A stretch of DNA of 64,000 nucleotides from Acidimicrobiaceae bacterium (GTDB taxonomy: Bacteria; Actinomycetota; Acidimicrobiia; Acidimicrobiales; Aldehydirespiratoraceae), in assembly GCA_009837445.1 (NCBI GenBank), contig VXTM01000007.1, positions 62,001 to 126,000 on the forward strand, written 5' to 3'. The position numbers and the translations under genes are program-made. Positions within the stretch are counted from its first letter, which is position 1. Every line of letters starts with the position of its first letter. The notes beneath the pieces were generated by a model that was given only the letters and a program-made list of their open reading frames with translations, ran no database searches and was not told the DNA's origin. Of this stretch, positions 1 to 64,000 are shown one piece after another.

Positions 1-1
1 C

Positions 2-958
2 GAGACGCTCTACCACGGCGCGCTGGCCCAAGCCATTGAGGAGGCGACCGTGACCGCGGGCGGGAGCGTGCACACGGACGACCTCGCCCGGCATCGCAGC
101 GAGTGGGTGGAGCCGCTGCGGGCCGAGCTGGGCGATCACGAGCTGCTCACGGTGCCGCCCCCCTGCCAGGGAACAGCAACGGCCCTGGCCGCCCAATGGG
201 TTCACGAACGGGGACTCCTGGGCGTCACCGAAGGAGCGGCAGGGGCCGGCGCGGCGGCGTCGATGGTCGAAGCGCTCGACCGGGCCTTCGCAGTGGCCCT
301 CGACTGCCTGGCCGACCCCGCGAGCGGCAGCGTTCCCAGCTACGACGAGATGCGATCCCGTATGGCCGGCGCGCGGCTGCATGGCCCTATGCCGCTGGGT
401 CCCGGGACGGTGTTGACGGTGGTGTTCACCCCGGACCAAGCCGTGGTGCTCACGTCCAGCGTGTGCGACCGATTCGGCTCGGGCGTGACCGTGGCCGAGG
501 GGGGTTTCGTGCTGCAGAGCCGGGGCCGGGGCTTCTCCACCGACCTGAACCACCCCAACGCGGTGGGGCCCGACAAGCGGCCCTACCACACGATCGTGCC
601 CACCCTGGTCCTGGAACAGGGACGCCCCATGCTCGGCATGGGCGTCGTGGGCGGCATCATGCAGCCCCAGGGACAGCTGCAGATCCTGCACCGGGTGCTA
701 GGCGGCGCCGGCCTAGTCACCGCGGTCGAGGCCGGCCGGTTCCGCCTGATCGGCTACGGCCAGGTGACCACCGAAGCCACCCTCGAACCCGCCTGGCGAA
801 CCGCGATCGGCCGGTCCGGCTACGAACTCGTCGACACCGCCGACGTAATCGGCGGCTTCGGCGGCGCCCAAACCGTGCTGCAAGCCAACAACACCCTCAC
901 CGCGGCCGCCGACCCCCGCCGCGACGGCACGTCAACGGTCATCTCGCTGCCTGACTGA
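2..958 (+). CDS. gamma-glutamyltransferase-like protein, 5' end outside window
   Basis: This is the C-terminal part of a gamma-glutamyltransferase (Ntn-hydrolase) family protein. The frame is open to the first bases of the window (ETLYHGALAQAI precedes the first GTG at 50), so the real start lies upstream. The segment has the family landmarks: a TDDL segment after the large-subunit helices, then CDRFGSGVTVAEGGFVLQ and a late GGIMQPQGQ region. Where active enzymes have TTH-x-S-VVD, this protein reads GTVLTVVF, so the nucleophilic first Thr appears to be Gly. It may be a non-processing homologue; an intact paralogue lies at 55809-57419. A hairpin terminator follows at 1133-1170. Confidence 0.85.
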   Translation, partial: ETLYHGALAQAIEEATVTAGGSVHTDDLARHRSEWVEPLRAELGDHELLTVPPPCQGTATALAAQWVHERGLLGVTEGAAGAGAAASMVEALDRAFAVALDCLADPASGSVPSYDEMRSRMAGARLHGPMPLGPGTVLTVVFTPDQAVVLTSSVCDRFGSGVTVAEGGFVLQSRGRGFSTDLNHPNAVGPDKRPYHTIVPTLVLEQGRPMLGMGVVGGIMQPQGQLQILHRVLGGAGLVTAVEAGRFRLIGYGQVTTEATLEPAWRTAIGRSGYELVDTADVIGGFGGAQTVLQANNTLTAAADPRRDGTSTVISLPD

Positions 959-1132
959 TTCTCCCGCCCGGCCGGCGGAGGGCGCTGTCACCGAGCTCCG
1001 AGCTGGCCTCACCGGGCTTCGCCCTAAGATTCGGCCAGTCGGACTCGGTGCGCCCCCTCCGCCCGCCTATCTGGTCGCGTCGGCGCCGCGGCCTGCCGGG
1101 TACTCGCTAGGCCGGGGGGTGGCGACGAGTCA

Positions 1133-1170
1133 GATGACCGACGAATAGGGCGAAGCCCGTGTCGGTCATC
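1133..1170. terminator. bidirectional hairpin between convergent genes
   Basis: GATGACCGAC (1133-1142) is perfectly complementary to GTCGGTCATC (1161-1170), with a smaller inner GGGC/GCCC stem. It sits between the gamma-glutamyltransferase-like gene and the convergent isochorismatase-fold gene, where a shared terminator is expected. No T-tract follows, as is usual in high-GC actinobacteria. Apart from this hairpin and the dispersed repeat at 1181-1201 I see nothing in the 254 bases between the two genes. Confidence 0.6.
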
Positions 1171-1180
1171 TCGGCTCGGC

Positions 1181-1201
1181 GACAGGACCCGCCGGCCGGG
1201 G
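1181..1201 (-). repeat. dispersed intergenic repeat, copy 1
   Basis: Read on the minus strand, this 21-base stretch (core CCGGCCGGCGGGTCCTG) is identical to sequence at 20618-20638 and differs by one base from 32880-32900. All three copies lie in short spacers just past a stop codon. Function unknown. Confidence 0.55.
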
Positions 1202-1212
1202 AACTCCGGGCG

Positions 1213-1962
1213 CTAGTGGAGGCTGTTGAGCCAGTCGATTACGTGGTCTAGGGGGGCCACGTCGGCGTACTTCATGTGCAGGTCGAGCAGGTTGACCTTG
1301 TGGGAGATCTGGCTCCGGTCGGCCACGCACTCGAATGGGATGACCACGTCGAAGTTGTACTGGAAGGCGTCGACCGCGGTGGCCCGCACGCAGCCGCTGG
1401 TGGTCATGCCGGTGACGACCACGGTGTCGACCTTGTCGTAGACGAGCAGGGCAGCCAGCTCGGTGCCGAAGAATCCGCTCGGCTTGTGGTGCTTGCACAC
1501 CACCAGCTCACCCGGCTTGGGAGCCAGCTCGTCCACGATCACATCGCCGGGCGGCAGGTCCGGGTCCGGCAGGCGGCGGCCCACCGTCTTCCAGCGGCCC
1601 TTCTGAGACGGCGCCGCCGAGTGGGTGGGATCCTCGTACATCTTGGTGAAGTACACCGGGTAGCCGAGCCGGCGCACCTCGGCCAGCAGCCGGGCGTTGG
1701 CGTCGACCGCAGGCCATCCCGTCTGGGAGTGGCCGGTGGGCCAACGGCCGTCCACGAAGGCCAGCGTCATGTCCACGACGATCAACGCCGGTGAGGTGCC
1801 CGCGCTGATGGCACGGAACTCGTCGCCGCTGAAGCTGTCCCCGTAGCCGGCCGCGAGGTACCGGGCTATGTCGTCGGGGGGTATGGCGTCGTTCCAGGGA
1901 TACACAGCGCCGGTGTCCCCCACTAGTAGCCGTCCGGCCGGCAGGCCCCCAGAGAAGCCCAC
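1213..1962 (-). CDS. isochorismatase/N-carbamoylsarcosine amidase-fold cysteine hydrolase
   Basis: A cysteine hydrolase of the isochorismatase superfamily, which cleaves amide or ester bonds in small molecules. The catalytic triad is visible as Asp64 (VVDMTLAF), Lys160 (CKHHKPSGFFGT) and Cys191 (TTSGCVRAT), numbered from the farthest GTG. The long form resembles N-carbamoylsarcosine amidases. The start is uncertain: the GTG at 1962 lies on the outer edge of the hairpin at 1962-2002, so an internal GTG at 1905 (giving VYPWNDAIPP) with a G-rich stretch upstream is a credible alternative. It lies downstream of the solute-binding gene on the same strand and may degrade a product of the pathway encoded to the right; substrate unknown. 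Confidence 0.85.
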   Translation of the reverse strand: MGFSGGLPAGRLLVGDTGAVYPWNDAIPPDDIARYLAAGYGDSFSGDEFRAISAGTSPALIVVDMTLAFVDGRWPTGHSQTGWPAVDANARLLAEVRRLGYPVYFTKMYEDPTHSAAPSQKGRWKTVGRRLPDPDLPPGDVIVDELAPKPGELVVCKHHKPSGFFGTELAALLVYDKVDTVVVTGMTTSGCVRATAVDAFQYNFDVVIPFECVADRSQISHKVNLLDLHMKYADVAPLDHVIDWLNSLH

Positions 1963-2002
1963 GAGGGAGCACGACCGACTCTCATCAGGCCGTGCTCCCT
2001 CG
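1962..2002 (-). terminator. hairpin terminator after solute-binding gene
   Basis: CGAGGGAGCACG (1962-1973) and CGTGCTCCCTCG (1991-2002) form a perfect 12-bp stem around a 17-base loop, 31 bases past the stop codon of the lipoprotein gene at 2034. This is the strongest terminator-like structure in the left third of the window. Confidence 0.7.
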
Positions 2003-2033
2003 CAGGTGGAGGGGATCTGTCAGTCCGGGAGGG

Positions 2034-3926
2034 TCAGTTCAGCGTCATGTCCTCCACACGGGCGGTGTCGTCGTAGCGCGGGATCCACGACAGGTTCGCC
2101 GCGCCGCCGTTGACGCTGAGATAGGTCAGCACCGGCAGGATGCCGATGTTCTCGCAGTTGTAGGCCATGATCTCGTGGTACATGTCCTCCCGCACTGCCG
2201 GGTCGAGCTCCTGAGCGGCGGCTCCGAGCATGCCCTCGAGTACAGGGTCGAGGTAGGACGAGACGATGGTGTTCCCGATGTAGGAACCGAGTCGGGCTCC
2301 GTCCTGCAGCTCGTTGGAGGACGACGACAGGAAGATGTCACCGCGCGTCGGCCCGGGCTGACCCTCGTCCGGGTTCGGATACGTGAGGAACTCCTGGTCG
2401 AGCCAGACCTCCCACGACTGCAACTCGTAGTCGATGTTCAGGCCCGCAGCAGTCATGTCGGCAAAGATGGCTTCGGAGAGTTCGTCGAACTTGGTCCAGC
2501 GAGTGCCGTTGGCCCAGAACGTGATCGGCTCGCCCTGATATCCGGAGTCGGCGACGATCTGCGCAGCCAGGTCCGGGTCGTAGGGCCGGTCGGTGATGTC
2601 GGGATTGTGGCCGAACACGCCGGAGCCGAAGATGTGGCAGTTGGGCCGGCTGGCCTGGCCCTCGTAGATGAACTCGACGTAGTCGTCCACGTTCATGGCG
2701 TGGGCGATGGCCACCCGCAACTCGGGATAGTCAGCCAGCGGACCGTCGAAGTTCTTCAGCCGAAGGTACGGGTACTCGATGCCCTCGTCACGCACGAACA
2801 GCTTGGGCACGTCGCCCGCAGAATCGGACGACAATCCCAGCGCGAGGTGAACCTCGCCGGCCTGCACGGCCGCCACTCGGGCCTGCTCGTCGGGCAGGAA
2901 CACGAACCTCACCTCGTCGATCTCGGGCTCCGGACCCCAGTAATCCGTGTTGCGGGTAAGAGTCAGGTAATCACCCGAAGACCACTCCACGAACTTGTAG
3001 GGGCCGGTTCCGTCGGCGTTGTTGGCAAGGCCCTCAACAGTGGCGCTGGCCGGCACCATCTGCACCATGTAGAGCCGGGCCGGCAGCACCGGGTCGGGGT
3101 TCGCGGTGTTGACGCGGACGGTGTAGTCGTCCACGATGTCCACACCCGTGATCCCCTCTACTTGCTCTCTGAGGTCGGAACTCAGCTCATCGTCATAGAT
3201 GACCCGCTCGAAGGAGTGCTTGACCGCCGCCGCGTTGAACGCCTCACCGCTGTGGAAGCTGATGCCGCGACGCAGCTTGAGCTCCCAAGTGGTGTCGTCG
3301 ACCCGCCTCGGAAGCGACGCAGCCAGCCTCGGGACGAAGATCGACGGGTCCACGAGGTCACGCTCGATGAGGCGCTCGTAGACGTTCTCCATGGTGCGGC
3401 GCATTGCGCCGTCCTGGTAGTGGGGATCCAGCTTGTTCGGCTGGCCCGGAGAGGCGATGACGATGGACTCGGGCGCCTCGGCGGCCATCATGGCCTCCTC
3501 CGCGGCAGCGGACGCGGCGGCAGCAGCCTCCTCGGCAGCCGCAGCAGCCGCGGCGGTCTCCTCGGCCTCAGCCATAGCCGCAGCCTCAGCAGCCTGGGCG
3601 GCCTCCAGAGCAGCCTGGAGCTCGGCCACGGCCGCAGAGTCTCCCTCGGCCTCGGCCATGGCATCAGCCAGGGCCGCCTCCGCGGCGGCCGCTTCAGCCG
3701 CAGCCTCTTCAGCCGCAGCGGCAGCCGCGCCGGCCTCGGCCTGGGCCGCGGCCGCTTCGGCCTCGGCAGCCGCCGCCTCAGCCTCGGCCGCTTGAAGAGC
3801 GGCGGCATCGGCCGCGCTGGTATCCGGAGCAGCCGGTTCTTCGTCGTCGCCGCACGCGGCGGCGACAAGCGTGAAGACGAGCAGGGCGGCGATCAGCCGC
3901 TGCATGAAAGTGAACTTTTTGAACAT
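2034..3926 (-). CDS. family-5 ABC solute-binding lipoprotein with Ala/Glu-rich coiled-coil stalk
   Basis: A 630-residue lipoprotein of the SBP_bac_5 (oligopeptide/dipeptide/nickel) class. The start ATG at 3926 is preceded by GGAGGGG. It opens with MFKKFTFMQRLIAALL and a lipobox LVAAAC (Cys25). Residues about 36-148 are an almost pure Ala/Glu helix predicted to form a coiled coil, and the binding domain follows from about 155, with a typical RRGISFHSGE segment. No permease or ATPase gene is adjacent, so it is an orphan that may serve a transporter elsewhere, such as the one at 57.8-61.9 kb. The palindromes at 4001-4042 lie in its upstream region. The same kind of stalk occurs in the solute-binding protein at 61971-63821. 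Confidence 0.9.
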   Translation of the reverse strand: MFKKFTFMQRLIAALLVFTLVAAACGDDEEPAAPDTSAADAAALQAAEAEAAAAEAEAAAAQAEAGAAAAAAEEAAAEAAAAEAALADAMAEAEGDSAAVAELQAALEAAQAAEAAAMAEAEETAAAAAAAEEAAAAASAAAEEAMMAAEAPESIVIASPGQPNKLDPHYQDGAMRRTMENVYERLIERDLVDPSIFVPRLAASLPRRVDDTTWELKLRRGISFHSGEAFNAAAVKHSFERVIYDDELSSDLREQVEGITGVDIVDDYTVRVNTANPDPVLPARLYMVQMVPASATVEGLANNADGTGPYKFVEWSSGDYLTLTRNTDYWGPEPEIDEVRFVFLPDEQARVAAVQAGEVHLALGLSSDSAGDVPKLFVRDEGIEYPYLRLKNFDGPLADYPELRVAIAHAMNVDDYVEFIYEGQASRPNCHIFGSGVFGHNPDITDRPYDPDLAAQIVADSGYQGEPITFWANGTRWTKFDELSEAIFADMTAAGLNIDYELQSWEVWLDQEFLTYPNPDEGQPGPTRGDIFLSSSSNELQDGARLGSYIGNTIVSSYLDPVLEGMLGAAAQELDPAVREDMYHEIMAYNCENIGILPVLTYLSVNGGAANLSWIPRYDDTARVEDMTLN

Positions 3927-4000
3927 CTGGTGGCGTCCCCTCCAGTGGTTCCGTGGATATTCGACGGCTGCAATACGTCTTTTGCAGCCGATCCCAGCAA

Positions 4001-4042
4001 CGGTATACCGCATCGGGACAGCCCGCAAATTGTTGTATACAG
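4001..4042. promoter_or_regulatory. two GTATAC palindromes upstream of solute-binding gene
   Basis: CGGTATACCG (4001-4010) is a perfect 10-bp palindrome, and TTGTATACAG (4033-4042) contains the perfect palindrome TGTATACA. Their centres are 32 bp apart, about three helical turns. The second decamer is identical to 9067-9076 and close to 12470-12479. This form resembles operators of GntR/FCD regulators, and such a gene lies at 12556; the link is inference. Confidence 0.5.
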
Positions 4043-4064
4043 AGGTCTTAGAGGCAGCCGACGG

Positions 4065-5234
4065 CTAGCGCCGCGGGCGCCACGCCCGGCTGTCGCTGAA
4101 CACCGCCGCCGGGGCAACGAGGACCGTAGTCGCCACCAGCACCGCGGGCCCGAGGCCCAGCACCAGCAGGGCGGCCACGCCGAGGGGAGCACCGGAGAGG
4201 GTCAGCCCGCGGGCTACGCCGACGAGGGTCACCGCATCACCGGTCAACTCGTCCTGCACCGTCTCGCTGATGGCGGTGATGGCCAGGACCTGTATCAGGC
4301 CGGTGGCCACACCGCCCACGACAAGGGCGGCCGTCATCAACGCGATGTGAAGCTCGAAGCCGACGAACGCGGTAGCCACGAGCGTCACCACGCCCCAGCG
4401 GGCCACCCCGGGCGCGACCCGGGGGCCCACCATGGGCACGGCGGCGTAACCGCCGATCGCGGCGGCGCCGTTGGCCACCGCCACTACCACCCCGATGAGG
4501 AACTCGCTGCTGCCAGCCGCGTCCAGGCCGATGGGCACGTACGACCCCAGCAGCCCCCGCCAGGCTCCCACCGCGATGCTGGCCCACACCCCGACCTGCA
4601 CGCCCCGATTCCGGAGCAGGTCCCGGTAGCCGTGACCGCCGACCCGGGCGAAGGGCGGGGGCCGGTGCAGCACCAGCGTCGGGACGACGCTGGCGAGAGC
4701 CACCGCCGATGCCACCGCGAACGCGGCCCCGAAGGAGCGCCCGGCGATGAAGCCTCCCAGTGCCGGGCCGATCAGCATGCCCACGGTGGCCGTCATGTTG
4801 AGAGTGGCGATCGCCTTGGGGGTGGGACGGGACGAGCGGACGATCTGAACCTGGTTGCCGGTCCAGAAGAAGGCCCGGGCCATACCCTGGAGCGCAGCCG
4901 ATACCACCAGCGCGGCCATGCCCGGCGACAGGACCAGCAGCCCGACGGCCGCGCACTTCAGCACGGCCGCCGCGCTGATCACGTTGGCGTTGGACACGAC
5001 CCGCATCAGCGCTCCGAGCTGCCAGCGGGTGAGCACCTGGACCGCGGCCGACAGCCCGATGAGGACGCCGGCCACCGTCTTCGACCGGCCCTCGCCCACG
5101 ACGAACAGCGGGTAGGCCACCAGGGTGATGCCCAGACTCACCGAGAAGAACAGCGCGCCGGTGTACTGGGCTAAGGCCTCCCTGCGTTCGGAAGGCGCCG
5201 GACCGGCCGCGCCGGAGGGTGCGCCGCCGGTCAC
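4065..5234 (-). CDS. MFS transporter
   Basis: A 389-residue major facilitator superfamily carrier. About twelve hydrophobic segments are spread over the whole length, and the N-terminal half has the loop pattern of drug/metabolite-type carriers (GVLIGLSAAVQVLTRWQLG). The GTG start at 5234 is 7 bases past the aldehyde dehydrogenase stop, so the two are probably co-transcribed. It probably imports the substrate or exports a product of the flanking catabolic genes. Substrate cannot be predicted. Confidence 0.85.
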   Translation of the reverse strand: MTGGAPSGAAGPAPSERREALAQYTGALFFSVSLGITLVAYPLFVVGEGRSKTVAGVLIGLSAAVQVLTRWQLGALMRVVSNANVISAAAVLKCAAVGLLVLSPGMAALVVSAALQGMARAFFWTGNQVQIVRSSRPTPKAIATLNMTATVGMLIGPALGGFIAGRSFGAAFAVASAVALASVVPTLVLHRPPPFARVGGHGYRDLLRNRGVQVGVWASIAVGAWRGLLGSYVPIGLDAAGSSEFLIGVVVAVANGAAAIGGYAAVPMVGPRVAPGVARWGVVTLVATAFVGFELHIALMTAALVVGGVATGLIQVLAITAISETVQDELTGDAVTLVGVARGLTLSGAPLGVAALLVLGLGPAVLVATTVLVAPAAVFSDSRAWRPRR

Positions 5235-5241
5235 TCGATGA

Positions 5242-6765
5242 TCACGCGGAGCGGGCAGGGGTGATGGCGATGCTGATGGCCTTGGAGCGGGTGTAGCTCA
5301 AGATGTCGTCGACCAGTCCCAGCTCCTTGCCGATCCCGGACTGCTTCAAACCGCCGAAGGGCAGCCCCGGATAGCGCACCTCCACGTCGTTCACCCACAC
5401 GTAGCCGGCGTCGATGGCCCGGGCGGCTCCGAGCGCCCGGTCGATGTCGTTGCTCCAGATGCTGGCCGTCAACCCGTAGGGGGTGTCGTTGGCCATGGCG
5501 ACGGCCGCGGCCGCGTCGGTGAAGGAGGTGACGGCCAGCACGGGGCCGAATATCTCGGTGCGGGCGATGGTGGCGCCGTGGTCCACGCCGTCGAACACCG
5601 CGGGCCGGACGAAGGCTCCCCGGGCGAGTTCGGGATCGTCGGGGGCGGTGCCGCCGGTCAGGAGCCGCCCGCCGTCGGCTAGGCCCGCGTCGACGAAGCC
5701 CAGTATCCGGTCGCGGTGGGCGTGCGAAACCATGCAGCCCATGTCGGCCGACGGGTCGTCGGGCATGCCGATGCGGATCCGCTCGGTCGACTCGACCACC
5801 CGCTCCAGCACGGCCTCGCGCAAGTCCTCGTGGATCAGTAGCCGGCTGGTGGCGCCGCAGCTCTGGCCGCCGACGCGGGCGAAGTTCGAGCCCTTCACCA
5901 CCGCGGCGGCGGCACTGTCGGGGTCGACGTCGTCGAAGATCAGGATGGGGTTCTTGCCCCCCAGTTCGAGGGTGAGGCTCTTGAGCACCCCCGACGCGCC
6001 GGCGGCAGCCTGCACCGCCAGCCCGGTGCGGAGCGAGCCGGTGAACGACACCCGGGGCACGCCGGGATGGGTGACCAGGGCCTCGCCGGCGGCCGCCCCT
6101 CCGGGCACCACGTTGAACACACCGTCGGGCAGCAGGTCGGTGGCCAGCGAAGCGATCACCAGCGGCGACAGCGGGGTCTGCTCGGCCGGTTTGAGCACCA
6201 CCGAGTTGCCGGCGGCCAGCGCGGGCGCGGCCTTCATACAGGTGAACAGGGTTGGATGGTTGTAGGCGCACAGCGCGGCCACCACGCCCCAGGGGGCGGG
6301 CTCGGTGAAGTGCAGCCCTCCGGGGGTGGCCGGGATGGTCCGCCCGTGCAGTTCGGGAGCCACCCCGGCGATGGTCTGCAGGAACTTGCCGCCCTTGGCC
6401 GCGCTGGCCGCCATCGAGGCCACCGCGGTGCCGCTGTCGCGGGCGTCGAGCAGGCCGAGCCGGGGCGCGGCCTCGGTGACCCGCCGGCCCCACTCAGCCA
6501 GGCGGGCCGCCCTCTCGTGGACGCCCATGGCGGCCCATGCCAGCTGGGACCGGGCGGCCGCGGCCACGGCCCGATCGACGTCGGCGGCCGAAGCCTGGTG
6601 GACCCGGGCCAGCACCGAGCCCGTAGACGGATTCACGTCGTCGCGCACGGCGCCGGCACCGCCGGCCGACGCCACGGCCCGGCCGTCGATCCACATCGGA
6701 ATATCGGCACCGGCCCCACCCGAGGGCAGGTCGAGCAGGTCGGCGTGGGCTGTCATCTCGGGCAT
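5242..6765 (-). CDS. NAD(P)-dependent aldehyde dehydrogenase
   Basis: A full-length 507-residue ALDH-superfamily enzyme, oxidising an aldehyde to a carboxylate in the cytoplasm. Visible active-site elements are Asn169 in CAYNHP, the general base Glu267 in LELGGKNP and nucleophile Cys303 in GGQSCGATSR; FGGLKQSGIGKE near the C-terminus is also typical. The gene follows the diiron-oxidase-like gene (6794-7510) and precedes the MFS gene closely on the same strand. With a second ALDH at 7549-9003, the cluster probably handles an aldehyde made during catabolism. Specific substrate unknown. Confidence 0.93.
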   Translation of the reverse strand: MPEMTAHADLLDLPSGGAGADIPMWIDGRAVASAGGAGAVRDDVNPSTGSVLARVHQASAADVDRAVAAAARSQLAWAAMGVHERAARLAEWGRRVTEAAPRLGLLDARDSGTAVASMAASAAKGGKFLQTIAGVAPELHGRTIPATPGGLHFTEPAPWGVVAALCAYNHPTLFTCMKAAPALAAGNSVVLKPAEQTPLSPLVIASLATDLLPDGVFNVVPGGAAAGEALVTHPGVPRVSFTGSLRTGLAVQAAAGASGVLKSLTLELGGKNPILIFDDVDPDSAAAAVVKGSNFARVGGQSCGATSRLLIHEDLREAVLERVVESTERIRIGMPDDPSADMGCMVSHAHRDRILGFVDAGLADGGRLLTGGTAPDDPELARGAFVRPAVFDGVDHGATIARTEIFGPVLAVTSFTDAAAAVAMANDTPYGLTASIWSNDIDRALGAARAIDAGYVWVNDVEVRYPGLPFGGLKQSGIGKELGLVDDILSYTRSKAISIAITPARSA

Positions 6766-6793
6766 ACGCGCCCGGCGGTCTCTGCGGTCAGGC

Positions 6794-7510
6794 TCAGGCG
6801 GCGGCCGGGGCGCTAGCGGGATACCACTGGCGGCCCTCTACGTACTGGAGCCACAGACCGTCCATGTAGAACCAGCGCTTCATGGCGGCGGCCCGCACCT
6901 GGTCGATCACCATCTGCTGGTCCCGCTCGTCGGTGGAGTGATTGATGATGATCTCGAAGCCGGCGTCGCCGTGCTCCACGTCGGCCACGACGTGCAGGGT
7001 GAAGAACTCGATGTCGGCGTCGGTGAACCCGTAGACGTTGCGCAGCGGGTCGATCAGCGGCCTGTACAGATCCGGCACCTGCGACTCCAGCCCGATGGTG
7101 AGGGTGGCGATGCCCTCCAGCACGCTCTTCATCATCAGCGTGTTGATGATGAAGTCCTTGAGCGCGGCGGTGGTGGGCAGGTCGGGAGCCGAACGCGACT
7201 CCTCGAAGGTCATGCCGAGGGCCATGCCGAAGCGGGCCAGCAGGTCGACGTGGCGCTCCTCGGGGTCCTCCTCCTCATTGAGGTTCTCGAGCAGCAGCAC
7301 CCGGGCGTCGTGCCAGTCGCACAGCCCGTACATGATCCCGGAGTAGCGGGAGGCGTTGCTCACGAAGTTGTAGTGCTGCTGGCAGTAGGCCCTCATGGCC
7401 TCGTTGGAGAGCTCGCCCTTGGCCCAGGTCTTGAAGAAGGGATGGTTCTTGGAGTGCCACTCGTCGCGGGCGGCTTCCAGAGCCTTGCGGTATTCGGCTG
7501 GTCCAAGCAT
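6794..7510 (-). CDS. CADD-like haem-oxygenase-fold diiron oxidase (HDO family)
   Basis: A 238-residue helical protein of the TENA/PqqC/CADD fold. Candidate metal ligands match the HDO pattern: Glu80, His87, Glu142, then His173-x3-Asp177-x2-His180 in TLHVVADVEHGD. From memory, the chlamydial p-aminobenzoate-forming protein CADD has the same spacing, offset by about one residue. N-terminal HPFFKTWAKGELS is also typical. HDO proteins use a labile diiron centre and O2 for oxidations such as fatty-acid decarboxylation, N-oxygenation or p-aminobenzoate formation from a Tyr of the protein itself. Here the gene is flanked on both sides by aldehyde dehydrogenases, which argues for a catabolic oxidation rather than folate synthesis. 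Substrate unknown. Confidence 0.8.
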   Translation of the reverse strand: MLGPAEYRKALEAARDEWHSKNHPFFKTWAKGELSNEAMRAYCQQHYNFVSNASRYSGIMYGLCDWHDARVLLLENLNEEEDPEERHVDLLARFGMALGMTFEESRSAPDLPTTAALKDFIINTLMMKSVLEGIATLTIGLESQVPDLYRPLIDPLRNVYGFTDADIEFFTLHVVADVEHGDAGFEIIINHSTDERDQQMVIDQVRAAAMKRWFYMDGLWLQYVEGRQWYPASAPAAA

Positions 7511-7548
7511 TGGATGCCTTTCTGTTGTGGTTCAGGTCGGGGTTCCGT

Positions 7549-9003
7549 CTAGGAGCGCAAGTACACGGTCTTGGTGCGGGTGAAGAACTCCAGCGACGAC
7601 TCGCCGCCCTCAGCCCAGCCGGCCCCGGAGTGGCCGTAGCCCTCGAAGGGCACATGGAACGGGACGCCGGTCAGCGGCGAGTTGACTTTGACGGTACCGG
7701 CGTGGGAGCCCTTCCAGAAGCGGCGGGCCACCGCCACGTCACTGGTGACGATGCCGGAGGTGAGCCCGTAGGCGGTGGCGTTGGCTTTGGCCACGGCCTC
7801 GTCGATGTCGCTCACAGCCTCGAAGGTGACCACCGGGCCGAAGATCTCCTCGGTGGTGAGCGGACCGGTGTCGGGATCCACCAGCACCGCTGGCGACACC
7901 CGCCCCTCGCGCCAGCCGCCGGGCTCGGGCCGGATCACGTCGCGGGCGTCGTCACCGGCCAGGGACACGTACTCCTCGACGCGGTCGGCCTCCCGGTCGC
8001 TCACCAGGATCCCGAGCTCGTCGGGGCCCGACATGTCGGTCATGGCCCGCACCTTGGTCGACAGCATGTCCAGAAGCTCGTCATATACGTCGGTATGCAC
8101 CAGCAGCCGGCCGGCCGCGGTGCAGATCTGGCCGTTGTTGCGGAAGCTGGAGGCCGCGATGATGTCGACGGCCTTGGCGAGGTCGGCGTCGGCCCACACC
8201 ACGATGGTGTTCTTGCCGCCCAGCTCGGCCTGGAACGGCACCTCCATGCGCAGCCGGCTGCGGATCGCCACGGCGGCCTCGTACGAGCCTGTAAGGCTCA
8301 CCCCGTCGAGTTCGGGAGCGGACAGCAGAGCCTCCTCGATGACCGAGCTGCGGCCGATGGCGGTCTGGACGAGACCGGGCGGCAGGCCGGCGTCGAGCAA
8401 CGTGACCGCGATCATCAGCCCGGTGATGCCCGCGTTGGTGGACGGCTTGAACACGACGGCATTGCCGGCAGCCAGTGCGGCCGACAGCTTGCGGATCGGG
8501 ATCGTGAACGGGAAGTTCCAGGGGGTGATCAGGGCCACCACACCGAGCGGCTCGACGATGGTGAAGATGTCCTCGTCGAAATCGGTGCGGTAGGTGGTGC
8601 CCAGGCGCCGGTAGCCGAGTTCGGCGTAGTAGTCGAGCACGGCTGCTCCCTTGGCCACCTCGACGGTGGCCTCGGAGGCCGGCTTGCCCATGTCGGCGGA
8701 GATGATGGGAGCCAGTTCGGTGGCCCGCTCCCGAAACAGCTCGGCGGCCCGGTGGAGCACCTCGGCCCGGGCTGCGGGGCCGGTGGCGCCCCAGGCGGGG
8801 GCCGCTTCGGCAGCTACCTGGTAGGCAGTGCGCACGTCGGTGGGACCGGCGCTACGGACCACAGCCAGCACGCGGCCGTCGCTACGGCTGATCAGCTTCT
8901 GCTCGGGGCCCGTCCCCGGCCTGATGGCGCCGTCGATCAGGATGCCGACCTCGTCGGTGTCGCCGCTGCCGTCGACGGTTATGCGGGCTGGTATCAGCGT
9001 CAT
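7549..9003 (-). CDS. NAD(P)-dependent aldehyde dehydrogenase (second)
   Basis: A 484-residue ALDH. Asn163 in ITPWNFPF, Glu260 in AELGGKN and Cys294 in NNGQICTAAGR are the expected catalytic residues. I chose the ATG at 9003 (MTLIPARITV) because it is preceded by AGAGG; longer in-frame versions run into the operator region and towards the divergent MFS gene. It is diverged from the ALDH at 5242 and lacks an FGG signature at the same place (PFEGYGHSGAG instead). It leads the operon ALDH, HDO, ALDH, MFS, with paired GTATAC sites about 65 bases upstream. Confidence 0.93.
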   Translation of the reverse strand: MTLIPARITVDGSGDTDEVGILIDGAIRPGTGPEQKLISRSDGRVLAVVRSAGPTDVRTAYQVAAEAAPAWGATGPAARAEVLHRAAELFRERATELAPIISADMGKPASEATVEVAKGAAVLDYYAELGYRRLGTTYRTDFDEDIFTIVEPLGVVALITPWNFPFTIPIRKLSAALAAGNAVVFKPSTNAGITGLMIAVTLLDAGLPPGLVQTAIGRSSVIEEALLSAPELDGVSLTGSYEAAVAIRSRLRMEVPFQAELGGKNTIVVWADADLAKAVDIIAASSFRNNGQICTAAGRLLVHTDVYDELLDMLSTKVRAMTDMSGPDELGILVSDREADRVEEYVSLAGDDARDVIRPEPGGWREGRVSPAVLVDPDTGPLTTEEIFGPVVTFEAVSDIDEAVAKANATAYGLTSGIVTSDVAVARRFWKGSHAGTVKVNSPLTGVPFHVPFEGYGHSGAGWAEGGESSLEFFTRTKTVYLRS

Positions 9004-9066
9004 GGACTGCCTCTTTGGGAGTGTGCGCATCACTCGCGAAGCGAGCGCGCCGCGCACGACCGCGTC

Positions 9067-9090
9067 TTGTATACAGGTCGGTGTATACCC
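9067..9090. promoter_or_regulatory. paired GTATAC operator-like sites in divergent promoter
   Basis: TTGTATACAG (9067-9076) and GTGTATACCC (9081-9090) lie 14 bp apart centre to centre, between the divergent ALDH (start 9003) and MFS (start 9135) genes. The first decamer is identical to the one at 4033-4042. Likely GntR/FCD operators; the regulator assignment is inferred from the gene at 12556. Confidence 0.55.
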
Positions 9091-9134
9091 TAGGCCGACC
9101 GGTTCGAGACTTGCCAACGAGAGGACGCTGTCCA

Positions 9135-10385
9135 GTGCACGAGAGTTCCGGACCGGGTCGCGCGAAGCTCGCGGGGAACTCGGGGCCCACGGCCGGATTC
9201 GCCGCCCTGGTCGCGGCCTCTTTGCTGGTCACCACTGCGGCCAACCTCAGCCCGACGCTGGTGAGCGCCCTGGCCGTGCAGATCGAGGAGGACCTCGGCA
9301 TCGGGGAGACCGAGATCGGCATGACGGTCAGCGCCTTCTTCTTCGTGGGCATGTTGAGTTCGGTGCTGACCGGGCGGATGGTGGAACGCATCGGACCGAC
9401 TGCCGGGCTGCGCCTGGCGGCGGCACTGGCCGGCGCTGTGCTGGTGGCCACCGGGACGCTGGGACGATCCTGGCCGGCACTTCTCGTCCTCGTGGGGGTG
9501 TCAGGGCTGGCCAACGCTTGGGGCCAGCCGGCCGCCAACCTATACGTGGCCCGGGGAGTGTCGAGCCGCCGCCAGGGTCTGGCCCTGGGCATCCAGAAGT
9601 CGGGCATCCCGACCGCGTCGCTGCTGGGCGGACTGGCCATCCCGACGGTGGGATTGACCATCGGCTGGAGCTGGGCCTTCGTGCTGGGCGGCCTTCTGGC
9701 CCTCGGCTTGTTGATGGGCGTTCCCGCGGTCGATCAGGCACGGCCCGCAGTCACCCGCGACGGGTCGCGAGCGGGTCCGGGGGCCGGGCGCCGGCCCGAC
9801 GTGCCCGTGCGACTGCTGGTCGCGGTGGCCTGCTCCACCTGCCTGGCCGCCATGGGCTCGATGGCGCTGAGCACCTTCTTCGTGCTCTCCAGTGTGGAGA
9901 GCGGCTTCGATGAGGCCGTGGCCGGGATCCTGCTGATGGTCGGAAGCGTGGTCGGGATCGCGTCCAGGCTGGGCATGGGAGCCAGCGCCGACCGGGCGTC
10001 CATGAGCCCCTTCACCATGCTCACCGCGGTGTTCGCGGTGGCCTCGCTGGCCTTCGTCGGCCTGTCCACGGGGTCCAGGACAATGGTGCTGGTGGCTATG
10101 CCGTTCGCTTTCGCCACGTCGCTGGCGTGGCCCGGCCTGTTCCATCTGGCCACGGTGCGGGCCAACCCCTCGGCGCCGGGAGCGGCCACCGGCATCACCC
10201 TCACCGGCACCTTGGCCGGCGCGGTGAGCGGGCCGCTGCTGTTCGGCGTGCTGGTGGAGGCGACCAGCTACGGCTGGGGCTGGAGGCTGGCCGCGGTCAC
10301 ATCGGGGGCGGCTTCGGCGGTGATGGCCGTGGCCGGCCGGCTGATCGACAACCGGTCCGCCAGCTACCCAACCGGGAGGCCGTAG
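9135..10385 (+). CDS. MFS transporter
   Basis: A 416-residue MFS carrier with about twelve transmembrane segments. The GTG at 9135 is preceded by a GAGAGGA sequence; the in-frame start at 9015 would run through the operator. Segments such as AVQIEEDLGIGETEIG and GLALGIQKSGIPTASL resemble the NNP/cyanate-type and tartrate-like MFS groups, but the substrate cannot be read from the sequence. Its last 22 bases overlap the convergent amidohydrolase gene. It is divergent from the ALDH operon and probably shares control with it. Confidence 0.87.
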   Translation: MHESSGPGRAKLAGNSGPTAGFAALVAASLLVTTAANLSPTLVSALAVQIEEDLGIGETEIGMTVSAFFFVGMLSSVLTGRMVERIGPTAGLRLAAALAGAVLVATGTLGRSWPALLVLVGVSGLANAWGQPAANLYVARGVSSRRQGLALGIQKSGIPTASLLGGLAIPTVGLTIGWSWAFVLGGLLALGLLMGVPAVDQARPAVTRDGSRAGPGAGRRPDVPVRLLVAVACSTCLAAMGSMALSTFFVLSSVESGFDEAVAGILLMVGSVVGIASRLGMGASADRASMSPFTMLTAVFAVASLAFVGLSTGSRTMVLVAMPFAFATSLAWPGLFHLATVRANPSAPGAATGITLTGTLAGAVSGPLLFGVLVEATSYGWGWRLAAVTSGAASAVMAVAGRLIDNRSASYPTGRP

Positions 10386-11464
10386 AGGCGTTCGGCGTTG
10401 CCGGCCAGGATGGCCTGCTTGTCGGGGTCGGTCAGGTCGGGGTTCTCGAGCAGCTCGTCGATCTCGTGGCGGCAGGTGGCCGCGGTGACCTCGTGGGGGA
10501 AGTCCGAGGAGAACACCAGAGGCGAGCTGCCCACCAGTTCCACCAGACGGGCCAGGCCGAGCTCGTCGCCCTCGCAGCCCACGAAGACGCGGCCGGCGTC
10601 GGCGTGGGCGATCACGTAGTCGCTGACCCGGCCGCCGGGCTCCACCGCGCAGAACCGCCCGGCCGGATCGTGCTGGCTGAAGGCGGCCCATGAGTTGTCG
10701 AAGCGCTCCAGGCAGGTGACGAACCAGTTGACGCCGCCTTCCAGGAAGGCGATGCGCAGCCCCGGGTGGCGGTCGAGGATGCCGTTGGAGACGATCCCGG
10801 CCAGTGCGATCATCTGGCCCCACGGATGGCCCAGGGCGTGCACGAAGGGCCAGACGTCGAGGTGGTCGATCCCGAAGTTGGCGTGGCATCCGCCGTGCAC
10901 CGACAGGGCGCAGCCCAGCCGCTCGGCCTCGGCGTACACCGGCCAGTACTCCTGTGAGCCGAGATGGCCCCGCAGACCGTTGGAGGGCAGCATGGCTCCC
11001 ACCAGTCCCAGCTCGGTGACAGCCCGCTGCAGCTCCTCCACCGCGGCGGCGGGGATCTGCATGGGCAGCAGCGCCATGCCACTGAGCCGCTCATCGGCGG
11101 AGGTGTGGGTGTCGCTTAACCAGTCGTTGTAGGCCCGGGCCAGGGCGACGGCGACCTCCGGGTAGTTGACCCGGCCGATGGACAGGCCCGCGGTCGGGTA
11201 CAGCACCGCGGCCGAGATCCCGACGGTGTCGAGGAACTCACGCCACTGCGGGGCCCTCACCCGGCCGGCGCGGTTGAAGCTGGCCGCGGAGTGCCGGAAG
11301 CTGGTGTGCACATGGTCCAGGGGCGGGAACAGGCCCACCACCGGCGGGACCAGGCCCACGCTGCGGGGTGTCTCCAGGGCCATCTCCCGGTAGTTGCCGG
11401 GCAGGTACTCGAGGATCTCCGTCGAGTCCTCCTGAACGTGGCCGTCGGCGTCGATAACCCTCAT
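10364..11464 (-). CDS. amidohydrolase family 2 (ACMSD/LigW-type TIM barrel)
   Basis: A 366-residue metal-dependent hydrolase or decarboxylase. N-terminal VIDADGHVQE (Asp/His metal site), SVHGGCHANFG and C-terminal VFSSDFPHEV mark the amidohydrolase-2 family, which includes decarboxylases of aromatic acids and C-C hydrolases. The ATG at 11464 overlaps the upstream epimerase stop by four bases (ATGA), which fixes the start and implies translational coupling. It converges with the MFS gene by a 22-base overlap. Probably part of the same catabolic regulon; substrate unknown. Confidence 0.9.
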   Translation of the reverse strand: MRVIDADGHVQEDSTEILEYLPGNYREMALETPRSVGLVPPVVGLFPPLDHVHTSFRHSAASFNRAGRVRAPQWREFLDTVGISAAVLYPTAGLSIGRVNYPEVAVALARAYNDWLSDTHTSADERLSGMALLPMQIPAAAVEELQRAVTELGLVGAMLPSNGLRGHLGSQEYWPVYAEAERLGCALSVHGGCHANFGIDHLDVWPFVHALGHPWGQMIALAGIVSNGILDRHPGLRIAFLEGGVNWFVTCLERFDNSWAAFSQHDPAGRFCAVEPGGRVSDYVIAHADAGRVFVGCEGDELGLARLVELVGSSPLVFSSDFPHEVTAATCRHEIDELLENPDLTDPDKQAILAGNAERLYGLPVG

Positions 11465-12435
11465 CCCGACAGCCATCGCAGATAGTCGGCCACCGCGACG
11501 TCCATCGGGTACTCCACCTTGTAGCCGAGGTCGCGGCGGGCGGCGGTCAGGTCCATGGGGCTAGTCGGGTTGCCGTACTTGGTCATCGAGTCCTCCTGGG
11601 TGATCTCCAGGTCGATCGGGCGGCCCGCGGCCTGCTCGATCTGCTCGATGATGACCGCGATGGTGAGGAGCTCTCCCATGGTGGCGTTGTAGACCCGGTT
11701 GGGGACTGCGGGCGCGAAGGCGGCCTTCACCAGGCCCTGGGCGCCGTCGACGGAGTACGTGTAGTCCATGCCCTGGCGGTGCAGGTCGGCCTCGGCGATG
11801 CGGTACGTGTGCCCGTAGTGGGCGCACTCGATGAGCTGCTTGAGCAGCTTGCTGGGCCCGCCGCCGGGCACGCCGTGCCACGGGCCGAACACGCCACCGA
11901 AGCGGACCACGGCGGTGTCGAGCCCGTAGGAGTCGGCGTAGTTGTGGCACAGCCACTCAGACGCCAGCTTCATCGAGGCGTACAGCGACGGCGGGTACTC
12001 GCTGACCACGTTGAGGTTGAAGTCCTCGACGGTGTCGTCGGCGGGGGCGACACTTCGCCGGCCCATGGTCACCACCGTCGAGCTGCAGAACACCACCCGG
12101 GCCAGACCAGCCATCCGGGCCGCCTCCAGCACGTTGAGGGTGCCCATGACGTTCACCCGCACTCCGGCCACCGGCCGGGGGATCAGGTCCCGGGTCAGCA
12201 GGGACGCGGTGTGGATGATCCGCTCCACGCCGTGGGACTCGATGGCCCGGAGCAGGTCGCCGATGTCGCCGACGTCGCCCTTGACCAGCTCCACCGAACC
12301 GAGGTCGAGACGCTCGGACAGGTTCCGCTCGCTGAAGGCGATGTCGTAGAGGACCGGCCGCTCGTCCCGCTCCTCAGCGATGCGGGCCGCAGCAAGCGAC
12401 CCGATCATCCCTGCGCCGGTGATGAGGGTGGTCAT
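11461..12435 (-). CDS. NAD-dependent epimerase/dehydratase (extended SDR)
   Basis: A 324-residue extended short-chain dehydrogenase/reductase. The N-terminus has the Rossmann motif TGAGMIG at residues 6-12, and the catalytic YxxxK appears as YASMK with an upstream Ser-rich stretch (CSSTVV). HTASLL and FGGVFGPWHG are also family-like. Substrate classes include nucleotide sugars and sterol or lactone intermediates. It is translationally coupled to the amidohydrolase. A TTGTCTACAC site lies 35 bases upstream, between this gene and the divergent GntR regulator. Confidence 0.9.
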   Translation of the reverse strand: MTTLITGAGMIGSLAAARIAEERDERPVLYDIAFSERNLSERLDLGSVELVKGDVGDIGDLLRAIESHGVERIIHTASLLTRDLIPRPVAGVRVNVMGTLNVLEAARMAGLARVVFCSSTVVTMGRRSVAPADDTVEDFNLNVVSEYPPSLYASMKLASEWLCHNYADSYGLDTAVVRFGGVFGPWHGVPGGGPSKLLKQLIECAHYGHTYRIAEADLHRQGMDYTYSVDGAQGLVKAAFAPAVPNRVYNATMGELLTIAVIIEQIEQAAGRPIDLEITQEDSMTKYGNPTSPMDLTAARRDLGYKVEYPMDVAVADYLRWLSG

Positions 12436-12469
12436 TGCAGGTCCCCTACTCGCTCGGGCTCCGGCGCGC

Positions 12470-12479
12470 TTGTCTACAC
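12470..12479. promoter_or_regulatory. GntR-type operator-like site
   Basis: TTGTCTACAC matches 8 of 10 positions of the decamer at 4033-4042 and 9067-9076. It is in the divergent spacer between the epimerase and the GntR gene, where autoregulation would be expected. Confidence 0.4.
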
Positions 12480-12555
12480 GGACCTGTCGCCTAGCTTCCT
12501 ATCGGGCGGGCGGCCCATGTAACATCGGCCCGCGGGGGGATGGAGGACCAGAACC

Positions 12556-13224
12556 TTGAGCGACGACAACAGCGAACAGCCCCTGCGGGAGGTGGTCGCC
12601 GGCCAGCTTCGCTCGATGATCCTCGGCGGGGAGTTGAAGCCCGGACAGCGACTGGTGGAGGGCCAGCTCGCGGAGCGCCTGGGAGTGAGCCGCAACCCCG
12701 TGCGGGAGGCGATGCGCTCGCTGGAGGCGACCGGTTTGATCGAGGTGGTGCCCCGGCGGGGTGCCCATGTGTGCACCATCGACAAGTGCGAGGTCCACCA
12801 CATCCAGCGCATCAGGACGCTGGTGGAGGGTTACGCGGTGGAGCAGGCCGCGCAGCGCCAGGATCCCGAGAGCATCGGGCGGATCCTGAGCTGCCTCGAG
12901 GACGGGCGGGCCGCTACCGAGCGGGGCGACCCGGTCACCGCCGCACTCTGCCACCGGGACTTCCACATCGCGGTGGAGGAGGCCGCCGGCATCCCGTTCC
13001 TCCACCAGGTGCTGGACCCGCTCCGCCAGCAGACCGAGCTCGTCTTCTCGGTGGTCACCGACAGCCGGGGCGACATCACCTGGGACGAGCACCAGGCGAT
13101 CTATGACGCGGTGGCCTCGGGCAACGCGGAGTGCGCCAAGGAGCTAATCCGCCAGCACATCGTGAACGCGCTGGAGACCTTCGAGCAGGCGTTGGAATCG
13201 ACGGCAGCCGCCGCGGAGCGTTGA
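12556..13224 (+). CDS. GntR family transcriptional regulator, FCD (FadR) C-terminal domain
   Basis: A 222-residue regulator. Residues about 10-75 form the GntR winged helix (QRLVEGQLAERLGVSRNPVR and EATGLIEVVPRRGAHV). Residues about 85-215 form the all-helical FCD ligand domain, with candidate metal His residues in CHRDFHIAVE and later positions. The start is TTG at 12556, supported by GGAGGA nine bases upstream. It overlaps the following mutase-aldolase gene by the bases TTGA. FCD regulators usually sense small carboxylates or sugar acids and repress catabolic operons, which fits the TTGTATACAG-like sites at 4033, 9067 and 12470. Confidence 0.93.
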   Translation: MSDDNSEQPLREVVAGQLRSMILGGELKPGQRLVEGQLAERLGVSRNPVREAMRSLEATGLIEVVPRRGAHVCTIDKCEVHHIQRIRTLVEGYAVEQAAQRQDPESIGRILSCLEDGRAATERGDPVTAALCHRDFHIAVEEAAGIPFLHQVLDPLRQQTELVFSVVTDSRGDITWDEHQAIYDAVASGNAECAKELIRQHIVNALETFEQALESTAAAAER

Positions 13225-15776
13225 CGCCGAGCACACGCCGGCGGGCCACCGAGTGGCTGGCGGCCGACCCCGACCCCGAGACCGGCGCGGAGCTGCGAGC
13301 CTTGCTGGCCGGCGACCCGGTCGATCTCGAACGCCGTTTCGAGGGCCGGCTCGCCTTCGGGACCGCCGGCATGCGGGGCCGGATGGGGTCCGGACCCCTC
13401 CGGATGAACCGGGTGCTGGTGCGGATGGTGGCCGCCGCGCTGGCCGAGCGGGTGCTGCAGGAGCGCGAGGAACGGCCCCATGTGATGGTCGGGTACGACG
13501 CACGCCACAAGAGCGGCCTCTTCGCCGACGACACCGCCCGGGTGCTGGCCGCTCGCCGGGTGCCGGTGACCGTGCTGCCGGGCCCGGTTCCGACCCCGGT
13601 GCTGGCTTTCGCGGTGAAGCATCTCGACGCGTCGGCCGGGGTGATGGTCACTGCCAGCCACAACCCACGGACCGACAACGGCTACAAGGTCTACTGGCGG
13701 GGCGGCCGTCAGCTGGCGGCCCCGACCGACGCCGAGATCAGCCGGATCATCGACCGGACGGCGCCGCCGGTCCCTGGTGATCTGGCATCCGGCGACGATC
13801 CCCTCGTCGCGGCCGCGGGCGATGACCTGATCGAGGCGTACCTGGAGGCGGTGGCGGGCCTGCTGGCTCCTCAAGGGTCTCGCTCGGTGCGCATCGCCTA
13901 CACGCCGCTTCACGGCGTGGGTGCGGCCACGTTCCTGCGCGCCCTGTCACACGCCGGGTTCGATCCACCCGCGGTGGTGGCCGGCCAGGCCGAGCCCGAT
14001 CCCGATTTCCCGACCGCCCCGTTCCCCAACCCGGAGGAGACCGGAGTCCTCGATCCGCTCATGGCGCTGGCCGCGGACACCGGCGCCGATGTGGCCCTGG
14101 CCCACGACCCCGACGCCGACCGGCTGGCGGTGGCGGTGCCGGCCGGTGGGCGGTGGCGGATGCTGACCGGCGACGAGACCGGCTGCCTGCTGGCCGAGTA
14201 CCTGCTCGGCCGGGATGAAGGGCGCCGAGACGGCCGGCACAGGCTCCTGGTCAACACCGTGGTCTCCTCGCGCCTGCTGCGGCGCATCGCCGCCCACCAC
14301 GACGCAGAGTGGGCCGAGACGCTCACCGGATTCAAGTGGATCATGCAGGCCCACTCGCAGCGGGCCTCCAGCCACGACCTGGTGCTGGGATACGAGGAGG
14401 CGCTCGGCTATGCGGTGGGCGAGGCCGTCAGCGACAAGGACGGCATAGGGACGGCACTGGTGATGGCCGAGCTCGTCGCCGAGCTCAAGGCCCGCGGGCA
14501 GGCCCTTAGCGACCTCCTCGACGACCTCCATCGTCGCCACGGCGTGCACGCCAGCGGGCAGCGCTCCATCCGCTTCGAGTCGACGCCCGGCGGCGAGCAG
14601 CCCATGAAGCGGGCCATGGCCGCGCTGCGTGAGGCTCCACCCGCCGGGTTGGCCGGCGCGGCGGTGACCGCGGTCCACGACCTCGCGGCGGGGAGCGGTG
14701 ACCTGCCGCCCGCCGACGCGGTGGTGCTGGAGGTCTCCGGGCGCGAGGCCAGGGTGATCGTCAGGCCTAGCGGGACCGAGCCCAAGATGAAGGTCTACGC
14801 CGAGGCGGTCGTGGCCCCGCCCACTGGCGGCGGCGACGTTCCGTGGCTGGGGCCAGCCCGCGTCGAGGCCCGGACGAGGATGGCGGCGGTGCTCGACGCG
14901 GCCGTGGGCCATGTGGCCGACCCCGAGCGGCACGAGTCCGTCCGCGCCGCATCCGCCGATTCCCGGACCGGCGATCTGCCGGCCCGGACGCAGACAGCGG
15001 ACCGCGCCAAGCCATCCCGAGCCGATGACCTGCGCCTGATCGTGCGCTGCATCGACCTGACCACCCTGGAGGGTGACGACACCCCGGGGCGGATCCGGGC
15101 GCTGTGCTCCCAAGCCCTGCGGCCCGATCCGGCGGATCCGACCGTGGGGCCGGTGGCCGCGGTGTGCGTCTACCCGTCGCTGGCGGGCTTGGCCGCCGAA
15201 CTGCTGGCGGGTACGCCGGTCGCGGTGGCCAGCGTGGCCGGAGCCTTCCCGAGCGGGTTGTCGCCGCTGGAGGTGAAGGTGGCCGAGGTGAGCGCCGCGG
15301 TGGCCGACGGCGCCACCGAGATCGACACCGTGCTGAACCGCGCTGCGTTCCTGTCGGGCCGTCATGATCTCGCCGCCGCGGAGTTGCGGGCCCTGCGGAA
15401 GGCCGCGGGGTCTGCGCATTTCAAGGTGATCCTGGAGGTCTGCGAGCTCGGCTCGGCCGCGGCAGTCGTCGAGGCGACCCGGCTGGCCATCGACGCGGGG
15501 GCCGACATGGTCAAGACCTCCACCGGCAAGGGCGCTGCGGGCGCTTCGCCGGCCGCGGTCGCAGCGATGGCGGAAGCGGTGGCAGAGCACTGCGCCGCGG
15601 GCGGGCGTCCCGTCGGGATCAAGGTGGCCGGCGGCGTCCGCACCGCGGCCGATGCCCTCGAGTATCTGGAGATCGTGCGTGATGTGCTGGGCGACGGCTG
15701 GCTGGTGCCGGAGCGCCTCCGATTCGGCGCCTCCAGCCTGCTGGGGAATGTCGTAGCTGAACTAGTCGCCTGCTGA
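13221..15776 (+). CDS. phosphopentomutase/phosphoglucomutase (PGM2-like)-deoxyribose-phosphate aldolase fusion
   Basis: An 851-residue two-enzyme fusion. Residues about 1-560 are an alpha-D-phosphohexomutase of the PGM2 type: FGTAGMRGRMG, phosphoserine Ser146 in TASHNPRTDNGYKVYW, Mg site DPDADR and C-terminal RPSGTEPKMKVY. A hydrophilic linker of about 40 residues follows. Residues about 601-851 are DeoC: Schiff-base Lys765 in DMVKTSTGKGAAG and Lys801 in GIKVAGGVRTA. PGM2-type enzymes convert (deoxy)ribose-1-phosphate to the 5-phosphate, and DeoC splits deoxyribose-5-phosphate into acetaldehyde and glyceraldehyde-3-phosphate, so the fusion joins successive steps of deoxynucleoside breakdown. 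The TTG start at 13221 overlaps the regulator's stop. Confidence 0.9.
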   Translation: MTPSTRRRATEWLAADPDPETGAELRALLAGDPVDLERRFEGRLAFGTAGMRGRMGSGPLRMNRVLVRMVAAALAERVLQEREERPHVMVGYDARHKSGLFADDTARVLAARRVPVTVLPGPVPTPVLAFAVKHLDASAGVMVTASHNPRTDNGYKVYWRGGRQLAAPTDAEISRIIDRTAPPVPGDLASGDDPLVAAAGDDLIEAYLEAVAGLLAPQGSRSVRIAYTPLHGVGAATFLRALSHAGFDPPAVVAGQAEPDPDFPTAPFPNPEETGVLDPLMALAADTGADVALAHDPDADRLAVAVPAGGRWRMLTGDETGCLLAEYLLGRDEGRRDGRHRLLVNTVVSSRLLRRIAAHHDAEWAETLTGFKWIMQAHSQRASSHDLVLGYEEALGYAVGEAVSDKDGIGTALVMAELVAELKARGQALSDLLDDLHRRHGVHASGQRSIRFESTPGGEQPMKRAMAALREAPPAGLAGAAVTAVHDLAAGSGDLPPADAVVLEVSGREARVIVRPSGTEPKMKVYAEAVVAPPTGGGDVPWLGPARVEARTRMAAVLDAAVGHVADPERHESVRAASADSRTGDLPARTQTADRAKPSRADDLRLIVRCIDLTTLEGDDTPGRIRALCSQALRPDPADPTVGPVAAVCVYPSLAGLAAELLAGTPVAVASVAGAFPSGLSPLEVKVAEVSAAVADGATEIDTVLNRAAFLSGRHDLAAAELRALRKAAGSAHFKVILEVCELGSAAAVVEATRLAIDAGADMVKTSTGKGAAGASPAAVAAMAEAVAEHCAAGGRPVGIKVAGGVRTAADALEYLEIVRDVLGDGWLVPERLRFGASSLLGNVVAELVAC

Positions 15777-15819
15777 GGCGAGCCTCATGCGGCATAATTC
15801 GCCCACCAGGAGGGCACGT

Positions 15820-16887
15820 ATGACCGGAGCAGTCGCGGCCGTCGAGATCGACGGCGTCACCAAGCGCTTCGGCGAGGTCGTCGCGGTGGACAACGTCGAC
15901 CTGGCCATCGACGACGGCGAGTTCTTCGCCCTGCTGGGCCCGTCGGGCTGCGGCAAGACCACCACCCTGCGGATGATCGCCGGACTCGACCTGCCGACCG
16001 AGGGCAGCCTGCGGATCTTCGGCGAGGAGGTGGGGATGGCGCCACCCGACCTGAGGCCGGTCAACACCGTGTTCCAGGCCTACGCCCTGTTCCCGCACAT
16101 GACGGTCCGCCAAAACATCGAGTTCGGCCTGCGGATGCGGAGGGTCAAGGATCCCGAACTGTCGCAGCGGGTGGCCGAAGCCACCGGGATGGTGCGGCTG
16201 TCGGGGATGGAGGACCGCCGGCCCGACCAGCTTTCCGGAGGCCAGCAGCAGCGGGTGGCGCTGGCCCGGGCCCTGGTCAACCAGCCCAAGGTGCTGCTGC
16301 TCGACGAGCCGCTGGGGGCGCTGGATCTCAAGCTGCGCCAGGAGATGCAGCAGGAGCTCAAGGCCCTGCAGCGCACCGTCGGCATCACGTTCGTCTTCGT
16401 CACCCACGACCAGGAGGAGGCCCTCGCCATGAGCGAGCGGATCGGGGTGATGTCGGAGGGCCGGCTGCTGCAGGTCGGAACTCCCCGCGAGATCTACGAG
16501 CGGCCGGCCAGCCGCTTCGTGGCCGACTTCATAGGCCGGACCAACCTTCTGGAGGCCACGGTGGAGTCGGCCGGGACGGTGCGTCTCGCCAACGGGGCGC
16601 GGATCGAGGCCGAGACCTCGCTGCCGGCCGGCTCCGAGGTCTCGGTCAGCCTGCGTCCGGAGCGGGCCCGGTTGCACCCGCGGGGCACGGCCGACGCCGA
16701 GGGCTCGAGCCTCGAAGGCGAGGTGCGCGACATCACCTACCTGGGCCACGCGGTGGTGTACGAGGTTGCGGTCGGGCCGATGTCGGTCGAGGTGCGGGTC
16801 GAGGGCGAGACCGGCCGACCGTTCGGCTCCGGCGACGACGTGACCATCAGCTGGGATCACGGTGCCGCCGCCGTGGTCGCCGATTAG
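15820..16887 (+). CDS. potA: polyamine-type ABC transporter ATP-binding protein
   Basis: A 355-residue ABC ATPase of the PotA/spermidine-putrescine group. Walker A is GPSGCGKTT at residues 40-48, the signature is LSGGQQQR and Walker B runs LLLDEPLGALD; a C-terminal TOBE-like regulatory domain follows from about residue 240. The ATG at 15820 has AGGAGGG upstream. It is the first gene of a four-gene operon, with the permease gene starting three bases after its stop. The ATPase energises uptake of polyamines or a similar cation. Confidence 0.93.
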   Translation: MTGAVAAVEIDGVTKRFGEVVAVDNVDLAIDDGEFFALLGPSGCGKTTTLRMIAGLDLPTEGSLRIFGEEVGMAPPDLRPVNTVFQAYALFPHMTVRQNIEFGLRMRRVKDPELSQRVAEATGMVRLSGMEDRRPDQLSGGQQQRVALARALVNQPKVLLLDEPLGALDLKLRQEMQQELKALQRTVGITFVFVTHDQEEALAMSERIGVMSEGRLLQVGTPREIYERPASRFVADFIGRTNLLEATVESAGTVRLANGARIEAETSLPAGSEVSVSLRPERARLHPRGTADAEGSSLEGEVRDITYLGHAVVYEVAVGPMSVEVRVEGETGRPFGSGDDVTISWDHGAAAVVAD

Positions 16888-16890
16888 AGG

Positions 16891-17853
16891 ATGCAGCCGG
16901 CGAACCGGACCTCGGAGAGCACCCCGGCCTCCGGGGAGAAGGCGGCCGCTCAGGCCCAGCGACGCCAGGGGATGCTCCTGGCCTCGCCCGGAGCCCTCTA
17001 CCTGCTGATCTTCTTCGTCGCTCCGCTCGCGCTGATCTCGGTCTACTCCTTCGCCACCCGCACCTCCACGGGCCGGACGTCGCTGAGCGGCTGGAACGTC
17101 GAGTCGTACCGGGCCATCGGCGACGACGTCATCGTCGGGATCATCGGGCGGTCGGCGTGGCTGGCCACCCTCACCACCGCCCTGTGCCTCGCGGTCGGCT
17201 ACCCCTTCGCCTACTACCTGGCCACGCGGCCCCGCCATGTGCGGGCCATCCTGCTGGTGCTGGTGATGATCCCGTTCTGGACCAACGGGCTGGTGCGGGT
17301 CTTCGCCATCCGCTTCCTGCTCGGGTCGAACGGCCCCGCATCGGCGCTCAGCGAGAATCTGGGCTTCGGCACGTTCCGGATCCTGTTCACGCCGACCGCG
17401 GTGACCATCGGCATGGTCTACAGCTTCCTGACATTCATGGTCCTGCCGTTGTACGTCTCCCTAGAGCGCATGGACTGGAGCCTCACGGAGGCGGCCCGCG
17501 ACCTGTACGCCAGCGGCTCCAAGGCGTTCTGGAAGGTCACGCTGCCCCTCACTAAGTCGGGGATAGTGGCCGGCAGCGTGCTGGTGTTCGTTCCAAGCTT
17601 CGGCTCCTACGTGGTGCCCGACATCCTGGGCGGGGCCAAGACGCTGCTCATCGGCTCCTACATCGCACGCCAGTTCCGAGACGCCCGCAACTACCCGCTC
17701 GGGGCAGCCCTGAGCGTGCTGCTGATCGTGGCCATGCTGGTGGCGGTCGCGCTCAACCAGCGCTCCGGCAGCGGCGCAGAGGGCGGCGACCGGCCCCGGC
17801 GCCGAAGGCGCGGACGGGCCCGAGCCGAGCCCGAGCCGGCGGCAGTGTCATGA
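16891..17853 (+). CDS. potB: polyamine-type ABC transporter permease (PotB-like)
   Basis: A 320-residue inner-membrane permease with about six transmembrane segments. The EAA loop that contacts the ATPase reads EAARDLYASGSKAFWKVTLP. The N-terminal GALYLLIFFVAPLALISVYSF is typical of PotB/PotH. An Arg-rich tail ends the protein. It overlaps the next permease gene by four bases (ATGA), a coupled order seen in pot operons. Confidence 0.92.
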   Translation: MQPANRTSESTPASGEKAAAQAQRRQGMLLASPGALYLLIFFVAPLALISVYSFATRTSTGRTSLSGWNVESYRAIGDDVIVGIIGRSAWLATLTTALCLAVGYPFAYYLATRPRHVRAILLVLVMIPFWTNGLVRVFAIRFLLGSNGPASALSENLGFGTFRILFTPTAVTIGMVYSFLTFMVLPLYVSLERMDWSLTEAARDLYASGSKAFWKVTLPLTKSGIVAGSVLVFVPSFGSYVVPDILGGAKTLLIGSYIARQFRDARNYPLGAALSVLLIVAMLVAVALNQRSGSGAEGGDRPRRRRRGRARAEPEPAAVS

Positions 17854-18704
17854 GTGGCAACGTCGAGACCGGGCTGGGACCGCGCACCCGGCGGCTGCTG
17901 GCCGGGTGGGCCTGGGTCGTCTTCGCCTTCCTGTACGTGCCCATCGCCGTGCTGGTGGTCTTCTCGTTCAACGCTTCGTCCCGGGTGAACATCTGGGGGG
18001 GCTTCTCCTTCCAGTGGTACGGCGAGGCCCTCAACAACGAGGTGATCACCTCGGCGATACGGGTGTCGCTCATAGTGGCCGCGGTCTCCACCGCCGTCTC
18101 GGTGGTGCTGGGCACCGCGGTAGCCCTCGCGCTCGACCGCTACCGGTTCAAGGGTCGCCGCGCCCTCGACGGCACCATCTACCTGCCCATCGTCATCCCC
18201 GACATCACCATGGCGGTGATGCTGCTGGTGTTCTTCGCCGAGGCGTTCAAGTTCATCGACTCGTTCGGCCCGCGGTTCACCCTCGGGATCTCAACCATCG
18301 CCCTGTCCCACATCGCCTTCAACATCTCGTTCGTGTGCGTGGTGGTCCGGGCCCGGCTCGACCAGTTCGACCGCACCCTGGAGGAGGCCGCCCGCGACCT
18401 GTACGCGACGGGGTGGCAAACGTTCCGGAGGGTCACCCTGCCGCTCATCATGCCCGGCATCGCGGCCGGAGGTCTGCTCGCCCTCACCCTGTCGCTCGAC
18501 GACGTGGTGATCTCGGCGTTCGTGGCCGGCCCGGGCTCGACGACCCTGCCCGTGTACGTGTTCAGCAGCATCCGGCGGGGCGTCACTCCAGAGCTCAACG
18601 CCATCTCGACTCTGATGCTCGCCGCGTCGATCGCGCTGGTGCTGGGCTCGCTCGCCCTCCAGCGGCGCCGGGCCAGCGCATCGCAGCAGACCCAAGTCCT
18701 ATAG
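17850..18704 (+). CDS. potC: polyamine-type ABC transporter permease (PotC-like)
   Basis: A 284-residue permease partner. It has about six membrane segments, VVFSFNASSRVNIWGGFSF after the first helix, and EAARDLYATGWQTFRRVTLP as the EAA loop. SLDDVVISAFVAGPGSTTLP is a strong PotC-family marker. The ATG at 17850 overlaps the PotB stop. The binding-protein gene follows after 38 bases. Confidence 0.93.
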   Translation: MSGNVETGLGPRTRRLLAGWAWVVFAFLYVPIAVLVVFSFNASSRVNIWGGFSFQWYGEALNNEVITSAIRVSLIVAAVSTAVSVVLGTAVALALDRYRFKGRRALDGTIYLPIVIPDITMAVMLLVFFAEAFKFIDSFGPRFTLGISTIALSHIAFNISFVCVVVRARLDQFDRTLEEAARDLYATGWQTFRRVTLPLIMPGIAAGGLLALTLSLDDVVISAFVAGPGSTTLPVYVFSSIRRGVTPELNAISTLMLAASIALVLGSLALQRRRASASQQTQVL

Positions 18705-18742
18705 TTCTGTCGTTCACCAATGAACCCAGGAGGGACAATTCG

Positions 18743-20014
18743 ATGAGTTCAACGACCAGAACAAGGGCGGCGCGCCCGCGCGGCCGGCGCGCCAGGCTGA
18801 TGATGCTCGGCGGGATCGTCGGTATCGCCAGCCTGCTGGCCGCGGCCTGCGGCGACGACGACGCCGAGGAGCCAGCCGCGGCCCCGGAGACGACTCAGGC
18901 TCCCGCACCGGCCGAGGAAGCCGCACCGGCCGAAGAACCTGCACCGGCCGAGGAAGCACCGGCCGAAGAAGCCGCACCGGCCGGGCCAGCCGCGCACTGC
19001 GCAGCCGGCCAGACCGACGGCGACCTCACCTTCTACAACTGGGCCGAGTACATCGACGATGAGCTCCTCGCCGCGTTCGAGGCCGAGACCGGCATCAACG
19101 TGGACTACACGACCTACGAGTCCAACGAGGAGATGCTCACCAAGGTCGAGTCGGGCGCAGCCATCTACGACCTGGTGGTGCCCTCGGACTACATGGTCGA
19201 CACGATGCGCCGCGAGGGGCTGCTGCTGGAGTTGAACTACGACGCCATCCCCAACTCGGCCAACATCGATCCCGCGTTCACCAACCCGCCCTTCGATCCC
19301 GAGCACAGGTACCACGTCGCATACCAGTGGGGCACCACCGGCATCGGCATGACCTACGAGGTGCTCGAGCTGCTGGGCGGGGAGTCCACCTGGGCGGTGC
19401 TCTTCGATCCCGACACCGCTGCGCTGGTCCCCGGCAGCATCTCGATGCTCGACGACGCCCCCGAGACGGTGTCGGCCGCGCTCAAGTACCTCGGCTACAG
19501 CATCGAGGACGTGATCAACAGCCGTAATGAGGACGCCATCCAAGAGGCCGGTGACCTGCTGAGGGCCACCAACGAGCGGCTCCTCAAGTACGACTCGGTC
19601 ACCTTCGGCGACGACCTGGTGAACGGCGAGGTGGACGTGGCCCACGGTTGGAGCGGCGGGTTCGCGCTGTCGATCGACGAGGCCGACGCCTACGAGACCC
19701 ACGTCTACACCATCCCCGCCGAGGGCGGCGTCCGCTGGGTGGACACCATGGCCATACCCCACAACGCCGACAACGTGTGCTCGGCGCACGCCATGATCAA
19801 CTTCCTGACCGACGCCGAGAACGGCGCGACGCTGACCAACTGGACGTTCTACGGCAGCCCCAACGCGGCGGCCACGCCGTTCATCGACAGCGCGATCCTG
19901 GAGGACCCGGGCATCTACCCGCCGCCCGAGGTCGACGCCCGGCTGGAGTTCATCCCCCACGCCGGCGACATGGCCCTGCTAATCCAGGACCAGCTAACCA
20001 ACGCCAAGAGCTAG
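18743..20014 (+). CDS. potD: polyamine-type solute-binding lipoprotein (PotD-like)
   Basis: A 423-residue lipoprotein. The ATG at 18743 has CCAGGAGGGA upstream. A basic N-terminus and hydrophobic segment end in the lipobox LLAAAC (Cys36). Residues about 40-90 are a Pro/Ala/Glu linker built from repeats of APAEE, then the PotD domain starts with DLTFYNWAEYIDDELL. HGWSGGFAL and the late NAAATPF are also typical. It captures the substrate outside the membrane for the PotABC-like complex. An 8-bp hairpin (20031-20064) follows the stop. Confidence 0.93.
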   Translation: MSSTTRTRAARPRGRRARLMMLGGIVGIASLLAAACGDDDAEEPAAAPETTQAPAPAEEAAPAEEPAPAEEAPAEEAAPAGPAAHCAAGQTDGDLTFYNWAEYIDDELLAAFEAETGINVDYTTYESNEEMLTKVESGAAIYDLVVPSDYMVDTMRREGLLLELNYDAIPNSANIDPAFTNPPFDPEHRYHVAYQWGTTGIGMTYEVLELLGGESTWAVLFDPDTAALVPGSISMLDDAPETVSAALKYLGYSIEDVINSRNEDAIQEAGDLLRATNERLLKYDSVTFGDDLVNGEVDVAHGWSGGFALSIDEADAYETHVYTIPAEGGVRWVDTMAIPHNADNVCSAHAMINFLTDAENGATLTNWTFYGSPNAAATPFIDSAILEDPGIYPPPEVDARLEFIPHAGDMALLIQDQLTNAKS

Positions 20015-20030
20015 CAGTCACGGGTGTTAG

Positions 20031-20064
20031 CCCACCGGGGGCGGCCTAGCTCGCCTCCGGTGGG
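20031..20064. terminator. bidirectional terminator hairpin
   Basis: CCCACCGG (20031-20038) pairs with CCGGTGGG (20057-20064) in the 59-base gap between the convergent potD-like and GNAT genes. Confidence 0.55.
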
Positions 20065-20073
20065 GCCCGCCCG

Positions 20074-20640
20074 TCACACGATCGGAGCGATGTCCTTCCA
20101 GCCGTAGGACAGCTCCGTGAGATCAGCCCCTCCGATGGTGGCGGTCTGCTGCCCGATCTGCTCGCCTCCCAGCGACTCGTAGAACCGGCGGGCCGGAAGG
20201 TTGTCCTCGAGCACCCACAACCGCATCGAGGCGAATCCTTGACGCCACAGGTGGCGAACGACGGCCGTCAGCAACTCCCGGCCGACTCCCCGCCGCTGGT
20301 ATGCCTGGAGCACGTATACGGAGTAGATCTCCCCCCGGTAGGTAGTGTCGCCCTGACGATCGGGGCCCGCTCCCGCGAAGCCGACGATCCCGCGCTCGCC
20401 GGCCTCGGCGACCACAGTGCTCGTGTCGGGCAGCTCGGTCAACAGGATCTCGTCCCATCTCGACTGAGCATCCACATACGACAGACCGGCCAGGAAGTCG
20501 GCCGGCACGATGCCGGGGTACGTGGCCCGCCACGTGTCGACGTGGATCCTCGCCAACGCACGGGCATCCGCCGGGCCAGCAGCCCTAATTCGAATCGACC
20601 CGGCGGCTGGCGGTTCCCCCCGGCCGGCGGGTCCTGTCAC
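20074..20640 (-). CDS. GNAT family N-acetyltransferase
   Basis: A GNAT acetyltransferase of about 188 residues, transferring an acetyl group from acetyl-CoA to an unknown amine. IRIRAAGPADARALARIHVD opens the domain, and the acetyl-CoA loop is seen in VYVLQAYQRRGVGRELL, followed by RLWVLEDNLPARRFYESLG. The start is uncertain: the best in-frame codon is GTG at 20640, but it lies inside a dispersed repeat (20618-20641), and no ATG exists before the domain. A non-canonical start near 20594 is possible. Its neighbour is potD, and polyamine acetylation is one possibility. Confidence 0.8.
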   Translation of the reverse strand: MTGPAGRGEPPAAGSIRIRAAGPADARALARIHVDTWRATYPGIVPADFLAGLSYVDAQSRWDEILLTELPDTSTVVAEAGERGIVGFAGAGPDRQGDTTYRGEIYSVYVLQAYQRRGVGRELLTAVVRHLWRQGFASMRLWVLEDNLPARRFYESLGGEQIGQQTATIGGADLTELSYGWKDIAPIV

Positions 20641-20641
20641 G
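20618..20641 (+). repeat. dispersed intergenic repeat, copy 2
   Basis: This stretch matches 32880-32903 at 23 of 24 bases and the reverse complement of 1181-1201 at 21 of 21. It overlaps the presumed GNAT start codon on the other strand. Confidence 0.55.
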
Positions 20642-20732
20642 GACGCGGTCTGGCGGCGCGAGCGCCGCCATTCCTTGCCTCCGTGCCACCCCCCGGCCTC
20701 ACTGATCGCGCCCGTCCACCCATTCTCGCAAA

Positions 20733-21506
20733 CTAGCGGGCCTGCCAGTTCGGGGGACGGCCCTCCTTCCAGGCGTTGATGCCCTCGGCCGCGTCGGCCG
20801 TGTTGGACGCCACCCGGCGCATGGTCTCGCCCATCCGCACGGCCTCGGTCCAGGGCAGGGTGCGGCCCCGGCGGGCCATCTCGTTGGTGGCCCTCACCGC
20901 CAGGGGCGCCCCGGCGCACAGGCGGTCGGCGAGGGCGCGGGCCTCGGCCATCAGGTCGTCTTGGGGGATGACCTTCCAGGCGAGGCCCGTTTCCTTGGCC
21001 CGCGCCGCGTCGATGGTCTCGCCGGTCAGCAGCAGCTCCAGAGCGTCGGGCCACGCCACCCGGTCAGGCAGGCGCAGCGCCCCGACGATGGTGGGCACAC
21101 CGATGCGGACCTCCGGGTAGGCGAACGTGGCCCGGTCGCTGGCCAGCACGAAATCGCAGGCCAGCACCGCGGTGAGGCCATAGCCGATGCAGGGACCGTT
21201 GACCGCGGCGATGGTCGGCTTCCAGATCTCCAGGCCCGACTCGAAGGTGGTGATGGTTGGCCACTCCCAGAACGAGCCCGGCCAGTCCCCCGTCGCGCCC
21301 TCGGGATCCTTGAGGTCGGCGCCCGCGCAGAAGGCCCGGCCCGTGCCGGTGACGATGGCCACCCAGGCCTCGGTGTCTTCCCGGAAGGCGACCCAGGCGT
21401 CGTCCAGGGCCCGGCGCATGGCCCCGTTCACTGCGTTGAGGGCCTCGGGGCGGTTGTAGGTGATGGTGGCGACGTGCCCGTCGCGCTCGTAAGTCGCCGC
21501 AGCCAT
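20733..21506 (-). CDS. enoyl-CoA hydratase/isomerase family (crotonase) protein
   Basis: A 257-residue crotonase-fold enzyme. The oxyanion-hole segments are CAGADLK and NGPCIGYGLTAVLACDF. Of the two classic catalytic Glu residues, the second is present (YPEVRIGV), while the first position reads Thr in GYGLTAV, so the reaction may be isomerisation or another crotonase reaction rather than hydration. I used the ATG at 21506; an upstream in-frame start at 21551 would enter the hairpin repeat array. It is divergent from osmC across that array. No neighbour fixes its substrate. Confidence 0.88.
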   Translation of the reverse strand: MAAATYERDGHVATITYNRPEALNAVNGAMRRALDDAWVAFREDTEAWVAIVTGTGRAFCAGADLKDPEGATGDWPGSFWEWPTITTFESGLEIWKPTIAAVNGPCIGYGLTAVLACDFVLASDRATFAYPEVRIGVPTIVGALRLPDRVAWPDALELLLTGETIDAARAKETGLAWKVIPQDDLMAEARALADRLCAGAPLAVRATNEMARRGRTLPWTEAVRMGETMRRVASNTADAAEGINAWKEGRPPNWQAR

Positions 21507-21539
21507 GGGTTCCAGTATCGCAAACCGATTCCGCTTCGA

Positions 21540-21725
21540 AACTGGCAGCACAATGCACGCATACCGTGCACAACGCTGCCAATTCCGGCCGGGCAGCCGG
21601 ACGCCTCACGAACTGGCAGCACAATGCACGCATACCGTGCACAACGCTGCCAATCCCGGCCGGGCAGCCGGACGCCTCACGAACTGGCAGCACAATGCGC
21701 GCATACCGTGCACAACGCTGCCAAT
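21540..21725. repeat. 71-bp tandem repeat of hairpins, about 2.6 copies
   Basis: Copies start at 21540, 21611 and 21682, exactly 71 bp apart. Each holds an imperfect 40-base palindrome: TGGCAGC pairs with GCTGCCA (7 bp), and inside it TGCACG pairs with CGTGCA (6 bp) around a CATAC loop. Between palindromes lies a G/C hairpin, CCGGC-CGGGCA-GCCGG. Copy 3 has one change, A to G at 21699, which keeps the pair as G-U. The array fills the 260-base spacer between crotonase (minus) and osmC (plus). It could be a regulator-binding array or a REP-like element. Confidence 0.85.
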
Positions 21726-21754
21726 TCCCGGATCGGGGGACTCGAACCGGGTCG

Positions 21755-21760
21755 TACGCT
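21755..21760 (+). promoter_or_regulatory. -10 box for leaderless osmC transcript
   Basis: TACGCT (TANNNT) is followed by six bases and then the ATG at 21767, with no Shine-Dalgarno. This is the layout of actinobacterial leaderless promoters. Confidence 0.5.
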
Positions 21761-21766
21761 TGCGGC

Positions 21767-22210
21767 ATGACCACCATTACTGCCGACGTCAAGATCGAGC
21801 CCGGCGCTGAGTTCTCGGTGGAGCTGCGGTCCGGGTCGCACCTGTGGCACGCCGACGAGCCAACCGACGTGGGCGGGGCCGACACCGGCCCCAATCCCTA
21901 CGAGCTGCTGCTGTCGTCGGTGGCCGCCTGCACATGCATCACCGTGTCGATGTACTGCCGCCGCAAGGGCTGGAACCTGCACTCGGTCTCGGCCAGCTAC
22001 ACCCACGACCGGGTGCACGCCAACGACTGCGACGACTGCGAGTCCGAGTCGTCGGGCTACATCGACCGGGTGCGCAGCCAGATCTTCATCGAGGGCGACT
22101 TCGACGACGACCAGCCTTCCCGCCTGACCGACATCGCCCGCCGCTGCCCGGTGCACAAGACCCTCGAGCGGGGTCTGACGTTCACTACCGAGACCGTCTT
22201 CGCGGGCTGA
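21767..22210 (+). CDS. OsmC family peroxiredoxin-like protein
   Basis: A 147-residue OsmC/Ohr-superfamily protein, typically a thiol peroxidase for organic hydroperoxides. The two family cysteines are in AACTCITVSMY and RRCPVHKTLERG. An unusual insert, HANDCDDCESE, adds two further cysteines. The ATG at 21767 follows a TACGCT -10 box by six bases, so the mRNA is probably leaderless. It overlaps the downstream amidohydrolase start (TGATG). The hairpin array lies directly upstream and may control it. Confidence 0.9.
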   Translation: MTTITADVKIEPGAEFSVELRSGSHLWHADEPTDVGGADTGPNPYELLLSSVAACTCITVSMYCRRKGWNLHSVSASYTHDRVHANDCDDCESESSGYIDRVRSQIFIEGDFDDDQPSRLTDIARRCPVHKTLERGLTFTTETVFAG

Positions 22211-23424
22211 TGAACGACCCCGGCCACTCCCGGATCCCGATGATCGTCAGCGTGGACGACCACGTGGTGGAGCCGCCCCATGTGTGGCAGGAGTGGCTGC
22301 CGACCAAGCACCGGGACGCCGGCCCGAGAGTCGAGCGGCACCGCCTCGGCGAGCTGAGCTACACCGCCGGCACCACCTACACCTACGACCTCGACCCGGC
22401 CGACGGCTCCGGCGAGTGGTGCGACATCTGGTTCTACGAGGACGGCATGTACCCCCACAAGCGCCACGTGGCCGCGGTCGGGTTCGACCGCGACGACATG
22501 ACGCTGTCGCCGATCACCTACGACGAGATGCGCCCCGGCTGCTACCAGCCCGAGGCCCGGGCGGCCGACATGCTGGCCAACCACGTCGACCGGTCGCTCA
22601 GCTTCCCGACGTTCCCCCGCTTCTGCGGCCAGACCTTCTACGAGGCCGGCGACCGCGAGCTCGCGCTGGCCTGCATCCACGCCTACAACGACTGGATGGT
22701 CGAGGAGTGGTGCGCGCAGAGCGACGGGGTGCTGGTGCCGCTCATCATCATCCCGCTGTGGGACGCCGAGCTGGCCGCGGCCGAGGTCCGGCGCAACGCC
22801 GAGCGGGGCTGCCGGGCGGTGTGCTTCAGCGAGATCCCGTCCAAGCTGGGCCTGCCGTCGATCCACACCGGCTTCTACGAGCCGTTCATCACGGCCTGCG
22901 AGGAGACCGGCACCACCATCTGCATGCACATCGGGTCGAGTTCGCAGATGCCGCTGACCTCGGCCGACGCCCCAACGGGGGTGGCGGCCACGCTGAGCTT
23001 CAACAACGCCATGGCGTCGCTGTCGGACTGGCTGTTCTCGGGGATCCTGCCCCGCCACCCGAAGCTGAAGATCGCCTACAGCGAGGGCCAGATCGGCTGG
23101 CTGCCCTACATCCTGGAGCGGGCCGACACCGTGTGGGAGGAGCACCGGGCCTGGGCCGACACCAAGCGGCTGGTGCCCGAGCCCCCGTCGACGTACTGGT
23201 ACCGCCACGGGTTCGGCTGCTTCTTCAGCGACCGCCACGGCCTGGCCAGCCTCGATGAGGTCGGGGTGGACAACGTCACCTTCGAGACCGACTACCCCCA
23301 TACCGACTCCACCTGGCCCAACACGCTGCAGGTGGCGACCGAGATGTTCGCCGGCCTCGACGACGAGACCGTCTACAAGATCGTGCGGGGCAACGCCCTG
23401 AGGATGCTCGAGCTCACCGATTGA
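22210..23424 (+). CDS. amidohydrolase family 2 protein
   Basis: A 404-residue TIM-barrel metal hydrolase. It begins MIVSVDDHVVEPPHVW, a common N-terminus of this actinobacterial subgroup. CMHIGSSSQ supplies a barrel His, and ETDYPHTDSTWP near the end supplies the catalytic Asp. It is coupled to osmC by a one-base stop/start overlap. It differs clearly from the amidohydrolase at 10364, which is about 40 residues shorter. Substrate unknown; relatives act on carboxylated rings or hydrolyse C-N and C-C bonds. Confidence 0.9.
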   Translation: MNDPGHSRIPMIVSVDDHVVEPPHVWQEWLPTKHRDAGPRVERHRLGELSYTAGTTYTYDLDPADGSGEWCDIWFYEDGMYPHKRHVAAVGFDRDDMTLSPITYDEMRPGCYQPEARAADMLANHVDRSLSFPTFPRFCGQTFYEAGDRELALACIHAYNDWMVEEWCAQSDGVLVPLIIIPLWDAELAAAEVRRNAERGCRAVCFSEIPSKLGLPSIHTGFYEPFITACEETGTTICMHIGSSSQMPLTSADAPTGVAATLSFNNAMASLSDWLFSGILPRHPKLKIAYSEGQIGWLPYILERADTVWEEHRAWADTKRLVPEPPSTYWYRHGFGCFFSDRHGLASLDEVGVDNVTFETDYPHTDSTWPNTLQVATEMFAGLDDETVYKIVRGNALRMLELTD

Positions 23425-23485
23425 GGCCCGAGGCCAGGCTTGTCCGCCCGATCGACGGGTCCGACAGGCTGACGGGAGCTTTGTT

Positions 23486-23491
23486 ATTGTG
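23486..23491 (+). promoter_or_regulatory. -10 box for BMP transporter operon
   Basis: TATTGT lies five bases before the ATG at 23497, and no Shine-Dalgarno is present, so a leaderless or near-leaderless transcript is likely. Confidence 0.45.
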
Positions 23492-23496
23492 GGCGA

Positions 23497-24594
23497 ATGA
23501 ACGACACCCATAAGCCTCGCAAGGCCTATCACGCCCTTCTCATCGCGATCGCAGCGGCATTTGCCCTGATCGCCGCGGCCTGCGGCGACGATGGCGATGA
23601 CACGGCCGACACCGCGCCCGCCACCACGGCCGCGCCCGAGACAACCGCCGCGCCCGAGACGACGGCCGCGCCCGAACCGGCCGCGGAAGCGCCCAAGATG
23701 GCCATCATCTACTCGGCAGAGTGGAACGACGGATCCTGGGGCGAGGCCGCGTTCGACGGCGGCAACAAGCTCCTGGCCGACGGCACCATCTCCGACGTCG
23801 TGATGGTCGAGAACGTGCCTCCGGGAGCCGAGGCCGAGAGAGCGCTGCGCGACTTCGCGGAACAGGGGTACAACCCGATCGTGGCCCACTCGTTCAACTA
23901 CGGCGACAACGTCAAGACCGTCGGCGCCGAGTTCCCCGACACGATCTTCGCCTACGCGGGCGGCTTCGGCGATGTGGCCGGCAATGTCGGCGACTACGAC
24001 CAGCCGTTCTACGAGGCGTCCTACCTCTCGGGCATCCTCGGAGCCGGGGCCACCGACGGCGGGAACGTCGCCGGCGCCGGCGGCTTCGAGATCCCGGTCT
24101 GCGTAGGGATGTACCACGCCTACCTGGCCGGGGCCCGCGAGCTCAGGCCCGAGACCGAGGGCTCGTTCGTGGCCGTCGGCGACTGGATCGACGTTCAGCT
24201 GGCCAAGGAGGCCGCCCTCTCGCAGGCCGACGCCGGGGCGACGATGTTCGTGGGTTGCGGCCAGGGCCCGACCTTCGGGCAGATCGAGGCAGCCAACGAC
24301 ATCGGCGGCGTGTCCACCGGCTACGTGGGTGACATGGCCGCACTCGGCGAGTCCGTACTGAGCTCCTTCGTCTGGCGTCTCGACCGGGTGTTCGAGCAGA
24401 TGGTCGCCGATGTGGCCGCGGGCCAGACCGAGGCCCGCTACTACTCGGTGCCCCTGGCCAACGGCGGGATGGACGTCCTGATCTCTCCCGGAGGTGAGGC
24501 GAAGATCTCCCAGGAGGCGCTCGACCTGTTCGACCAGCGACTCTCGGAGATCCAGGACGGCAGCTTCGCCGTGCCCTTCGTAGGCGAGAACTGA
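23497..24594 (+). CDS. BMP family ABC transporter substrate-binding lipoprotein
   Basis: A 365-residue lipoprotein: lipobox LIAAAC (Cys29), a short linker of TTAAPE repeats, then a BMP/PnrA-type domain from about residue 65 (MAIIYSAEWNDGSWGEAAFD). Characterised members of this family (TmpC/PnrA, Med/BmpA) bind purine nucleosides. AHSFNYGDNVKTVGAEFPD and VGCGQGPTFGQIEAA fit the family fold. It heads a four-gene import operon ending at 28211. The operon converges with the NdmCDE-like genes, which makes a purine-related ligand plausible but not proven. Confidence 0.92.
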   Translation: MNDTHKPRKAYHALLIAIAAAFALIAAACGDDGDDTADTAPATTAAPETTAAPETTAAPEPAAEAPKMAIIYSAEWNDGSWGEAAFDGGNKLLADGTISDVVMVENVPPGAEAERALRDFAEQGYNPIVAHSFNYGDNVKTVGAEFPDTIFAYAGGFGDVAGNVGDYDQPFYEASYLSGILGAGATDGGNVAGAGGFEIPVCVGMYHAYLAGARELRPETEGSFVAVGDWIDVQLAKEAALSQADAGATMFVGCGQGPTFGQIEAANDIGGVSTGYVGDMAALGESVLSSFVWRLDRVFEQMVADVAAGQTEARYYSVPLANGGMDVLISPGGEAKISQEALDLFDQRLSEIQDGSFAVPFVGEN

Positions 24595-24629
24595 GCCCAC
24601 CGACTCAGCCAGCTACGGCCGAGGCGCAC

Positions 24630-26171
24630 TTGGACCAGTCACAGCCGCCAGCACAAGCTCCAGCCGCCGTGATGCGGTCGGTGTCACGTCGCTTCGGCGA
24701 GACCGTCGCGCTGGACGGCGTGGACTTCGAGGCGCGCCCCGGCGAGATACACGCTCTGCTCGGGGCCAACGGGGCAGGCAAGACGACGCTCATGCGGATA
24801 CTGGCCGGCCTCGACCGCCCCGACACCGGGACTGTCGAGGTATTCGGCCAGCGCATAGAGAACTTCGAGCCCGGACCCATACGAGCACTCGGAGTGGCGC
24901 TGGTTCAGCAGCACTTCACGCTGGTGCCCACCCTGACCGCGTCGGAGAACCTGGTGCTGGCCCGTCCCGAGGGAGCGCTCCTGCCCCCCGGCCGGACGGC
25001 CGGCGTACGGGTCCAGAAGCTGGTCGAGCAATTCGGTCTGGAGGTGCGCGACGGGGTGCCCGCTTCGCAGCTGTCGGTGGGCGAGCGACAGCGGCTCGAG
25101 ATCCTGCGGGCTCTCGACGCCGACGCCAAGATCCTCCTGCTGGACGAGCCGACCGCGGTGCTGACCGACGTCGAGGCCGAACGGCTTCTCGGCGTGGCCC
25201 GCGCCCTCGCCGACCAGGGTCGGGCCCTGGTAGTGATCACCCACCGTCTTGCCGAGGTCGAAGCCTGCGACCGGGTGACGGTCCTGCGGGAGGGGATCGA
25301 GGCGATAAGCGACGGCGCGGTCGACGGTTACACCCGGGCCGATCTGGCCTCGGCCATGATCGGTACCGACACCTCGGGAACGATCACGGCGCGGACCAGC
25401 CGCCGAACCCAGGCAGCCCCGGTTTGCCTGCGGGTCCGGGACGTGTCGCTGGGACGGGTGTCCAGCCTGTCTCTCGACGTCGGCGAGGGCGAGATCGTGG
25501 GCATCGCCGGTGTCGACGGAAACGGCCAGTCCGAGCTGGAGGCGGCCCTGTCGGGCAGGAGCGCAGCCGAGTCGGGCGAGGTCTCCATCAGCGGAGAACC
25601 GATCGCTCCCGGAGACCCGCGGTCCCGCCGGGGTCAGGGCCTGGCCTACATCCCGTCGGACCGCTATTCGTGGGGCCTGATCGGGCCGATGGACCTCGCG
25701 GACAACCTCGAACTGGGCCGGGTCCTCCCCATCCGGCCTAATCGACCCGCCCGCCACAAGGCAGCCCGCCCGTCACTGGACCACTGGGATGTGCGCACAG
25801 CCGGGCCGCACGCCAGAACGAGCTCCCTGTCGGGCGGCAACGCCCAGAAGCTGGTCCTGGCCCGGGAGCTGGACGAGCACCCCAGCGCGGTGCTGGCGTG
25901 CTACCCGACACGGGGCCTCGATCCCGAGGCGGCCGACACGGTGGCCACCCGTCTCGTGGCCGCAGCCGAAGCCGGCTGCGCAGTCCTGTGGATCGGAGCT
26001 GAGCTCGACGAGTTGCTGGCGGTGTCCGACCGGATCGAGGTGCTGTACGACGGCACCCTGTTCGGCCCGTACCTGCCGCCCTTCGACCGGGCTGCAATCG
26101 GCCTGGCCATGGCGGGCGACGCGGCCGACAGGGCCCGCTCCGCAACCGGCGGGGAGGCGGGCCCGCCATGA
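24630..26171 (+). CDS. BMP-type ABC transporter, two-domain ATP-binding protein
   Basis: A 513-residue double ABC ATPase of the sugar/nucleoside class. Domain 1 has Walker A GANGAGKTT, signature LSVGERQR and Walker B LLLDEPTAVL. Domain 2 (from about 265) has the degenerate Walker A GVDGNGQSE, signature LSGGNAQK and LACYPTRGLDPEA, as expected for this family, in which domain 2 is often non-catalytic. Start is TTG at 24630, 35 bases after the lipoprotein stop. It powers the two permeases that follow. Confidence 0.92.
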   Translation: MDQSQPPAQAPAAVMRSVSRRFGETVALDGVDFEARPGEIHALLGANGAGKTTLMRILAGLDRPDTGTVEVFGQRIENFEPGPIRALGVALVQQHFTLVPTLTASENLVLARPEGALLPPGRTAGVRVQKLVEQFGLEVRDGVPASQLSVGERQRLEILRALDADAKILLLDEPTAVLTDVEAERLLGVARALADQGRALVVITHRLAEVEACDRVTVLREGIEAISDGAVDGYTRADLASAMIGTDTSGTITARTSRRTQAAPVCLRVRDVSLGRVSSLSLDVGEGEIVGIAGVDGNGQSELEAALSGRSAAESGEVSISGEPIAPGDPRSRRGQGLAYIPSDRYSWGLIGPMDLADNLELGRVLPIRPNRPARHKAARPSLDHWDVRTAGPHARTSSLSGGNAQKLVLARELDEHPSAVLACYPTRGLDPEAADTVATRLVAAAEAGCAVLWIGAELDELLAVSDRIEVLYDGTLFGPYLPPFDRAAIGLAMAGDAADRARSATGGEAGPP

Positions 26172-26202
26172 CGAAGCTCACGCGCACCACCCGGCTACCG
26201 CG

Positions 26203-27339
26203 ATGACGTCCTCCGAAACGCGCCAGCCCACTTCCGGGACGACCCCCTCACCGGAGTCGACTTGGCCCCCGAAACTCGACGGCTGGCTGGACGCGGTGGC
26301 CCGCCGGGCCACCGCCGAGGGGATCCTGTCGTCGATCCTGGTGCCGGTGGTCTCCGCGCTGGCAGCGCTGCTAGTGGGCGGCGTGCTGATAGCCATCGAC
26401 GGCGTCAACCCGCTGTCGGTGTACCACGCCATCCTCCAAGGCGTCTTCACCAAGTCGAGGGGGTTCAGCTACACGGCCACGGTGGCGACCCCCCTGGTGC
26501 TGATCGGCGTCGGCTATGCGCTGGCCTACAGGGCCCGGGTGTTCACCATCGGCGGCGAGGGCCAGTACCTGGTGGGCGCGGTGGCGGGCACGGCCGTAGT
26601 GACCGCAGGCGGCATCGGCGACCTTCCCCGCGTAGTGCTCATCGTGATAGGCCTCGGTGCGGCCATCGTGGCCGGAGCGCTCTGGGGAGGGCTGGCGGGA
26701 GTGCTGGCCAACCGGTTCGGGGCGAGCATCGTGATCTCCACGCTGATGCTGAGCTTCATCGGCGACAGCCTCCTGCAATGGGCGGTTCGCGACGGCATCC
26801 GCGACCCGGAGTCCTACAACGCCAACAGCCGGCCTATCACGGCGGCCGCGCTACCCAGCTTCTTCGGGCAGAAGACCCACCTCGGCTTCCTGTTCGCTCT
26901 GGTTCTGGTGCCCATCGCGTGGTGGCTCATCCGGCGGCACCGCTGGGGGTTCCGGATCGACGCCCTCGGCCACAACCCGGGAACGCTCGACGCCAACGAG
27001 TTCTCGTCGGCCAGGGTCACGCTCAGCGTCCTGGTGGTGGCCGGCGGCCTCGCCGGCCTTGCCGGGATGGTCGAGACCACCGGTGTGAACATCCGCCTGG
27101 GTCAGGAGGCCTCGGTCGGCTACGGCTGGGACGCGATCATCGTGGCGCTGATCGGCCGCCTCCATCCCGTCGGGGTGCTGATCGCGGGGTTGGGCATGGC
27201 CGGGCTCACAATCGGCTTCGAGTCGGCCCAGCGCCAGTTCGAGCTGCCCTCGTCGCTGGTGTCGCTTATCACGGCCTTCGTCATCATCTTCGTGGTGTGG
27301 GGAGACGCCATCGCGGCCCGCTGGAAAGAGACCCGCTGA
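26203..27339 (+). CDS. BMP-type ABC transporter permease 1
   Basis: A 378-residue permease of the NupP/YufP type (BPD_transp_2 family) with about nine membrane segments. GGEGQYLVGA and the EAA-like region around GHNPGTLDANEFSSARV are characteristic. The ATG at 26203 (MTSSETRQP) begins a hydrophilic N-terminal tail of about 40 residues. Its stop overlaps the next permease start (TGATG). Together the two permeases form the membrane channel of the importer. Confidence 0.9.
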   Translation: MTSSETRQPTSGTTPSPESTWPPKLDGWLDAVARRATAEGILSSILVPVVSALAALLVGGVLIAIDGVNPLSVYHAILQGVFTKSRGFSYTATVATPLVLIGVGYALAYRARVFTIGGEGQYLVGAVAGTAVVTAGGIGDLPRVVLIVIGLGAAIVAGALWGGLAGVLANRFGASIVISTLMLSFIGDSLLQWAVRDGIRDPESYNANSRPITAAALPSFFGQKTHLGFLFALVLVPIAWWLIRRHRWGFRIDALGHNPGTLDANEFSSARVTLSVLVVAGGLAGLAGMVETTGVNIRLGQEASVGYGWDAIIVALIGRLHPVGVLIAGLGMAGLTIGFESAQRQFELPSSLVSLITAFVIIFVVWGDAIAARWKETR

Positions 27340-28211
27340 TGGACACGCTGTTCAGCATCGCCACCGTCGAGGCCGGTATCCGGCTGGGTCTGCCCGTAGC
27401 CCTCGCCGCGCTCGGCGCCATCATCAACGAGCGCAGCGGCGTGCTCAACCTCGGGCTCGAGGGGATGATGCTCTCGGGCGCCCTCGGGGGCTACATCGTG
27501 AACGACGCCACCGGTTCCCCGTGGATCGGCCTGCTTGCCGGTCTACTGGTGGGCGCCTTGACCGGCGGCGTGTTCGCCGGCTTGGTGGTCACCTTCCGGA
27601 CCAGCCAGGTGGTCACCGGGATCGCCTTCACCATCGTGGCCATCGCCGCCACCACCTACCTGTTCCAGCTGCGCTGGGACATCGGCGAGCTGCCGCCGCG
27701 GGTGGAGCGGCTGGGCATGTGGCCCCTGGTCGCTCTGACCCTGGTGTGCGTGGCGGGCGTGTGGTTCCTGTTCCGCCGCACGACGCTCGGCTTGACGATC
27801 AGCGCGGTCGGGGAGTCGCCCGAGTCGGCCGACGCTCTGGGCTACAACGTTGTCCTCATCCGCTGGATGGCGACCATCGCCGGGGGCGCCCTGGCCGGTC
27901 TGGGCGGCGCGGTGCTGGTCAACGGGCCGCTGGGGCTGTTCATCGAGGAGGTCACCGCCGGCCGGGGCTGGGTGGCCCTGGCGCTGGTGGTGTTCGCCGG
28001 ATGGCGGCCGGTTCCTGCGGTGGCCGGCGCCTTCCTGTTCGGGTTGTGCGACGCGGCCCAGCTGCGCCTTCAGGGGACAGCCACAGAGGTGCCCTACGAG
28101 GTGTTCCTGGCGCTGCCGTATGTGGTGACGCTGATCGCGCTGGTGGTCAGGGCCAGGCGCAGCCACACCCCCGCCGCCCTCGGCGATCCCTACGTGCGGG
28201 GAGCCGCCTGA
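27339..28211 (+). CDS. BMP-type ABC transporter permease 2
   Basis: A 290-residue partner permease (NupQ/YufQ type). The N-terminal GAIINERSGVLNLGLEGMML is a strong family signature, and GESPESADALGYNV is the coupling-loop region. About eight membrane segments are visible. It ends 20 bases from the convergent GST-like gene, which means the importer operon and the Ndm-like operon meet tail to tail. Confidence 0.92.
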   Translation: MDTLFSIATVEAGIRLGLPVALAALGAIINERSGVLNLGLEGMMLSGALGGYIVNDATGSPWIGLLAGLLVGALTGGVFAGLVVTFRTSQVVTGIAFTIVAIAATTYLFQLRWDIGELPPRVERLGMWPLVALTLVCVAGVWFLFRRTTLGLTISAVGESPESADALGYNVVLIRWMATIAGGALAGLGGAVLVNGPLGLFIEEVTAGRGWVALALVVFAGWRPVPAVAGAFLFGLCDAAQLRLQGTATEVPYEVFLALPYVVTLIALVVRARRSHTPAALGDPYVRGAA

Positions 28212-28231
28212 GCGCTACCCCGCCAGGCCCG

Positions 28232-28876
28232 CTACGCCCGGGCCGGCGCCGCGAAGAAGACTCCCGGCATTGGTGTGAAGCCGTCGATGCGCTTGACCCG
28301 GTCGGTCCAGCGGTGCAGGGCCGGGTAGTCCTGCCGGCTGACGCCGCCCTCCTCCGACAGGATCACGTCCGGGAACAGGGCCAGGTCGGCGATGGTGGGA
28401 TGGTCGGTCGGGACCAGCCAGTCGTAGCCCTCCTGCTCGGCGAACCAGAGGTGCTCGTCGGCCACCCGGAACAGCCGGTGGGCGCCGGCGCGGACCGCGT
28501 CGATGTCGAAGTCGTAGTGCAGCGAGTCATGCAGCCGGGCGGCCGAGGCGGTGCTGGTGGTGCCCTCGCAGAACAGCAGCCACTGGGCCGTCTTGGCCAG
28601 CAGTTCGGGGTCGCTGGTGGGATACCACCGGCCGCTCGGGTCGTACCTGGCGGCCAGGTAGATCAGGATGGCATGGGCGTCTCGCACCATGAAGCCGTCG
28701 TCGTCGAGCACCGGGATGTGCCCCAGCGGGTTGATCTCCAGGAAGGCCTCGGACTTGTGCTCCATGCCCGGGAAGAACTCGATGGTGACCGCCTCGTAGT
28801 CGAGGCCGAGGATGCTGAGGAACAGGCGCTGCTTGTAGCAGTTGGCCGACAGCTCGTAGTTGTAGAGCTTGATCAC
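28232..28876 (-). CDS. glutathione S-transferase-like protein (NdmE-like position)
   Basis: A 214-residue GST-fold protein: thioredoxin-like N-domain (IKLYNYELSANCYKQRLFL, cis-Pro region HIPVLDDDGF, then RDAHAILIYLA) and helical C-domain. The GTG at 28876 has GGGGAGGA upstream. It is the last gene of an operon with a Rieske-containing reductase and a Rieske-less oxygenase. In Pseudomonas putida the GST-like NdmE is needed to assemble NdmC with NdmD, so a structural role is likely here. A true glutathione-dependent activity is less expected, because most actinobacteria use mycothiol. Equivalence with NdmE rests on context. Confidence 0.85.
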   Translation of the reverse strand: MIKLYNYELSANCYKQRLFLSILGLDYEAVTIEFFPGMEHKSEAFLEINPLGHIPVLDDDGFMVRDAHAILIYLAARYDPSGRWYPTSDPELLAKTAQWLLFCEGTTSTASAARLHDSLHYDFDIDAVRAGAHRLFRVADEHLWFAEQEGYDWLVPTDHPTIADLALFPDVILSEEGGVSRQDYPALHRWTDRVKRIDGFTPMPGVFFAAPARA

Positions 28877-28887
28877 CGCGTCCTCCC

Positions 28888-30690
28888 CTACAGGTCGAGC
28901 ACGAGGCGATCGGAGGTCGCCCGGGACACGCAGGTAAGCATCCGGTCGCCGGCCGCCCGCTCCGAGCGACTCAGATAGACGTCCTGGTGGAGGATCTCGC
29001 CTTCCAGCACCGACGCCAGGCAAGTGCCGCAGGCACCCTGCTCGCACGACGACGGCATGTCTATGTCGTGCGCTCGCAGCGCCTCGAGCACGGTCTGGGC
29101 CGACTCGACCCGAAGCGTCAACCCGGAGCGGGCCAGCGCCACATCGAACGCGGTGGAGTCGTCGATCTCGTTGGGGTTGGCGAAATACTCGAAGTGCACC
29201 GACTCCTCGGGCCAGCCGAGTTCGTCGGCGATCCCGGAGGTGGCCTCGATCATCGGTGCGGGCCCGCACACGTACAACTGAGCCGAGAGGGTGTGCTCGC
29301 CCAGGATCCGCCCGATCTCTTCGGTCGTCCGCTGCGGCGACAGCCCCAGATGCTCGACCACGGAGTCACCGCACGACGACACCAGCTCACCGAACGGCAG
29401 GAACCGGCGGTCCCGGACGAAGACGTGCATCTCGAAAGCCAGACCGGACTGGCGCAGCGTCTGGGCCATCGACAGCAGCGGGGTGATCCCGATCCCGCCG
29501 GCCAGCAGCACCGTGCGCTCGGACGCCCGGCTGAGGGTGAAGTTGTTGCGGGGCTCCGAGATGGCCAGCACGTCACCCTCGCGGACCGTCTCGTGGAGGC
29601 ATACCGATCCACCGCTGGACTCCGGCTCGAGCTTCACCCCGATGCGGTAGCAATCCGACTCGCCGGGACCGTTGGTCAGCGAGTATTGGCGGACCAGGCC
29701 GTTGGGCAGGTGGACGTCGATGTGGGCGCCGGCCTGGAATCCGGGTAGCGGCGAGCCGACCGGCTCCAACTCGAAGCCGGCCACGTCGGCGGCTGCGGAC
29801 CATTTGCGGGCGACCCGGACACGCAGCGGCGCCCTCCGGCCTGCGCCCAGCTCGGGCATGCCGGACAGCTCCACGGTCACCGGCACGATCTCCACTTGGA
29901 TCGGCTCCGGCATCGGCTCGAGCGCGGCCTGCTCCTCGACCCGGTCGCGCAGCCGGCTCAGCAGGTGATTGTGGTGCCGGAGCACGGCGAGGCGAGACGG
30001 CGCGGGCGGCCGGGCGTCGAGCACGCCCCGGATCACGCTGCGGTGGGCGTCGACGGGCTGGACCCACAGCACGACGTGCGTCTCGTCGTCTCCGTCGGCG
30101 GCTCGCAGAGTGACCCGCAGGTCGTCCCGCTCCACGGTGGCCACATCCCATTCGCCCACGGGGGATCGGTACGAGCGCCAGTCCGCGGCGGCACCGGGGT
30201 GTTGCGTCACTGCCGCGGACGGCTGGAACCGGTAGCCGGCCAGCGCATCGGCCACCTTCGCGGGCGGGGCGTTCACAACGATGGGGCGCAGCGGCGTGGG
30301 AGCGCCCGCCTCCAGCAGGTCCACGGCCGGAGGGCCGGCCTGCCCGGAGTCTTGCGGCTCGACGGATCCCCACACCAGGCCGTAGCGCTCGGCCACCGGG
30401 TAGGTGCGGTTGCAGACCGAGCGGGCCGGGGCGTCGGCGGGATGAGCGGGGATGTACGTGCAGCCCGCGGTGCGGTTGGCGTAACGCCATCCGTGGTAGC
30501 GGCACATGAGCTCGGCGCCGTCGTTGATGCCCAGGGTGAGCCGGCTCCCCCGGTGCAGGCAGCGGTTCTCCCAGAGGTTGACGGCGTCGTCGTCGGCCCG
30601 CCAGGCGACCAGCTCGCGGCCCGAGATCTGAGCGTGGTATGTGGTGCGGTAGGTCAGGTCGGCCGATGACGCGACCGGATGCCACGTCAT
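28888..30690 (-). CDS. NdmD-like reductase: Rieske domain + FMN/NAD reductase + plant-type ferredoxin
   Basis: A 600-residue electron-transfer fusion. Residues about 1-115 form a Rieske domain with ligands Cys44-x-His46 and Cys63-x2-His66 (CLHRG, CRYHGWRY). Residues about 120-260 look like a remnant of a Rieske-oxygenase catalytic domain without the iron motif. A ferredoxin-reductase-like part follows: RQYSLTN (334-340, FMN binding), GGIGITP (398-404, NAD binding), CGPAPM. The C-terminus is a plant-type [2Fe-2S] domain with Cys549, Cys554, Cys557 and Cys587. Ordinary VanB/PDR reductases lack the Rieske domain; NdmD has it, at a similar length. It overlaps the upstream oxygenase gene by four bases. 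Confidence 0.93.
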   Translation of the reverse strand: MTWHPVASSADLTYRTTYHAQISGRELVAWRADDDAVNLWENRCLHRGSRLTLGINDGAELMCRYHGWRYANRTAGCTYIPAHPADAPARSVCNRTYPVAERYGLVWGSVEPQDSGQAGPPAVDLLEAGAPTPLRPIVVNAPPAKVADALAGYRFQPSAAVTQHPGAAADWRSYRSPVGEWDVATVERDDLRVTLRAADGDDETHVVLWVQPVDAHRSVIRGVLDARPPAPSRLAVLRHHNHLLSRLRDRVEEQAALEPMPEPIQVEIVPVTVELSGMPELGAGRRAPLRVRVARKWSAAADVAGFELEPVGSPLPGFQAGAHIDVHLPNGLVRQYSLTNGPGESDCYRIGVKLEPESSGGSVCLHETVREGDVLAISEPRNNFTLSRASERTVLLAGGIGITPLLSMAQTLRQSGLAFEMHVFVRDRRFLPFGELVSSCGDSVVEHLGLSPQRTTEEIGRILGEHTLSAQLYVCGPAPMIEATSGIADELGWPEESVHFEYFANPNEIDDSTAFDVALARSGLTLRVESAQTVLEALRAHDIDMPSSCEQGACGTCLASVLEGEILHQDVYLSRSERAAGDRMLTCVSRATSDRLVLDL

Positions 30691-31595
30691 GCGGCCTCCG
30701 GGACGACGCCGTAGGTGATGCCGAGGTCCGACAGCCACCGCCGGTACGTGATCGAGGACTTGTCGGCCCGGATCGGCGTCTCGGCCCGGGGGGCGAGGGG
30801 AAGACGCCGGGGCATCTGGTTCTCGATGATCGGCTTGTCCTGCCCGAAGATCTTCTGCTGGAAGATCTTCAGCTCGGAGTCGGTGTTCGTGTGGTCGACC
30901 ATGCACAGGAAGTTGTGGGCCACGATCTGCTCCTCGGTCACCGCCTGGACGAAGATGGCGATGGCGTCCAGGCGGCTGGGGTCGGGCGGCGCCGTCTTGT
31001 AGAGCATGGCCACGTAGGGATGCGGAACCCGGTAGGTGTACTCGGTCATCTGGCCCTTGGTGGCGGCCAGCGCCGCGAGCGGTTGGTAGAACAGGCAGCG
31101 GGTGGCCAGGACCTCGTTGTCCTCGGTGATGTCGACGTCGTACTCGACCACCTCGGTATGGGGCTCGACACCGAGGATGCCGGTGTGAACGTACGGGAAG
31201 TGGCCCATGTCGAGGAAGTTCTCCACGGCCCGGGGCGCCGAGGTGTGCACCCCGATCGAGGCGGCCGCGAAAGTGCGGCGGTCGGATTCGTCGAACTCGG
31301 GAATGGAGAACAGCCGGTCCGGCGGGTCTCCGTACGAGGTCCAGATGAAGCAGAACCGGTCGATGACGGGAAGACGCTCAGTGATCCGGGCTGCGTCGAC
31401 GGGCATGCCCGGCCGGAGCGCCGGATCGGCTCGCCACACGACGGGCTGACCGTCACCGTCGAGGGTGTAGCTCACCGGGCTGCCGAGCAGTCGGGTGGTG
31501 TGGACCCGGCCCGGCTTGATCTCGGCCGCGGCAGAGATCGGGTGCCACATGTCAAGGACCACTGGATCGGTACACGGACTCGCTACTCGGGCCAC
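30687..31595 (-). CDS. Rieske-type non-haem oxygenase subunit lacking its Rieske cluster (NdmC-like)
   Basis: A 302-residue catalytic subunit related to VanA-type demethylases. The mononuclear iron site is intact: Asn126-x2-Asp129-x2-His132-x4-His137 in ENFLDMGHFPYVHTG, with Asp253 in FGQDKPIIENQ as likely third ligand. The N-terminus starts as a normal Rieske oxygenase (MWHPISAAAE, LLGSPVSYTL) but jumps from VVWRADPALR to LPVIDRFCFIW, so the CxH/CxxH cluster segment is missing. This is the NdmC arrangement, with the cluster supplied by the NdmD-like partner encoded next. GTG at 31595 has GGAGG seven bases upstream. Expected reaction: O2-dependent N- or O-demethylation; substrate unproven. 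Confidence 0.9.
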   Translation of the reverse strand: MARVASPCTDPVVLDMWHPISAAAEIKPGRVHTTRLLGSPVSYTLDGDGQPVVWRADPALRPGMPVDAARITERLPVIDRFCFIWTSYGDPPDRLFSIPEFDESDRRTFAAASIGVHTSAPRAVENFLDMGHFPYVHTGILGVEPHTEVVEYDVDITEDNEVLATRCLFYQPLAALAATKGQMTEYTYRVPHPYVAMLYKTAPPDPSRLDAIAIFVQAVTEEQIVAHNFLCMVDHTNTDSELKIFQQKIFGQDKPIIENQMPRRLPLAPRAETPIRADKSSITYRRWLSDLGITYGVVPEAA

Positions 31596-31678
31596 AGCTC
31601 TGCCTCCAAGGGTTCTGATCGCACCAGACCCAGACTACGTAGGACGCGTGCGCTGAGTCTTGCCGAAGGGTCTCGGTG

Positions 31679-31698
31679 AGTATCCCACACCGGATACT
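31679..31698. promoter_or_regulatory. inverted-repeat operator candidate
   Basis: AGTATCC (31679-31685) and GGATACT (31692-31698) form a perfect 7-6-7 dyad in the 144-base divergent spacer between the NdmC-like and YbdK-like genes. Two 8-bp palindromes, CTACGTAG (31635-31642) and GACTAGTC (31701-31708), lie nearby. Confidence 0.4.
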
Positions 31699-31739
31699 GC
31701 GACTAGTCTCGCCGCGGCCACGGGATAGGAGTACGGGCA

Positions 31740-32876
31740 ATGGACGAGCCAGCCTGGACGATGGGCATCGAGGAGGAGTACCTGCTCGTCGAGCGCGACA
31801 CCGGGGCCCTCATCACCAAGCAGCCTGCCGGCCTGCTGGAGAAGGTGGCCGACCTGCGCCACGGTCTGGTGGCCCGGGAGCTGTTCAGCTCGCAGATCGA
31901 GATCGGCACGGGCGTGTGCACCAACATGAAGGAGCTGCGGGCCGACATCGGGCTGTTGCGCCTGGCGGTGACCGAGGCCGCCGCCGAGTACGGCATGGTA
32001 CCCATCGCAGTCTCGTCCCATCCGTTCGCGAGGTGGCACTCGCAGCAGTACACCGACGCGGAGCGCTACCAGGCCCTCACCAGGGATCTGCAAGCCGTGA
32101 GCCGACGCATGGTCATCTCCGGTCTGCACGTCCACGTCGGCATCGAGGATCCCGACCTGCGGATCGATCTGATGGACCAGGTCGTGTACTTCCTGCCCCA
32201 TCTGCTGGCCCTGTCGACCTCGTCGCCCTTCTGGGAGGGGCGCGACACCGGTCTTAAGTGCTACCGCTTGGCGGTGGGAGAGGCGCTGCCGCGCACCGGG
32301 TTCCCGGAGAAGTTCAGCTCGTGGTCGGACTTCGAGCGCCATGTGGACGTGCTGGTGCAAGCCGGGATCATCGAGGACTCCACCATGGTGTGGTGGCACA
32401 TCCGCCCGTCGGAGCGCTACCCCACCGTGGAGATGCGGGTGACCGACCTGCCCACCAGGATGGAGGACACCATCGCGCTGGCCGCCATGTACGTCTGCCT
32501 GATGAGGATGCTCTGGCGGCTCAAGCTGGAGAACCGCCGCTGGCGCAGCTACGCCAACTTCCTGCTGTCGGAGAACCTGTGGCGGGCCGAGCGCTACGGG
32601 ATAAGCGGCGAGCTCATGGACTTCGGCAAGGGCGTGCTGGTGCCCTTCGTCGACCTGCTGGAGGAGCTGATCGAGTTGGTCATGCCCGACGCCGAGGCCC
32701 TGGACTGCACCGAGGAGATCAAGCACACCCGCACGATCTGCGAGCGGGGCACATCCGCCGACCGCCAGCTCGCGGTCTACCACGGGGCGCTCGGGGAGGG
32801 CGCCACCGAAGACGAGGCCCTCAAGGCCGTGGTCGACTTGCTGATAGCCGACACCCTCGCACCCCCCAGCAGATAG
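31740..32876 (+). CDS. carboxylate-amine ligase, glutamate-cysteine ligase family 2 (YbdK/EgtA-like)
   Basis: A 378-residue ATP-dependent ligase of the GCS2 family, which joins a carboxylate (often glutamate) to an amine. TMGIEEEYLLVE opens the protein, as in YbdK; SGLHVHVG and RPSERYPTVEMRVTD are further active-site segments. AGGAG precedes the ATG at 31740. Family members include weak gamma-glutamylcysteine synthetases and EgtA of ergothioneine synthesis. It is divergent from the Ndm-like operon. A link to glutathione-like thiol supply or to gamma-glutamylation of amines is possible. Confidence 0.88.
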   Translation: MDEPAWTMGIEEEYLLVERDTGALITKQPAGLLEKVADLRHGLVARELFSSQIEIGTGVCTNMKELRADIGLLRLAVTEAAAEYGMVPIAVSSHPFARWHSQQYTDAERYQALTRDLQAVSRRMVISGLHVHVGIEDPDLRIDLMDQVVYFLPHLLALSTSSPFWEGRDTGLKCYRLAVGEALPRTGFPEKFSSWSDFERHVDVLVQAGIIEDSTMVWWHIRPSERYPTVEMRVTDLPTRMEDTIALAAMYVCLMRMLWRLKLENRRWRSYANFLLSENLWRAERYGISGELMDFGKGVLVPFVDLLEELIELVMPDAEALDCTEEIKHTRTICERGTSADRQLAVYHGALGEGATEDEALKAVVDLLIADTLAPPSR

Positions 32877-32879
32877 CCG

Positions 32880-32903
32880 CCCCGGCCGGCGGGTCCTGGC
32901 ACG
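32880..32903 (+). repeat. dispersed intergenic repeat, copy 3
   Basis: Starts four bases after the YbdK-like stop codon and matches 20618-20641 at 23 of 24 positions. Confidence 0.55.
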
Positions 32904-32916
32904 TTTGGCGCGCGCC

Positions 32917-32922
32917 TATGCT
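32917..32922 (+). promoter_or_regulatory. -10 box for leaderless small membrane protein gene
   Basis: TATGCT, six bases, then GTG at 32929, without a Shine-Dalgarno. Confidence 0.45.
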
Positions 32923-32928
32923 GGCGGC

Positions 32929-33186
32929 GTGGCCGGAGCGGTGGTGATGGTGATAGTGCTGGTGGTGCTGTTCCCAGTGGCGGTGCTGGTGGGCAGCGGA
33001 ATCCTGGCCGCGGCTCTGGGGAGCTTCCTGAAGGCTGACTCAGACGCCGCCAACCGCAGCGACGACGGCCCCAACGAGTACCTGGAGCTGGCCCGCAAGG
33101 AAGCCGAGACCGGCTATCCCCAGCTCGATGACGGGCACGGCGGGCGCCGGCGGCTCAACCTCCCAGGACGCTTTCGCCGTTCCTAG
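32929..33186 (+). CDS. small single-span membrane protein
   Basis: An 85-residue protein of unknown function. Residues about 1-30 (VAGAVVMVIVLVVLFPVAVL onward) form one transmembrane helix, and the remainder is a charged cytoplasmic tail (DSDAANRSDDGPNEYLELAR) ending in an Arg-rich segment. The GTG at 32929 follows a TATGCT -10 box by six bases, so translation is probably leaderless. It converges with the xanthine-dehydrogenase-like gene 12 bases away. I do not recognise a family. Confidence 0.65.
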   Translation: MAGAVVMVIVLVVLFPVAVLVGSGILAAALGSFLKADSDAANRSDDGPNEYLELARKEAETGYPQLDDGHGGRRRLNLPGRFRRS

Positions 33187-33198
33187 AGGCCACGATGC

Positions 33199-34794
33199 CT
33201 ACCGGTCGGTGGGCCAGACCGGCGGGCATCCCCGGTCGATCCAGACCGCGGCGGCCACCGCGGCGAACACTGCGTCGCTGCCGTTGACCGGTTCGGAGCC
33301 GTCGTCGACCACCTCCACCTGAACGGCTGGCATGTTGGCTGCGCTGACGATGCCGAAGGAGCGAACGGTGAGGTCGTGGACGGTGCCTTCGGGATCGACG
33401 CCGAGCGATTCGCTGGTCACCCACGAGTAGGCCATGTGGGCCGCGCCCGCGCAGTAGGAGCGAAGGACGGTCTCGTCGAGGGTCCGGCCCGCCCGCACCT
33501 GCACTCTGATCGAGCCGTCAGCCTCCACCGTGGCGGTAGCCGAGCCGCCACCGGGACCGGTGATCCAGCCCGGCTCGTCCCGGACCGCGGCCAGCAGCGC
33601 CGCGGCCTCGGCCCAGCCCGCGCCCCTCACCTGCGAGGACGTCGGCGGTCCGGGTAAATCGACCTCGGTCACCGCCAGTCCCGGCGCGTGCGCCCGGATC
33701 GCGGCGGCAATGCCCGGAGTGCGGGCCACCACCATCTCGCCGGTGCCGTCGGGCCGCACACCGGCAGCCACCGGCGGGCGCTTGGGGCCGAGCTCGGCCG
33801 TATCGGGACGGGACCACAGCACCCTCACCGGCTCGCCGTGGCGGTCGGCCAACCGGCGGGCAGCCTCGGCCACCGGCGACTGGAGCTTGCCCCCGAAGGC
33901 GCCGCCGTTGCCGAGCGGGGAGGCGGGCTCGCCGCCGGGCACGCACCAGGCTGCGTCGGTCTCCAGGTACCCGGGCTCGGTCCAGTTCGTGCGCAGGGTG
34001 ACCGCCCAGTCCCCGGCCGGTACCTCCAGCGGCGGATCCCAGCTGGCGGTAGTGCGACGGCCGGGCACGCGGGCCGCGAGCCGTCGAGCCTCGACCAGGG
34101 TCTCGGCCACCACCCAGCCGTCCTCGTCGGCTGCCTCGCAGCCCTCTCCAGCCCGCACCGCCACTAGGGCGCCGTCCGGCGCGGTGTCATCGGCGAAGCC
34201 GCCGGCTCCGAGGGCCACATGAGGCCCGGTCGACTGCGGCGAGCCCCCCTCGATGGTGGCCCGAAGGCCAGCGTCAGCTCGCTGGCCCGGATCGTCAGGT
34301 CCCAGAGCATCGGCTCGGACAACCAGGAGAGGGTAGGCCTCCCAGGCGTCGAGGATGGGCTGCCAGCCGGTGCAGCGGCACAGATGGGCGGCCAGAGCCC
34401 GCGCCGCGGCATCCCGGTCGTCGTGGTCGGCACCCTTGGCCTGCAGACCTGCGAACCGGCAGATGATCCCGGGCGTGCAGAAGCCGCACTGGCTGCCGCC
34501 CGTGGCCGCGAAGGCTCGGGCCCAGCCGTCACGCACTTCGGCGTCGAGCCCTTCGAGGGTGGTGATGGCCCGCCCGGCCACCCGCCGGGCGGGCGTCACG
34601 CACGCAACTCGGGGCTGGCCGTCCACCAGCACCGTGCAGCAGCCGCACTGGCCCTGCGGGCTGCACCCGTCCTTCACCGAGCGCACCCCGAACTGCTCCC
34701 GCAGCACGTCCAGCAGCGTCAACTGCTCGTCAGCGACGGCTACCGCCGTGCCGTCAACGACAATCTCGAAGCCTTCACCAACCCCAGCAGCCAT
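33199..34794 (-). CDS. compact xanthine dehydrogenase-family protein, [2Fe-2S] subunit fused to shortened molybdopterin subunit
   Basis: A 531-residue fusion. Residues about 1-160 carry both iron-sulfur clusters of the small subunit: Cys44/Cys50/Cys53/Cys65 (GCSPQGQCGCC) and Cys103/Cys106/Cys139/Cys141 (QCGFCTPGII, HLCRCTGW). The remaining 370 residues align with part of the molybdopterin subunit: GGAFGGKLQSPVAEAARRLA, then late SEPVNGSDAVFAAVAAAVW, which may keep the active-site Glu. A normal molybdopterin subunit is about twice as long, so much of it is absent. The ATG at 34794 was chosen because the [2Fe-2S] domain begins just after it. It may be a minimal hydroxylase or a non-catalytic relic; xanthine-type substrates are suggested only by the neighbouring NdmCDE-like genes. 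Confidence 0.82.
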   Translation of the reverse strand: MAAGVGEGFEIVVDGTAVAVADEQLTLLDVLREQFGVRSVKDGCSPQGQCGCCTVLVDGQPRVACVTPARRVAGRAITTLEGLDAEVRDGWARAFAATGGSQCGFCTPGIICRFAGLQAKGADHDDRDAAARALAAHLCRCTGWQPILDAWEAYPLLVVRADALGPDDPGQRADAGLRATIEGGSPQSTGPHVALGAGGFADDTAPDGALVAVRAGEGCEAADEDGWVVAETLVEARRLAARVPGRRTTASWDPPLEVPAGDWAVTLRTNWTEPGYLETDAAWCVPGGEPASPLGNGGAFGGKLQSPVAEAARRLADRHGEPVRVLWSRPDTAELGPKRPPVAAGVRPDGTGEMVVARTPGIAAAIRAHAPGLAVTEVDLPGPPTSSQVRGAGWAEAAALLAAVRDEPGWITGPGGGSATATVEADGSIRVQVRAGRTLDETVLRSYCAGAAHMAYSWVTSESLGVDPEGTVHDLTVRSFGIVSAANMPAVQVEVVDDGSEPVNGSDAVFAAVAAAVWIDRGCPPVWPTDR

Positions 34795-34850
34795 AACCCC
34801 GCAGGCTAGATCGGACAAGCGGGATGCCCGAGGAGCGGCTCCGGAACGCG

Positions 34851-35276
34851 TCAGCCCGGTGTCTCCAGGGTCACGCCGGCGAAGCGCAGGAATCCCCTGT
34901 CGTACGACACGACTTCGCAACGGTGCTCAATCGCGAGAGCCGCCAAGTGCGCGTCACTGACGAGGTTCCCTCCAGTCCCCAGCGGATCGAGCAGGTCGCG
35001 TACAAGGGCGAGGTGGCGAGCGGTCGGTTCCACGACTACGGCAGAGGGCTGAGCCAGCCAGTCTTCGGCCTGCCGGATCGCCTCTTGGGGAGACAGAGGG
35101 GCGGGGAACAGGCGACGGCTGGTGGTCAGCCGAAGAAACGCCAGTAGCGCCACCCATGAGAACGCAACGGTGGCACCGCCGCTGAGCGCCCCATCGAGCC
35201 AGTCTCGCGACTCTGGATGCCGGGGCGCGTCCGCGTTGACCGCGTAGATGAGGACATTGGCGTCAACCAGCTTCAC
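34851..35276 (-). CDS. vapC: VapC family PIN-domain toxin
   Basis: A 141-residue PIN-domain ribonuclease. The acidic site is visible as Asp5 in KLVDANVLIYAV, a central Glu region, and Asp residues in LVSDAHLAALA and VSYDRGF. Such toxins cut tRNA or rRNA when not bound by their antitoxin. The start overlaps the VapB stop by four bases, a classic toxin-antitoxin arrangement. Confidence 0.93.
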   Translation of the reverse strand: MKLVDANVLIYAVNADAPRHPESRDWLDGALSGGATVAFSWVALLAFLRLTTSRRLFPAPLSPQEAIRQAEDWLAQPSAVVVEPTARHLALVRDLLDPLGTGGNLVSDAHLAALAIEHRCEVVSYDRGFLRFAGVTLETPG

Positions 35277-35527
35277 GAACCGATCTCCATCCGCCGGAGA
35301 AGCTCATCGTCCTCCAGCTTGCCGGCAATCTGCAGTGCCTTATCCAGATCGACCGTCGGAAGCCCCATGGACCTAGTCGTCGTTCTGAACTCCGGCGGTC
35401 CATCGATCGAGGCCCGTCCCTCACGGACCAGATCGTTGAGTGCCTGCTTGAAGGAGATCCGGTGCTCGTTCATCCGCTGCCGGATGATCTGCTCGGTGTC
35501 AGCGTCCAAAGTAACTGTAGTCCTCAT
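35273..35527 (-). CDS. vapB: VapB family antitoxin
   Basis: An 84-residue antitoxin with an N-terminal ribbon-helix-helix (MRTTVTLDADTEQIIRQRM) and a C-terminal toxin-binding tail (FRTTTRSMGLPTVDLDKALQ). It precedes and overlaps vapC. A strong inverted repeat lies immediately upstream (35529-35569), which suggests autoregulation by the VapBC complex. Confidence 0.92.
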   Translation of the reverse strand: MRTTVTLDADTEQIIRQRMNEHRISFKQALNDLVREGRASIDGPPEFRTTTRSMGLPTVDLDKALQIAGKLEDDELLRRMEIGS

Positions 35528-35528
35528 G

Positions 35529-35569
35529 GTGACAGCATAACATCATCTAAGTTGATGATTAGCTGTCAC
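35529..35569 (-). promoter_or_regulatory. vapBC operator palindrome
   Basis: GTGACAGC (35529-35536) mirrors GCTGTCAC (35562-35569), and an inner CATCA/TGATG dyad (35541-35545/35553-35557) shares the same centre. The region is AT-rich compared with its surroundings and abuts the vapB start codon. Confidence 0.7.
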
Positions 35570-35634
35570 AACGGACGGCGCGCCGCTACCGCCCTACTGG
35601 GCACCTGGGCTGAGGTGCCAGAGAGACGCGACAG

Positions 35635-35955
35635 CTAGCTGAAGCTCTGGCCGCAGCCGCAGCTTCGCTGGGCGTTGGGGTTGTCGATCGAGAATCCGGC
35701 GGACTGAAGGCCGTCGGAGTAGTCGAGCGTGGCCCCATCGAGCAGCATCGCCGACGAAGGGTCGACCACCACCTGGACGTCCCCGAACGTCGACTTGGTG
35801 TCGCCGTCACCGACGTCGGTATCAAAGTACATCTCATATGAGAAGCCCGAACAACCTCCCGGCCGGACCGCGACCCGAAGTGCCAGCCCCTCCTCGTTCT
35901 CGGCCTCAATCAGCTCCGACACCTTGGCCGACGCCTTCTCGGTGAGTGTGATCAT
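35635..35955 (-). CDS. erpA: HesB/IscA family iron-sulfur carrier (ErpA-like)
   Basis: A 106-residue A-type carrier that delivers Fe-S clusters to apo-proteins. The three ligand cysteines are in GGCSGFSYEM and SCGCGQSF. The ATG at 35955 (MITLTEKASAKV) has GGGGAG upstream; the longer in-frame form has no domain support. It is divergent from mrp, another Fe-S cluster handling gene. Confidence 0.93.
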   Translation of the reverse strand: MITLTEKASAKVSELIEAENEEGLALRVAVRPGGCSGFSYEMYFDTDVGDGDTKSTFGDVQVVVDPSSAMLLDGATLDYSDGLQSAGFSIDNPNAQRSCGCGQSFS

Positions 35956-36062
35956 GATGGCTCCCCATGCGGTGAGTGAGGTGAGACTGCTCTGGAGCCA
36001 ACCTACCCACCACCGGCAGGTACTGCTACCGGCCGGCCAGATTGGCCCGGCAAGCACCACGG

Positions 36063-36068
36063 TAGCAT
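36063..36068 (+). promoter_or_regulatory. -10 box for leaderless mrp transcript
   Basis: TAGCAT, six bases, then GTG at 36075, with no Shine-Dalgarno. Confidence 0.5.
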
Positions 36069-36074
36069 CGGGTC

Positions 36075-37247
36075 GTGACCACGACCGTGCCGACGGCCGA
36101 GGACGTCCTGGAACTGATGCGGGGCGTGGTCGATCCTGAACTGGGCAGCAACCTGGTGGAGCTGGGCATGGCCCGGGGCGCGCAGGTGTCCGATGACGGG
36201 CTGGTGCGCATCGAGATCGCCCTGACCACGGCCGGCTGCCCGCTGCGAGCCCAGATCCAGAAGGATGTGAAGGCCCGGCTGGAATCTCTGCCGGGAGTCA
36301 CCAAGGTGCGCATCGTGTGGGCCGAGTTGACCGCCGAGGAGAAGACAGCGGCCATGGCCAAGGCCCGCTTCAACGTGTCGCAGCGGGCGCCGGACACGGC
36401 CATCCCGCCCACCACCAAGGTTCTCATGGTGGCCAGCGGCAAGGGCGGCGTGGGTAAGTCCACGGTGACGACCAACCTGGCGGCCGCGCTTGCCGAGGAG
36501 GGGTTCAACGTCGGGGTGATGGACGCCGACATCTGGGGGTACTCGGTGCCCCGGATGCTGGGGGTGGACGGGGACCTGCGCTCCCGCGAGGGCAAGATCG
36601 TGCCCCTCACCCGAGACGTCGGTGAGGGCCGCCTCGAGGTGGTGTCGATGGGCTTCCTGGTCGACCGGGAGGACTCGGCGCTGATGTGGCGGGGACTGAT
36701 GCTGAACCGGGCGGTGCAGCATTTCTGCGAGGACGTCCGCTGGAGCGACGACCTCGACTACCTGCTGATCGACATGCCGCCGGGAACCGGCGACGTGCAG
36801 ATGGGCCTGGCCAAGATGCTCCCACGAGCCGAGATGATCATCGTCACCACCCCGGCGGTGGCCGCCCAGAAGGTGGCCGCCAGGGTGGCCGACATGGGCC
36901 GCAAGAACTACCTGCGCATCGTGGGCGTCGTGGAGAACATGAGCTATCTGGTGACACCCGACGGCGAGCACCAGGCGGTGTTCGGCTCAGGCGGGGGTGA
37001 GGCCCTGGCCGCCGAGATCGGTGCGCCCCTGCTGGGCCGCGTCCCGCTCGACCCCGCGGTGGCCGAAGGGTCCGATATTGGTGAGCCGGCTGTGCTCGGT
37101 GCCGGCGTCGCTGCGAAGGAACTGAAGTCGGTGGCCCTCGCCCTGTCCGAGGAGCACGTGCCGCCGGTGGAGATGGCCGGTTGCAGCGCCCGGATGCTCG
37201 AGGCAGCCGTCGCCGCCCTCGACGCGCTGGACGCCTCCGAGGCCTGA
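36075..37247 (+). CDS. mrp: Mrp/NBP35 family Fe-S cluster carrier ATPase with N-terminal MIP18 domain
   Basis: A 390-residue protein. Residues about 8-95 form a MIP18 (DUF59) domain (VVDPELGSNLVELGM), followed by a P-loop ATPase with the deviant Walker A GKGGVGKST and the MPPGTGDVQ switch. It loads Fe-S clusters onto targets. The CxxC motif that many Mrp proteins have after ENMSY is absent (VTPDGEHQAVFGSGGG instead), as I recall for several actinobacterial members. GTG at 36075 follows a TAGCAT box by six bases. Divergent from erpA. Confidence 0.93.
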   Translation: MTTTVPTAEDVLELMRGVVDPELGSNLVELGMARGAQVSDDGLVRIEIALTTAGCPLRAQIQKDVKARLESLPGVTKVRIVWAELTAEEKTAAMAKARFNVSQRAPDTAIPPTTKVLMVASGKGGVGKSTVTTNLAAALAEEGFNVGVMDADIWGYSVPRMLGVDGDLRSREGKIVPLTRDVGEGRLEVVSMGFLVDREDSALMWRGLMLNRAVQHFCEDVRWSDDLDYLLIDMPPGTGDVQMGLAKMLPRAEMIIVTTPAVAAQKVAARVADMGRKNYLRIVGVVENMSYLVTPDGEHQAVFGSGGGEALAAEIGAPLLGRVPLDPAVAEGSDIGEPAVLGAGVAAKELKSVALALSEEHVPPVEMAGCSARMLEAAVAALDALDASEA

Positions 37248-37279
37248 CGGGCTGCCCGATACGACAGACGGGTCCTCTC

Positions 37280-38869
37280 GTGAGGCCACCGAGCCGATTG
37301 GTCCTGGCGCTCGCAACAGCTTCCATCGCGATGTTCGGCGCAGTCCCGACCATCGCCGGAGCCCAGCCGTCCGACATCACCGACGCCGGGGTTCACCAGA
37401 GCGCAGTCGAGGCGCTCGATGCGGCCGGAGTCCTGCGAGGCACCGGCTGCGCATCGGACCGTCTATGCCCGCAGGAGCCGCTGCCCCGTTGGGCGATGGC
37501 GGTGTGGCTGGTGCGGGCCCTCGACGGGGACGACCCGCAGCGATCGGGCGCCTCACGCTTCGCCGACGTCGAGTCGTGGCGATGGTGGGCGCCGCACGTG
37601 GAGCGGCTCGCCGATCTTGGCGTGACCGCGGGGTGCAGGACCGGCCCGGCCCGCTACTGCCCGCAACGGTCGGTCACCCGGGCCGAGATGGCCACCTTCC
37701 TGTCCCGGGCGTTCAGGCTCAGCCCCGCACCCCCGGCCGGGTTCACCGACACCGTCCGCAGCGTCCACCGATCAGCCATCGACGCGCTGGCCGGCGCCGG
37801 CATCACCGCGGGATGCACCCGTAGTCCGGCCCGCTACTGCCCCAGCGTGGCTGTCACCCGGGCCCAGATGGCGTCGTTCCTATATGGGGCGCTGCGGTTC
37901 AACGCCACCGTGACATGGCTGTCCGCAGGCGATTCCTACTCGTCTGGCGTCGGAACCGACCCGCACGCCGAGGGGCCGTGCCGGCGAAGCCCGCAGGCGG
38001 CCGGTCCCGCAGCCGCGGAGATGCTCCGTCTACAGGGATGGACGATCGCCCACACCCACACCGCCTGCGAGGGCGGGCTCGTGGAGGACATGTTCAACCG
38101 GAGATCTCAGGCATCGGGGCGGATGTCGATGTGGGAGGAGCACGTCGAGGCTCTAGGCGGGCCGAGGCGGGTGGATGTCGTCACCCTGTCGCTGGGAGGC
38201 AACGATGTCGGCTTCGAGGAGGTGGTCCTGGCTTGCGTCCCGTTCACCCGGGTCACCGAACTCTTCGTCGGCTGCCCGTCGGAGGCGGCGCTGCAGGCTC
38301 GCATCGACAGCCTGGTCGATCCCTCAAGGACGTGCCCCGGCACCAGCCGCAGAGCTTCGAGGCCGGACTACGGCTGCGCCCTCCGCATCGACGGCCAGCA
38401 GTACGGGTCAATCTCCGACTTCTACCGCGAGATCGTCACGGAACGGCTCACCGAGCGGGGCCGCCTATACGTGATCGGCTATCCCAGCCTGATCGCCCCC
38501 TCCAGCGAATGGCGGCTGTTCGGCCCGTGCCGGGTGCTGTACAAGCCCGAGACCGTCGACCGGCTCGGCCGGCTGGCCGAGCACCTCAACCGGCAGCTGG
38601 CGGAGGCGGTTCGGCAGGCCAACCAGGCACTCGGCGCCGAGCGGGTCCACTACGTGGACACCTACACGCCGTTCCGTGAGGGCCGTCGCGAGGTGTGCGG
38701 GCGGGGCTCCGACTTCATACACGGCATAACCCATGTGGGTACCAACCCGCTGACGGGCTGGTACCGGAGCTTCCACCTGAACAACGCCGGCCACGCCGAG
38801 GTGGCCCGGCTCCTCGCCGAGGAGTTCCGCTCGACATTCGAAGCCCCGGTGGCGCCGCCCCAGCCGTAG
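37280..38869 (+). CDS. secreted SLH-repeat protein with SGNH/GDSL hydrolase domain
   Basis: A 529-residue exported protein. A signal peptide (LVLALATASIAMFGA, cleavage near AGAQP) leads into three S-layer-homology repeats at about 33-205, each with a conserved Cys pair in the pattern GC(x)nYCP and a TRAEMATFLSRAF-like end. The C-terminal half is an SGNH hydrolase: Ser in SAGDSYSSGVG, GGND block, and catalytic Asp/His region FHLNNAGH. It is probably a cell-surface esterase or lipase anchored through its SLH repeats. The start is the GTG at 37280; no good Shine-Dalgarno is seen. Confidence 0.88.
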   Translation: MRPPSRLVLALATASIAMFGAVPTIAGAQPSDITDAGVHQSAVEALDAAGVLRGTGCASDRLCPQEPLPRWAMAVWLVRALDGDDPQRSGASRFADVESWRWWAPHVERLADLGVTAGCRTGPARYCPQRSVTRAEMATFLSRAFRLSPAPPAGFTDTVRSVHRSAIDALAGAGITAGCTRSPARYCPSVAVTRAQMASFLYGALRFNATVTWLSAGDSYSSGVGTDPHAEGPCRRSPQAAGPAAAEMLRLQGWTIAHTHTACEGGLVEDMFNRRSQASGRMSMWEEHVEALGGPRRVDVVTLSLGGNDVGFEEVVLACVPFTRVTELFVGCPSEAALQARIDSLVDPSRTCPGTSRRASRPDYGCALRIDGQQYGSISDFYREIVTERLTERGRLYVIGYPSLIAPSSEWRLFGPCRVLYKPETVDRLGRLAEHLNRQLAEAVRQANQALGAERVHYVDTYTPFREGRREVCGRGSDFIHGITHVGTNPLTGWYRSFHLNNAGHAEVARLLAEEFRSTFEAPVAPPQP

Positions 38870-38877
38870 ACGCGGGG

Positions 38878-39999
38878 ATGAGCGGTGTCTCGGTGCGCTC
38901 CGTATCCTCCGGTTCAGTGATTCCTGTTCATGGCGACCGGCGGGTGGACGACCCGTGGGAGGCCATCGAGGCCTGCTACGACGCGGGCTGGACCGATGGG
39001 CTGCCGGTGGTGCCGCCCACCGAGCCGCTGGTCGACGCCATGCTGGCCGGGGGAGTGTGGGCCACCGACGATGTGCTTCTCGACGACCCTTGGCGGGGCC
39101 TGGCCGTCACCGCCCGCAAGGCCGCGGTGAACGCAGTCATGGCTGGCTGCCTCCCCGAGTACTTCCCGGTGGTGGGCGCGGCCCTGAAGGCGATGAGCGA
39201 GCCCGCCTTCGGGCTGCACGCGGTAGCGGCCAGCACCGGCGGGGCCGCCGTCCTCGTAGCGGTCAACGGGCCCGTCCGCGACGAGATCGGAATCCACTGC
39301 AAGGAGAACCTGTTCGGCCCGGGCTTCCGGGCCAACGCCACCATCGGCCGCACTGTCCGCCTGGTGCTGCGCAACTGCCTGATGGCCATACCGGGAGCGC
39401 TCGACAAGAGCACCCAGGGCTGGGCCGGCAAGTACGCGATGTGCTTCGGCGAGGACGAGGCCACGTGTCCGTGGGAGCCGTTCCACGTGTCGAGGGGCTA
39501 CGAACCGTCGCAGAGCACGGTCACGGTCATGGCCGCCGAGTCGGGCCACAACGTGCTCAACCACGCCTCCTCGGACGTTGTCGAGCTGCTCGGAACCTTC
39601 GCCGACACGATGGCCGCGTTCGGATCGCTCAGCTCGGGCCGGTCCCTGATCGTGTTCGCGCCCGAACATGCCCGCAAGATCGCGGCGTCGGGATGGACCC
39701 GGGCCCAAGTGCAGGAGTACCTGTTCGAGCACTCGGCCCGCTCGTTCGCCGACGTCAAGCGGGGAGGCAAGGTCGAGCCGTCCGGCTTCGTCGAGGGCTT
39801 CGACCCGGTGTGGTGGATGGCGTCGGACCCGGCCGTCCATCCCGGCGACGAGGACATCCTCATACGGCGGGGGACCGGCCCCGATGACATCGCCCTCATG
39901 GTCGGCGGCGGCGACGCCGGCGGGCACTCGGCCTTCTTCCCTACCTGGAGCCGGGATCGCAGTGTCCCGCTGATCACTCAGGAGATAGTCAGCCCATGA
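38878..39999 (+). CDS. conserved protein of unknown function, partner of UGSC selenoprotein
   Basis: A protein of about 373 residues that I cannot assign to a named family. Visible features are an N-terminal EACYDAGWTDGLPVVPPTEP, a GIHCKENLFGPGFRANATIG segment, and DPVWWMASDPAVHPGDEDIL. Cysteines are spread without a CxxC pair. No signal peptide or membrane segment is seen. Its stop overlaps the start of the UGSC selenoprotein by four bases, so the two are translated together and probably work together. ATG at 38878 is used; GTG at 38917, preceded by a TATCCT box, is an alternative. Confidence 0.8.
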   Translation: MSGVSVRSVSSGSVIPVHGDRRVDDPWEAIEACYDAGWTDGLPVVPPTEPLVDAMLAGGVWATDDVLLDDPWRGLAVTARKAAVNAVMAGCLPEYFPVVGAALKAMSEPAFGLHAVAASTGGAAVLVAVNGPVRDEIGIHCKENLFGPGFRANATIGRTVRLVLRNCLMAIPGALDKSTQGWAGKYAMCFGEDEATCPWEPFHVSRGYEPSQSTVTVMAAESGHNVLNHASSDVVELLGTFADTMAAFGSLSSGRSLIVFAPEHARKIAASGWTRAQVQEYLFEHSARSFADVKRGGKVEPSGFVEGFDPVWWMASDPAVHPGDEDILIRRGTGPDDIALMVGGGDAGGHSAFFPTWSRDRSVPLITQEIVSP

Positions 40000-40826
40000 C
40001 CGTCACCCTCGTCGACCCGACCCTCTCCCCGGCCTTCGCAGGCAAGGAGCTCGCCCCCAGGCCGGCCAGCCTCGACGGCGCGGTGCTGGGGCTGGTCAAC
40101 AACGGCAAGGCCCGCGGCCGCGAGATCCTCCAGCGGGTGGCCGAGAACCTCGCGGCGCGGCATCGCATCAGCAGCACAACGATCCTGGTCACCAAGCCCG
40201 ACTCCAGCTTCCCGGCGGAACCGGCCGATATCGAGATGCTGGCCGCCGACGCCACCGCCATCATCGCCGCCATCGGCGATTGAGGCAGCTGCTCGTCGGG
40301 CAGTGTGCTCGACGCCGTCCGGTTCGAGGAGCTCGGTCTGCCCGCGGCCGCAATCGTGACCGAGCCGTTCACGGCCACCGGCAAGGTCATGGCCGAGCTC
40401 CAGGGCTTCGCCGACTACCCGTTCGCCACCGTCCCGCACCCGGTGGCCAGCCTCTCCATCGACCAGGTGAATGCCCTGGCCGACGCGGTCACCCCCGAGG
40501 TCGAGCGCCTGCTCCTCGGCAGCGTGGCCGACCCAAGGCCCGTCGAAGTCAGCACCGGTGGCGAGCGGACGGGACTCGAATACGTGGTGGAGGTCCTGGC
40601 TGAGGGCCTGAGAGCCGATCGCGCCGACCTGACCGCCGAGCAGACTGGAAACACGATCACATTCCGGCTCCACATACCCGACGAAGCGTGCGCGGAGTGC
40701 GTGATGCCCTCGTCGATGCTGGTCCCCATGTTCCAGCGCCGCATCGACCAAGATCTCGGTCCCGGCCTCGTCGTTGTCCTCAACGACCCCCGAGACCACT
40801 CGCTTCGGACTGAGGCAGGCGGCTAG
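39996..40826 (+). CDS. UGSC-family selenoprotein (TGA at 40281 read as selenocysteine)
   Basis: A 276-residue selenoprotein. Reading through TGA at 40281-40283 gives ...AAIGD-U-GSCSSGSVLDAV, with Sec96 and Cys99 as the UGSC redox motif. The downstream part keeps the same frame and continues the family pattern (IVTEPFTATGKVMAELQG, ATVPHPVASL). The N-terminal part, LDGAVLGLVNNGKARGREIL, is also typical. Residues about 175-276 are an extra domain with Cys232-x2-Cys235 (DEACAECVMP). Ordinary calling would split it into 39996-40283 and 40305-40826. selA and selB at 45-50 kb support recoding. Likely a redox enzyme; its substrate is unknown. Confidence 0.9.
40281..40310 (+). promoter_or_regulatory. 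candidate bacterial SECIS hairpin with Sec TGA codon
   Basis: Directly after the TGA, CTGC (40289-40292) pairs with GCAG (40300-40303) around the 7-base loop TCGTCGG, and lower pairs continue through AG/CT at 40283-40284 and 40308-40309 with CA/TG between. Size and position fit a SelB-binding element. The fold was drawn by eye. Confidence 0.5.
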
Positions 40827-42115
40827 AGGCAGAGGCCTTCGTCGCTCACGCCCCGGTGGCTGTGGCAGAGGACCGTGCGCTCGACACTCTTGAGGGTGAA
40901 CGGGCCGGGGTCGTCCTCGGTCCAGTCCTCGGCCGGGTGGGCGAACACCACCAGGCGGAACCCACGGACCGAGTCGTCGCCGATGCCTACGATGTCGATG
41001 GTCACCTGCCCGAGATCGCCGGCGAGGCCGGGCGCCCCCGACACCACGACACTGGATTGGGGCTCTTCGCTCGTCATGGTCTGAGCGACCTCAAGACCCA
41101 GCTCCACCATGGTGTCGGCCACTGGGAGCTCGCCCAAGGCGTCGACCACTTCGGACGTGGCGTCTTCGGTGGCTCCGAGCTGGGCGAGAAAGGCGGCACT
41201 TGACCAGCCGGTCAGGTCACCGGCCAGGAACTCGTGCCAGGTACTCGTCGTCAGCTCGCGGGTGTTGCCGGTGGCGACGACGCCGCGCTTCCAGACAACC
41301 GTGGTGATGATGTCGTCGGAGTTCGGGCGCCGCACGTAGATGGCCGGGTCGCGCACCCCGTCCATCACGTTGTCGAGCCTGGCGATGATCTCGCCGTTGG
41401 GGACGGCGCGCATGTTCAGCGCGCTGTCGTACCTAATCCCCACGACCGCCAGCCCGGCACCCTCGGCCGGGCCCAACACAAGCGGCTCACCGGGAAGGTC
41501 CGCTGCCGCACCGGTGTCGTCGGGCTCGGCAGCGTCCTCATCGGTAGCGGCGGCGTCATCCTCCGGCATGGGCTCCTCAACGGGTGCCTCCTCGGAAACT
41601 GGAGGATCCTCAAGGGGTTCCTCCTGCATCGGCTCCTCAGCGAGTTCCTCCCCGGCTTCGGTCCCGTCCTCGGGAGCGTCGTCGTCGGCGCCTGTGGCTC
41701 CGCCGGCAGCGTCGGCCGCCACCAGAGCGGTGGCCGCCAGGTTCCGCGCCTCCTCCAGCTGAGCCTCGAGCCGGGCGATAGTTGCCGGATCCACGGTCTC
41801 GCCGGCCGCGGCCATCGCGTCGGCGAGCGCAGCCTGCGCGGCAGCCGCTACTGCTGCGGCCTCTTCGGCAATGACGATGGCCGCATCGGCCATGGCGGTG
41901 GCCGCATCGGCCTCCTCCTGGGCAGAGGACGCGTCGTCCCGGGCCTGTTCGACGGCTGCGGTCTCGGCCGGATCGGTCCCGGGCTCACCCAGTAGCGCGA
42001 CCACCACGGCCAGGGCGGCGATCACCATCGCAGCCGCCGCGACCACCATCGCCCGCCGTGCCACCACCAGCGCGGCCGGGATCGGTCGCCGCATCGGCGG
42101 TCCTTGCTCGGTCAT
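40823..42115 (-). CDS. membrane-anchored coiled-coil protein with SH3-like segment
   Basis: A 430-residue envelope protein without a family I can name. A basic N-terminus precedes one transmembrane helix (MVVAAAAMVIAALAVVVALL). Residues about 50-140 are an Ala/Glu-rich coiled coil, about 140-215 are an acidic Pro/Glu linker, and a globular domain follows, starting with a bacterial SH3-like strand (YDSALNMRAVPNGEIIARL). Two cysteines occur near the C-terminus (VLCHSH, GLCL). It overlaps the selenoprotein tail to tail by four bases. The stalk resembles those of the lipoproteins at 2034 and 61971. Confidence 0.78.
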   Translation of the reverse strand: MTEQGPPMRRPIPAALVVARRAMVVAAAAMVIAALAVVVALLGEPGTDPAETAAVEQARDDASSAQEEADAATAMADAAIVIAEEAAAVAAAAQAALADAMAAAGETVDPATIARLEAQLEEARNLAATALVAADAAGGATGADDDAPEDGTEAGEELAEEPMQEEPLEDPPVSEEAPVEEPMPEDDAAATDEDAAEPDDTGAAADLPGEPLVLGPAEGAGLAVVGIRYDSALNMRAVPNGEIIARLDNVMDGVRDPAIYVRRPNSDDIITTVVWKRGVVATGNTRELTTSTWHEFLAGDLTGWSSAAFLAQLGATEDATSEVVDALGELPVADTMVELGLEVAQTMTSEEPQSSVVVSGAPGLAGDLGQVTIDIVGIGDDSVRGFRLVVFAHPAEDWTEDDPGPFTLKSVERTVLCHSHRGVSDEGLCL

Positions 42116-42245
42116 CGGTCAACGCTCATAGGACGCGAGTATGACAGGACCGCGACCGCCTTCCGGTGACCATCGCGGCGTCGCCCGAGAACACTCGCCA
42201 GTAGGCCGATTCGTTCACCTACCAGCTCGGCGCCTGAGGCCGCCC

Positions 42246-43286
42246 TCAGTCTGGAACCAGCGCCAGAGCACGGCCCAGCGTGTCCAGCCGTTCGTGGACG
42301 GTCTCACCCGCGGGATAGAGGCGCACGGTGTCAACCCCGGCGGACGCCCAAACGGCCAGGCGGTCGCGCACCATGGCGGCGGTGCCGATGAGGGTCGTTC
42401 CCAGCACCATCTCGTCGGGGATCACCGCGGCCGCAGCCCCGCGGTCGCCGGCCAGCCACAGGCGCTGCGACTCGGCCGCCACCTCGGCGAAGCCCTGGCG
42501 GGCGTATGCAGAGTTGTAGAAGTTGGAGATGGCCGATCCCATGCCCCCCAGGCTGAAGGCCAGTCCGGCCCGGCGGGCGTCGATCATGGCGGCCAGCTCG
42601 GCCTCGTCAGCAGCGAAGGCGACTTCGGCGCCCTGGCACACGTCGAGATCGTCCAGCGTCCGGCCGGATCGGGCTGCGCCGGCTCGCAGGTGCCGGAAGT
42701 AGGCGTCGTCGGCGCCCTCGGGCACGAAGCTGGTGCCCAGCCAGCCGCCGGCTCGCTCCCCGGTCAGTTCCAGCATCCTCGGCAGCATCGAGGCCAGGTA
42801 GACGGGCGGGGGCGACTCCGAGCGCAGTGACAGGCGCAGCGACTTGCCCTCGCCGCCGGGCAGCGGAAGCTGCAGATGGCGTCCCGCGTAGGCCACCCGC
42901 TCGCCGGCGAAGGCCTGCCCGATCACGTCGAGGGTCTCGGCCATGCGACCCACCGGATCGCCGAAGTGGACCCCGTGCAGGCCCTCCATCACCTGCGGTC
43001 CCGACACCCCGAGACCCAGCACGAACCGGCCCTGGGAGAGCTCGTTGAGGGTCAGCGCGGTCTGGGCGGTCATCACCGCGGAGCGCACCCCCACCTGGAA
43101 CACCGACGCGCCCAGCATCACCCGCTCGGTGCGGGCCGCCAGGTAGCCCAGCGGCGACGCCGCATCGGATCCCCAGGCCTCGGCCACCCACACCGCGTCG
43201 ACGCCCAGGGACTCGGCCCCGACCACGAAGTCGACCAGCTCGGGCCAGGGCCCGGCGTCGGCGGTGAGCTGTACCGACGTCCTCAT
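42246..43286 (-). CDS. LLM-class (F420-type) oxidoreductase
   Basis: A 346-residue TIM-barrel oxidoreductase of the luciferase-like family, whose actinobacterial members usually use F420H2. DAVWVAEAWGSDAASPLGYL and GRFVLGLGVSGPQVMEGLHG are strong signatures of this group. The ATG at 43286 (MRTSVQLTADAG) is the likely start. It follows the nitroreductase-SRPBCC gene by 31 bases on the same strand and is likely co-transcribed. Substrate unknown. A small CTGAGG/CCTCAG hairpin (42234-42249) spans its stop codon. Confidence 0.9.
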   Translation of the reverse strand: MRTSVQLTADAGPWPELVDFVVGAESLGVDAVWVAEAWGSDAASPLGYLAARTERVMLGASVFQVGVRSAVMTAQTALTLNELSQGRFVLGLGVSGPQVMEGLHGVHFGDPVGRMAETLDVIGQAFAGERVAYAGRHLQLPLPGGEGKSLRLSLRSESPPPVYLASMLPRMLELTGERAGGWLGTSFVPEGADDAYFRHLRAGAARSGRTLDDLDVCQGAEVAFAADEAELAAMIDARRAGLAFSLGGMGSAISNFYNSAYARQGFAEVAAESQRLWLAGDRGAAAAVIPDEMVLGTTLIGTAAMVRDRLAVWASAGVDTVRLYPAGETVHERLDTLGRALALVPD

Positions 43287-43317
43287 GGACGGTCGTAGGC
43301 CAGTCTGCGGGCCACCG

Positions 43318-44493
43318 TCAGGAGCCGGCTGGGGCCCGCTCGAACAGGGCCTTGATCCCGTCAACCACCCGCTGCATGTTGGCCCTGTGCTCGTCGATTC
43401 GCCGAGCGATGATGCGGGGCTCTAGATCGGGCCGGGACTCGATGATGCTGTCCAGGCCGGACGGGCCGGGCCCCAAGATGCCCCGGAAGCGCAGGCGGGT
43501 TCCGCCCACGACGGGCTCCAGCTCGAAGCGCCACCGGGCGCCTGGATTGTCGATGTCGCTGGTGCACCAGCCGAACGCGGCCAGCTCCTCGAACACGTCG
43601 ACGAAGCAGGTCGCCTCCCAGTCGCCCCGCCCGGGATGGTGGTTGCGGCCCACGAAGCGGGCGCCCAGCGCCGGGCCGTCATGGCCGTCCCACCACTCGG
43701 CGCCCTGGAACTCTTCGGAGAACTCGGCGGGCAGGTTGATGTCGGTGACTCGGGCCCACACCGCGGCCGGGTCGGCCCGGATGTCGGCCTCGGCAACGGT
43801 GCCGGGGCCGTCGGCCATGCACACCGGGTCGCTGGGCCCCCGCTCGAAGGTGCGGGCGTAGCCGTCGAAGTAGGCGATCTCGCGGGCCGGATGGCGCCGG
43901 GCCGGCTTGAAGTCGGTGCCGACCGTCCACGCCACCGGGAACATGGCGATCTCGGTCACGTCGGAGGGGATGCCCAGCAGCTCCTTGATGTCGGCGGCGC
44001 TGGCCAGCCCGGCGGTGGTCCAGACCGTGCCCAGGCCCCGGGCCCGCAAGGCCAGGCAGAAACTCCAGCCGCTCTGGATCACCGAGTCGAACAGGCCGGG
44101 CCGGCCGCTGCCGTCGTGGCGACCGAGGATCACCGGGATGACGATGGCCGGCACCTCGCCCAGATGCTCGGCCAGGTGGGCCGAGGACCGCATGGACCGC
44201 TCCCGAGGGTCTCCGCTGCCGGCCAGGCGGTCGCGGGCCTCGATCATGCGGTTGCCGATCACGCCGCGGTACAGCTCCGCCAGGCGCTGCTTGAGATCGG
44301 GGTCCCGCACGATGAGCCAGCGCCGGCTGCCCTGGTTGCCCCCGGTGGGCGCCTGCTCGGCGATGTCGATGCAGTCCAGGATGATCTCGTCGTCCACGTC
44401 GCGCTCGAGGTCGAGGCGCCGCCGCACCGCCCGGGTGGTGGTGAGCACCTGGTCGACGGCCGCAGTGGCGGCCGGGTCAATCTGCATGGTCAT
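43318..44493 (-). CDS. nitroreductase-SRPBCC fusion protein
   Basis: A 391-residue fusion. Residues about 15-215 are a nitroreductase-fold flavoprotein (APTGGNQGSRRWLIVRD, later GLGTVWTTAGL, then ELLGIPSDVTEIAMFPVAW). Residues about 230-385 are an SRPBCC (START-like) ligand-binding domain (IRADPAAVWARVTDINLPAE, then RFELEPVVGGTRLRFRG). FMN-dependent reduction of a bound lipophilic substrate is a reasonable idea but inferred. The ATG at 44493 overlaps the fxsA stop (ATGA); a second ATG at 44487 has better Shine-Dalgarno spacing. Confidence 0.87.
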   Translation of the reverse strand: MTMQIDPAATAAVDQVLTTTRAVRRRLDLERDVDDEIILDCIDIAEQAPTGGNQGSRRWLIVRDPDLKQRLAELYRGVIGNRMIEARDRLAGSGDPRERSMRSSAHLAEHLGEVPAIVIPVILGRHDGSGRPGLFDSVIQSGWSFCLALRARGLGTVWTTAGLASAADIKELLGIPSDVTEIAMFPVAWTVGTDFKPARRHPAREIAYFDGYARTFERGPSDPVCMADGPGTVAEADIRADPAAVWARVTDINLPAEFSEEFQGAEWWDGHDGPALGARFVGRNHHPGRGDWEATCFVDVFEELAAFGWCTSDIDNPGARWRFELEPVVGGTRLRFRGILGPGPSGLDSIIESRPDLEPRIIARRIDEHRANMQRVVDGIKALFERAPAGS

Positions 44494-45023
44494 TCCCCGT
44501 TCTGGTCACGTTTGGTCTGCTCACCGTCGCCGACCTCGCGCACGTCGTCGACATCCCGGACGTCGGGCCCGCCGGGCCGGCGCCGGCCGCCGCCCGGTGC
44601 ATGGCCGAAGCCGAAGCCGAAGCCGCCCTGACCGCCCGGCCCGGCCGTCCATCCGTGCAGGTTGATCTTGCGGGCGAAGCGGCGCAGCAGCAGCGACCGC
44701 ACCGCCAGCCGGGTGGGGAAGAACAGCAGCAGCAGCCCCACCGCGTCGGTGATGAACCCGGGCGTGAGCATCAGCGCGCCCGCGATCAGGATCAGCAGCC
44801 CGTCGACCAGCTCCCCGGTGGGCAGCTCGCCCCGGTTGAGGCGGACCCGGATCTGGTTAAGCACGCCAAGACCGGACCGTCGCACCATCCACGCCCCCAC
44901 CACCGACACCGCGATCAGCAGACCGATGGTCTCTGGTGTGCCGACCCCGCCGGCCACCCGGATGATCACGTACAGCTCCAGCAGCGGTACGCACAACAGC
45001 GCCAGGAGCAGCACTACGAACAC
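44490..45023 (-). CDS. fxsA: FxsA family membrane protein
   Basis: A 177-residue membrane protein with about four hydrophobic segments. It starts VFVVLLLALLCVPLLELYVI, the hallmark FxsA N-terminus, continues with LLIAVSVVGAWMVRRSGLG and a GALMLTPGFITDAVGLLLL segment, and ends in a Gly/Arg-rich tail. I chose the GTG at 45023 because a TACGCT -10 box lies six bases upstream, implying a leaderless mRNA, and because FxsA proteins begin at this point. Function is poorly known; E. coli FxsA relieves phage T7 exclusion when overproduced. Confidence 0.88.
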   Translation of the reverse strand: MFVVLLLALLCVPLLELYVIIRVAGGVGTPETIGLLIAVSVVGAWMVRRSGLGVLNQIRVRLNRGELPTGELVDGLLILIAGALMLTPGFITDAVGLLLLFFPTRLAVRSLLLRRFARKINLHGWTAGPGGQGGFGFGFGHAPGGGRRRPGGPDVRDVDDVREVGDGEQTKRDQNGE

Positions 45024-45029
45024 GGCCCC

Positions 45030-45035
45030 AGCGTA
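45030..45035 (-). promoter_or_regulatory. -10 box for leaderless fxsA transcript
   Basis: On the minus strand TACGCT is followed by GGGGCC and then the GTG start at 45023. Confidence 0.5.
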
Positions 45036-45107
45036 AGAGGCCGAGCGGCTGGGCGGCACCGTCGCTCCAGGAGCGACCCGGGGCGGCTAGACGGCACCGC
45101 CAAGCGG

Positions 45108-46391
45108 ATGCGTAGCCTTGTCGTCGACGTGTCGCTTCAGGATCGACCGCCCTCCGTGGACCGGCTGGCCCGCTCGCTGGCCGCTACCGGCCTGCCCCAT
45201 CCGCTGCTGGTGGACGCAGCCCGGGCCGCCATCGCGGCCGGCGACCCCGACTCGGCCCCGGCCCGGGCCCGCACTCTCCACCGGCGGTTGCTCACACCGG
45301 TGATCAACGCCACCGGCGTGCTGCTGCACACCAACCTGGGTCGGGCGCCGCAGGCATGGAGTCAGAGTGCCCGCTACTCCAACCTGGAGCTCGACCTCGA
45401 CACCGGCGAACGCGGCGATCGCCAGACGGGCGCGCCCGATCTGCTGGCCCGGGCCTGCGGCGCGGAGGCCGCCATGGCCGTCAACAACTGCGCAGCCGCG
45501 GTGATGCTCGTGCTGGCCGCGCTGGCCGAGGGCCGCGACGCGGTGGTGTCGCGGGGCGAGCTGGTGGAGATAGGCGGCGGCTTCCGGGTGCCCGACGTGA
45601 TGGCCTGGTCGGGCGCACGGCTGGTGGAGGTCGGGACGACCAACCGCACCCGCCGGGACGACTACGTGGCAGCGGTGTCCGACCCGGTCAACGATGTCGC
45701 GGCGGTGGTGCAGGTGCACCGGTCGAACTTCCGGGTGGTGGGCTTCACCGAGGCGCCCCGCACCGCTGAACTGGCCAGCCTGGGCCCGCCGCTGGTGGCC
45801 GACATCGGGTCGGGCCTGCTCGACAGCCGCTGCGGCTGGCTCGAAAGCGGTCCGCCGCCGTGGCTGGACTCCGAGCCCGCCGCCCGCCAGACCCTCGAGG
45901 CCGGAGCGGCCCTGGTGACCTTCTCCGGCGACAAGCTCCTGGGCGGGCCCCAGGCCGGCATCATCGCGGGGCGGGCCGAACTGGTCGACGCTTGCCGCCG
46001 CCACCCGCTGGCCCGGGCGCTGCGGCCCGGATCGCTGGTGCTGGCCGCCCTGCAGGACACCGCGCTGGCCTACCTGCGGGGCGACGGCCGCGCCATCGAG
46101 TTCTGGCGGATGGCCGCCCTCACCCCGGCCGAGCTGCGTGGCCGGCTGGGCGCGTACGAGGGTCTCGCCGAGGTTGTCACCGCGGCCACGCCCGGCGGTG
46201 GCACCTTGCCCGGTGTCGAGATCGAGTCGGTAGGCGTGTCTGTGCCCGGCGACCACGCCGGGGCGCTGCGGTCCCGGCCGCGGCCGATCATCGCACGGGT
46301 GATCGACGGCGCCACCGTGGCCGATCTGCGCACGGTCCACCCCGACGACGACGCCGAGGTGGCGGCAGCCCTGCGCGAGGTCGCCGGCTAG
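45108..46391 (+). CDS. selA: L-seryl-tRNA(Sec) selenium transferase
   Basis: A 427-residue PLP enzyme that converts Ser-tRNA(Sec) to Sec-tRNA(Sec) with selenophosphate. The PLP lysine is Lys276 in FSGDKLLGGPQAG. INATGVLLHTNLGRAP near residue 70 and NNCAAAVMLVLAALAEG are highly conserved SelA blocks. The length is slightly short but complete. selB lies 1.6 kb downstream on the same strand, separated by the M23 lipoprotein gene, and a Sec-containing gene lies at 39996. The ATG at 45108 has no clear Shine-Dalgarno. Confidence 0.95.
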   Translation: MRSLVVDVSLQDRPPSVDRLARSLAATGLPHPLLVDAARAAIAAGDPDSAPARARTLHRRLLTPVINATGVLLHTNLGRAPQAWSQSARYSNLELDLDTGERGDRQTGAPDLLARACGAEAAMAVNNCAAAVMLVLAALAEGRDAVVSRGELVEIGGGFRVPDVMAWSGARLVEVGTTNRTRRDDYVAAVSDPVNDVAAVVQVHRSNFRVVGFTEAPRTAELASLGPPLVADIGSGLLDSRCGWLESGPPPWLDSEPAARQTLEAGAALVTFSGDKLLGGPQAGIIAGRAELVDACRRHPLARALRPGSLVLAALQDTALAYLRGDGRAIEFWRMAALTPAELRGRLGAYEGLAEVVTAATPGGGTLPGVEIESVGVSVPGDHAGALRSRPRPIIARVIDGATVADLRTVHPDDDAEVAAALREVAG

Positions 46392-46409
46392 CACGCCGGT
46401 CGCCGGGAC

Positions 46410-47990
46410 ATGATGCGAGGACGCAGTGTTGTGGCCGCTTGCGGCCTGGCTTTCGTTGCCGCGGTCGCTGCCGTCTCAGGGTGCGCGGCGCAGGATGGTG
46501 AAGACTCGCAACAGCCAGCGGCGTCAGCCGCCGCGACCACGCTGGGCACAACCACAGCCCCGCCGGAGACAGCAACCACCGCAACCCAAACCACGACCAC
46601 AGCACCCCAGACCACGACCACAACCACCACAACCACGGCCCCGCCAGAACCGACCAACACGACAACATTGACGCCGTACCAGCGGGACCTGGCGGCCGCA
46701 GCCCGGATGGCACCGGACTTCGTGATGCCCAACGACTGCCGGCCCCCACCCCTGGGTTCGCCCTATTCGATGCCGAACGCGCCCCGCGCCTACCGCTCCG
46801 GGGTCCACGCGGGGGTCGATTTCCTGTGCTCGGCGCCCGGGGATCCGGTGGTGTCGGTGCTCAGCGGCCAGGTGGCGGTAGCTGCAGGCGGCTACGTCGA
46901 TCCCACGCCGAGCGAGTGGAACGAACTGCTCGGCATCGCTATCGCCCTGGGCGACACGCCGGCGTACACCAACGCGATGCTCTCGGGCTCCTACGTGGTC
47001 GTCGATCACGGCATCATCGACGGCGTGGGCCACGTGGTGTCGCTCTACGCCCACCTGGACGCCGTCGATCCCGGCATCCGGGTGGGGATGCGGGTCGACG
47101 CCGGCCAGCGCCTCGGGGGCGTCGGCAACACCGGCACCCGCGCCGGCACCTCGGGAGACCGCTACGGGCAGCTCCACCTCCACTGGAACTTCTATGTCGG
47201 CGACCGGTACCTAGGCGCCGGCCTGTCCGCCGCAGAGACCCGAGCGGTGTACGCGGAACTGTTCAGCCACGCCACCGGCACCGGCGCGGGCACGCCCCCA
47301 CCAGGCGACGCAACTGTCACACCGGGTCCGGGGCCGGCCGGGCCGGGAACGATCACACCCAGCGGCCGCAAGCTGCTGGCCGAACCGATCACATTCGAGG
47401 AGGCCCGGGCCGCGGCCGAGCTGCTGTCCGCCGGCATCGTCGTGCCCAGCGACTGCGGGCCGGTGCCCCTGGATCGGACGTCGGCGCTTCCCAATGCGCC
47501 CCGCCCCTACCGCTCCGGCATCCACCAGGGCATCGACTTCTGGTGCCCGGTGCTCGGACACCAGGCCGTGGCCGCCCTCGCCGGCCGGGTGGTGGTGGCC
47601 GTGGGCGACTTCGAGGACCCCACTCCCCTGGAGTGGAACCAACTGCTCGACACCGCCGCGGTGCTCGGAACCACCCCTCCGTACACGCTCATGATGCTCT
47701 ACGGCAACCACGTCGCCGTCGACCACGGCATCATCGACGGCGTGGGCCACGTCGTGTCGCTGTACGCCCACCTCGACGGGCTGGAGCCCGGCATCCGGCC
47801 GGGGCTGAGGGTCGAGGCGGGCCAGCCCCTCGGCACGATCGGCAACTCCGGCACCCGGGCGGGCGCGGCGGGAGCGGTCCACGACCAGCTGCACCTGCAC
47901 TGGGAGCTTCACATCGACGGCCAGTACCTGGGCATCGGCCTGTCCCACGAAGACACCCGAGCCGTGTACACAGCACTCTTCAGCGGCTAG
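46410..47990 (+). CDS. lipoprotein with two M23 (LytM-type) peptidase domains
   Basis: A 526-residue lipoprotein with lipobox VSGC (Cys25), a Thr/Pro-rich linker (about 40-90) and two similar M23 domains (about 100-290 and 320-526). Both keep zinc ligands: His133-x3-Asp137 with His256-x-His258 in the first, His372-x3-Asp376 with His495-x-His497 in the second. Identical blocks such as DHGIIDGVGHVVSLYAHLD show an internal duplication. It is probably a peptidoglycan endopeptidase on the outer face of the membrane. It lies between selA and selB, and no functional link is evident. Confidence 0.9.
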   Translation: MMRGRSVVAACGLAFVAAVAAVSGCAAQDGEDSQQPAASAAATTLGTTTAPPETATTATQTTTTAPQTTTTTTTTTAPPEPTNTTTLTPYQRDLAAAARMAPDFVMPNDCRPPPLGSPYSMPNAPRAYRSGVHAGVDFLCSAPGDPVVSVLSGQVAVAAGGYVDPTPSEWNELLGIAIALGDTPAYTNAMLSGSYVVVDHGIIDGVGHVVSLYAHLDAVDPGIRVGMRVDAGQRLGGVGNTGTRAGTSGDRYGQLHLHWNFYVGDRYLGAGLSAAETRAVYAELFSHATGTGAGTPPPGDATVTPGPGPAGPGTITPSGRKLLAEPITFEEARAAAELLSAGIVVPSDCGPVPLDRTSALPNAPRPYRSGIHQGIDFWCPVLGHQAVAALAGRVVVAVGDFEDPTPLEWNQLLDTAAVLGTTPPYTLMMLYGNHVAVDHGIIDGVGHVVSLYAHLDGLEPGIRPGLRVEAGQPLGTIGNSGTRAGAAGAVHDQLHLHWELHIDGQYLGIGLSHEDTRAVYTALFSG

Positions 47991-47999
47991 GAACACCGC

Positions 48000-49718
48000 A
48001 TGCATGTAGTCGCCACCGCCGGCCATGTCGACCACGGCAAGAGCACGCTGGTGCGGGCGCTCACCGGCACCGATCCCGACCGGTGGGACGAGGAGAAGGA
48101 GCGGGGCCTCACCATCGACCTGGGCTTCGCGTCGATGCCGCTGCCGTCGGGGCGCGGGATCGCCTTCATCGACGTTCCCGGCCATGTCCGGTTCCTCAAG
48201 AACATGCTGGCCGGGGTCAGCGGGGTGGACGCCTGCGTGTTCGTGGTGGACGTGACCGAGGGATGGAAACCGCAGTCGGAGGAGCATCTGCGCATCCTGC
48301 AGCTCCTCGGCTTGAGCCACGGAATGGTTGCCCTCACCAAGGCCGGAGACGCCGACGAGGACCTGGTGGAGCTGGCCCGTCTCGACGTGGCCGATCATGT
48401 CGCCGGCACATTCCTGGCCGATGCGCCCATCGTGGCCACCGACGCGGTGGACGGCACCGGAATGGACGAGCTGGTCGCCGCGCTGGACGACCTGCTGGCC
48501 ACCACCCCCACCGCGGCCGACCGCGACCGGCCCCGGCTGTGGGTGGACCGGGCCTTCGCCATCAAGGGGTCGGGCACGGTGGTGACCGGCACGCTCACCG
48601 GAGGGCGGCTCCGCATCGATGACACCCTCGCAGTGGTGCCCGCCGGGCACAGCGTGCGGGTGCGGGCCCTGCAGAGCCTGCACCAGCAGTGCGACGAGTT
48701 GGGTCCCGGCAACCGGGTAGCGGTCAACCTGGCCGGCGCGGGCCACCGTGACGTGGCCCGGGGGGACGCGGTGGTTCGGGCTCAGCAGTGGCACGCGGCC
48801 CGCACCATCGACGCCGAGCTGTCGGTGCTGGCCTCCCTCGACCACCCGGTCACCCGCCGGGGGGCCTACGTGGCCTACATCGGGTCGGGCGAGTACCCGG
48901 TGCGGCTGCGGGTGCTGGGGCCGTCGGCCATCGAGCCGGGCCGGGCCGGGCTGGTGCGGCTCCACCTGCCGGTGCCGCTGCCGCTGTGCATGGGGGACCG
49001 CTTCATCCTGCGCGAGTCGGGCCGCTCCGAGACGGTCGGGGGCGGCGAGGTGCTCGACGTCGACCCGGTGCTACCCGCTTCGAGGGCCCGGCCCGACCGG
49101 TCGGTGGAACGGATCGTCGCCGAGCGGGGCCGGATCGACGCGGCGCGGCTGGAGAGGCTCGCCGGCCGGGCCCGACCGCCCGATCTGGGCCGGTGGGCGG
49201 TGGACCCCGAGTTCCTGGCCCGGACCAGGCAGCGCCTCACCGATGCGGTAGCCGCCGCGGGTCCGCTCGGACTCGACCTGGCCGGGCTCGACGACTTCGA
49301 GCGGACCGTTATCGGCACCATCGACGGCATCACCAGCGGCGAGGGCCGGGCTCGCGCGGCGGGCGGCGACGACCCGCTGGCCGACCATCCGTTCGTGGCC
49401 GCGGCTGCCGCCGAGCCGTTCACGCCCCCCGCTCCAACCAGCGTCAGCAACGACGAACTGCGTCTCCTGGTGCGTCAGGGCCACCTTGTCGAGAGCGGCG
49501 GCATCCACTTCGCGACATCAGCGGTCGACGAGGCCGCAAGGGTGGTGGCTCGGCTGCTGGCCGATCAGCCCGAAGGGGTGACGGTGGCTGAGGTGCGCGA
49601 CGCCTGGGGAGCCACCCGCAAGTACGCCCTGGCCCTGCTGGCCCGGCTGGACAGCACCGGCGTGACCCGGCGGCGAGGCGACCTGCGCATCGCCGGTCCC
49701 CGGCTGCCCGAGCTCTAG
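48000..49718 (+). CDS. selB: selenocysteine-specific elongation factor
   Basis: A 572-residue translational GTPase that carries Sec-tRNA(Sec) to UGA codons next to a SECIS. G1 is GHVDHGKST (8-16), switch II is DVPGH (58-62), and KERGLTIDLGFA is the SelB-type switch I. The C-terminal winged-helix region, which binds SECIS RNA, includes VAEVRDAWGATRKYALALL. AGGAA lies upstream of the ATG. Together with selA it makes the nearby UGSC gene a credible selenoprotein. Confidence 0.96.
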   Translation: MHVVATAGHVDHGKSTLVRALTGTDPDRWDEEKERGLTIDLGFASMPLPSGRGIAFIDVPGHVRFLKNMLAGVSGVDACVFVVDVTEGWKPQSEEHLRILQLLGLSHGMVALTKAGDADEDLVELARLDVADHVAGTFLADAPIVATDAVDGTGMDELVAALDDLLATTPTAADRDRPRLWVDRAFAIKGSGTVVTGTLTGGRLRIDDTLAVVPAGHSVRVRALQSLHQQCDELGPGNRVAVNLAGAGHRDVARGDAVVRAQQWHAARTIDAELSVLASLDHPVTRRGAYVAYIGSGEYPVRLRVLGPSAIEPGRAGLVRLHLPVPLPLCMGDRFILRESGRSETVGGGEVLDVDPVLPASRARPDRSVERIVAERGRIDAARLERLAGRARPPDLGRWAVDPEFLARTRQRLTDAVAAAGPLGLDLAGLDDFERTVIGTIDGITSGEGRARAAGGDDPLADHPFVAAAAAEPFTPPAPTSVSNDELRLLVRQGHLVESGGIHFATSAVDEAARVVARLLADQPEGVTVAEVRDAWGATRKYALALLARLDSTGVTRRRGDLRIAGPRLPEL

Positions 49719-49731
49719 TTCGGCCTCTGGG

Positions 49732-50001
49732 TCAGGCCCGGGCTGTTCGCAGCAGGAGGTCGCGTCTCTCGACTTCGTTGAGACCGCCCCAGATGCCGTG
49801 CTGCTCGCCGATGTCCAGCGCGTACTGGAGGCAGTCGGACTGCACGGAGCAGGTGGCGCAGATGTCCTTGGCCCGCAGCTCGCGGCGGCGCTTCTCGTCG
49901 CGTTTCTCGACGTAGGGCGGCGGGAAGAACACCGACGCGTGCGGGCCTCTGCAGGCCGCCCGCATCTGCCATTCAACCCTGTCGGCCGATGGAAACCCCA
50001 T
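49732..50001 (-). CDS. WhiB family Fe-S transcriptional regulator
   Basis: An 89-residue WhiB-like protein. The four [4Fe-4S] ligands are Cys17, Cys48, Cys51 and Cys57 (CATCSVQSDC), and the GIWGG turn is at 69-73, followed by a basic DNA-contact tail (ERRDLLLRTARA). The ATG at 50001 has GAGGAGGG upstream; an in-frame GTG at 50034 is less likely. WhiB proteins are restricted to Actinomycetota and their phages, which supports the taxonomic call. It converges with selB 13 bases away. Confidence 0.95.
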   Translation of the reverse strand: MGFPSADRVEWQMRAACRGPHASVFFPPPYVEKRDEKRRRELRAKDICATCSVQSDCLQYALDIGEQHGIWGGLNEVERRDLLLRTARA

Positions 50002-50059
50002 ACCAACGCCCTCCTCGACTGTGACGACTACCACACGAGGTGACCCGAAGCCAAGCCGC

Positions 50060-51370
50060 TCAGGCGCTTTTCTCGGCAGCGTCGTCGGCAGCGTCGGCGG
50101 GCTCGACGGTGAGGACCAGGCCCTCCAGCGCCATCACGCGGATGGGATCGCCCTCCGCGATGGGGGTGGCCCGCTGGGTGCGGGCTCGCCAGGGGGCGCC
50201 GTCGATGACCACGACCCCCTCGGGGTCCACCGGGTCACGGGCGACGCCCAGGGCGCCGATCATCCATTCCCGCCCGATGGTCGGGGTGCCGTACCGGGTG
50301 CGGACCATCGCGGGCATGCCGGTCACCATCCCCGCGGTGACCCCGACGATCCCTGCCAGCAGCGTGACCCACGACAGGGACACCCCGTCGAACAGCGTCA
50401 GCGACCCGACCGTCAGGCAGACGGTTGCGATGGCAGTCCAGACCCGGGGCACGCCGGTCTGGATGTCCACGCCGTACCCGAACATGGCCACCAGCAGCAG
50501 CCCGACGGCCCAGCCCCGAGCCGGGAGCGCAGCCAGCCCGTAGCAGCCGAGCAGGAACGACAGCGCGCCCAGCCCCCCGGCAATTCCCACGCCCGCGGTG
50601 TAGAGCTCGAAGACGAGCAGCCCGGTGCCGGCCAGGAACAGCAGGTAGGCCAGCGCAGGACTGGCCGCGGTGTGCATGAACTGGTCGATCAGGGAGAGCT
50701 TGGCGAAGCGCACCGGGCTGACCGGGACCCGTACCGGCTCGTCGCCGGTGGTGTCGATCTCGGCCACGAATCCGGGCAGGTCGATCACGAAGAAGCCCAG
50801 GGTGGGGGCTTCCCGTGCCAGTCCGAGGTCGATGGTCTCAGCCGATGAGACGGTCCGGTCCTGCATGATGGGGTAGGCATCGGCGAACGGCTCGGCCAGG
50901 TGCTCGGCCGGCAGGATCAGCGGGCCGAGGTCGCCCAGCTTCGAGCCGGGAGCCACCGCCAGGTCGCCCACCACGCCGGCCAGCTGGCCGACCGCGCCGG
51001 TGGCCACCGACCCGGAGGGGCCGACCCACATGTAGACCGGCACATCCGAGGAGCGGATGCGGGCAGCGAGCTCGACCAGGCGTTCGTCGTCGACGATGGC
51101 ACGCGGGCTGTTCACCTGGAGCACGAGTCCCAACGAGCCCTTGGCGGAGGCCTGTTCGATGGATCGCTCGATGAAGTCGGCCATGATCCCGTCGAGGAAG
51201 CCCGACACCTCCACCACGTCGAGGATGTCGGTGCTGGCCGCAGCCGTGCCGTCGAGACTGCCGGAGGCCCCGGCGGCGGCGTTCGAGCCCAGAGTCAGCA
51301 GCGCGCCGACGGCTAGCGCGCCGGCTGCGGCCACGCGCATCAGGCGCCGCGTCCCGCGGATTCTTGGCAT
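50060..51370 (-). CDS. NfeD family membrane protein (ClpP-like domain, membrane part, OB fold)
   Basis: A 436-residue long-form NfeD protein. A signal-like N-terminus (LMRVAAAGALAVGALLTL) precedes a ClpP/crotonase-like domain (VVEVSGFLDGIMADFIERSI, LQVNSPRAIVDDERL, VGPSGSVATGAVGQLAG with a candidate Ser). About five membrane segments and a C-terminal OB-fold domain (GVARDPVDPEGVVVIDGAPW) follow. Such proteins work with stomatin-like partners in membrane quality control; no stomatin gene is in the window next to it. Confidence 0.88.
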   Translation of the reverse strand: MPRIRGTRRLMRVAAAGALAVGALLTLGSNAAAGASGSLDGTAAASTDILDVVEVSGFLDGIMADFIERSIEQASAKGSLGLVLQVNSPRAIVDDERLVELAARIRSSDVPVYMWVGPSGSVATGAVGQLAGVVGDLAVAPGSKLGDLGPLILPAEHLAEPFADAYPIMQDRTVSSAETIDLGLAREAPTLGFFVIDLPGFVAEIDTTGDEPVRVPVSPVRFAKLSLIDQFMHTAASPALAYLLFLAGTGLLVFELYTAGVGIAGGLGALSFLLGCYGLAALPARGWAVGLLLVAMFGYGVDIQTGVPRVWTAIATVCLTVGSLTLFDGVSLSWVTLLAGIVGVTAGMVTGMPAMVRTRYGTPTIGREWMIGALGVARDPVDPEGVVVIDGAPWRARTQRATPIAEGDPIRVMALEGLVLTVEPADAADDAAEKSA

Positions 51371-51410
51371 TGGTGTAGCTACCCGCTCGGCCGCTGGGCC
51401 GTGTCCGTGG

Positions 51411-51764
51411 TCAGGCGTCGGGGTCTCGGTCGAGGGCGCCGACCGCGGCTTCGAGGGTCTCCTCGACGGGCACGATGCGGTCGAAGCCGGTGGTGTGCAG
51501 CAGCCGGATCAGCGTCGGGCCGTTGCAGAACACCACGACCCGGCCCTCGTTCTCGCGGATGCGGCGGATCCCGCCGATGAGGGCCCCGAGGCCGGCCGAG
51601 TCGATGAAGGGCACGTTGCAGAGATCCACGACGAGACGGTCGGCGTTGGCGTTGTCGGCGAGCGCCTCCCGGAAATGGGCCACCGTGTAGGCATCGAGTT
51701 CGCCGGAGGGACGGAGCAGGTAGTAGGACTCGGCCTCGTTGTAGAAAGACTCGATGTCCAGCAC
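51411..51764 (-). CDS. STAS-domain anti-sigma factor antagonist
   Basis: A 117-residue STAS protein similar to SpoIIAA/RsbV. The phosphorylatable Ser is Ser56 in VPFIDSAGLGALIGGIRRI. The GTG at 51764 follows a TATCCT box by seven bases on the minus strand, implying a leaderless mRNA; the longer in-frame version overlaps the divergent gene and has no domain support. No anti-sigma kinase gene is adjacent. It is divergent from a receiver-domain gene with which it may share a signalling role. Confidence 0.87.
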   Translation of the reverse strand: MLDIESFYNEAESYYLLRPSGELDAYTVAHFREALADNANADRLVVDLCNVPFIDSAGLGALIGGIRRIRENEGRVVVFCNGPTLIRLLHTTGFDRIVPVEETLEAAVGALDRDPDA

Positions 51765-51771
51765 GGGCTGG

Positions 51772-51823
51772 AGGATATACCCCAGCCGCCGGGATCGGGC
51801 TAGCGAGCGAGGCACGTTACGAT
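51772..51823. promoter_or_regulatory. divergent leaderless -10 boxes
   Basis: On the minus strand TATCCT (51777-51772) lies seven bases before the STAS GTG. On the plus strand TACGAT (51818-51823) lies seven bases before the receiver-protein GTG at 51831. Two leaderless promoters therefore face away from each other in a 66-base spacer. Confidence 0.5.
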
Positions 51824-51830
51824 CTCCGCC

Positions 51831-52211
51831 GTGCCTGAGGTGCTGCTGGTGACCGATGCCGACTGGGTGGCGGCGCAGTGCGAGGCCGCGCTGGGCGGCG
51901 AGCACACCCTGCACCGGGTACGGCGGGGCGCGGACACCCTCGAGGCGATCGAGCTGGTCGACCCCGCTCTGGTGCTGCTCGACCTGCAGGTCGGCAACAT
52001 GGGCGGGATGGCCGCCTGCCTGGCGGTCCGCCAGGAGGAGGACATGGGCCGCCTGCCGCGACGGCCGGTGATCATGCTTCTGGACCGCGACGCCGACGAG
52101 TTCCTGGCCCGCCGCAGCACCGCGGACGCCTGGCTGGTCAAGCCCATCGACCCGATGGGCCTGGCCCGCCTAGTGGCCACCACCCTGGCCGAGGCCTCCG
52201 CCCCCGCCTGA
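51831..52211 (+). CDS. stand-alone response-regulator receiver domain protein
   Basis: A 126-residue receiver domain with no output domain. The phospho-acceptor is Asp51 in VLLDLQVGNMGGM, acidic-pocket residues are Asp9 and Asp11, and the conserved Lys is Lys104 in WLVKPIDPMG. The GTG start follows a TACGAT box by seven bases. No histidine kinase gene is adjacent. It may act through protein-protein contact with a partner-switching pathway that includes the STAS protein. Confidence 0.85.
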   Translation: MPEVLLVTDADWVAAQCEAALGGEHTLHRVRRGADTLEAIELVDPALVLLDLQVGNMGGMAACLAVRQEEDMGRLPRRPVIMLLDRDADEFLARRSTADAWLVKPIDPMGLARLVATTLAEASAPA

Positions 52212-52276
52212 CCGCTTCGCATCGGGGCGGATGGCGCTGCCAACGCCACCGGCGGTTAGCATCTCAGCGCTGCACA

Positions 52277-52350
52277 CGGGCAGTGGCGCAGCTTGGTAGC
52301 GCGCCTCGTTCGGGACGAGGAGGTCGTGGGTTCAAATCCCGCCTGCCCGA
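52277..52350 (+). tRNA. tRNA-Pro (anticodon CGG)
   Basis: A complete cloverleaf: acceptor CGGGCAG (52277-52283) with CTGCCCG (52343-52349) and discriminator A. The anticodon stem is CCTCG/CGAGG around the loop TTCGGGA, giving anticodon CGG. The T-arm loop is GGTTCAAATCC. The 3' CCA is not encoded. Confidence 0.97.
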
Positions 52351-52367
52351 CGCTTGTGATATGTCAG

Positions 52368-53081
52368 CTATGACGCAGCGGTAATGAAGTTGCGGTAGAG
52401 CTGCTGGGCGTCGGACACGAAGCCTTCCATGTGGCGGTCGGCGTCGGCGGCTAGCGCGTCGACAGAGTCCTCGCCTAGCACCGACTCCAGTGCCTGGCGG
52501 TAGGCGGGAATCTCGCCCCAGTTGTGGACGGTGTCGTCCTCGACCTCCACGTGATACTGCATCGACCAGGCGCGCGGCCCCACCCGCATGGCCTGCACCC
52601 GGCACACCGGCGAGCTGGCCAGCACCACCGCGTCCTCCGGCGGCTGGGCTACGCACACCGAATGCCACTGCAACGCGTGCTGCTGCTCGGCCATCCGGTC
52701 GAAGATCGGGTCGGACCGGCCCTCGGGGGTTAGCTCCACCGGCAACACCCCGATCTCGGGCGGTCGCTGAGGGCCGCATGTGCCGCCCAGGGCGTCGGCC
52801 AGCAGCTGATGGCCCAGGCACACCCCCAGGAACGGCTTCTGCAGCTCGCGCACCCAGCGGCGGATGGCCCGCTTCTCGGACACCAGCCACGGGTGCTCGT
52901 CCACGTCCCACACGTCCATCGGGCCGCCCATCACCCACATGGCGTCGTAGTCCTCCAGCGGCGGGATGGGCTCGCCCTCGTCCAGCTCCACCGCAGTCCA
53001 TTCGATCCCGTCGTCCCGCAGGAAGTCCCGCAGCCGCCCGGGATGCTCACAGTCGATGTGCTGCAGCACTAGCAGGCGCAC
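52368..53081 (-). CDS. class I glutamine amidotransferase-like protein
   Basis: A 237-residue GATase1-fold protein. The nucleophile is Cys in LGVCLGHQLLA, and the His/Glu pair is in MQYHVEVEDD. WVMGGPMDVWD is the oxyanion-strand region. It resembles the stand-alone GMP-synthase-like GATases (GuaA_1 group), some of which act on gamma-glutamyl compounds. It is convergent with the tRNA-Pro gene. Start is GTG at 53081. No synthase partner is adjacent. Confidence 0.9.
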   Translation of the reverse strand: MRLLVLQHIDCEHPGRLRDFLRDDGIEWTAVELDEGEPIPPLEDYDAMWVMGGPMDVWDVDEHPWLVSEKRAIRRWVRELQKPFLGVCLGHQLLADALGGTCGPQRPPEIGVLPVELTPEGRSDPIFDRMAEQQHALQWHSVCVAQPPEDAVVLASSPVCRVQAMRVGPRAWSMQYHVEVEDDTVHNWGEIPAYRQALESVLGEDSVDALAADADRHMEGFVSDAQQLYRNFITAAS

Positions 53082-53170
53082 ACGACGACGCTACACCGGC
53101 CGCCCACCCGCCCCCCTGATCGGGGAAGTAGCCTCCCGAGGCAACACTCAAGCCGACGGGAGACGGCCGC

Positions 53171-53503
53171 GTGAGGGAGCTGCTACTCGAAGGTCGGGTG
53201 TCCTGGCGCTCGGAGCGATCAGGCCAGGACAGGACACTGTCGATCGGACCGGCGAGGATCTTCGGGCTGCGCCGGCTCATCGCCGCACTCGGCTTCGCGG
53301 CGGTGGCCGCCATGATGGTGGCGCTGGTGGCGCTGGCGGCTGGTGCGGTGGCCGCGGGCCTCGGCGCTCGCTGGGTCGAGAGGCGCCGGGAGCAGGGACT
53401 GGACGATCCCATCGCCATGGTGCAGCAACGGGTTCACGAGGCCAGGGAGTGGATCGACGCCCGCCGCTCATCGCAGAACAACGCGCCGGGGAGCGACTTC
53501 TAG
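53171..53503 (+). CDS. small membrane protein of unknown function
   Basis: A 110-residue protein with one central transmembrane helix (LIAALGFAAVAAMMVALVAL), a basic N-terminal part and a charged C-terminal helix (QQRVHEAREWIDARR). GGGAGA lies upstream of the GTG at 53171. I do not recognise a family. It converges with the DUF2848 gene seven bases away. Confidence 0.6.
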   Translation: MRELLLEGRVSWRSERSGQDRTLSIGPARIFGLRRLIAALGFAAVAAMMVALVALAAGAVAAGLGARWVERRREQGLDDPIAMVQQRVHEAREWIDARRSSQNNAPGSDF

Positions 53504-53510
53504 CCGCGGC

Positions 53511-54167
53511 TCAGCCTGCGAGCGGCGGGACCGTCTCCACCCGGTAGTTCAACTCCAGCGGCGGCAGACCAGGGCCAGCCAGGGTGGCGGCGAAACTCGA
53601 GCTGGGGCGAATGTCGCCGATCACCGGCACCGTGCCGGTGAAGGCCGCGAAACAGCGGGGCCGCGGCCCGGCCCACGGGATGGCCGCCACCAGCTCCAGC
53701 GGAGGCAGGTTGGCCCCGGCCGAGCCGTCCTGGTACGCCACACCGCCGTCGATGCGGCTGGACAGCGTGAGATCCTCCCAGCGACCGGACACCGCGGCGG
53801 CCGCCCAACCCGACGTTGCCACCGGCTTGGGGCACACCCCCTTGGAGGCGACAATGTCGACCGCCTCCAGCGCCCGGTCGGTGTGGTCGGACCCGAGCGT
53901 CACGAAAGCCTCGTCGTCGTCCACCACCACCACGATCTCGGCCTCGCCCGAACTCGCCGGGCCGGCCACCACTATCGACGGCGCCTGTGAGAGCAGCCAC
54001 GGCGGGAACACCATGAACAGCGGGATGCTGGCCGGCCGAGGAACCCCCAGTTCGGCCAGCTCGTCGATGTGGTGCTCCACCGCGGCCCGGTCCCGCCCGG
54101 CGTAGCCGATCACCACCAGCACCTCGGGCGCGAACGCCCGCTCGACGCCGTCGATGGACAGCCTCAT
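53511..54167 (-). CDS. DUF2848 family protein
   Basis: A 218-residue protein matching the DUF2848 pattern: VVIGYAGRDRAAVEHHIDEL, GPASSGEAEIVVV, LGSDHTDRALEAVDIVASKG, CPKPVA and VAYQDG. Function is unknown, though members often lie near transporters and amidases or fumarylacetoacetase-like genes. It is the last gene of the minus-strand peptide/amide operon that starts at 63821. The ATG at 54167 (MRLSIDGVERAF) begins the recognisable domain. Confidence 0.87.
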   Translation of the reverse strand: MRLSIDGVERAFAPEVLVVIGYAGRDRAAVEHHIDELAELGVPRPASIPLFMVFPPWLLSQAPSIVVAGPASSGEAEIVVVVDDDEAFVTLGSDHTDRALEAVDIVASKGVCPKPVATSGWAAAAVSGRWEDLTLSSRIDGGVAYQDGSAGANLPPLELVAAIPWAGPRPRCFAAFTGTVPVIGDIRPSSSFAATLAGPGLPPLELNYRVETVPPLAG

Positions 54168-54196
54168 CGCCCGCCTGACCCGCCCAGCCCGACCGG

Positions 54197-54553
54197 CTAC
54201 GGGTTGTAGCCGCCGGTGCGGAACTCCACCATCAGCACGCCGGCGGTGCTGCGCCACGGGCCGTGGGGCATGCCCGGCGGGCGGCAGGCGTACATGCCGG
54301 CGGTGAACGTCTCGCCCAGCCGCAGGTCGGTGAGGTCGCCCTCCACGATGTAGACCTCCTCCCAGAAGTGGTGGGTCAGCACCCCGTTGGGCGACGAGTC
54401 GACGCCCGGCGCGAAGCGCATCAGCCGGGTGTAGGGCCCGTCGGGCTGGCCGTCGGTGGACAGGATCATCTCGTCGATGCCCTCCACCGGGCCGCCCGCC
54501 GGGCGCCACGCCCCGTCGGGTATGTGGAACTCCAGCTCTGGTTTCTCAGCCAT
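54197..54553 (-). CDS. cupin-domain protein
   Basis: A 118-residue single-cupin protein. HHFWEEVYIVEGDLTDLRLG contains the first cupin motif with His and Glu metal ligands, and PPGMPHGPW contains the second-motif His. GGGGTGA precedes the ATG at 54553; a GTG at 54562 overlaps the M24 stop. It may bind a metal and act as a small hydrolase, isomerase or dioxygenase in the operon. Substrate unknown. Confidence 0.85.
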   Translation of the reverse strand: MAEKPELEFHIPDGAWRPAGGPVEGIDEMILSTDGQPDGPYTRLMRFAPGVDSSPNGVLTHHFWEEVYIVEGDLTDLRLGETFTAGMYACRPPGMPHGPWRSTAGVLMVEFRTGGYNP

Positions 54554-54558
54554 GGCAC

Positions 54559-55812
54559 TCACCCCAGTTCGTAGACCTTCGGTTCGAGACGGTGGTTGAT
54601 GTTGCGGGCGCCGTCTTCGGTGATCACGTAGGTGTCGCCCATGAACACGCCCTTGATGATGTCGGTGGTGCAGGGATGGATCTCCACGCACAGCGCCATA
54701 TTGGGCTCCAGCACCACGTCCTTGTCGGGCCGGTGCGACGTACCCACGAACGGTCCGGCGTCGATGGGGTTGAACACCCCGTGCACCAGCGGGGCCACGA
54801 TGGTGTAGCCCCGCTCGGTGATGATGCTGCCCGCGGCCCGCAGCTCCTTGGCGGTGCAGCCCGGCTTCAGCTCGGCCACGATCCGGTGGTAGGCCTCCAG
54901 CATCACCTCCAGCAGGTCGGCGTAGTCGGGCGGTGGCTTGGAGAACACCATCGCCTTGCCCGTCTGGGCCTCGTACCCGTGGCCGTCGCGGGCGCCGACC
55001 TCCATCAGCAGCACATCGTCGGAGGTGATGGTGCGCCCGATGGGCCGGGGCCGCTGGAAGCCGCTAGTCGGGTTGCTCATCGACTCGCTGCCGGCCAGCA
55101 CCATGCATGGGATCTCGCCCCGCTCCTCGGCGAGGGTGGTGAAGATGATCCGGAACAGGTCGTGCTCGGTCATGCCGGGTCGCAGCTGCTCCATCACCGC
55201 CACCTGGGTGGCGTCGCCGATGCGGGCCGCCTCCTCCAGGCAGGCGACCTCCTCGTCGGACAGCACCAGCCGCATCCTCCAGAACTCGTCGGAGTACTCC
55301 TCGAACACCACCTCGGGGTAGGTCTCGGTCAGGGCGATCCAGTGGTCCCGCGACACCGACAGGTACGGCGTGGGGTTGATGATGCCGACCCGGCCCTTCC
55401 GCAGGCCCAGCTCCTCGAGCCGGTCCACCAGGATGGTGCGGGTGTTTAGGGCGCCTCGCACGTCGGGGAATCTCGAGCGGGTGACCCGGTCGGGCAGGCG
55501 GGCGTTGAGGCCGAGGATGGCCAGGGTCGGCTCGCCGTCGGCGGGGAAGATCACGAAGCTGTCGAGCTCCATGGTGCCCATGTAGTTGGTGATCCAGCGC
55601 ACGTTGGCCCAGCCCCGGTCCCAAAGATGAGCCGCCCCGGCCACCAGCAGGCAGTCGAGGTCGCGCTCGGCCATGAATCCCCGCACCAACCCGTGGCGGC
55701 GTTCGAACTCGGCGTCGGAGAACGTCGGCCAGTCGTACCAGTCGTGGTTGATCGGGTGGGGGTAGGTGATGGCCCTCGGCCCGAACTTTGGGGCCGACAT
55801 CACATCGGTCAT
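54559..55812 (-). CDS. M24 (pita-bread fold) family protein, creatinase-like
   Basis: A 417-residue pita-bread-fold protein with a creatinase N-domain and M24 catalytic domain. The usual metal ligands are not kept: the first two Asp positions read Glu and Gln (LLMEVGARDGHGYEAQTGKA), and the last Glu region reads FMGDTYVITEDG. The central His (LVHGVFNPIDAGP) is present. This matches creatinase-like members that hydrolyse C-N bonds without metal, more than aminopeptidase P. GAGAGGAG precedes the ATG at 55812, which overlaps the gamma-glutamyltransferase stop. Confidence 0.88.
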   Translation of the reverse strand: MTDVMSAPKFGPRAITYPHPINHDWYDWPTFSDAEFERRHGLVRGFMAERDLDCLLVAGAAHLWDRGWANVRWITNYMGTMELDSFVIFPADGEPTLAILGLNARLPDRVTRSRFPDVRGALNTRTILVDRLEELGLRKGRVGIINPTPYLSVSRDHWIALTETYPEVVFEEYSDEFWRMRLVLSDEEVACLEEAARIGDATQVAVMEQLRPGMTEHDLFRIIFTTLAEERGEIPCMVLAGSESMSNPTSGFQRPRPIGRTITSDDVLLMEVGARDGHGYEAQTGKAMVFSKPPPDYADLLEVMLEAYHRIVAELKPGCTAKELRAAGSIITERGYTIVAPLVHGVFNPIDAGPFVGTSHRPDKDVVLEPNMALCVEIHPCTTDIIKGVFMGDTYVITEDGARNINHRLEPKVYELG

Positions 55813-57419
55813 GGAGTCTCCTCTCTCGTGACGGTCACCAGGGCCGCTCCCCGGCGATGATCGGCCGCACCGAACGTCTCCGAGCGTTGCGGACCCGCCC
55901 CGGCGATGGTGCAACTGCCGAACAGGTCATTGTCGGAGGCCGCGCCGTCGGCCGCGACCGGGTGGCCGCGCCGGGCCAGCTCCGAGCCCAGGTGGGGCGG
56001 GAACCCGGGCTCCAGGAACAGCAGGTCGTCGGCGTCGGGCAGCCGGGGCGCACCCGACAGCCAGCGGGGCCCGTCGACAGCCGCTTGAGGGTCGGCCCCG
56101 TCGTCGATGATGGCCCGCAGCACCTGGAAGTTGGTCTGGACCTGGCCCCGGCCGCCGGGAGTGGCCCCCACCAGCCGGCGGCCGCGATGGGCGACGTGGT
56201 AGCCGACCAGGGTGTGCAGCGGCCGGCGCGGCCGGTCCGACCCGCCATTCCGGTCGACACGGGCGGGCTGCTTGGCCAGCCGGTCGTTGAGCACGATCCC
56301 GGTGCCAGGCACCACCACCCGGGAGCCGAACTCGTTGAAGAGGCTGTGGATGAACGTCACCATCAGCCCCCGGCCGTCGACCACCGACAGGCAGGTGGTG
56401 TCGGTGCCGCCGGCCGGGCCCGGAGCGGCCGGGGCCCCCACCGTCGCCAGCACCGATCGGCGCTGATCTTCGATGATCGAGCACCATCGGTCGAGGGAGT
56501 CCTCGCCCAGCACCGCGGTCACGTCGGATGCCTCCTGCCACCTGGGCATACCGGCGAGATCGGAGAAGGCGGCATGCTTGCACCGCACCATCAAGTCGAT
56601 CCGATCGGCTTCGCCGTCGATCAGACGGCCATCGAGCCTCTCGTAGAGCAGCAGCTGCTGCAGCAGCACCCAGCCCATCGACACCGGCGGCGTCACCGAC
56701 ACCTCCGCCGAGCCGTAACGGACCGTGATCGGCGCCTCGAAGTCACAGGAGTGCGCGGCCAAGTCGTCGGCGGACAGCAGGCCGCCCAGCCGGTCCAGCG
56801 TCGAGACCAGGTTTGAGGCCAGCGACCCCGTGTAGAACGCCGCGGGCCCGCCGGCGGCGATCTCGCGCAGCGTGCGAGCCAGGGCCGGCAAACGGAAACC
56901 GTCACCAGCGGCCGAGCCGTTGCCCTCGCAGAACTCCGCCACGAACGGATCATCGGGACCGACCGCGGCCCGGACCCGGTCGAGGGCCCGGGCGAACGCG
57001 TCGTCGAGAGCGAATCCCTCGTCGGCGAGCTCGGCCGCGGGCTCGATCAGGGCCGCGAAGGGCCGGGATCCGTGGCGCTCCCAGAGCCGCCACCAGGCGT
57101 CCACCAGTCCCGGAACCGAGATCGACAGCGGACCGAAGCGGGGCAGGCGCCCGCCGGGGATCGAGGCGGTGGCCAGGGCGGTGGGCACCGCGCCGGCGCC
57201 GTTGAGTGCCTCCAGCCGGCCTTCGGGGCCCGAGACCAGCGCGAAGGCGTCGCCGCCCAAGCCGCACCACGGCAGCTCTCGCACGCACTGCACCGCCGAG
57301 GCGGCTATGGCCGCGTCCACCGCGTTGCCGCCCGACGCCAGCACGGCCGCGCCAACCTCCGCGGCCTCCCGGCAACCGGCGCTGATCACCGCGCCGCCCG
57401 GATCGGGCAGATCAGACAA
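55809..57419 (-). CDS. gamma-glutamyltransferase family Ntn hydrolase
   Basis: A 536-residue enzyme made as a precursor that cleaves itself before the nucleophilic Thr, here in GGTDTTCLSVVDGRG (TTC instead of the usual TTH). GGNAVDAAIAASAVQCV is the N-terminal signature, and NEFGSRVVVPGTGIVLNDRL matches the substrate region. No signal peptide is seen, so it may act in the cytoplasm. The TTG at 57419 overlaps the ridA stop by eight bases. In this operon it probably hydrolyses gamma-glutamyl peptides or amides imported by the Dpp-like transporter. Confidence 0.9.
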   Translation of the reverse strand: MSDLPDPGGAVISAGCREAAEVGAAVLASGGNAVDAAIAASAVQCVRELPWCGLGGDAFALVSGPEGRLEALNGAGAVPTALATASIPGGRLPRFGPLSISVPGLVDAWWRLWERHGSRPFAALIEPAAELADEGFALDDAFARALDRVRAAVGPDDPFVAEFCEGNGSAAGDGFRLPALARTLREIAAGGPAAFYTGSLASNLVSTLDRLGGLLSADDLAAHSCDFEAPITVRYGSAEVSVTPPVSMGWVLLQQLLLYERLDGRLIDGEADRIDLMVRCKHAAFSDLAGMPRWQEASDVTAVLGEDSLDRWCSIIEDQRRSVLATVGAPAAPGPAGGTDTTCLSVVDGRGLMVTFIHSLFNEFGSRVVVPGTGIVLNDRLAKQPARVDRNGGSDRPRRPLHTLVGYHVAHRGRRLVGATPGGRGQVQTNFQVLRAIIDDGADPQAAVDGPRWLSGAPRLPDADDLLFLEPGFPPHLGSELARRGHPVAADGAASDNDLFGSCTIAGAGPQRSETFGAADHRRGAALVTVTREETP

Positions 57420-57792
57420 TCGCGACCGCCTCGATCTCGACGAGCATCTCGGGGTTCTTGAGGCGGGCCACGAACAGCGACGAGCGGGCGGGCAGGGGCT
57501 CACCGAAGTGCTTGACCCACTGCTCGTTGAGGGGTCCGGTCGGGGTGCCCTCCTTGAGGAAGACGGTGGTCTTGACCACGTCGGCCATGGAGGCGCCGGC
57601 GGCCTCGAGGATGGCGGTGATGTTGCGCAGCGCCCAGTCGGCCTGCTCGCCTATGTCGCCCATCTGGCCGGTGTCGCGGTTGCGTCCCGCCTGGCCCGCG
57701 GTGAACACGAGGTTCCCGACCCGGATGGCCTGGCTGAAGGGACCGGTCGGAGTGGGAGCTCCGTCGGTGCTCACGGCTTGACGATCACTCAT
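57412..57792 (-). CDS. RidA family enamine/imine deaminase
   Basis: A 126-residue RidA/YjgF protein. GPFSQAIRVGNLVFTAGQAG and the substrate-binding Arg in PARSSLFVARLKN are characteristic, and EIEAVAIV ends the protein. RidA proteins hydrolyse reactive enamines formed during amino-acid or amine catabolism. AGGAG lies upstream of the ATG at 57792, which overlaps the DppF stop. Its place between transporter and hydrolase genes fits detoxification of amine breakdown intermediates. Confidence 0.93.
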   Translation of the reverse strand: MSDRQAVSTDGAPTPTGPFSQAIRVGNLVFTAGQAGRNRDTGQMGDIGEQADWALRNITAILEAAGASMADVVKTTVFLKEGTPTGPLNEQWVKHFGEPLPARSSLFVARLKNPEMLVEIEAVAIV

Positions 57793-58880
57793 GGTGCTTG
57801 CTCCTGACTGTTGGAGGACGGTTGGGCCCCAGACCGGACCGCGATGTCGCGCCAGTGGTGGCACCGCAGCGAATGGAGGCCGTCGGTGTGGTCCACCGCC
57901 TCGGGCGGCGGCTCGGTGGCGGCGCACTCGTCGTCGGCGTAGGGGCAGCGGGTGCGGTAGCGGCATCCCGACGGCGGGTCGAGCAGGCTGGGCAGCTCGC
58001 CCAGCACCAGACGGCGCGCGGTCTGCAGCCGGGTCGCGCTCTCGGCGTCGGCTCGGGGCACCGACGTGATGAGTCCCTGCGTGTAGGGATGGCGGGGCTC
58101 GGTGAACACCTCGGAGGCGGTGCCCGTCTCCACGATCTGGCCGAGGTACATGACGGCCACCCGATCGCTGAGGTGGCGCACCACCGACAGGTCGTGCGCG
58201 ATGAACAGCATGGCCAGGTCGAGCTCGTCTCGCAGCTCGTCGAGCACGTTGATGATCTGGGCCTGGATGGACACGTCCAGCGCCGACACCGGCTCGTCGC
58301 AGACCAGCACCGCGGGGTCGGTGACGATGGCCCGGGCGATGCCGACCCGCTGCTGCTGGCCGCCGCTGAGCTCGCTGGGAAGGCGGTCGGACACTGCGGT
58401 GGGCAGCCCGACCAGCTCCATGGCCTCAGCCACTGCCCGGGCCCGGCTGGTCCGGTCGCCGATGCCATGGACCCGGAGCGGCTCGCCGATGATGGTGGAC
58501 ACGCTCATGCGGGGGTCGAGGGAGCCGCGGGGGTCCTGGAATACCATCTGGATGCGGTGGCGCATGCGGCGCAGCTCCCGTCGGGGCAGCGTGCCGAGGT
58601 CGGTGCCCTCGAGACGCACCGAGCCCCGCTGCATCGGCACCAGCTGCATGATGGCCCGGGCCAGCGTGGACTTCCCGCACCCGCTCTCTCCCACCAGGCC
58701 CAGCGTCTCGCCGGTGGCCAGATGCAGGGACACCCCGTCCACCGCGGTGATCCGGCCCGCGTCGGTGTCGAACTCGACCATCACATCGTTCACCTCGAGC
58801 ACGCCCCGCGGCCCAGCGGCTTCCTCGGGCTCGGGCGAACCGGTATCGAGCGTCGATCCGACGACCACGGCGTCGCTCAT
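57789..58880 (-). CDS. dppF: oligopeptide/dipeptide ABC transporter ATP-binding protein (DppF-like)
   Basis: A 363-residue ATPase. Walker A is GESGCGKST, signature LSGGQQQR, Walker B LVCDEPVSALD, and the C-terminal oligopeptide-type extension has the Cys-rich SGCRYRTRCPYADDECAA. It follows DppD with a four-base overlap. Along with DppD it energises peptide or peptide-like uptake. Confidence 0.94.
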   Translation of the reverse strand: MSDAVVVGSTLDTGSPEPEEAAGPRGVLEVNDVMVEFDTDAGRITAVDGVSLHLATGETLGLVGESGCGKSTLARAIMQLVPMQRGSVRLEGTDLGTLPRRELRRMRHRIQMVFQDPRGSLDPRMSVSTIIGEPLRVHGIGDRTSRARAVAEAMELVGLPTAVSDRLPSELSGGQQQRVGIARAIVTDPAVLVCDEPVSALDVSIQAQIINVLDELRDELDLAMLFIAHDLSVVRHLSDRVAVMYLGQIVETGTASEVFTEPRHPYTQGLITSVPRADAESATRLQTARRLVLGELPSLLDPPSGCRYRTRCPYADDECAATEPPPEAVDHTDGLHSLRCHHWRDIAVRSGAQPSSNSQEQAP

Positions 58881-59902
58881 GGCGTCCTCCGCCAGGGACG
58901 GCCCGCCTCGGTGCCCTCCTTGGCCCGGTCAGCCGCCAGCCAGCAGGCGCTGAGATGCTCGGGTCCCACCGCCACCTCGGGCGGAATCTCGCGGTGGCAG
59001 CGGTCGAAGGCGTGGGCGCATCGCGGCGCGAAGGCGCACGACGAGCCGCCACCTCCGGTTATGGGCGGCTGGCCCGGGATGGGATGCAGCCGCCCGGTGT
59101 GAGCGTCCTCGAAGCGGGGCACCAGCCGCAGGAGCCCCTCGGTGTAGGGATGGTTGGCCCGGTCGAACAGATGGGTCATCGAGGCCTTCTCCACCAGCTT
59201 GCCGGCGTACATGACCTGCACGTCCTCGCAGGTGGCCGCGACCACGCCGAAGTCGTGGGTGATGAGCATCAGCGCCATGCCCTCGGACCGGCGCAGCTCG
59301 TCGAGCAGCAGCAGGATCTCGGCCTGCACGGTCACGTCGAGGGCGGTGGTGGGCTCATCGGCGATCAGCAGGCGGGGCCGGCAGGCGATGGCCAGTGAGA
59401 TCATCACCCGCTGGCGCATTCCTCCGCTGAAGCTGCTGGGCAGCTCGGTGGCCCGCTTCTCGGGATCGGCGATGCCGACCCGGGCCAGAAGCTCCACCGC
59501 CTCGGAGGCGGCCTCGGCCCGTCCCATGCCCCGGTGCAGCCGCAGAGACTCGGCGATCTGCTCGCCCACCGCCATCAGGGGATTGAGCGACGTGAGCGGA
59601 TCCTGGAAGATCATGCCGATCTGCCCGCCGCGCACATGGCGCAGCCTGCGTTCGTCGACACGGAGCAGGTCGGCCCCGTCGAAGTGCACCGACCCGGAGA
59701 CGCGCACGTCGTCGGTGATAGCGAACAGGCGCAGAAGGGCCCGCGCGGTGACGCTCTTGCCGCTGCCGCTCTCGCCCACAACGCCCAAGGAGGCGCCGGG
59801 CGCCATGGTGAAGCTCACGCCGTCCACCGCGTGCACCGGTCCCGAGGCTGTGTTGAACGTGACGTGAAGGTCGTCCACCTCCAGGAGAGGCAGGACGCTC
59901 AT
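58877..59902 (-). CDS. dppD: oligopeptide/dipeptide ABC transporter ATP-binding protein (DppD-like)
   Basis: A 341-residue ATPase. Walker A is GESGSGKSV, the Q-loop segment is MIFQDPLTSLNPLM, signature FSGGMRQRV, Walker B LIADEPTTALD, and the C-terminal Cys cluster is CAFAPRCAHAFDRC. It lies 31 bases after DppC and overlaps DppF. Confidence 0.94.
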   Translation of the reverse strand: MSVLPLLEVDDLHVTFNTASGPVHAVDGVSFTMAPGASLGVVGESGSGKSVTARALLRLFAITDDVRVSGSVHFDGADLLRVDERRLRHVRGGQIGMIFQDPLTSLNPLMAVGEQIAESLRLHRGMGRAEAASEAVELLARVGIADPEKRATELPSSFSGGMRQRVMISLAIACRPRLLIADEPTTALDVTVQAEILLLLDELRRSEGMALMLITHDFGVVAATCEDVQVMYAGKLVEKASMTHLFDRANHPYTEGLLRLVPRFEDAHTGRLHPIPGQPPITGGGGSSCAFAPRCAHAFDRCHREIPPEVAVGPEHLSACWLAADRAKEGTEAGRPWRRTP

Positions 59903-59933
59903 GCCGCCACATCCGAAGACACGAATCTGGGCC

Positions 59934-60833
59934 TCACCCGGCGGCTCCTGAGCGGGACTCCCAGTAGCGGCCCAGCAGGTTGAGCACCAGCACTGTGATT
60001 CCCAGCAGCACGCCGGGCAGGATCGTGAGCCACCAGGCCACCGCCAGCAGCGGTCGGCCCTCGGAGATCAGCAGTCCCCAGGTGGTGTCGGGCGGCTGGA
60101 CACCCACACCGAGGAAGCTGAGCCCGGCCTCTGCCAGCATCACGTGGCCGATCTCCACCACGCACAGCACCAGGATGCGGGGGGCGACATTGGGCAGCAG
60201 GTGGCGGCCCAGGATGGTCGAGGTGGAGCAGCCGGTGGCGATCGAGGCCTCGACGAACGTCTCCTCCCGGAGCCTCAGCGCCTCAGCCCTCACTACCCGG
60301 GCGAAGATGGGCCAAACCAGGCACGGCAGCACTACGAGCAGGATTCCCACGCTGGGCCCGAGCAGGCTCAGCAGCAGGATGGCCACCAGGAACATCGGCA
60401 TGGCCGTCTGGGCTTCGCCCAGGCGCATCAGCAGCCGGTCCGTGCGCCCGCCGAAGTAGCCGCCCAGCAGCCCGAACAGCACGCCTATGGCCGCGCCGAT
60501 CAGGGTGGCGGTCACCGCTATGAACATCGTGAGTCGGGTGCCGATCACCATCCGGGAGAACAGGTCCCGGCCCAGGCTGTCGGTCCCTAGCAGGTGCAGA
60601 CCCTCCGACGAGGACTCTCCCGGCCCCAGTAGGCGAGCCCGCAGGTTCTGGGCCTCATGGTCGTGCGGGGCGAAGACGTCGGGCACGATCGAGGCCGCCA
60701 CCAGCAGCAGAAGGAAGAGCACCAGCAGCATCCAGCCTCGGCTGCCCAGCATGCTTATGAGGCGGCCCCACACGCCGTGCTCCGAGGTGCGGGCCGGGCC
60801 CTCGCCGGTGCGCTTGGCGACGGTGACGCCCAT
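59934..60833 (-). CDS. dppC: dipeptide-type ABC transporter permease (DppC-like)
   Basis: A 299-residue permease with about six transmembrane segments and the DppC features LLGTDSLGRDLFSRMVIGTR and EAGLSFLGVGVQPPDTTWG. A hydrophilic N-terminal tail of about 30 residues precedes the first helix. The ATG at 60833 overlaps the DppB stop (TGATG). Confidence 0.93.
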   Translation of the reverse strand: MGVTVAKRTGEGPARTSEHGVWGRLISMLGSRGWMLLVLFLLLLVAASIVPDVFAPHDHEAQNLRARLLGPGESSSEGLHLLGTDSLGRDLFSRMVIGTRLTMFIAVTATLIGAAIGVLFGLLGGYFGGRTDRLLMRLGEAQTAMPMFLVAILLLSLLGPSVGILLVVLPCLVWPIFARVVRAEALRLREETFVEASIATGCSTSTILGRHLLPNVAPRILVLCVVEIGHVMLAEAGLSFLGVGVQPPDTTWGLLISEGRPLLAVAWWLTILPGVLLGITVLVLNLLGRYWESRSGAAG

Positions 60834-61873
60834 CAGGAGGCCGCGATCCGGCGGTCGATGAACTGGTAGCCCATGTCGATGAGGAGGTTGCTGAAGATCA
60901 CGAACGCTCCTGCGATGATGACTGCGGCCTGGAGCACGAAGAAGTCGTGCTTGTGGGCGGCGTCGATGGTCAGTAGGCCGATCCCGGGCCAGGCGAACAC
61001 GTACTCGATGGCGAAAACGGCGCCACCCCACATCCGCACGTACTCCCAGCCGACGATGGTGGCGGTGGTGACCCCGGTATTGCGGACCACGTGGCGGCGT
61101 AGGATGTTCCATTCGGTGAGGCCCTTGCTGCGGGCCACGGTTACGTACGGCTTGGACATCTCCTCGAAGGTCGCCGAGCGCACAAGCTGGTAGATGCGCC
61201 CGCCGTGCACGATGCCCAGGGTGAGCGCAGGCATCACGATGCTGGCCGTCTCGAAACGCCCCGAGGTGGGAAGCCAGCCGAGCTGCACACCGAGCACCAG
61301 GATCAGCAGCAGCCCCAGCCAGAAGTTCGGCACCGACAGCGCCGCCACCGACAGCAGGTTCGAGGTCTTGTCAAACGGCTTGCGCGCTCTGGCACCCGCC
61401 ACGATGCCGGGCACCACCCCCAGCACCGCGGCCGCGCCCAGGCCGACGACGGTGAGGTAGATCGTGGACGGCAGCGCCTCCTTCACCGCATCGATGGCGG
61501 GGCGCTGCTGCCAGGTCGACTCGCCGAAGTCGAGCTGGGCCAGGCCGACCAGGTACTCCCAGTAGCGCTCCGCGACCGGGCGGTCCAGCCCGAATTGGCG
61601 GTGGAGTTCTGCTATGTGCTCGTCGGTGGCGTCTACCGGGGCGAACACCAGCGCCGGGTTCCCGACGACGTGGGCCAGGAAGAAGATCACTGTCACCACG
61701 AGCAGCAGCACGATGACGCCGTCGCGCAGCCTCCGCAGCAACAGGCCGCGCAGCGACTCGCCGCCGAAGAGGCGGGCGACCCATCCCTGGAGGTCGCGCA
61801 GCCATCGCCGCAGCCCGCCGCGCCGCGGCCGCTGCGACGGCGGCGTGGTCTCCGTCGTCGTCTGCATTTCCAT
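60833..61873 (-). CDS. dppB: dipeptide-type ABC transporter permease (DppB-like)
   Basis: A 346-residue permease with about six membrane segments. FGLDRPVAERYWEYL, TLGIVHGGRIYQLVRS and ARSKGLTEWNILRRHVVRN are DppB-type loops. The N-terminal 45 residues form a basic hydrophilic tail, longer than usual. It follows the binding-protein gene by 97 bases. Confidence 0.93.
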   Translation of the reverse strand: MEMQTTTETTPPSQRPRRGGLRRWLRDLQGWVARLFGGESLRGLLLRRLRDGVIVLLLVVTVIFFLAHVVGNPALVFAPVDATDEHIAELHRQFGLDRPVAERYWEYLVGLAQLDFGESTWQQRPAIDAVKEALPSTIYLTVVGLGAAAVLGVVPGIVAGARARKPFDKTSNLLSVAALSVPNFWLGLLLILVLGVQLGWLPTSGRFETASIVMPALTLGIVHGGRIYQLVRSATFEEMSKPYVTVARSKGLTEWNILRRHVVRNTGVTTATIVGWEYVRMWGGAVFAIEYVFAWPGIGLLTIDAAHKHDFFVLQAAVIIAGAFVIFSNLLIDMGYQFIDRRIAAS

Positions 61874-61970
61874 CGATACCTATGGACGCTCAGCCCTGCC
61901 GGGCCCGGCTCGGCCCTGGAACGACCGAGCCGGGCCAGCAGGTCAACAGCAAGCCAACCAGCCTGACGTG

Positions 61971-63821
61971 CTAGTTCAGGCTCATCTCCGACACGAGGTA
62001 CTCGTCGTCGAGCCGGGGCTGCCAGTCGAGACGCTCCGTCGCGCCGTAGATCAGGTCCTGCTGAAGCAGGTAGATGGCATGAGGGTTCTCATGCAGCCGG
62101 GCCCAGGCCCTCTGGTAGAGGACGTTGCGCAGCTCCTGGTCGGTCGTCGAGCCGGCCATCTCGAACTGCTCCGTGACGTACTCGTCGCACAGCTTGGAGG
62201 ACGAGCCGCCGCACACCAGGAAGTTGCGGGTGCGGGCCCCGTCGAACCACTCGTTGGAGTTCCAGCCGTAGCGAGCGTCATAGGCGCCGGGCTCTTCGCC
62301 CCTGATCCGGCTGCCGGCGCGGAAGCGGGTCCACTCAGCGAGCCGTACCTCGGTGTTGAAGCCGACGTCGTTCAGCATCGTGGCCACCGCCTGAGTCGTC
62401 TCCACGCCGCGCAGGTACCGGCCGATCGGCGCGTAGATCTCGAGGAACAAGGGGTTGTCCTCGTTCCAGCCGTGCGATTCCATGATCTCGCGGGCCTGAT
62501 CCGGGTCGTACGGGAACGGGCCGACGTCGGGGTTGTAGCCGAGCATCCCCGGCGACAGGTGCTGGGCGTGATTGGGCTCGGCGTAGCCCTCATAGAGCGT
62601 CTCCGCGATCAGCTCCTTGTCCACGGCCAAGTTCATGGCCACCCGAATCTCGGGCGGGGCCAGATCGGGACGGAGCGCGTTGAGCGCTATGTAGCTGTAC
62701 TCGGTGGCGGGCACGCTGAGCGCCTGGGGCACCAGCGGAACCTGCTCCGGCAGGATGTCCAGCACCAGGTCGACCTCGCCGGCCTGCAGGGCGGCCAGCG
62801 ACGTCTGCTTGTCGGGGATGAACCGCACCGTGAACGCGTCGATCGACGGCGCATCGCCCCAGTAGTTCGGGTTCCGCACCGCGGTGATCTGCTGGCCGCG
62901 CTCCCAGGACTCGAACATGTAGGGACCGGTCCCCACCGGGTTCTCACCCACCGTGTCGGCCGTGCCCGGCGCGAAGATGGGGAGCTGCGCGATCTGCAGC
63001 GGCAGGGTGGCGTTGACCCCGTCGGTGTGGATGTCGACGGTGCCGGCGTCCACTGCCTCCACCACCCTCATGCCTCGGATGTACGAGTCGCGCTGGGTCG
63101 AGTAGTCCGGATCCAGCATGCGGTTCAGAGCGTCGGCCACGGCCTGGGCGTCGAGAGCCTGGCCGTCGTGGAAGGTCACGCCCTCGCGCACCGTGAAGCG
63201 CCACGTGTCCTCGTCAATCGCCTCGTAGCCGGTGGCCAGCACCGGGACCAGCGCCGTCGAGGCGTCCCGGCCGAGCAGGGACTCGAACAGGTTGGCGGTA
63301 ACGACTCGCGAGCTGCGGTCGTTGACGGCCTGCGGGTCGAGGGTGGACGGCTCGGTGGTAACCGCGATGGTGACCCTGCCCGGGTCTCCGGTCGGGGCGG
63401 CCTCCTCCACCATCTCCTCCTCGGCGGCCATGGCGGCCTCCTCGGCGGCCATCTCGGCCTCCGAGGCCCTCGACTCGGCCTCCGCGGCGGCGGTCATGGC
63501 CGCCTCCGCCTCAGCCTGGGCGGCTTCCAGCGCGGCCTGCGCCTCAGCCATCTGCTCGGCGCTGGCCTCGGCGGCGGCCGCCTCAGCCGCTTCCAGGGCC
63601 GCCGCGGCGTCGGCGGCGGCGGCAGCAGCCGCGTCGGCATCGGCCCTGGCCGCGTCGGCATCTGCCTGCGCGGCCGCGGCCTCCGCCTCAGCCGCATCGA
63701 TGGCCGAGGTGTCGACGGCGGCCGGAGCGGCCGGCTCGTCGTCGCCGCAGCCCGCGGCTACCAGCGCGAGCACGAAGAGCGCCGCGAGCGGCACCCCCAG
63801 TCTCTTCCGTATGTGTCCCAT
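61971..63821 (-). CDS. dppA: family-5 ABC solute-binding lipoprotein with coiled-coil stalk (DppA-like)
   Basis: A 616-residue lipoprotein heading the Dpp-like operon. The ATG at 63821 has AAAGGAGGAAA upstream. The lipobox is LVAAGC (Cys24). Residues about 38-140 are a long Ala/Glu/Asp helix (predicted coiled coil), and the SBP_bac_5 domain starts near residue 150 (TIAVTTEPSTLDPQAVND, VREGVTFHDGQALDAQ). It is a relative of the orphan binding protein at 2034 and shares the stalk design. It delivers peptides or similar ligands to DppBC. Confidence 0.93.
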   Translation of the reverse strand: MGHIRKRLGVPLAALFVLALVAAGCGDDEPAAPAAVDTSAIDAAEAEAAAAQADADAARADADAAAAAAADAAAALEAAEAAAAEASAEQMAEAQAALEAAQAEAEAAMTAAAEAESRASEAEMAAEEAAMAAEEEMVEEAAPTGDPGRVTIAVTTEPSTLDPQAVNDRSSRVVTANLFESLLGRDASTALVPVLATGYEAIDEDTWRFTVREGVTFHDGQALDAQAVADALNRMLDPDYSTQRDSYIRGMRVVEAVDAGTVDIHTDGVNATLPLQIAQLPIFAPGTADTVGENPVGTGPYMFESWERGQQITAVRNPNYWGDAPSIDAFTVRFIPDKQTSLAALQAGEVDLVLDILPEQVPLVPQALSVPATEYSYIALNALRPDLAPPEIRVAMNLAVDKELIAETLYEGYAEPNHAQHLSPGMLGYNPDVGPFPYDPDQAREIMESHGWNEDNPLFLEIYAPIGRYLRGVETTQAVATMLNDVGFNTEVRLAEWTRFRAGSRIRGEEPGAYDARYGWNSNEWFDGARTRNFLVCGGSSSKLCDEYVTEQFEMAGSTTDQELRNVLYQRAWARLHENPHAIYLLQQDLIYGATERLDWQPRLDDEYLVSEMSLN

Positions 63822-63865
63822 GTTGCTGTTTCCTCCTTTGGGTCTGTGAATCAACTTCATCAGAT

Positions 63866-64000
63866 CTATCCCCCCTTGGCACTGTGGAATTGCTCCGCGG
63901 CCGCAGCCGCGATCTCGTGGTCGATGTGTGGCGAGCCGCCACCCACGCCGATGGCGCCCACGCATACGTCTCCCTCGAAGAGCGGCACGCCGCCAGGGTT
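63866..64000 (-). CDS. GlcG/HbpS family protein, 5' end outside window
   Basis: The last 44 residues of a GlcG/HbpS-type protein, read from the window edge to a TAG at 63866-63868. PGGVPLFEGDVCVGAIGVGG and the following HIDHEIAAAAAEQF are the family's C-terminal signature. Members include haem-binding HbpS and GlcG of glycolate operons. It lies 44 bases upstream of the dppA start on the same strand and may belong to that operon. Confidence 0.8.
   Translation of the reverse strand, partial: NPGGVPLFEGDVCVGAIGVGGGSPHIDHEIAAAAAEQFHSAKGG

Follow-up and report, generated by a model that had tools for sequence, protein, structure and literature searches.

An NdmCDE-like gene trio in an actinobacterium, probably encoding a split Rieske demethylase

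The three genes C, D and E, found on the minus strand at 28232-31595 of the window (the whole stretch of 64,000 nucleotides analysed here, from an Acidimicrobiaceae bacterium), raise the question of whether one Rieske oxygenase can be divided between two polypeptides accompanied by a GST-like protein, and of what such an enzyme would act on. An earlier note had identified them with NdmC, NdmD and NdmE, here in an actinobacterium; the host assignment is borne out by contigs of the same genus, which are Acidimicrobiia MAG records. The reading that we prefer, with a probability of about 0.6, is that the trio encodes a split Rieske N-demethylase whose substrate is an imported heterocycle, purine-like and N-methylated, with one D serving several C subunits. 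Its parts are not equally firm: the trio is very probably a split Rieske oxygenase, we infer that it is probably a demethylase, and the odds that its substrate is purine-like appear only somewhat better than even.

Two redox proteins with reciprocal losses

The genes and the parts of their products are as follows.

30687..31595, minus strand: C, catalytic subunit of 302 aa with a VanA_C-type iron domain, without Rieske cluster ligands; GTG start
31326..31553, minus strand: Rieske-fold remnant at the N-terminus of C, residues 15-90, cluster loops absent (profile comparison, structure model, alignment)
31185..31211, minus strand: DMGHFPYVH, residues 129-137 of C; by homology it supplies the bridging Asp and a pair of His ligands
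30837..30839, minus strand: Asp253 of C; by homology, the third ligand of the iron
28888..30690, minus strand: D, 600-aa Rieske-containing reductase of PDR/VanB type
30493..30561, minus strand: Rieske motif CLHR-n-CRYH, residues 44-66 of D (Pfam Rieske, 2e-14)
29836..30369, minus strand: oxygenase catalytic domain in decay, spanning residues 108-285 of D and lacking DxxHxxxxH (motif search, models, alignment)
29182..29826, minus strand: flavin/NAD part, residues 289-503 of D (match to 2pia)
28891..29148, minus strand: plant-type [2Fe-2S] domain, residues 515-600 of D (Fer2; NdmD ferredoxin domain 6icm_D)
28232..28876, minus strand: E, GST-like protein, NdmE-like; GTG start (matches to GST families)

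The coupling of the three genes claimed in the earlier note is confirmed by the ATGA in which the reading frames of C and D overlap, and by the start codon of E, 11 bases past the stop of D. All three are under purifying selection (dN/dS 0.07-0.25 in five pairwise comparisons with orthologues from related species). Together with the presence of both D and E at 58 of the 64 loci that extend at least 3 kb downstream of C, this shows that the trio is not a chance arrangement; these loci come from the 80 best-scoring of 395, which are mostly Rhizobiales, so that the counts are not independent. At the remaining loci of the 64, C occurs without D or E (5 loci) or D without E (1 locus), which counts against our reading. 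By genomes, D and E are found in an identical set of 15 out of 51; genome G008, in which C is present with neither D nor E, also counts against our reading.

As for C, a hidden Rieske motif, which the earlier note had named as fatal to its view, was searched for, and no CxH, CxxH or CxH-n-CxxH motif was present anywhere in the 302 residues. In an alignment of 18 C sequences, the window's included, D129, H137 and D253 (the latter in a QD at residues 252-253) do not vary, and H132 is conserved to 90% or more. Arg replaces His132 in the C of loci L038 and L056, which are one 8402-base contig met twice; this counts against our reading. On homology to other Rieske oxygenases we take the iron ligands to be H132, H137 and D253, while D129 is presumably not a ligand but an acid bridging to the Rieske cluster of the adjacent subunit, which it faces. 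The structure model of C, built from a 30-row alignment after five of 35 rows were left out, is weak at the iron loop (residues 133-148 under 50 pLDDT); sequence and model nevertheless show an N-terminus that is still Rieske-like and has lost its cluster.

The composition proposed for D, 600 residues with Rieske, flavin, NAD and plant-type [2Fe-2S] parts, is recovered in full: across 40 sequences the Rieske ligands never change, phthalate dioxygenase reductase (2pia) is matched by the reductase part at 2e-59, and the plant-type ferredoxin cysteines lie within residues 549-587. The iron-site motif was absent from D in a motif search. Its first 290 residues are modelled with the fold of an oxygenase alpha subunit whose iron ligands are gone, and the additional ~170 residues are a decayed oxygenase catalytic domain, although the model is weak at the Rieske loops (residues 41-90, about 50-67 pLDDT). 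The suggested origin of D by fusion of a whole oxygenase subunit with a reductase is supported by this fold, and by Paracoccus, where the halves of D are separate genes, one for a Rieske protein of 220 aa and the other for a reductase of PDR/VanB type.

The losses in C and D are thus reciprocal, as the earlier note had noticed, each protein being without the half that the other keeps; a Rieske cluster plus a mononuclear iron site with bridging Asp is found in C and D jointly and in neither alone. The data show C and D as mutually decayed halves of one ancestral fold, in a family with one apparent origin.

Transporter, gene neighbourhood and proposed function

Convergent with the trio lies a transporter.

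23497..24594, plus strand: BMP-family solute-binding lipoprotein, AtzT-like
24630..26171, plus strand: ABC transporter ATPase, two-domain, sugar/nucleoside type
26203..27339, plus strand: ABC permease 1 (homology to open frames of related loci)
27339..28211, plus strand: ABC permease 2

According to the preferred reading this BMP-type ABC transporter would import the substrate. NADH would reduce the flavin of D, and electrons would move on through the plant-type cluster of D to its N-terminal Rieske cluster, finally reaching the iron of C over an interface that copies the head-to-tail contact of ordinary oxygenase trimers. C and D would interlock as complementary pseudo-alpha subunits, D(1-290) contributing a dead iron site and C a dead Rieske domain; E would be a structural partner in the C-D-E complex, and the N-methyl group would leave as formaldehyde. 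The data show a family layout in which a single reductase goes with more than one catalytic subunit; within this genus, on our reading, a single D/E pair would work with several alternative versions of C.

Demethylation of a purine-like compound is suggested by what adjoins relatives of the trio: a transporter belonging to the AtzT family, which binds guanine, then frmA, and in some cases an additional guanine deaminase; in several lineages purine genes are found repeatedly next to the trio. Among the best 80 of the 395 loci, frmA directly follows E at 14. Against our reading, frmA has no match at 66 of them, and no BMP match is present at 16 of the 55 long loci, nine of these 16 being Devosia. 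Beside the window's trio no frmA, guanine deaminase or ndmA/ndmB-type pair was identified; the neighbours recognized are the BMP ABC transporter, an amidohydrolase, a YbdK ligase and a xanthine-dehydrogenase-like protein. The genome's mycothiol-type formaldehyde enzyme (657 bits against a cut-off of 513), its best guanine deaminase (347 bits, short of the cut-off of 375) and its best frmA-type genes all lie on contigs other than that of the trio, and the lack of frmA and guanine deaminase beside it counts against our reading. The 573-aa xanthine-dehydrogenase-like gene (33199-34920) is 93-94% conserved in two near relatives and has 33-39% matches in five other loci; it was set aside as pathway support, being an odd fusion of FeS and short Mo domains. 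Clustering of unannotated neighbours returned mostly antisense open frames; of the annotated clusters frmA and fghA are relevant, and those of lysine-2,3-aminomutase-like, MacA-like, SDR and flotillin-like proteins do not bear on function.

The guanine and formaldehyde genes near some relatives hint that the enzyme serves salvage of some kind, not the breakdown of caffeine. A more specific proposal, speculative and on balance doubtful, is that ndmCDE-like clusters are not caffeine genes but serve the salvage of purine bases that carry N-methyl groups and are released when nucleic acids turn over, 7-methylguanine first, and in marine actinobacteria also of host methylpurine alkaloids. The steps would be AtzT-type import, deamination by a dedicated guanine deaminase paralogue, C-D-E demethylation in which C subunits are exchanged according to the ring position, disposal of the formaldehyde through FrmA/FghA, and entry into xanthine breakdown. 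In the open-licence literature we found no report of a methylpurine salvage role for NdmCDE-like enzymes, and in a limited look at the same literature nothing bearing on homarine as a rival substrate. Bin names at most suggest a sponge origin of the genus; in one sponge paper the prefix SB0677 belongs to a Nitrospira.

A rather unlikely rival is that the trio is a hydroxylase or an O/N-dealkylase of another imported aromatic or N-heterocycle, such as an alkylated triazine, a pyridine or a sponge alkaloid, rather than of a purine. The nearest solved structures to C, and by Foldseek to the N-terminal part of D, are the Rieske hydroxylases SxtT and GxtA (6wn3, 6wnc), which are whole alpha subunits whose single chain has both cluster and iron site, unlike C or D; they belong to the saxitoxin pathway and are not demethylases, which counts against our reading. 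The large oxygenase repertoire of the genome, with 20 matches to C of which four are Rieske-less, favours this rival, as does the binding pocket: relative to the ring contacts of AtzT, the window's BMP protein keeps Trp194, Ser97 and Phe98 but has Trp for Tyr45, V for E165, C for N218 and Q for N220, and since acid and amide contacts are lost its ligand is probably not guanine itself. Triazines are also bound by AtzT, according to passages of PMC6834077. The nearest NCBIfam label of the transporter, below cut-off, is putative vitamin B6 transporter, a point against our own reading. Against the rival, frmA/fghA after E in some relatives speaks for formaldehyde release, and the purine genes noted above speak for a purine.

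Relationship to NdmCDE and other relatives

NdmCDE, the 7-methylxanthine N7-demethylase of Pseudomonas putida CBB5, is called very unique among Rieske oxygenases in passages of PMC4408171, and its complex is called unsolved in May 2026 in part of PMC13237722. The window's trio shares with it a Rieske-less iron subunit, a Rieske-bearing reductase and the GST-like partner, required in NdmCDE and adjacent here; an NdmCDE-like split-Rieske architecture is thus upheld. The trio differs in coming from another phylum and in standing beside a BMP-type ABC transporter. The N-demethylases NdmA and NdmB, of the same superfamily and NdmD-dependent, hold Rieske cluster and iron in a single chain, unlike C.

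That the trio is a true NdmCDE orthologue, a 7-methylxanthine N7-demethylase in methylxanthine (caffeine-type) breakdown, is improbable. It has in its favour the same three-gene architecture and gene order, the ferredoxin domain of NdmD among the relatives of D, and the theophylline, 3-methylxanthine and caffeine reported from marine animals in passages of PMC5793054. However, with NdmC-like proteins from plasmids of Pseudomonas and Klebsiella (45% identical to C) as proxy for NdmC itself, C falls outside their clade (bootstrap 92) and a joint clade is rejected (AU p 0.006); by this proxy C would belong to a sister clade, and the plasmid proteins group with the rhizobial tandem partner C2 (98/86). 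Identity to the NdmD ferredoxin domain is 41% for the window's D versus 65-66% for the plasmid proteins, and against the D and E of pKF715A identity is 33% for D and 48% for E; the missing ndmA/ndmB-type pair beside the trio also argues against orthology. The claim that this is the NdmCDE set itself is accordingly not sustained, and 7-methylxanthine N7-demethylation does not follow, since C is outside the NdmC-like clade and D only 41% identical.

It is very unlikely that D merely acts as a general reductase of the ordinary kind on the genome's complete Rieske oxygenases, its own cluster not being used for C. In favour of this, NdmD also serves complete NdmA and NdmB (passages of PMC4408171), loci exist at which C genes lacking a D and complete oxygenases are both present, and G008 is a counterpoint to the case against; but the invariant Rieske ligands of D, a C without its own cluster, and genome G011, with a complete oxygenase (motif read in locus L019) and neither D nor E, all speak against it.

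The search for the trio in actinobacteria did find relatives in Actinomycetota, besides Rhizobiales and a Dehalococcoidia MAG, and the family thus extends across three phyla. Homologues of ndmCDE of unknown function in Sinorhizobium and Mesorhizobium were already reported by Summers et al. 2013 (via passages of PMC4408171); what is new is the phylum, the sister clade of C, the expansion and the gene context. In those rhizobial homologues C is about 57-61% and D about 51-59% identical to the window's, E is adjacent, and as in the window a BMP ABC transporter mostly accompanies them. The neighbourhood makes the natural substrate directly testable in laboratory rhizobia. In many rhizobia C is present as a tandem pair (C2 and C1), with a GntR regulator and in some cases frmA, whereas the window has C1 alone with its convergent transporter.

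The catalytic trio

The three genes follow one another on the minus strand in the order C, D, E; C and D overlap in ATGA, and 11 bases separate the stop of D from the start of E.

30687-31595, minus: C, Rieske-less iron-site subunit, 302 aa
28888-30690, minus: D, Rieske-bearing reductase, 600 aa
28232-28876, minus: E, GST-like protein

A motif search of the sequences found no Rieske motif of any kind in C, which carries DMGHFPYVH at 129-137 and QD at 252-253, and no DxxHxxxxH in D, which carries CLHR-n-CRYH at 44-66 and the plant-type cysteines at 549-587. Across 18 aligned C proteins, D129, H137 and D253 never vary, and H132 is at least 90% conserved. The earlier note had placed Asp129 in the iron site; the residue is indeed present and invariant in the 18, but by homology to other Rieske oxygenases we take it to be the bridging acid, and H132, H137 and D253 to be the ligands. 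C, D and E are all under purifying selection (dN/dS 0.07-0.25 in five comparisons). Arg replaces the ligand His132 in the C homologue of one C-D-E set, seen at L038:2403-3350 (-) and L056:5053-6000 (+), which are one and the same 8402-base contig: an inactive subunit, a different ligation, or a sequencing error.

Electrons would most likely pass within D from NADH to the flavin, the plant-type cluster and the Rieske cluster, then across a subunit contact to the iron of C, which would most likely produce a hydroxymethyl group released as formaldehyde. Excerpts of PMC12445004 describe electron transfer between subunits in ordinary oxygenases, and list NdmA/NdmB as alpha3-alpha'3. Since both halves retain the fold, C and D(1-290) may interlock as pseudo-alpha subunits.

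Distribution and relation to NdmCDE

NdmCDE, the 7-methylxanthine N7-demethylase of Pseudomonas putida CBB5, and its rhizobial homologues are already known; its closest kin, in the excerpts of PMC4408171, belong to Janthinobacterium, Klebsiella and Pseudomonas TJI-51. As proxies for NdmCDE we used the C-D-E sets of Pseudomonas pKF715A (L123) and of a Klebsiella plasmid (L124), with 66% and 65% identity, respectively, to the NdmD ferredoxin domain; the corresponding value for the window D is 41%. In a careful tree of 62 rows, from which the long rows L125 and L126 were left out beforehand, the 57 Rieske-less C rows form a single clade (support 100/99), the proxies cluster with C2, the partner in the tandem C genes of many rhizobia (17 rows, 98/86), and the window C falls in a separate clade (38 rows, 92/96). 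A joint clade of window C and proxies was rejected (AU p 0.006). Both groups reappeared in a quick tree that included L125 and L126, with weaker support for the proxy group (83). The likening of the trio to NdmCDE was right in kind, and the underlying observation is confirmed, but the function proposed was too narrow. Tree, AU test and ferredoxin identities, with NdmC represented by proxies, suggest a trio that works like NdmCDE; to equate it with NdmCDE itself would go beyond this evidence.

Scanning GTDB contigs gave 395 relatives, and the best 80 were kept; Rhizobiales make up most of their hosts, followed by Acidimicrobiia and further Actinomycetota, and one is a Dehalococcoidia MAG. Where at least 3 kb follow C (64 loci from these 80), D and E are both present in 58, D only in one, and neither in five. 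C with a divergent D and no detected E occurs once in the 64, in Pseudonocardia dioxanivorans (L117). L044, L074, L080, L087 and L106 are lone Acidimicrobiia C genes with neither D nor E nearby, the last three each with a BMP-type ABC transporter of its own downstream.

D is present in 15 of 51 genomes (that of the window and those of relatives), and E in the identical 15, which hold 47 matches to C above 300 bits versus 23 D, the D of G018, in two pieces, being scored as one; none of the 26 C matches inspected out of the 47 has a Rieske motif. The window's genome has four C, all without the motif, two D and two E. Its 3.9 Mb contain 20 matches to C, these four Rieske-less ones included, and 14 weaker matches to the Rieske part of D: a large Rieske oxygenase repertoire. 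Next to a fourth C paralogue (L023, G000:C46:33000-48000) lie a TRZ/ATZ-type deaminase-like gene, resembling 5'-deoxyadenosine deaminase below cut-off, and a complete Rieske oxygenase. A fuller cluster, in which C adjoins a complete Rieske oxygenase and E and D converge on them, is found in L022 and L025; the window's genome has the parts of this cluster at contig ends (C44 and C51). As far as we searched the literature, the Acidimicrobiia branch, with several C genes to each D, the sister-clade position, the unfused halves and the reciprocal decay of C and D that appears in models are new.

Transport, purine and formaldehyde genes

In the window the BMP-type ABC transporter is convergent with the trio, and in many rhizobia it lies upstream or is divergently oriented; a BMP match is present in 39 of 55 long loci from the best 80 of 395. 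The best solved relative of the window's BMP protein is AtzT; excerpts of PMC6834077 report that guanine co-purified with this protein and is bound with a KD of 110 nM. Both stacking positions hold Trp in the window protein and in all 18 others compared; Ser97-Phe98 is retained in the former and in 13 of the latter. The acid E165 has given way to V or A in the window, L045, L080, L087 and L106, and remains E in three further Acidimicrobiia loci (L079, L104, L108). With Trp at both stacking positions and E165 changed, the window pocket seems still shaped for a flat ring, but not for the amidine edge of guanine.

Seven of 88 loci have a guanine- or 8-oxoguanine-deaminase-type gene close to C (L050, L056, L110, L116, L125, L126, L128); at a stricter score, within the best 80 of 395, only L050 and L110 are left. 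The L050 gene is a guanine deaminase and that of L126 an 8-oxoguanine deaminase, both above cut-off, as is the L128 gene; the L116 gene falls slightly below one guanine deaminase cut-off and above the other, and no deaminase family exceeds cut-off for those of L056 and L125. In the Mesorhizobium genomes of L050 and L110 the gene is a second, divergent copy, the canonical one lying elsewhere. Two Pseudomonas plasmids carry the trio alongside an NCS2 permease and a gene annotated as HpxO urate hydroxylase.

Within the best 80 of 395, 14 loci have frmA after E in the same orientation, with 49-109 bases between matched stretches, and 7 have fghA; an earlier, looser clustering had assigned frmA-family genes to 18 of 88 loci. 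The 14 genomes with frmA after E have 1-6 frmA matches each. This context of transporter, formaldehyde and guanine deaminase genes around relatives of the trio, likewise new as far as searched, suggests a use of methylpurines other than in caffeine breakdown. The formaldehyde dehydrogenase of the window's genome is mycothiol-dependent (657 bits, cut-off 513), and no glutathione-dependent enzyme scores above cut-off there, so the GST-like E of this organism may well be something other than a glutathione enzyme.

Other genes in the window

33199-34920, minus: fusion of a xanthine-dehydrogenase-type FeS part with a shortened molybdenum-domain-like part, 573 aa
31740-32876, plus: carboxylate-amine (glutamate-cysteine) ligase of YbdK type, transcribed away from C
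48000-49718, plus: SelB-type selenocysteine elongation factor (Pfam)
22213-23424, plus: Amidohydro_2 family hydrolase
10364-11476, minus: Amidohydro_2 family hydrolase

The 573-aa protein is 93-94% conserved in two related species, and its molybdenum-domain-like part matches MoCoBD_1 weakly, below cut-off. Among the loci compared, the ligase adjoins the trio in three close relatives only (L041-L043). The SelB-type factor suggests that the organism may use selenocysteine. One of the two hydrolases lies directly upstream of the BMP transporter.
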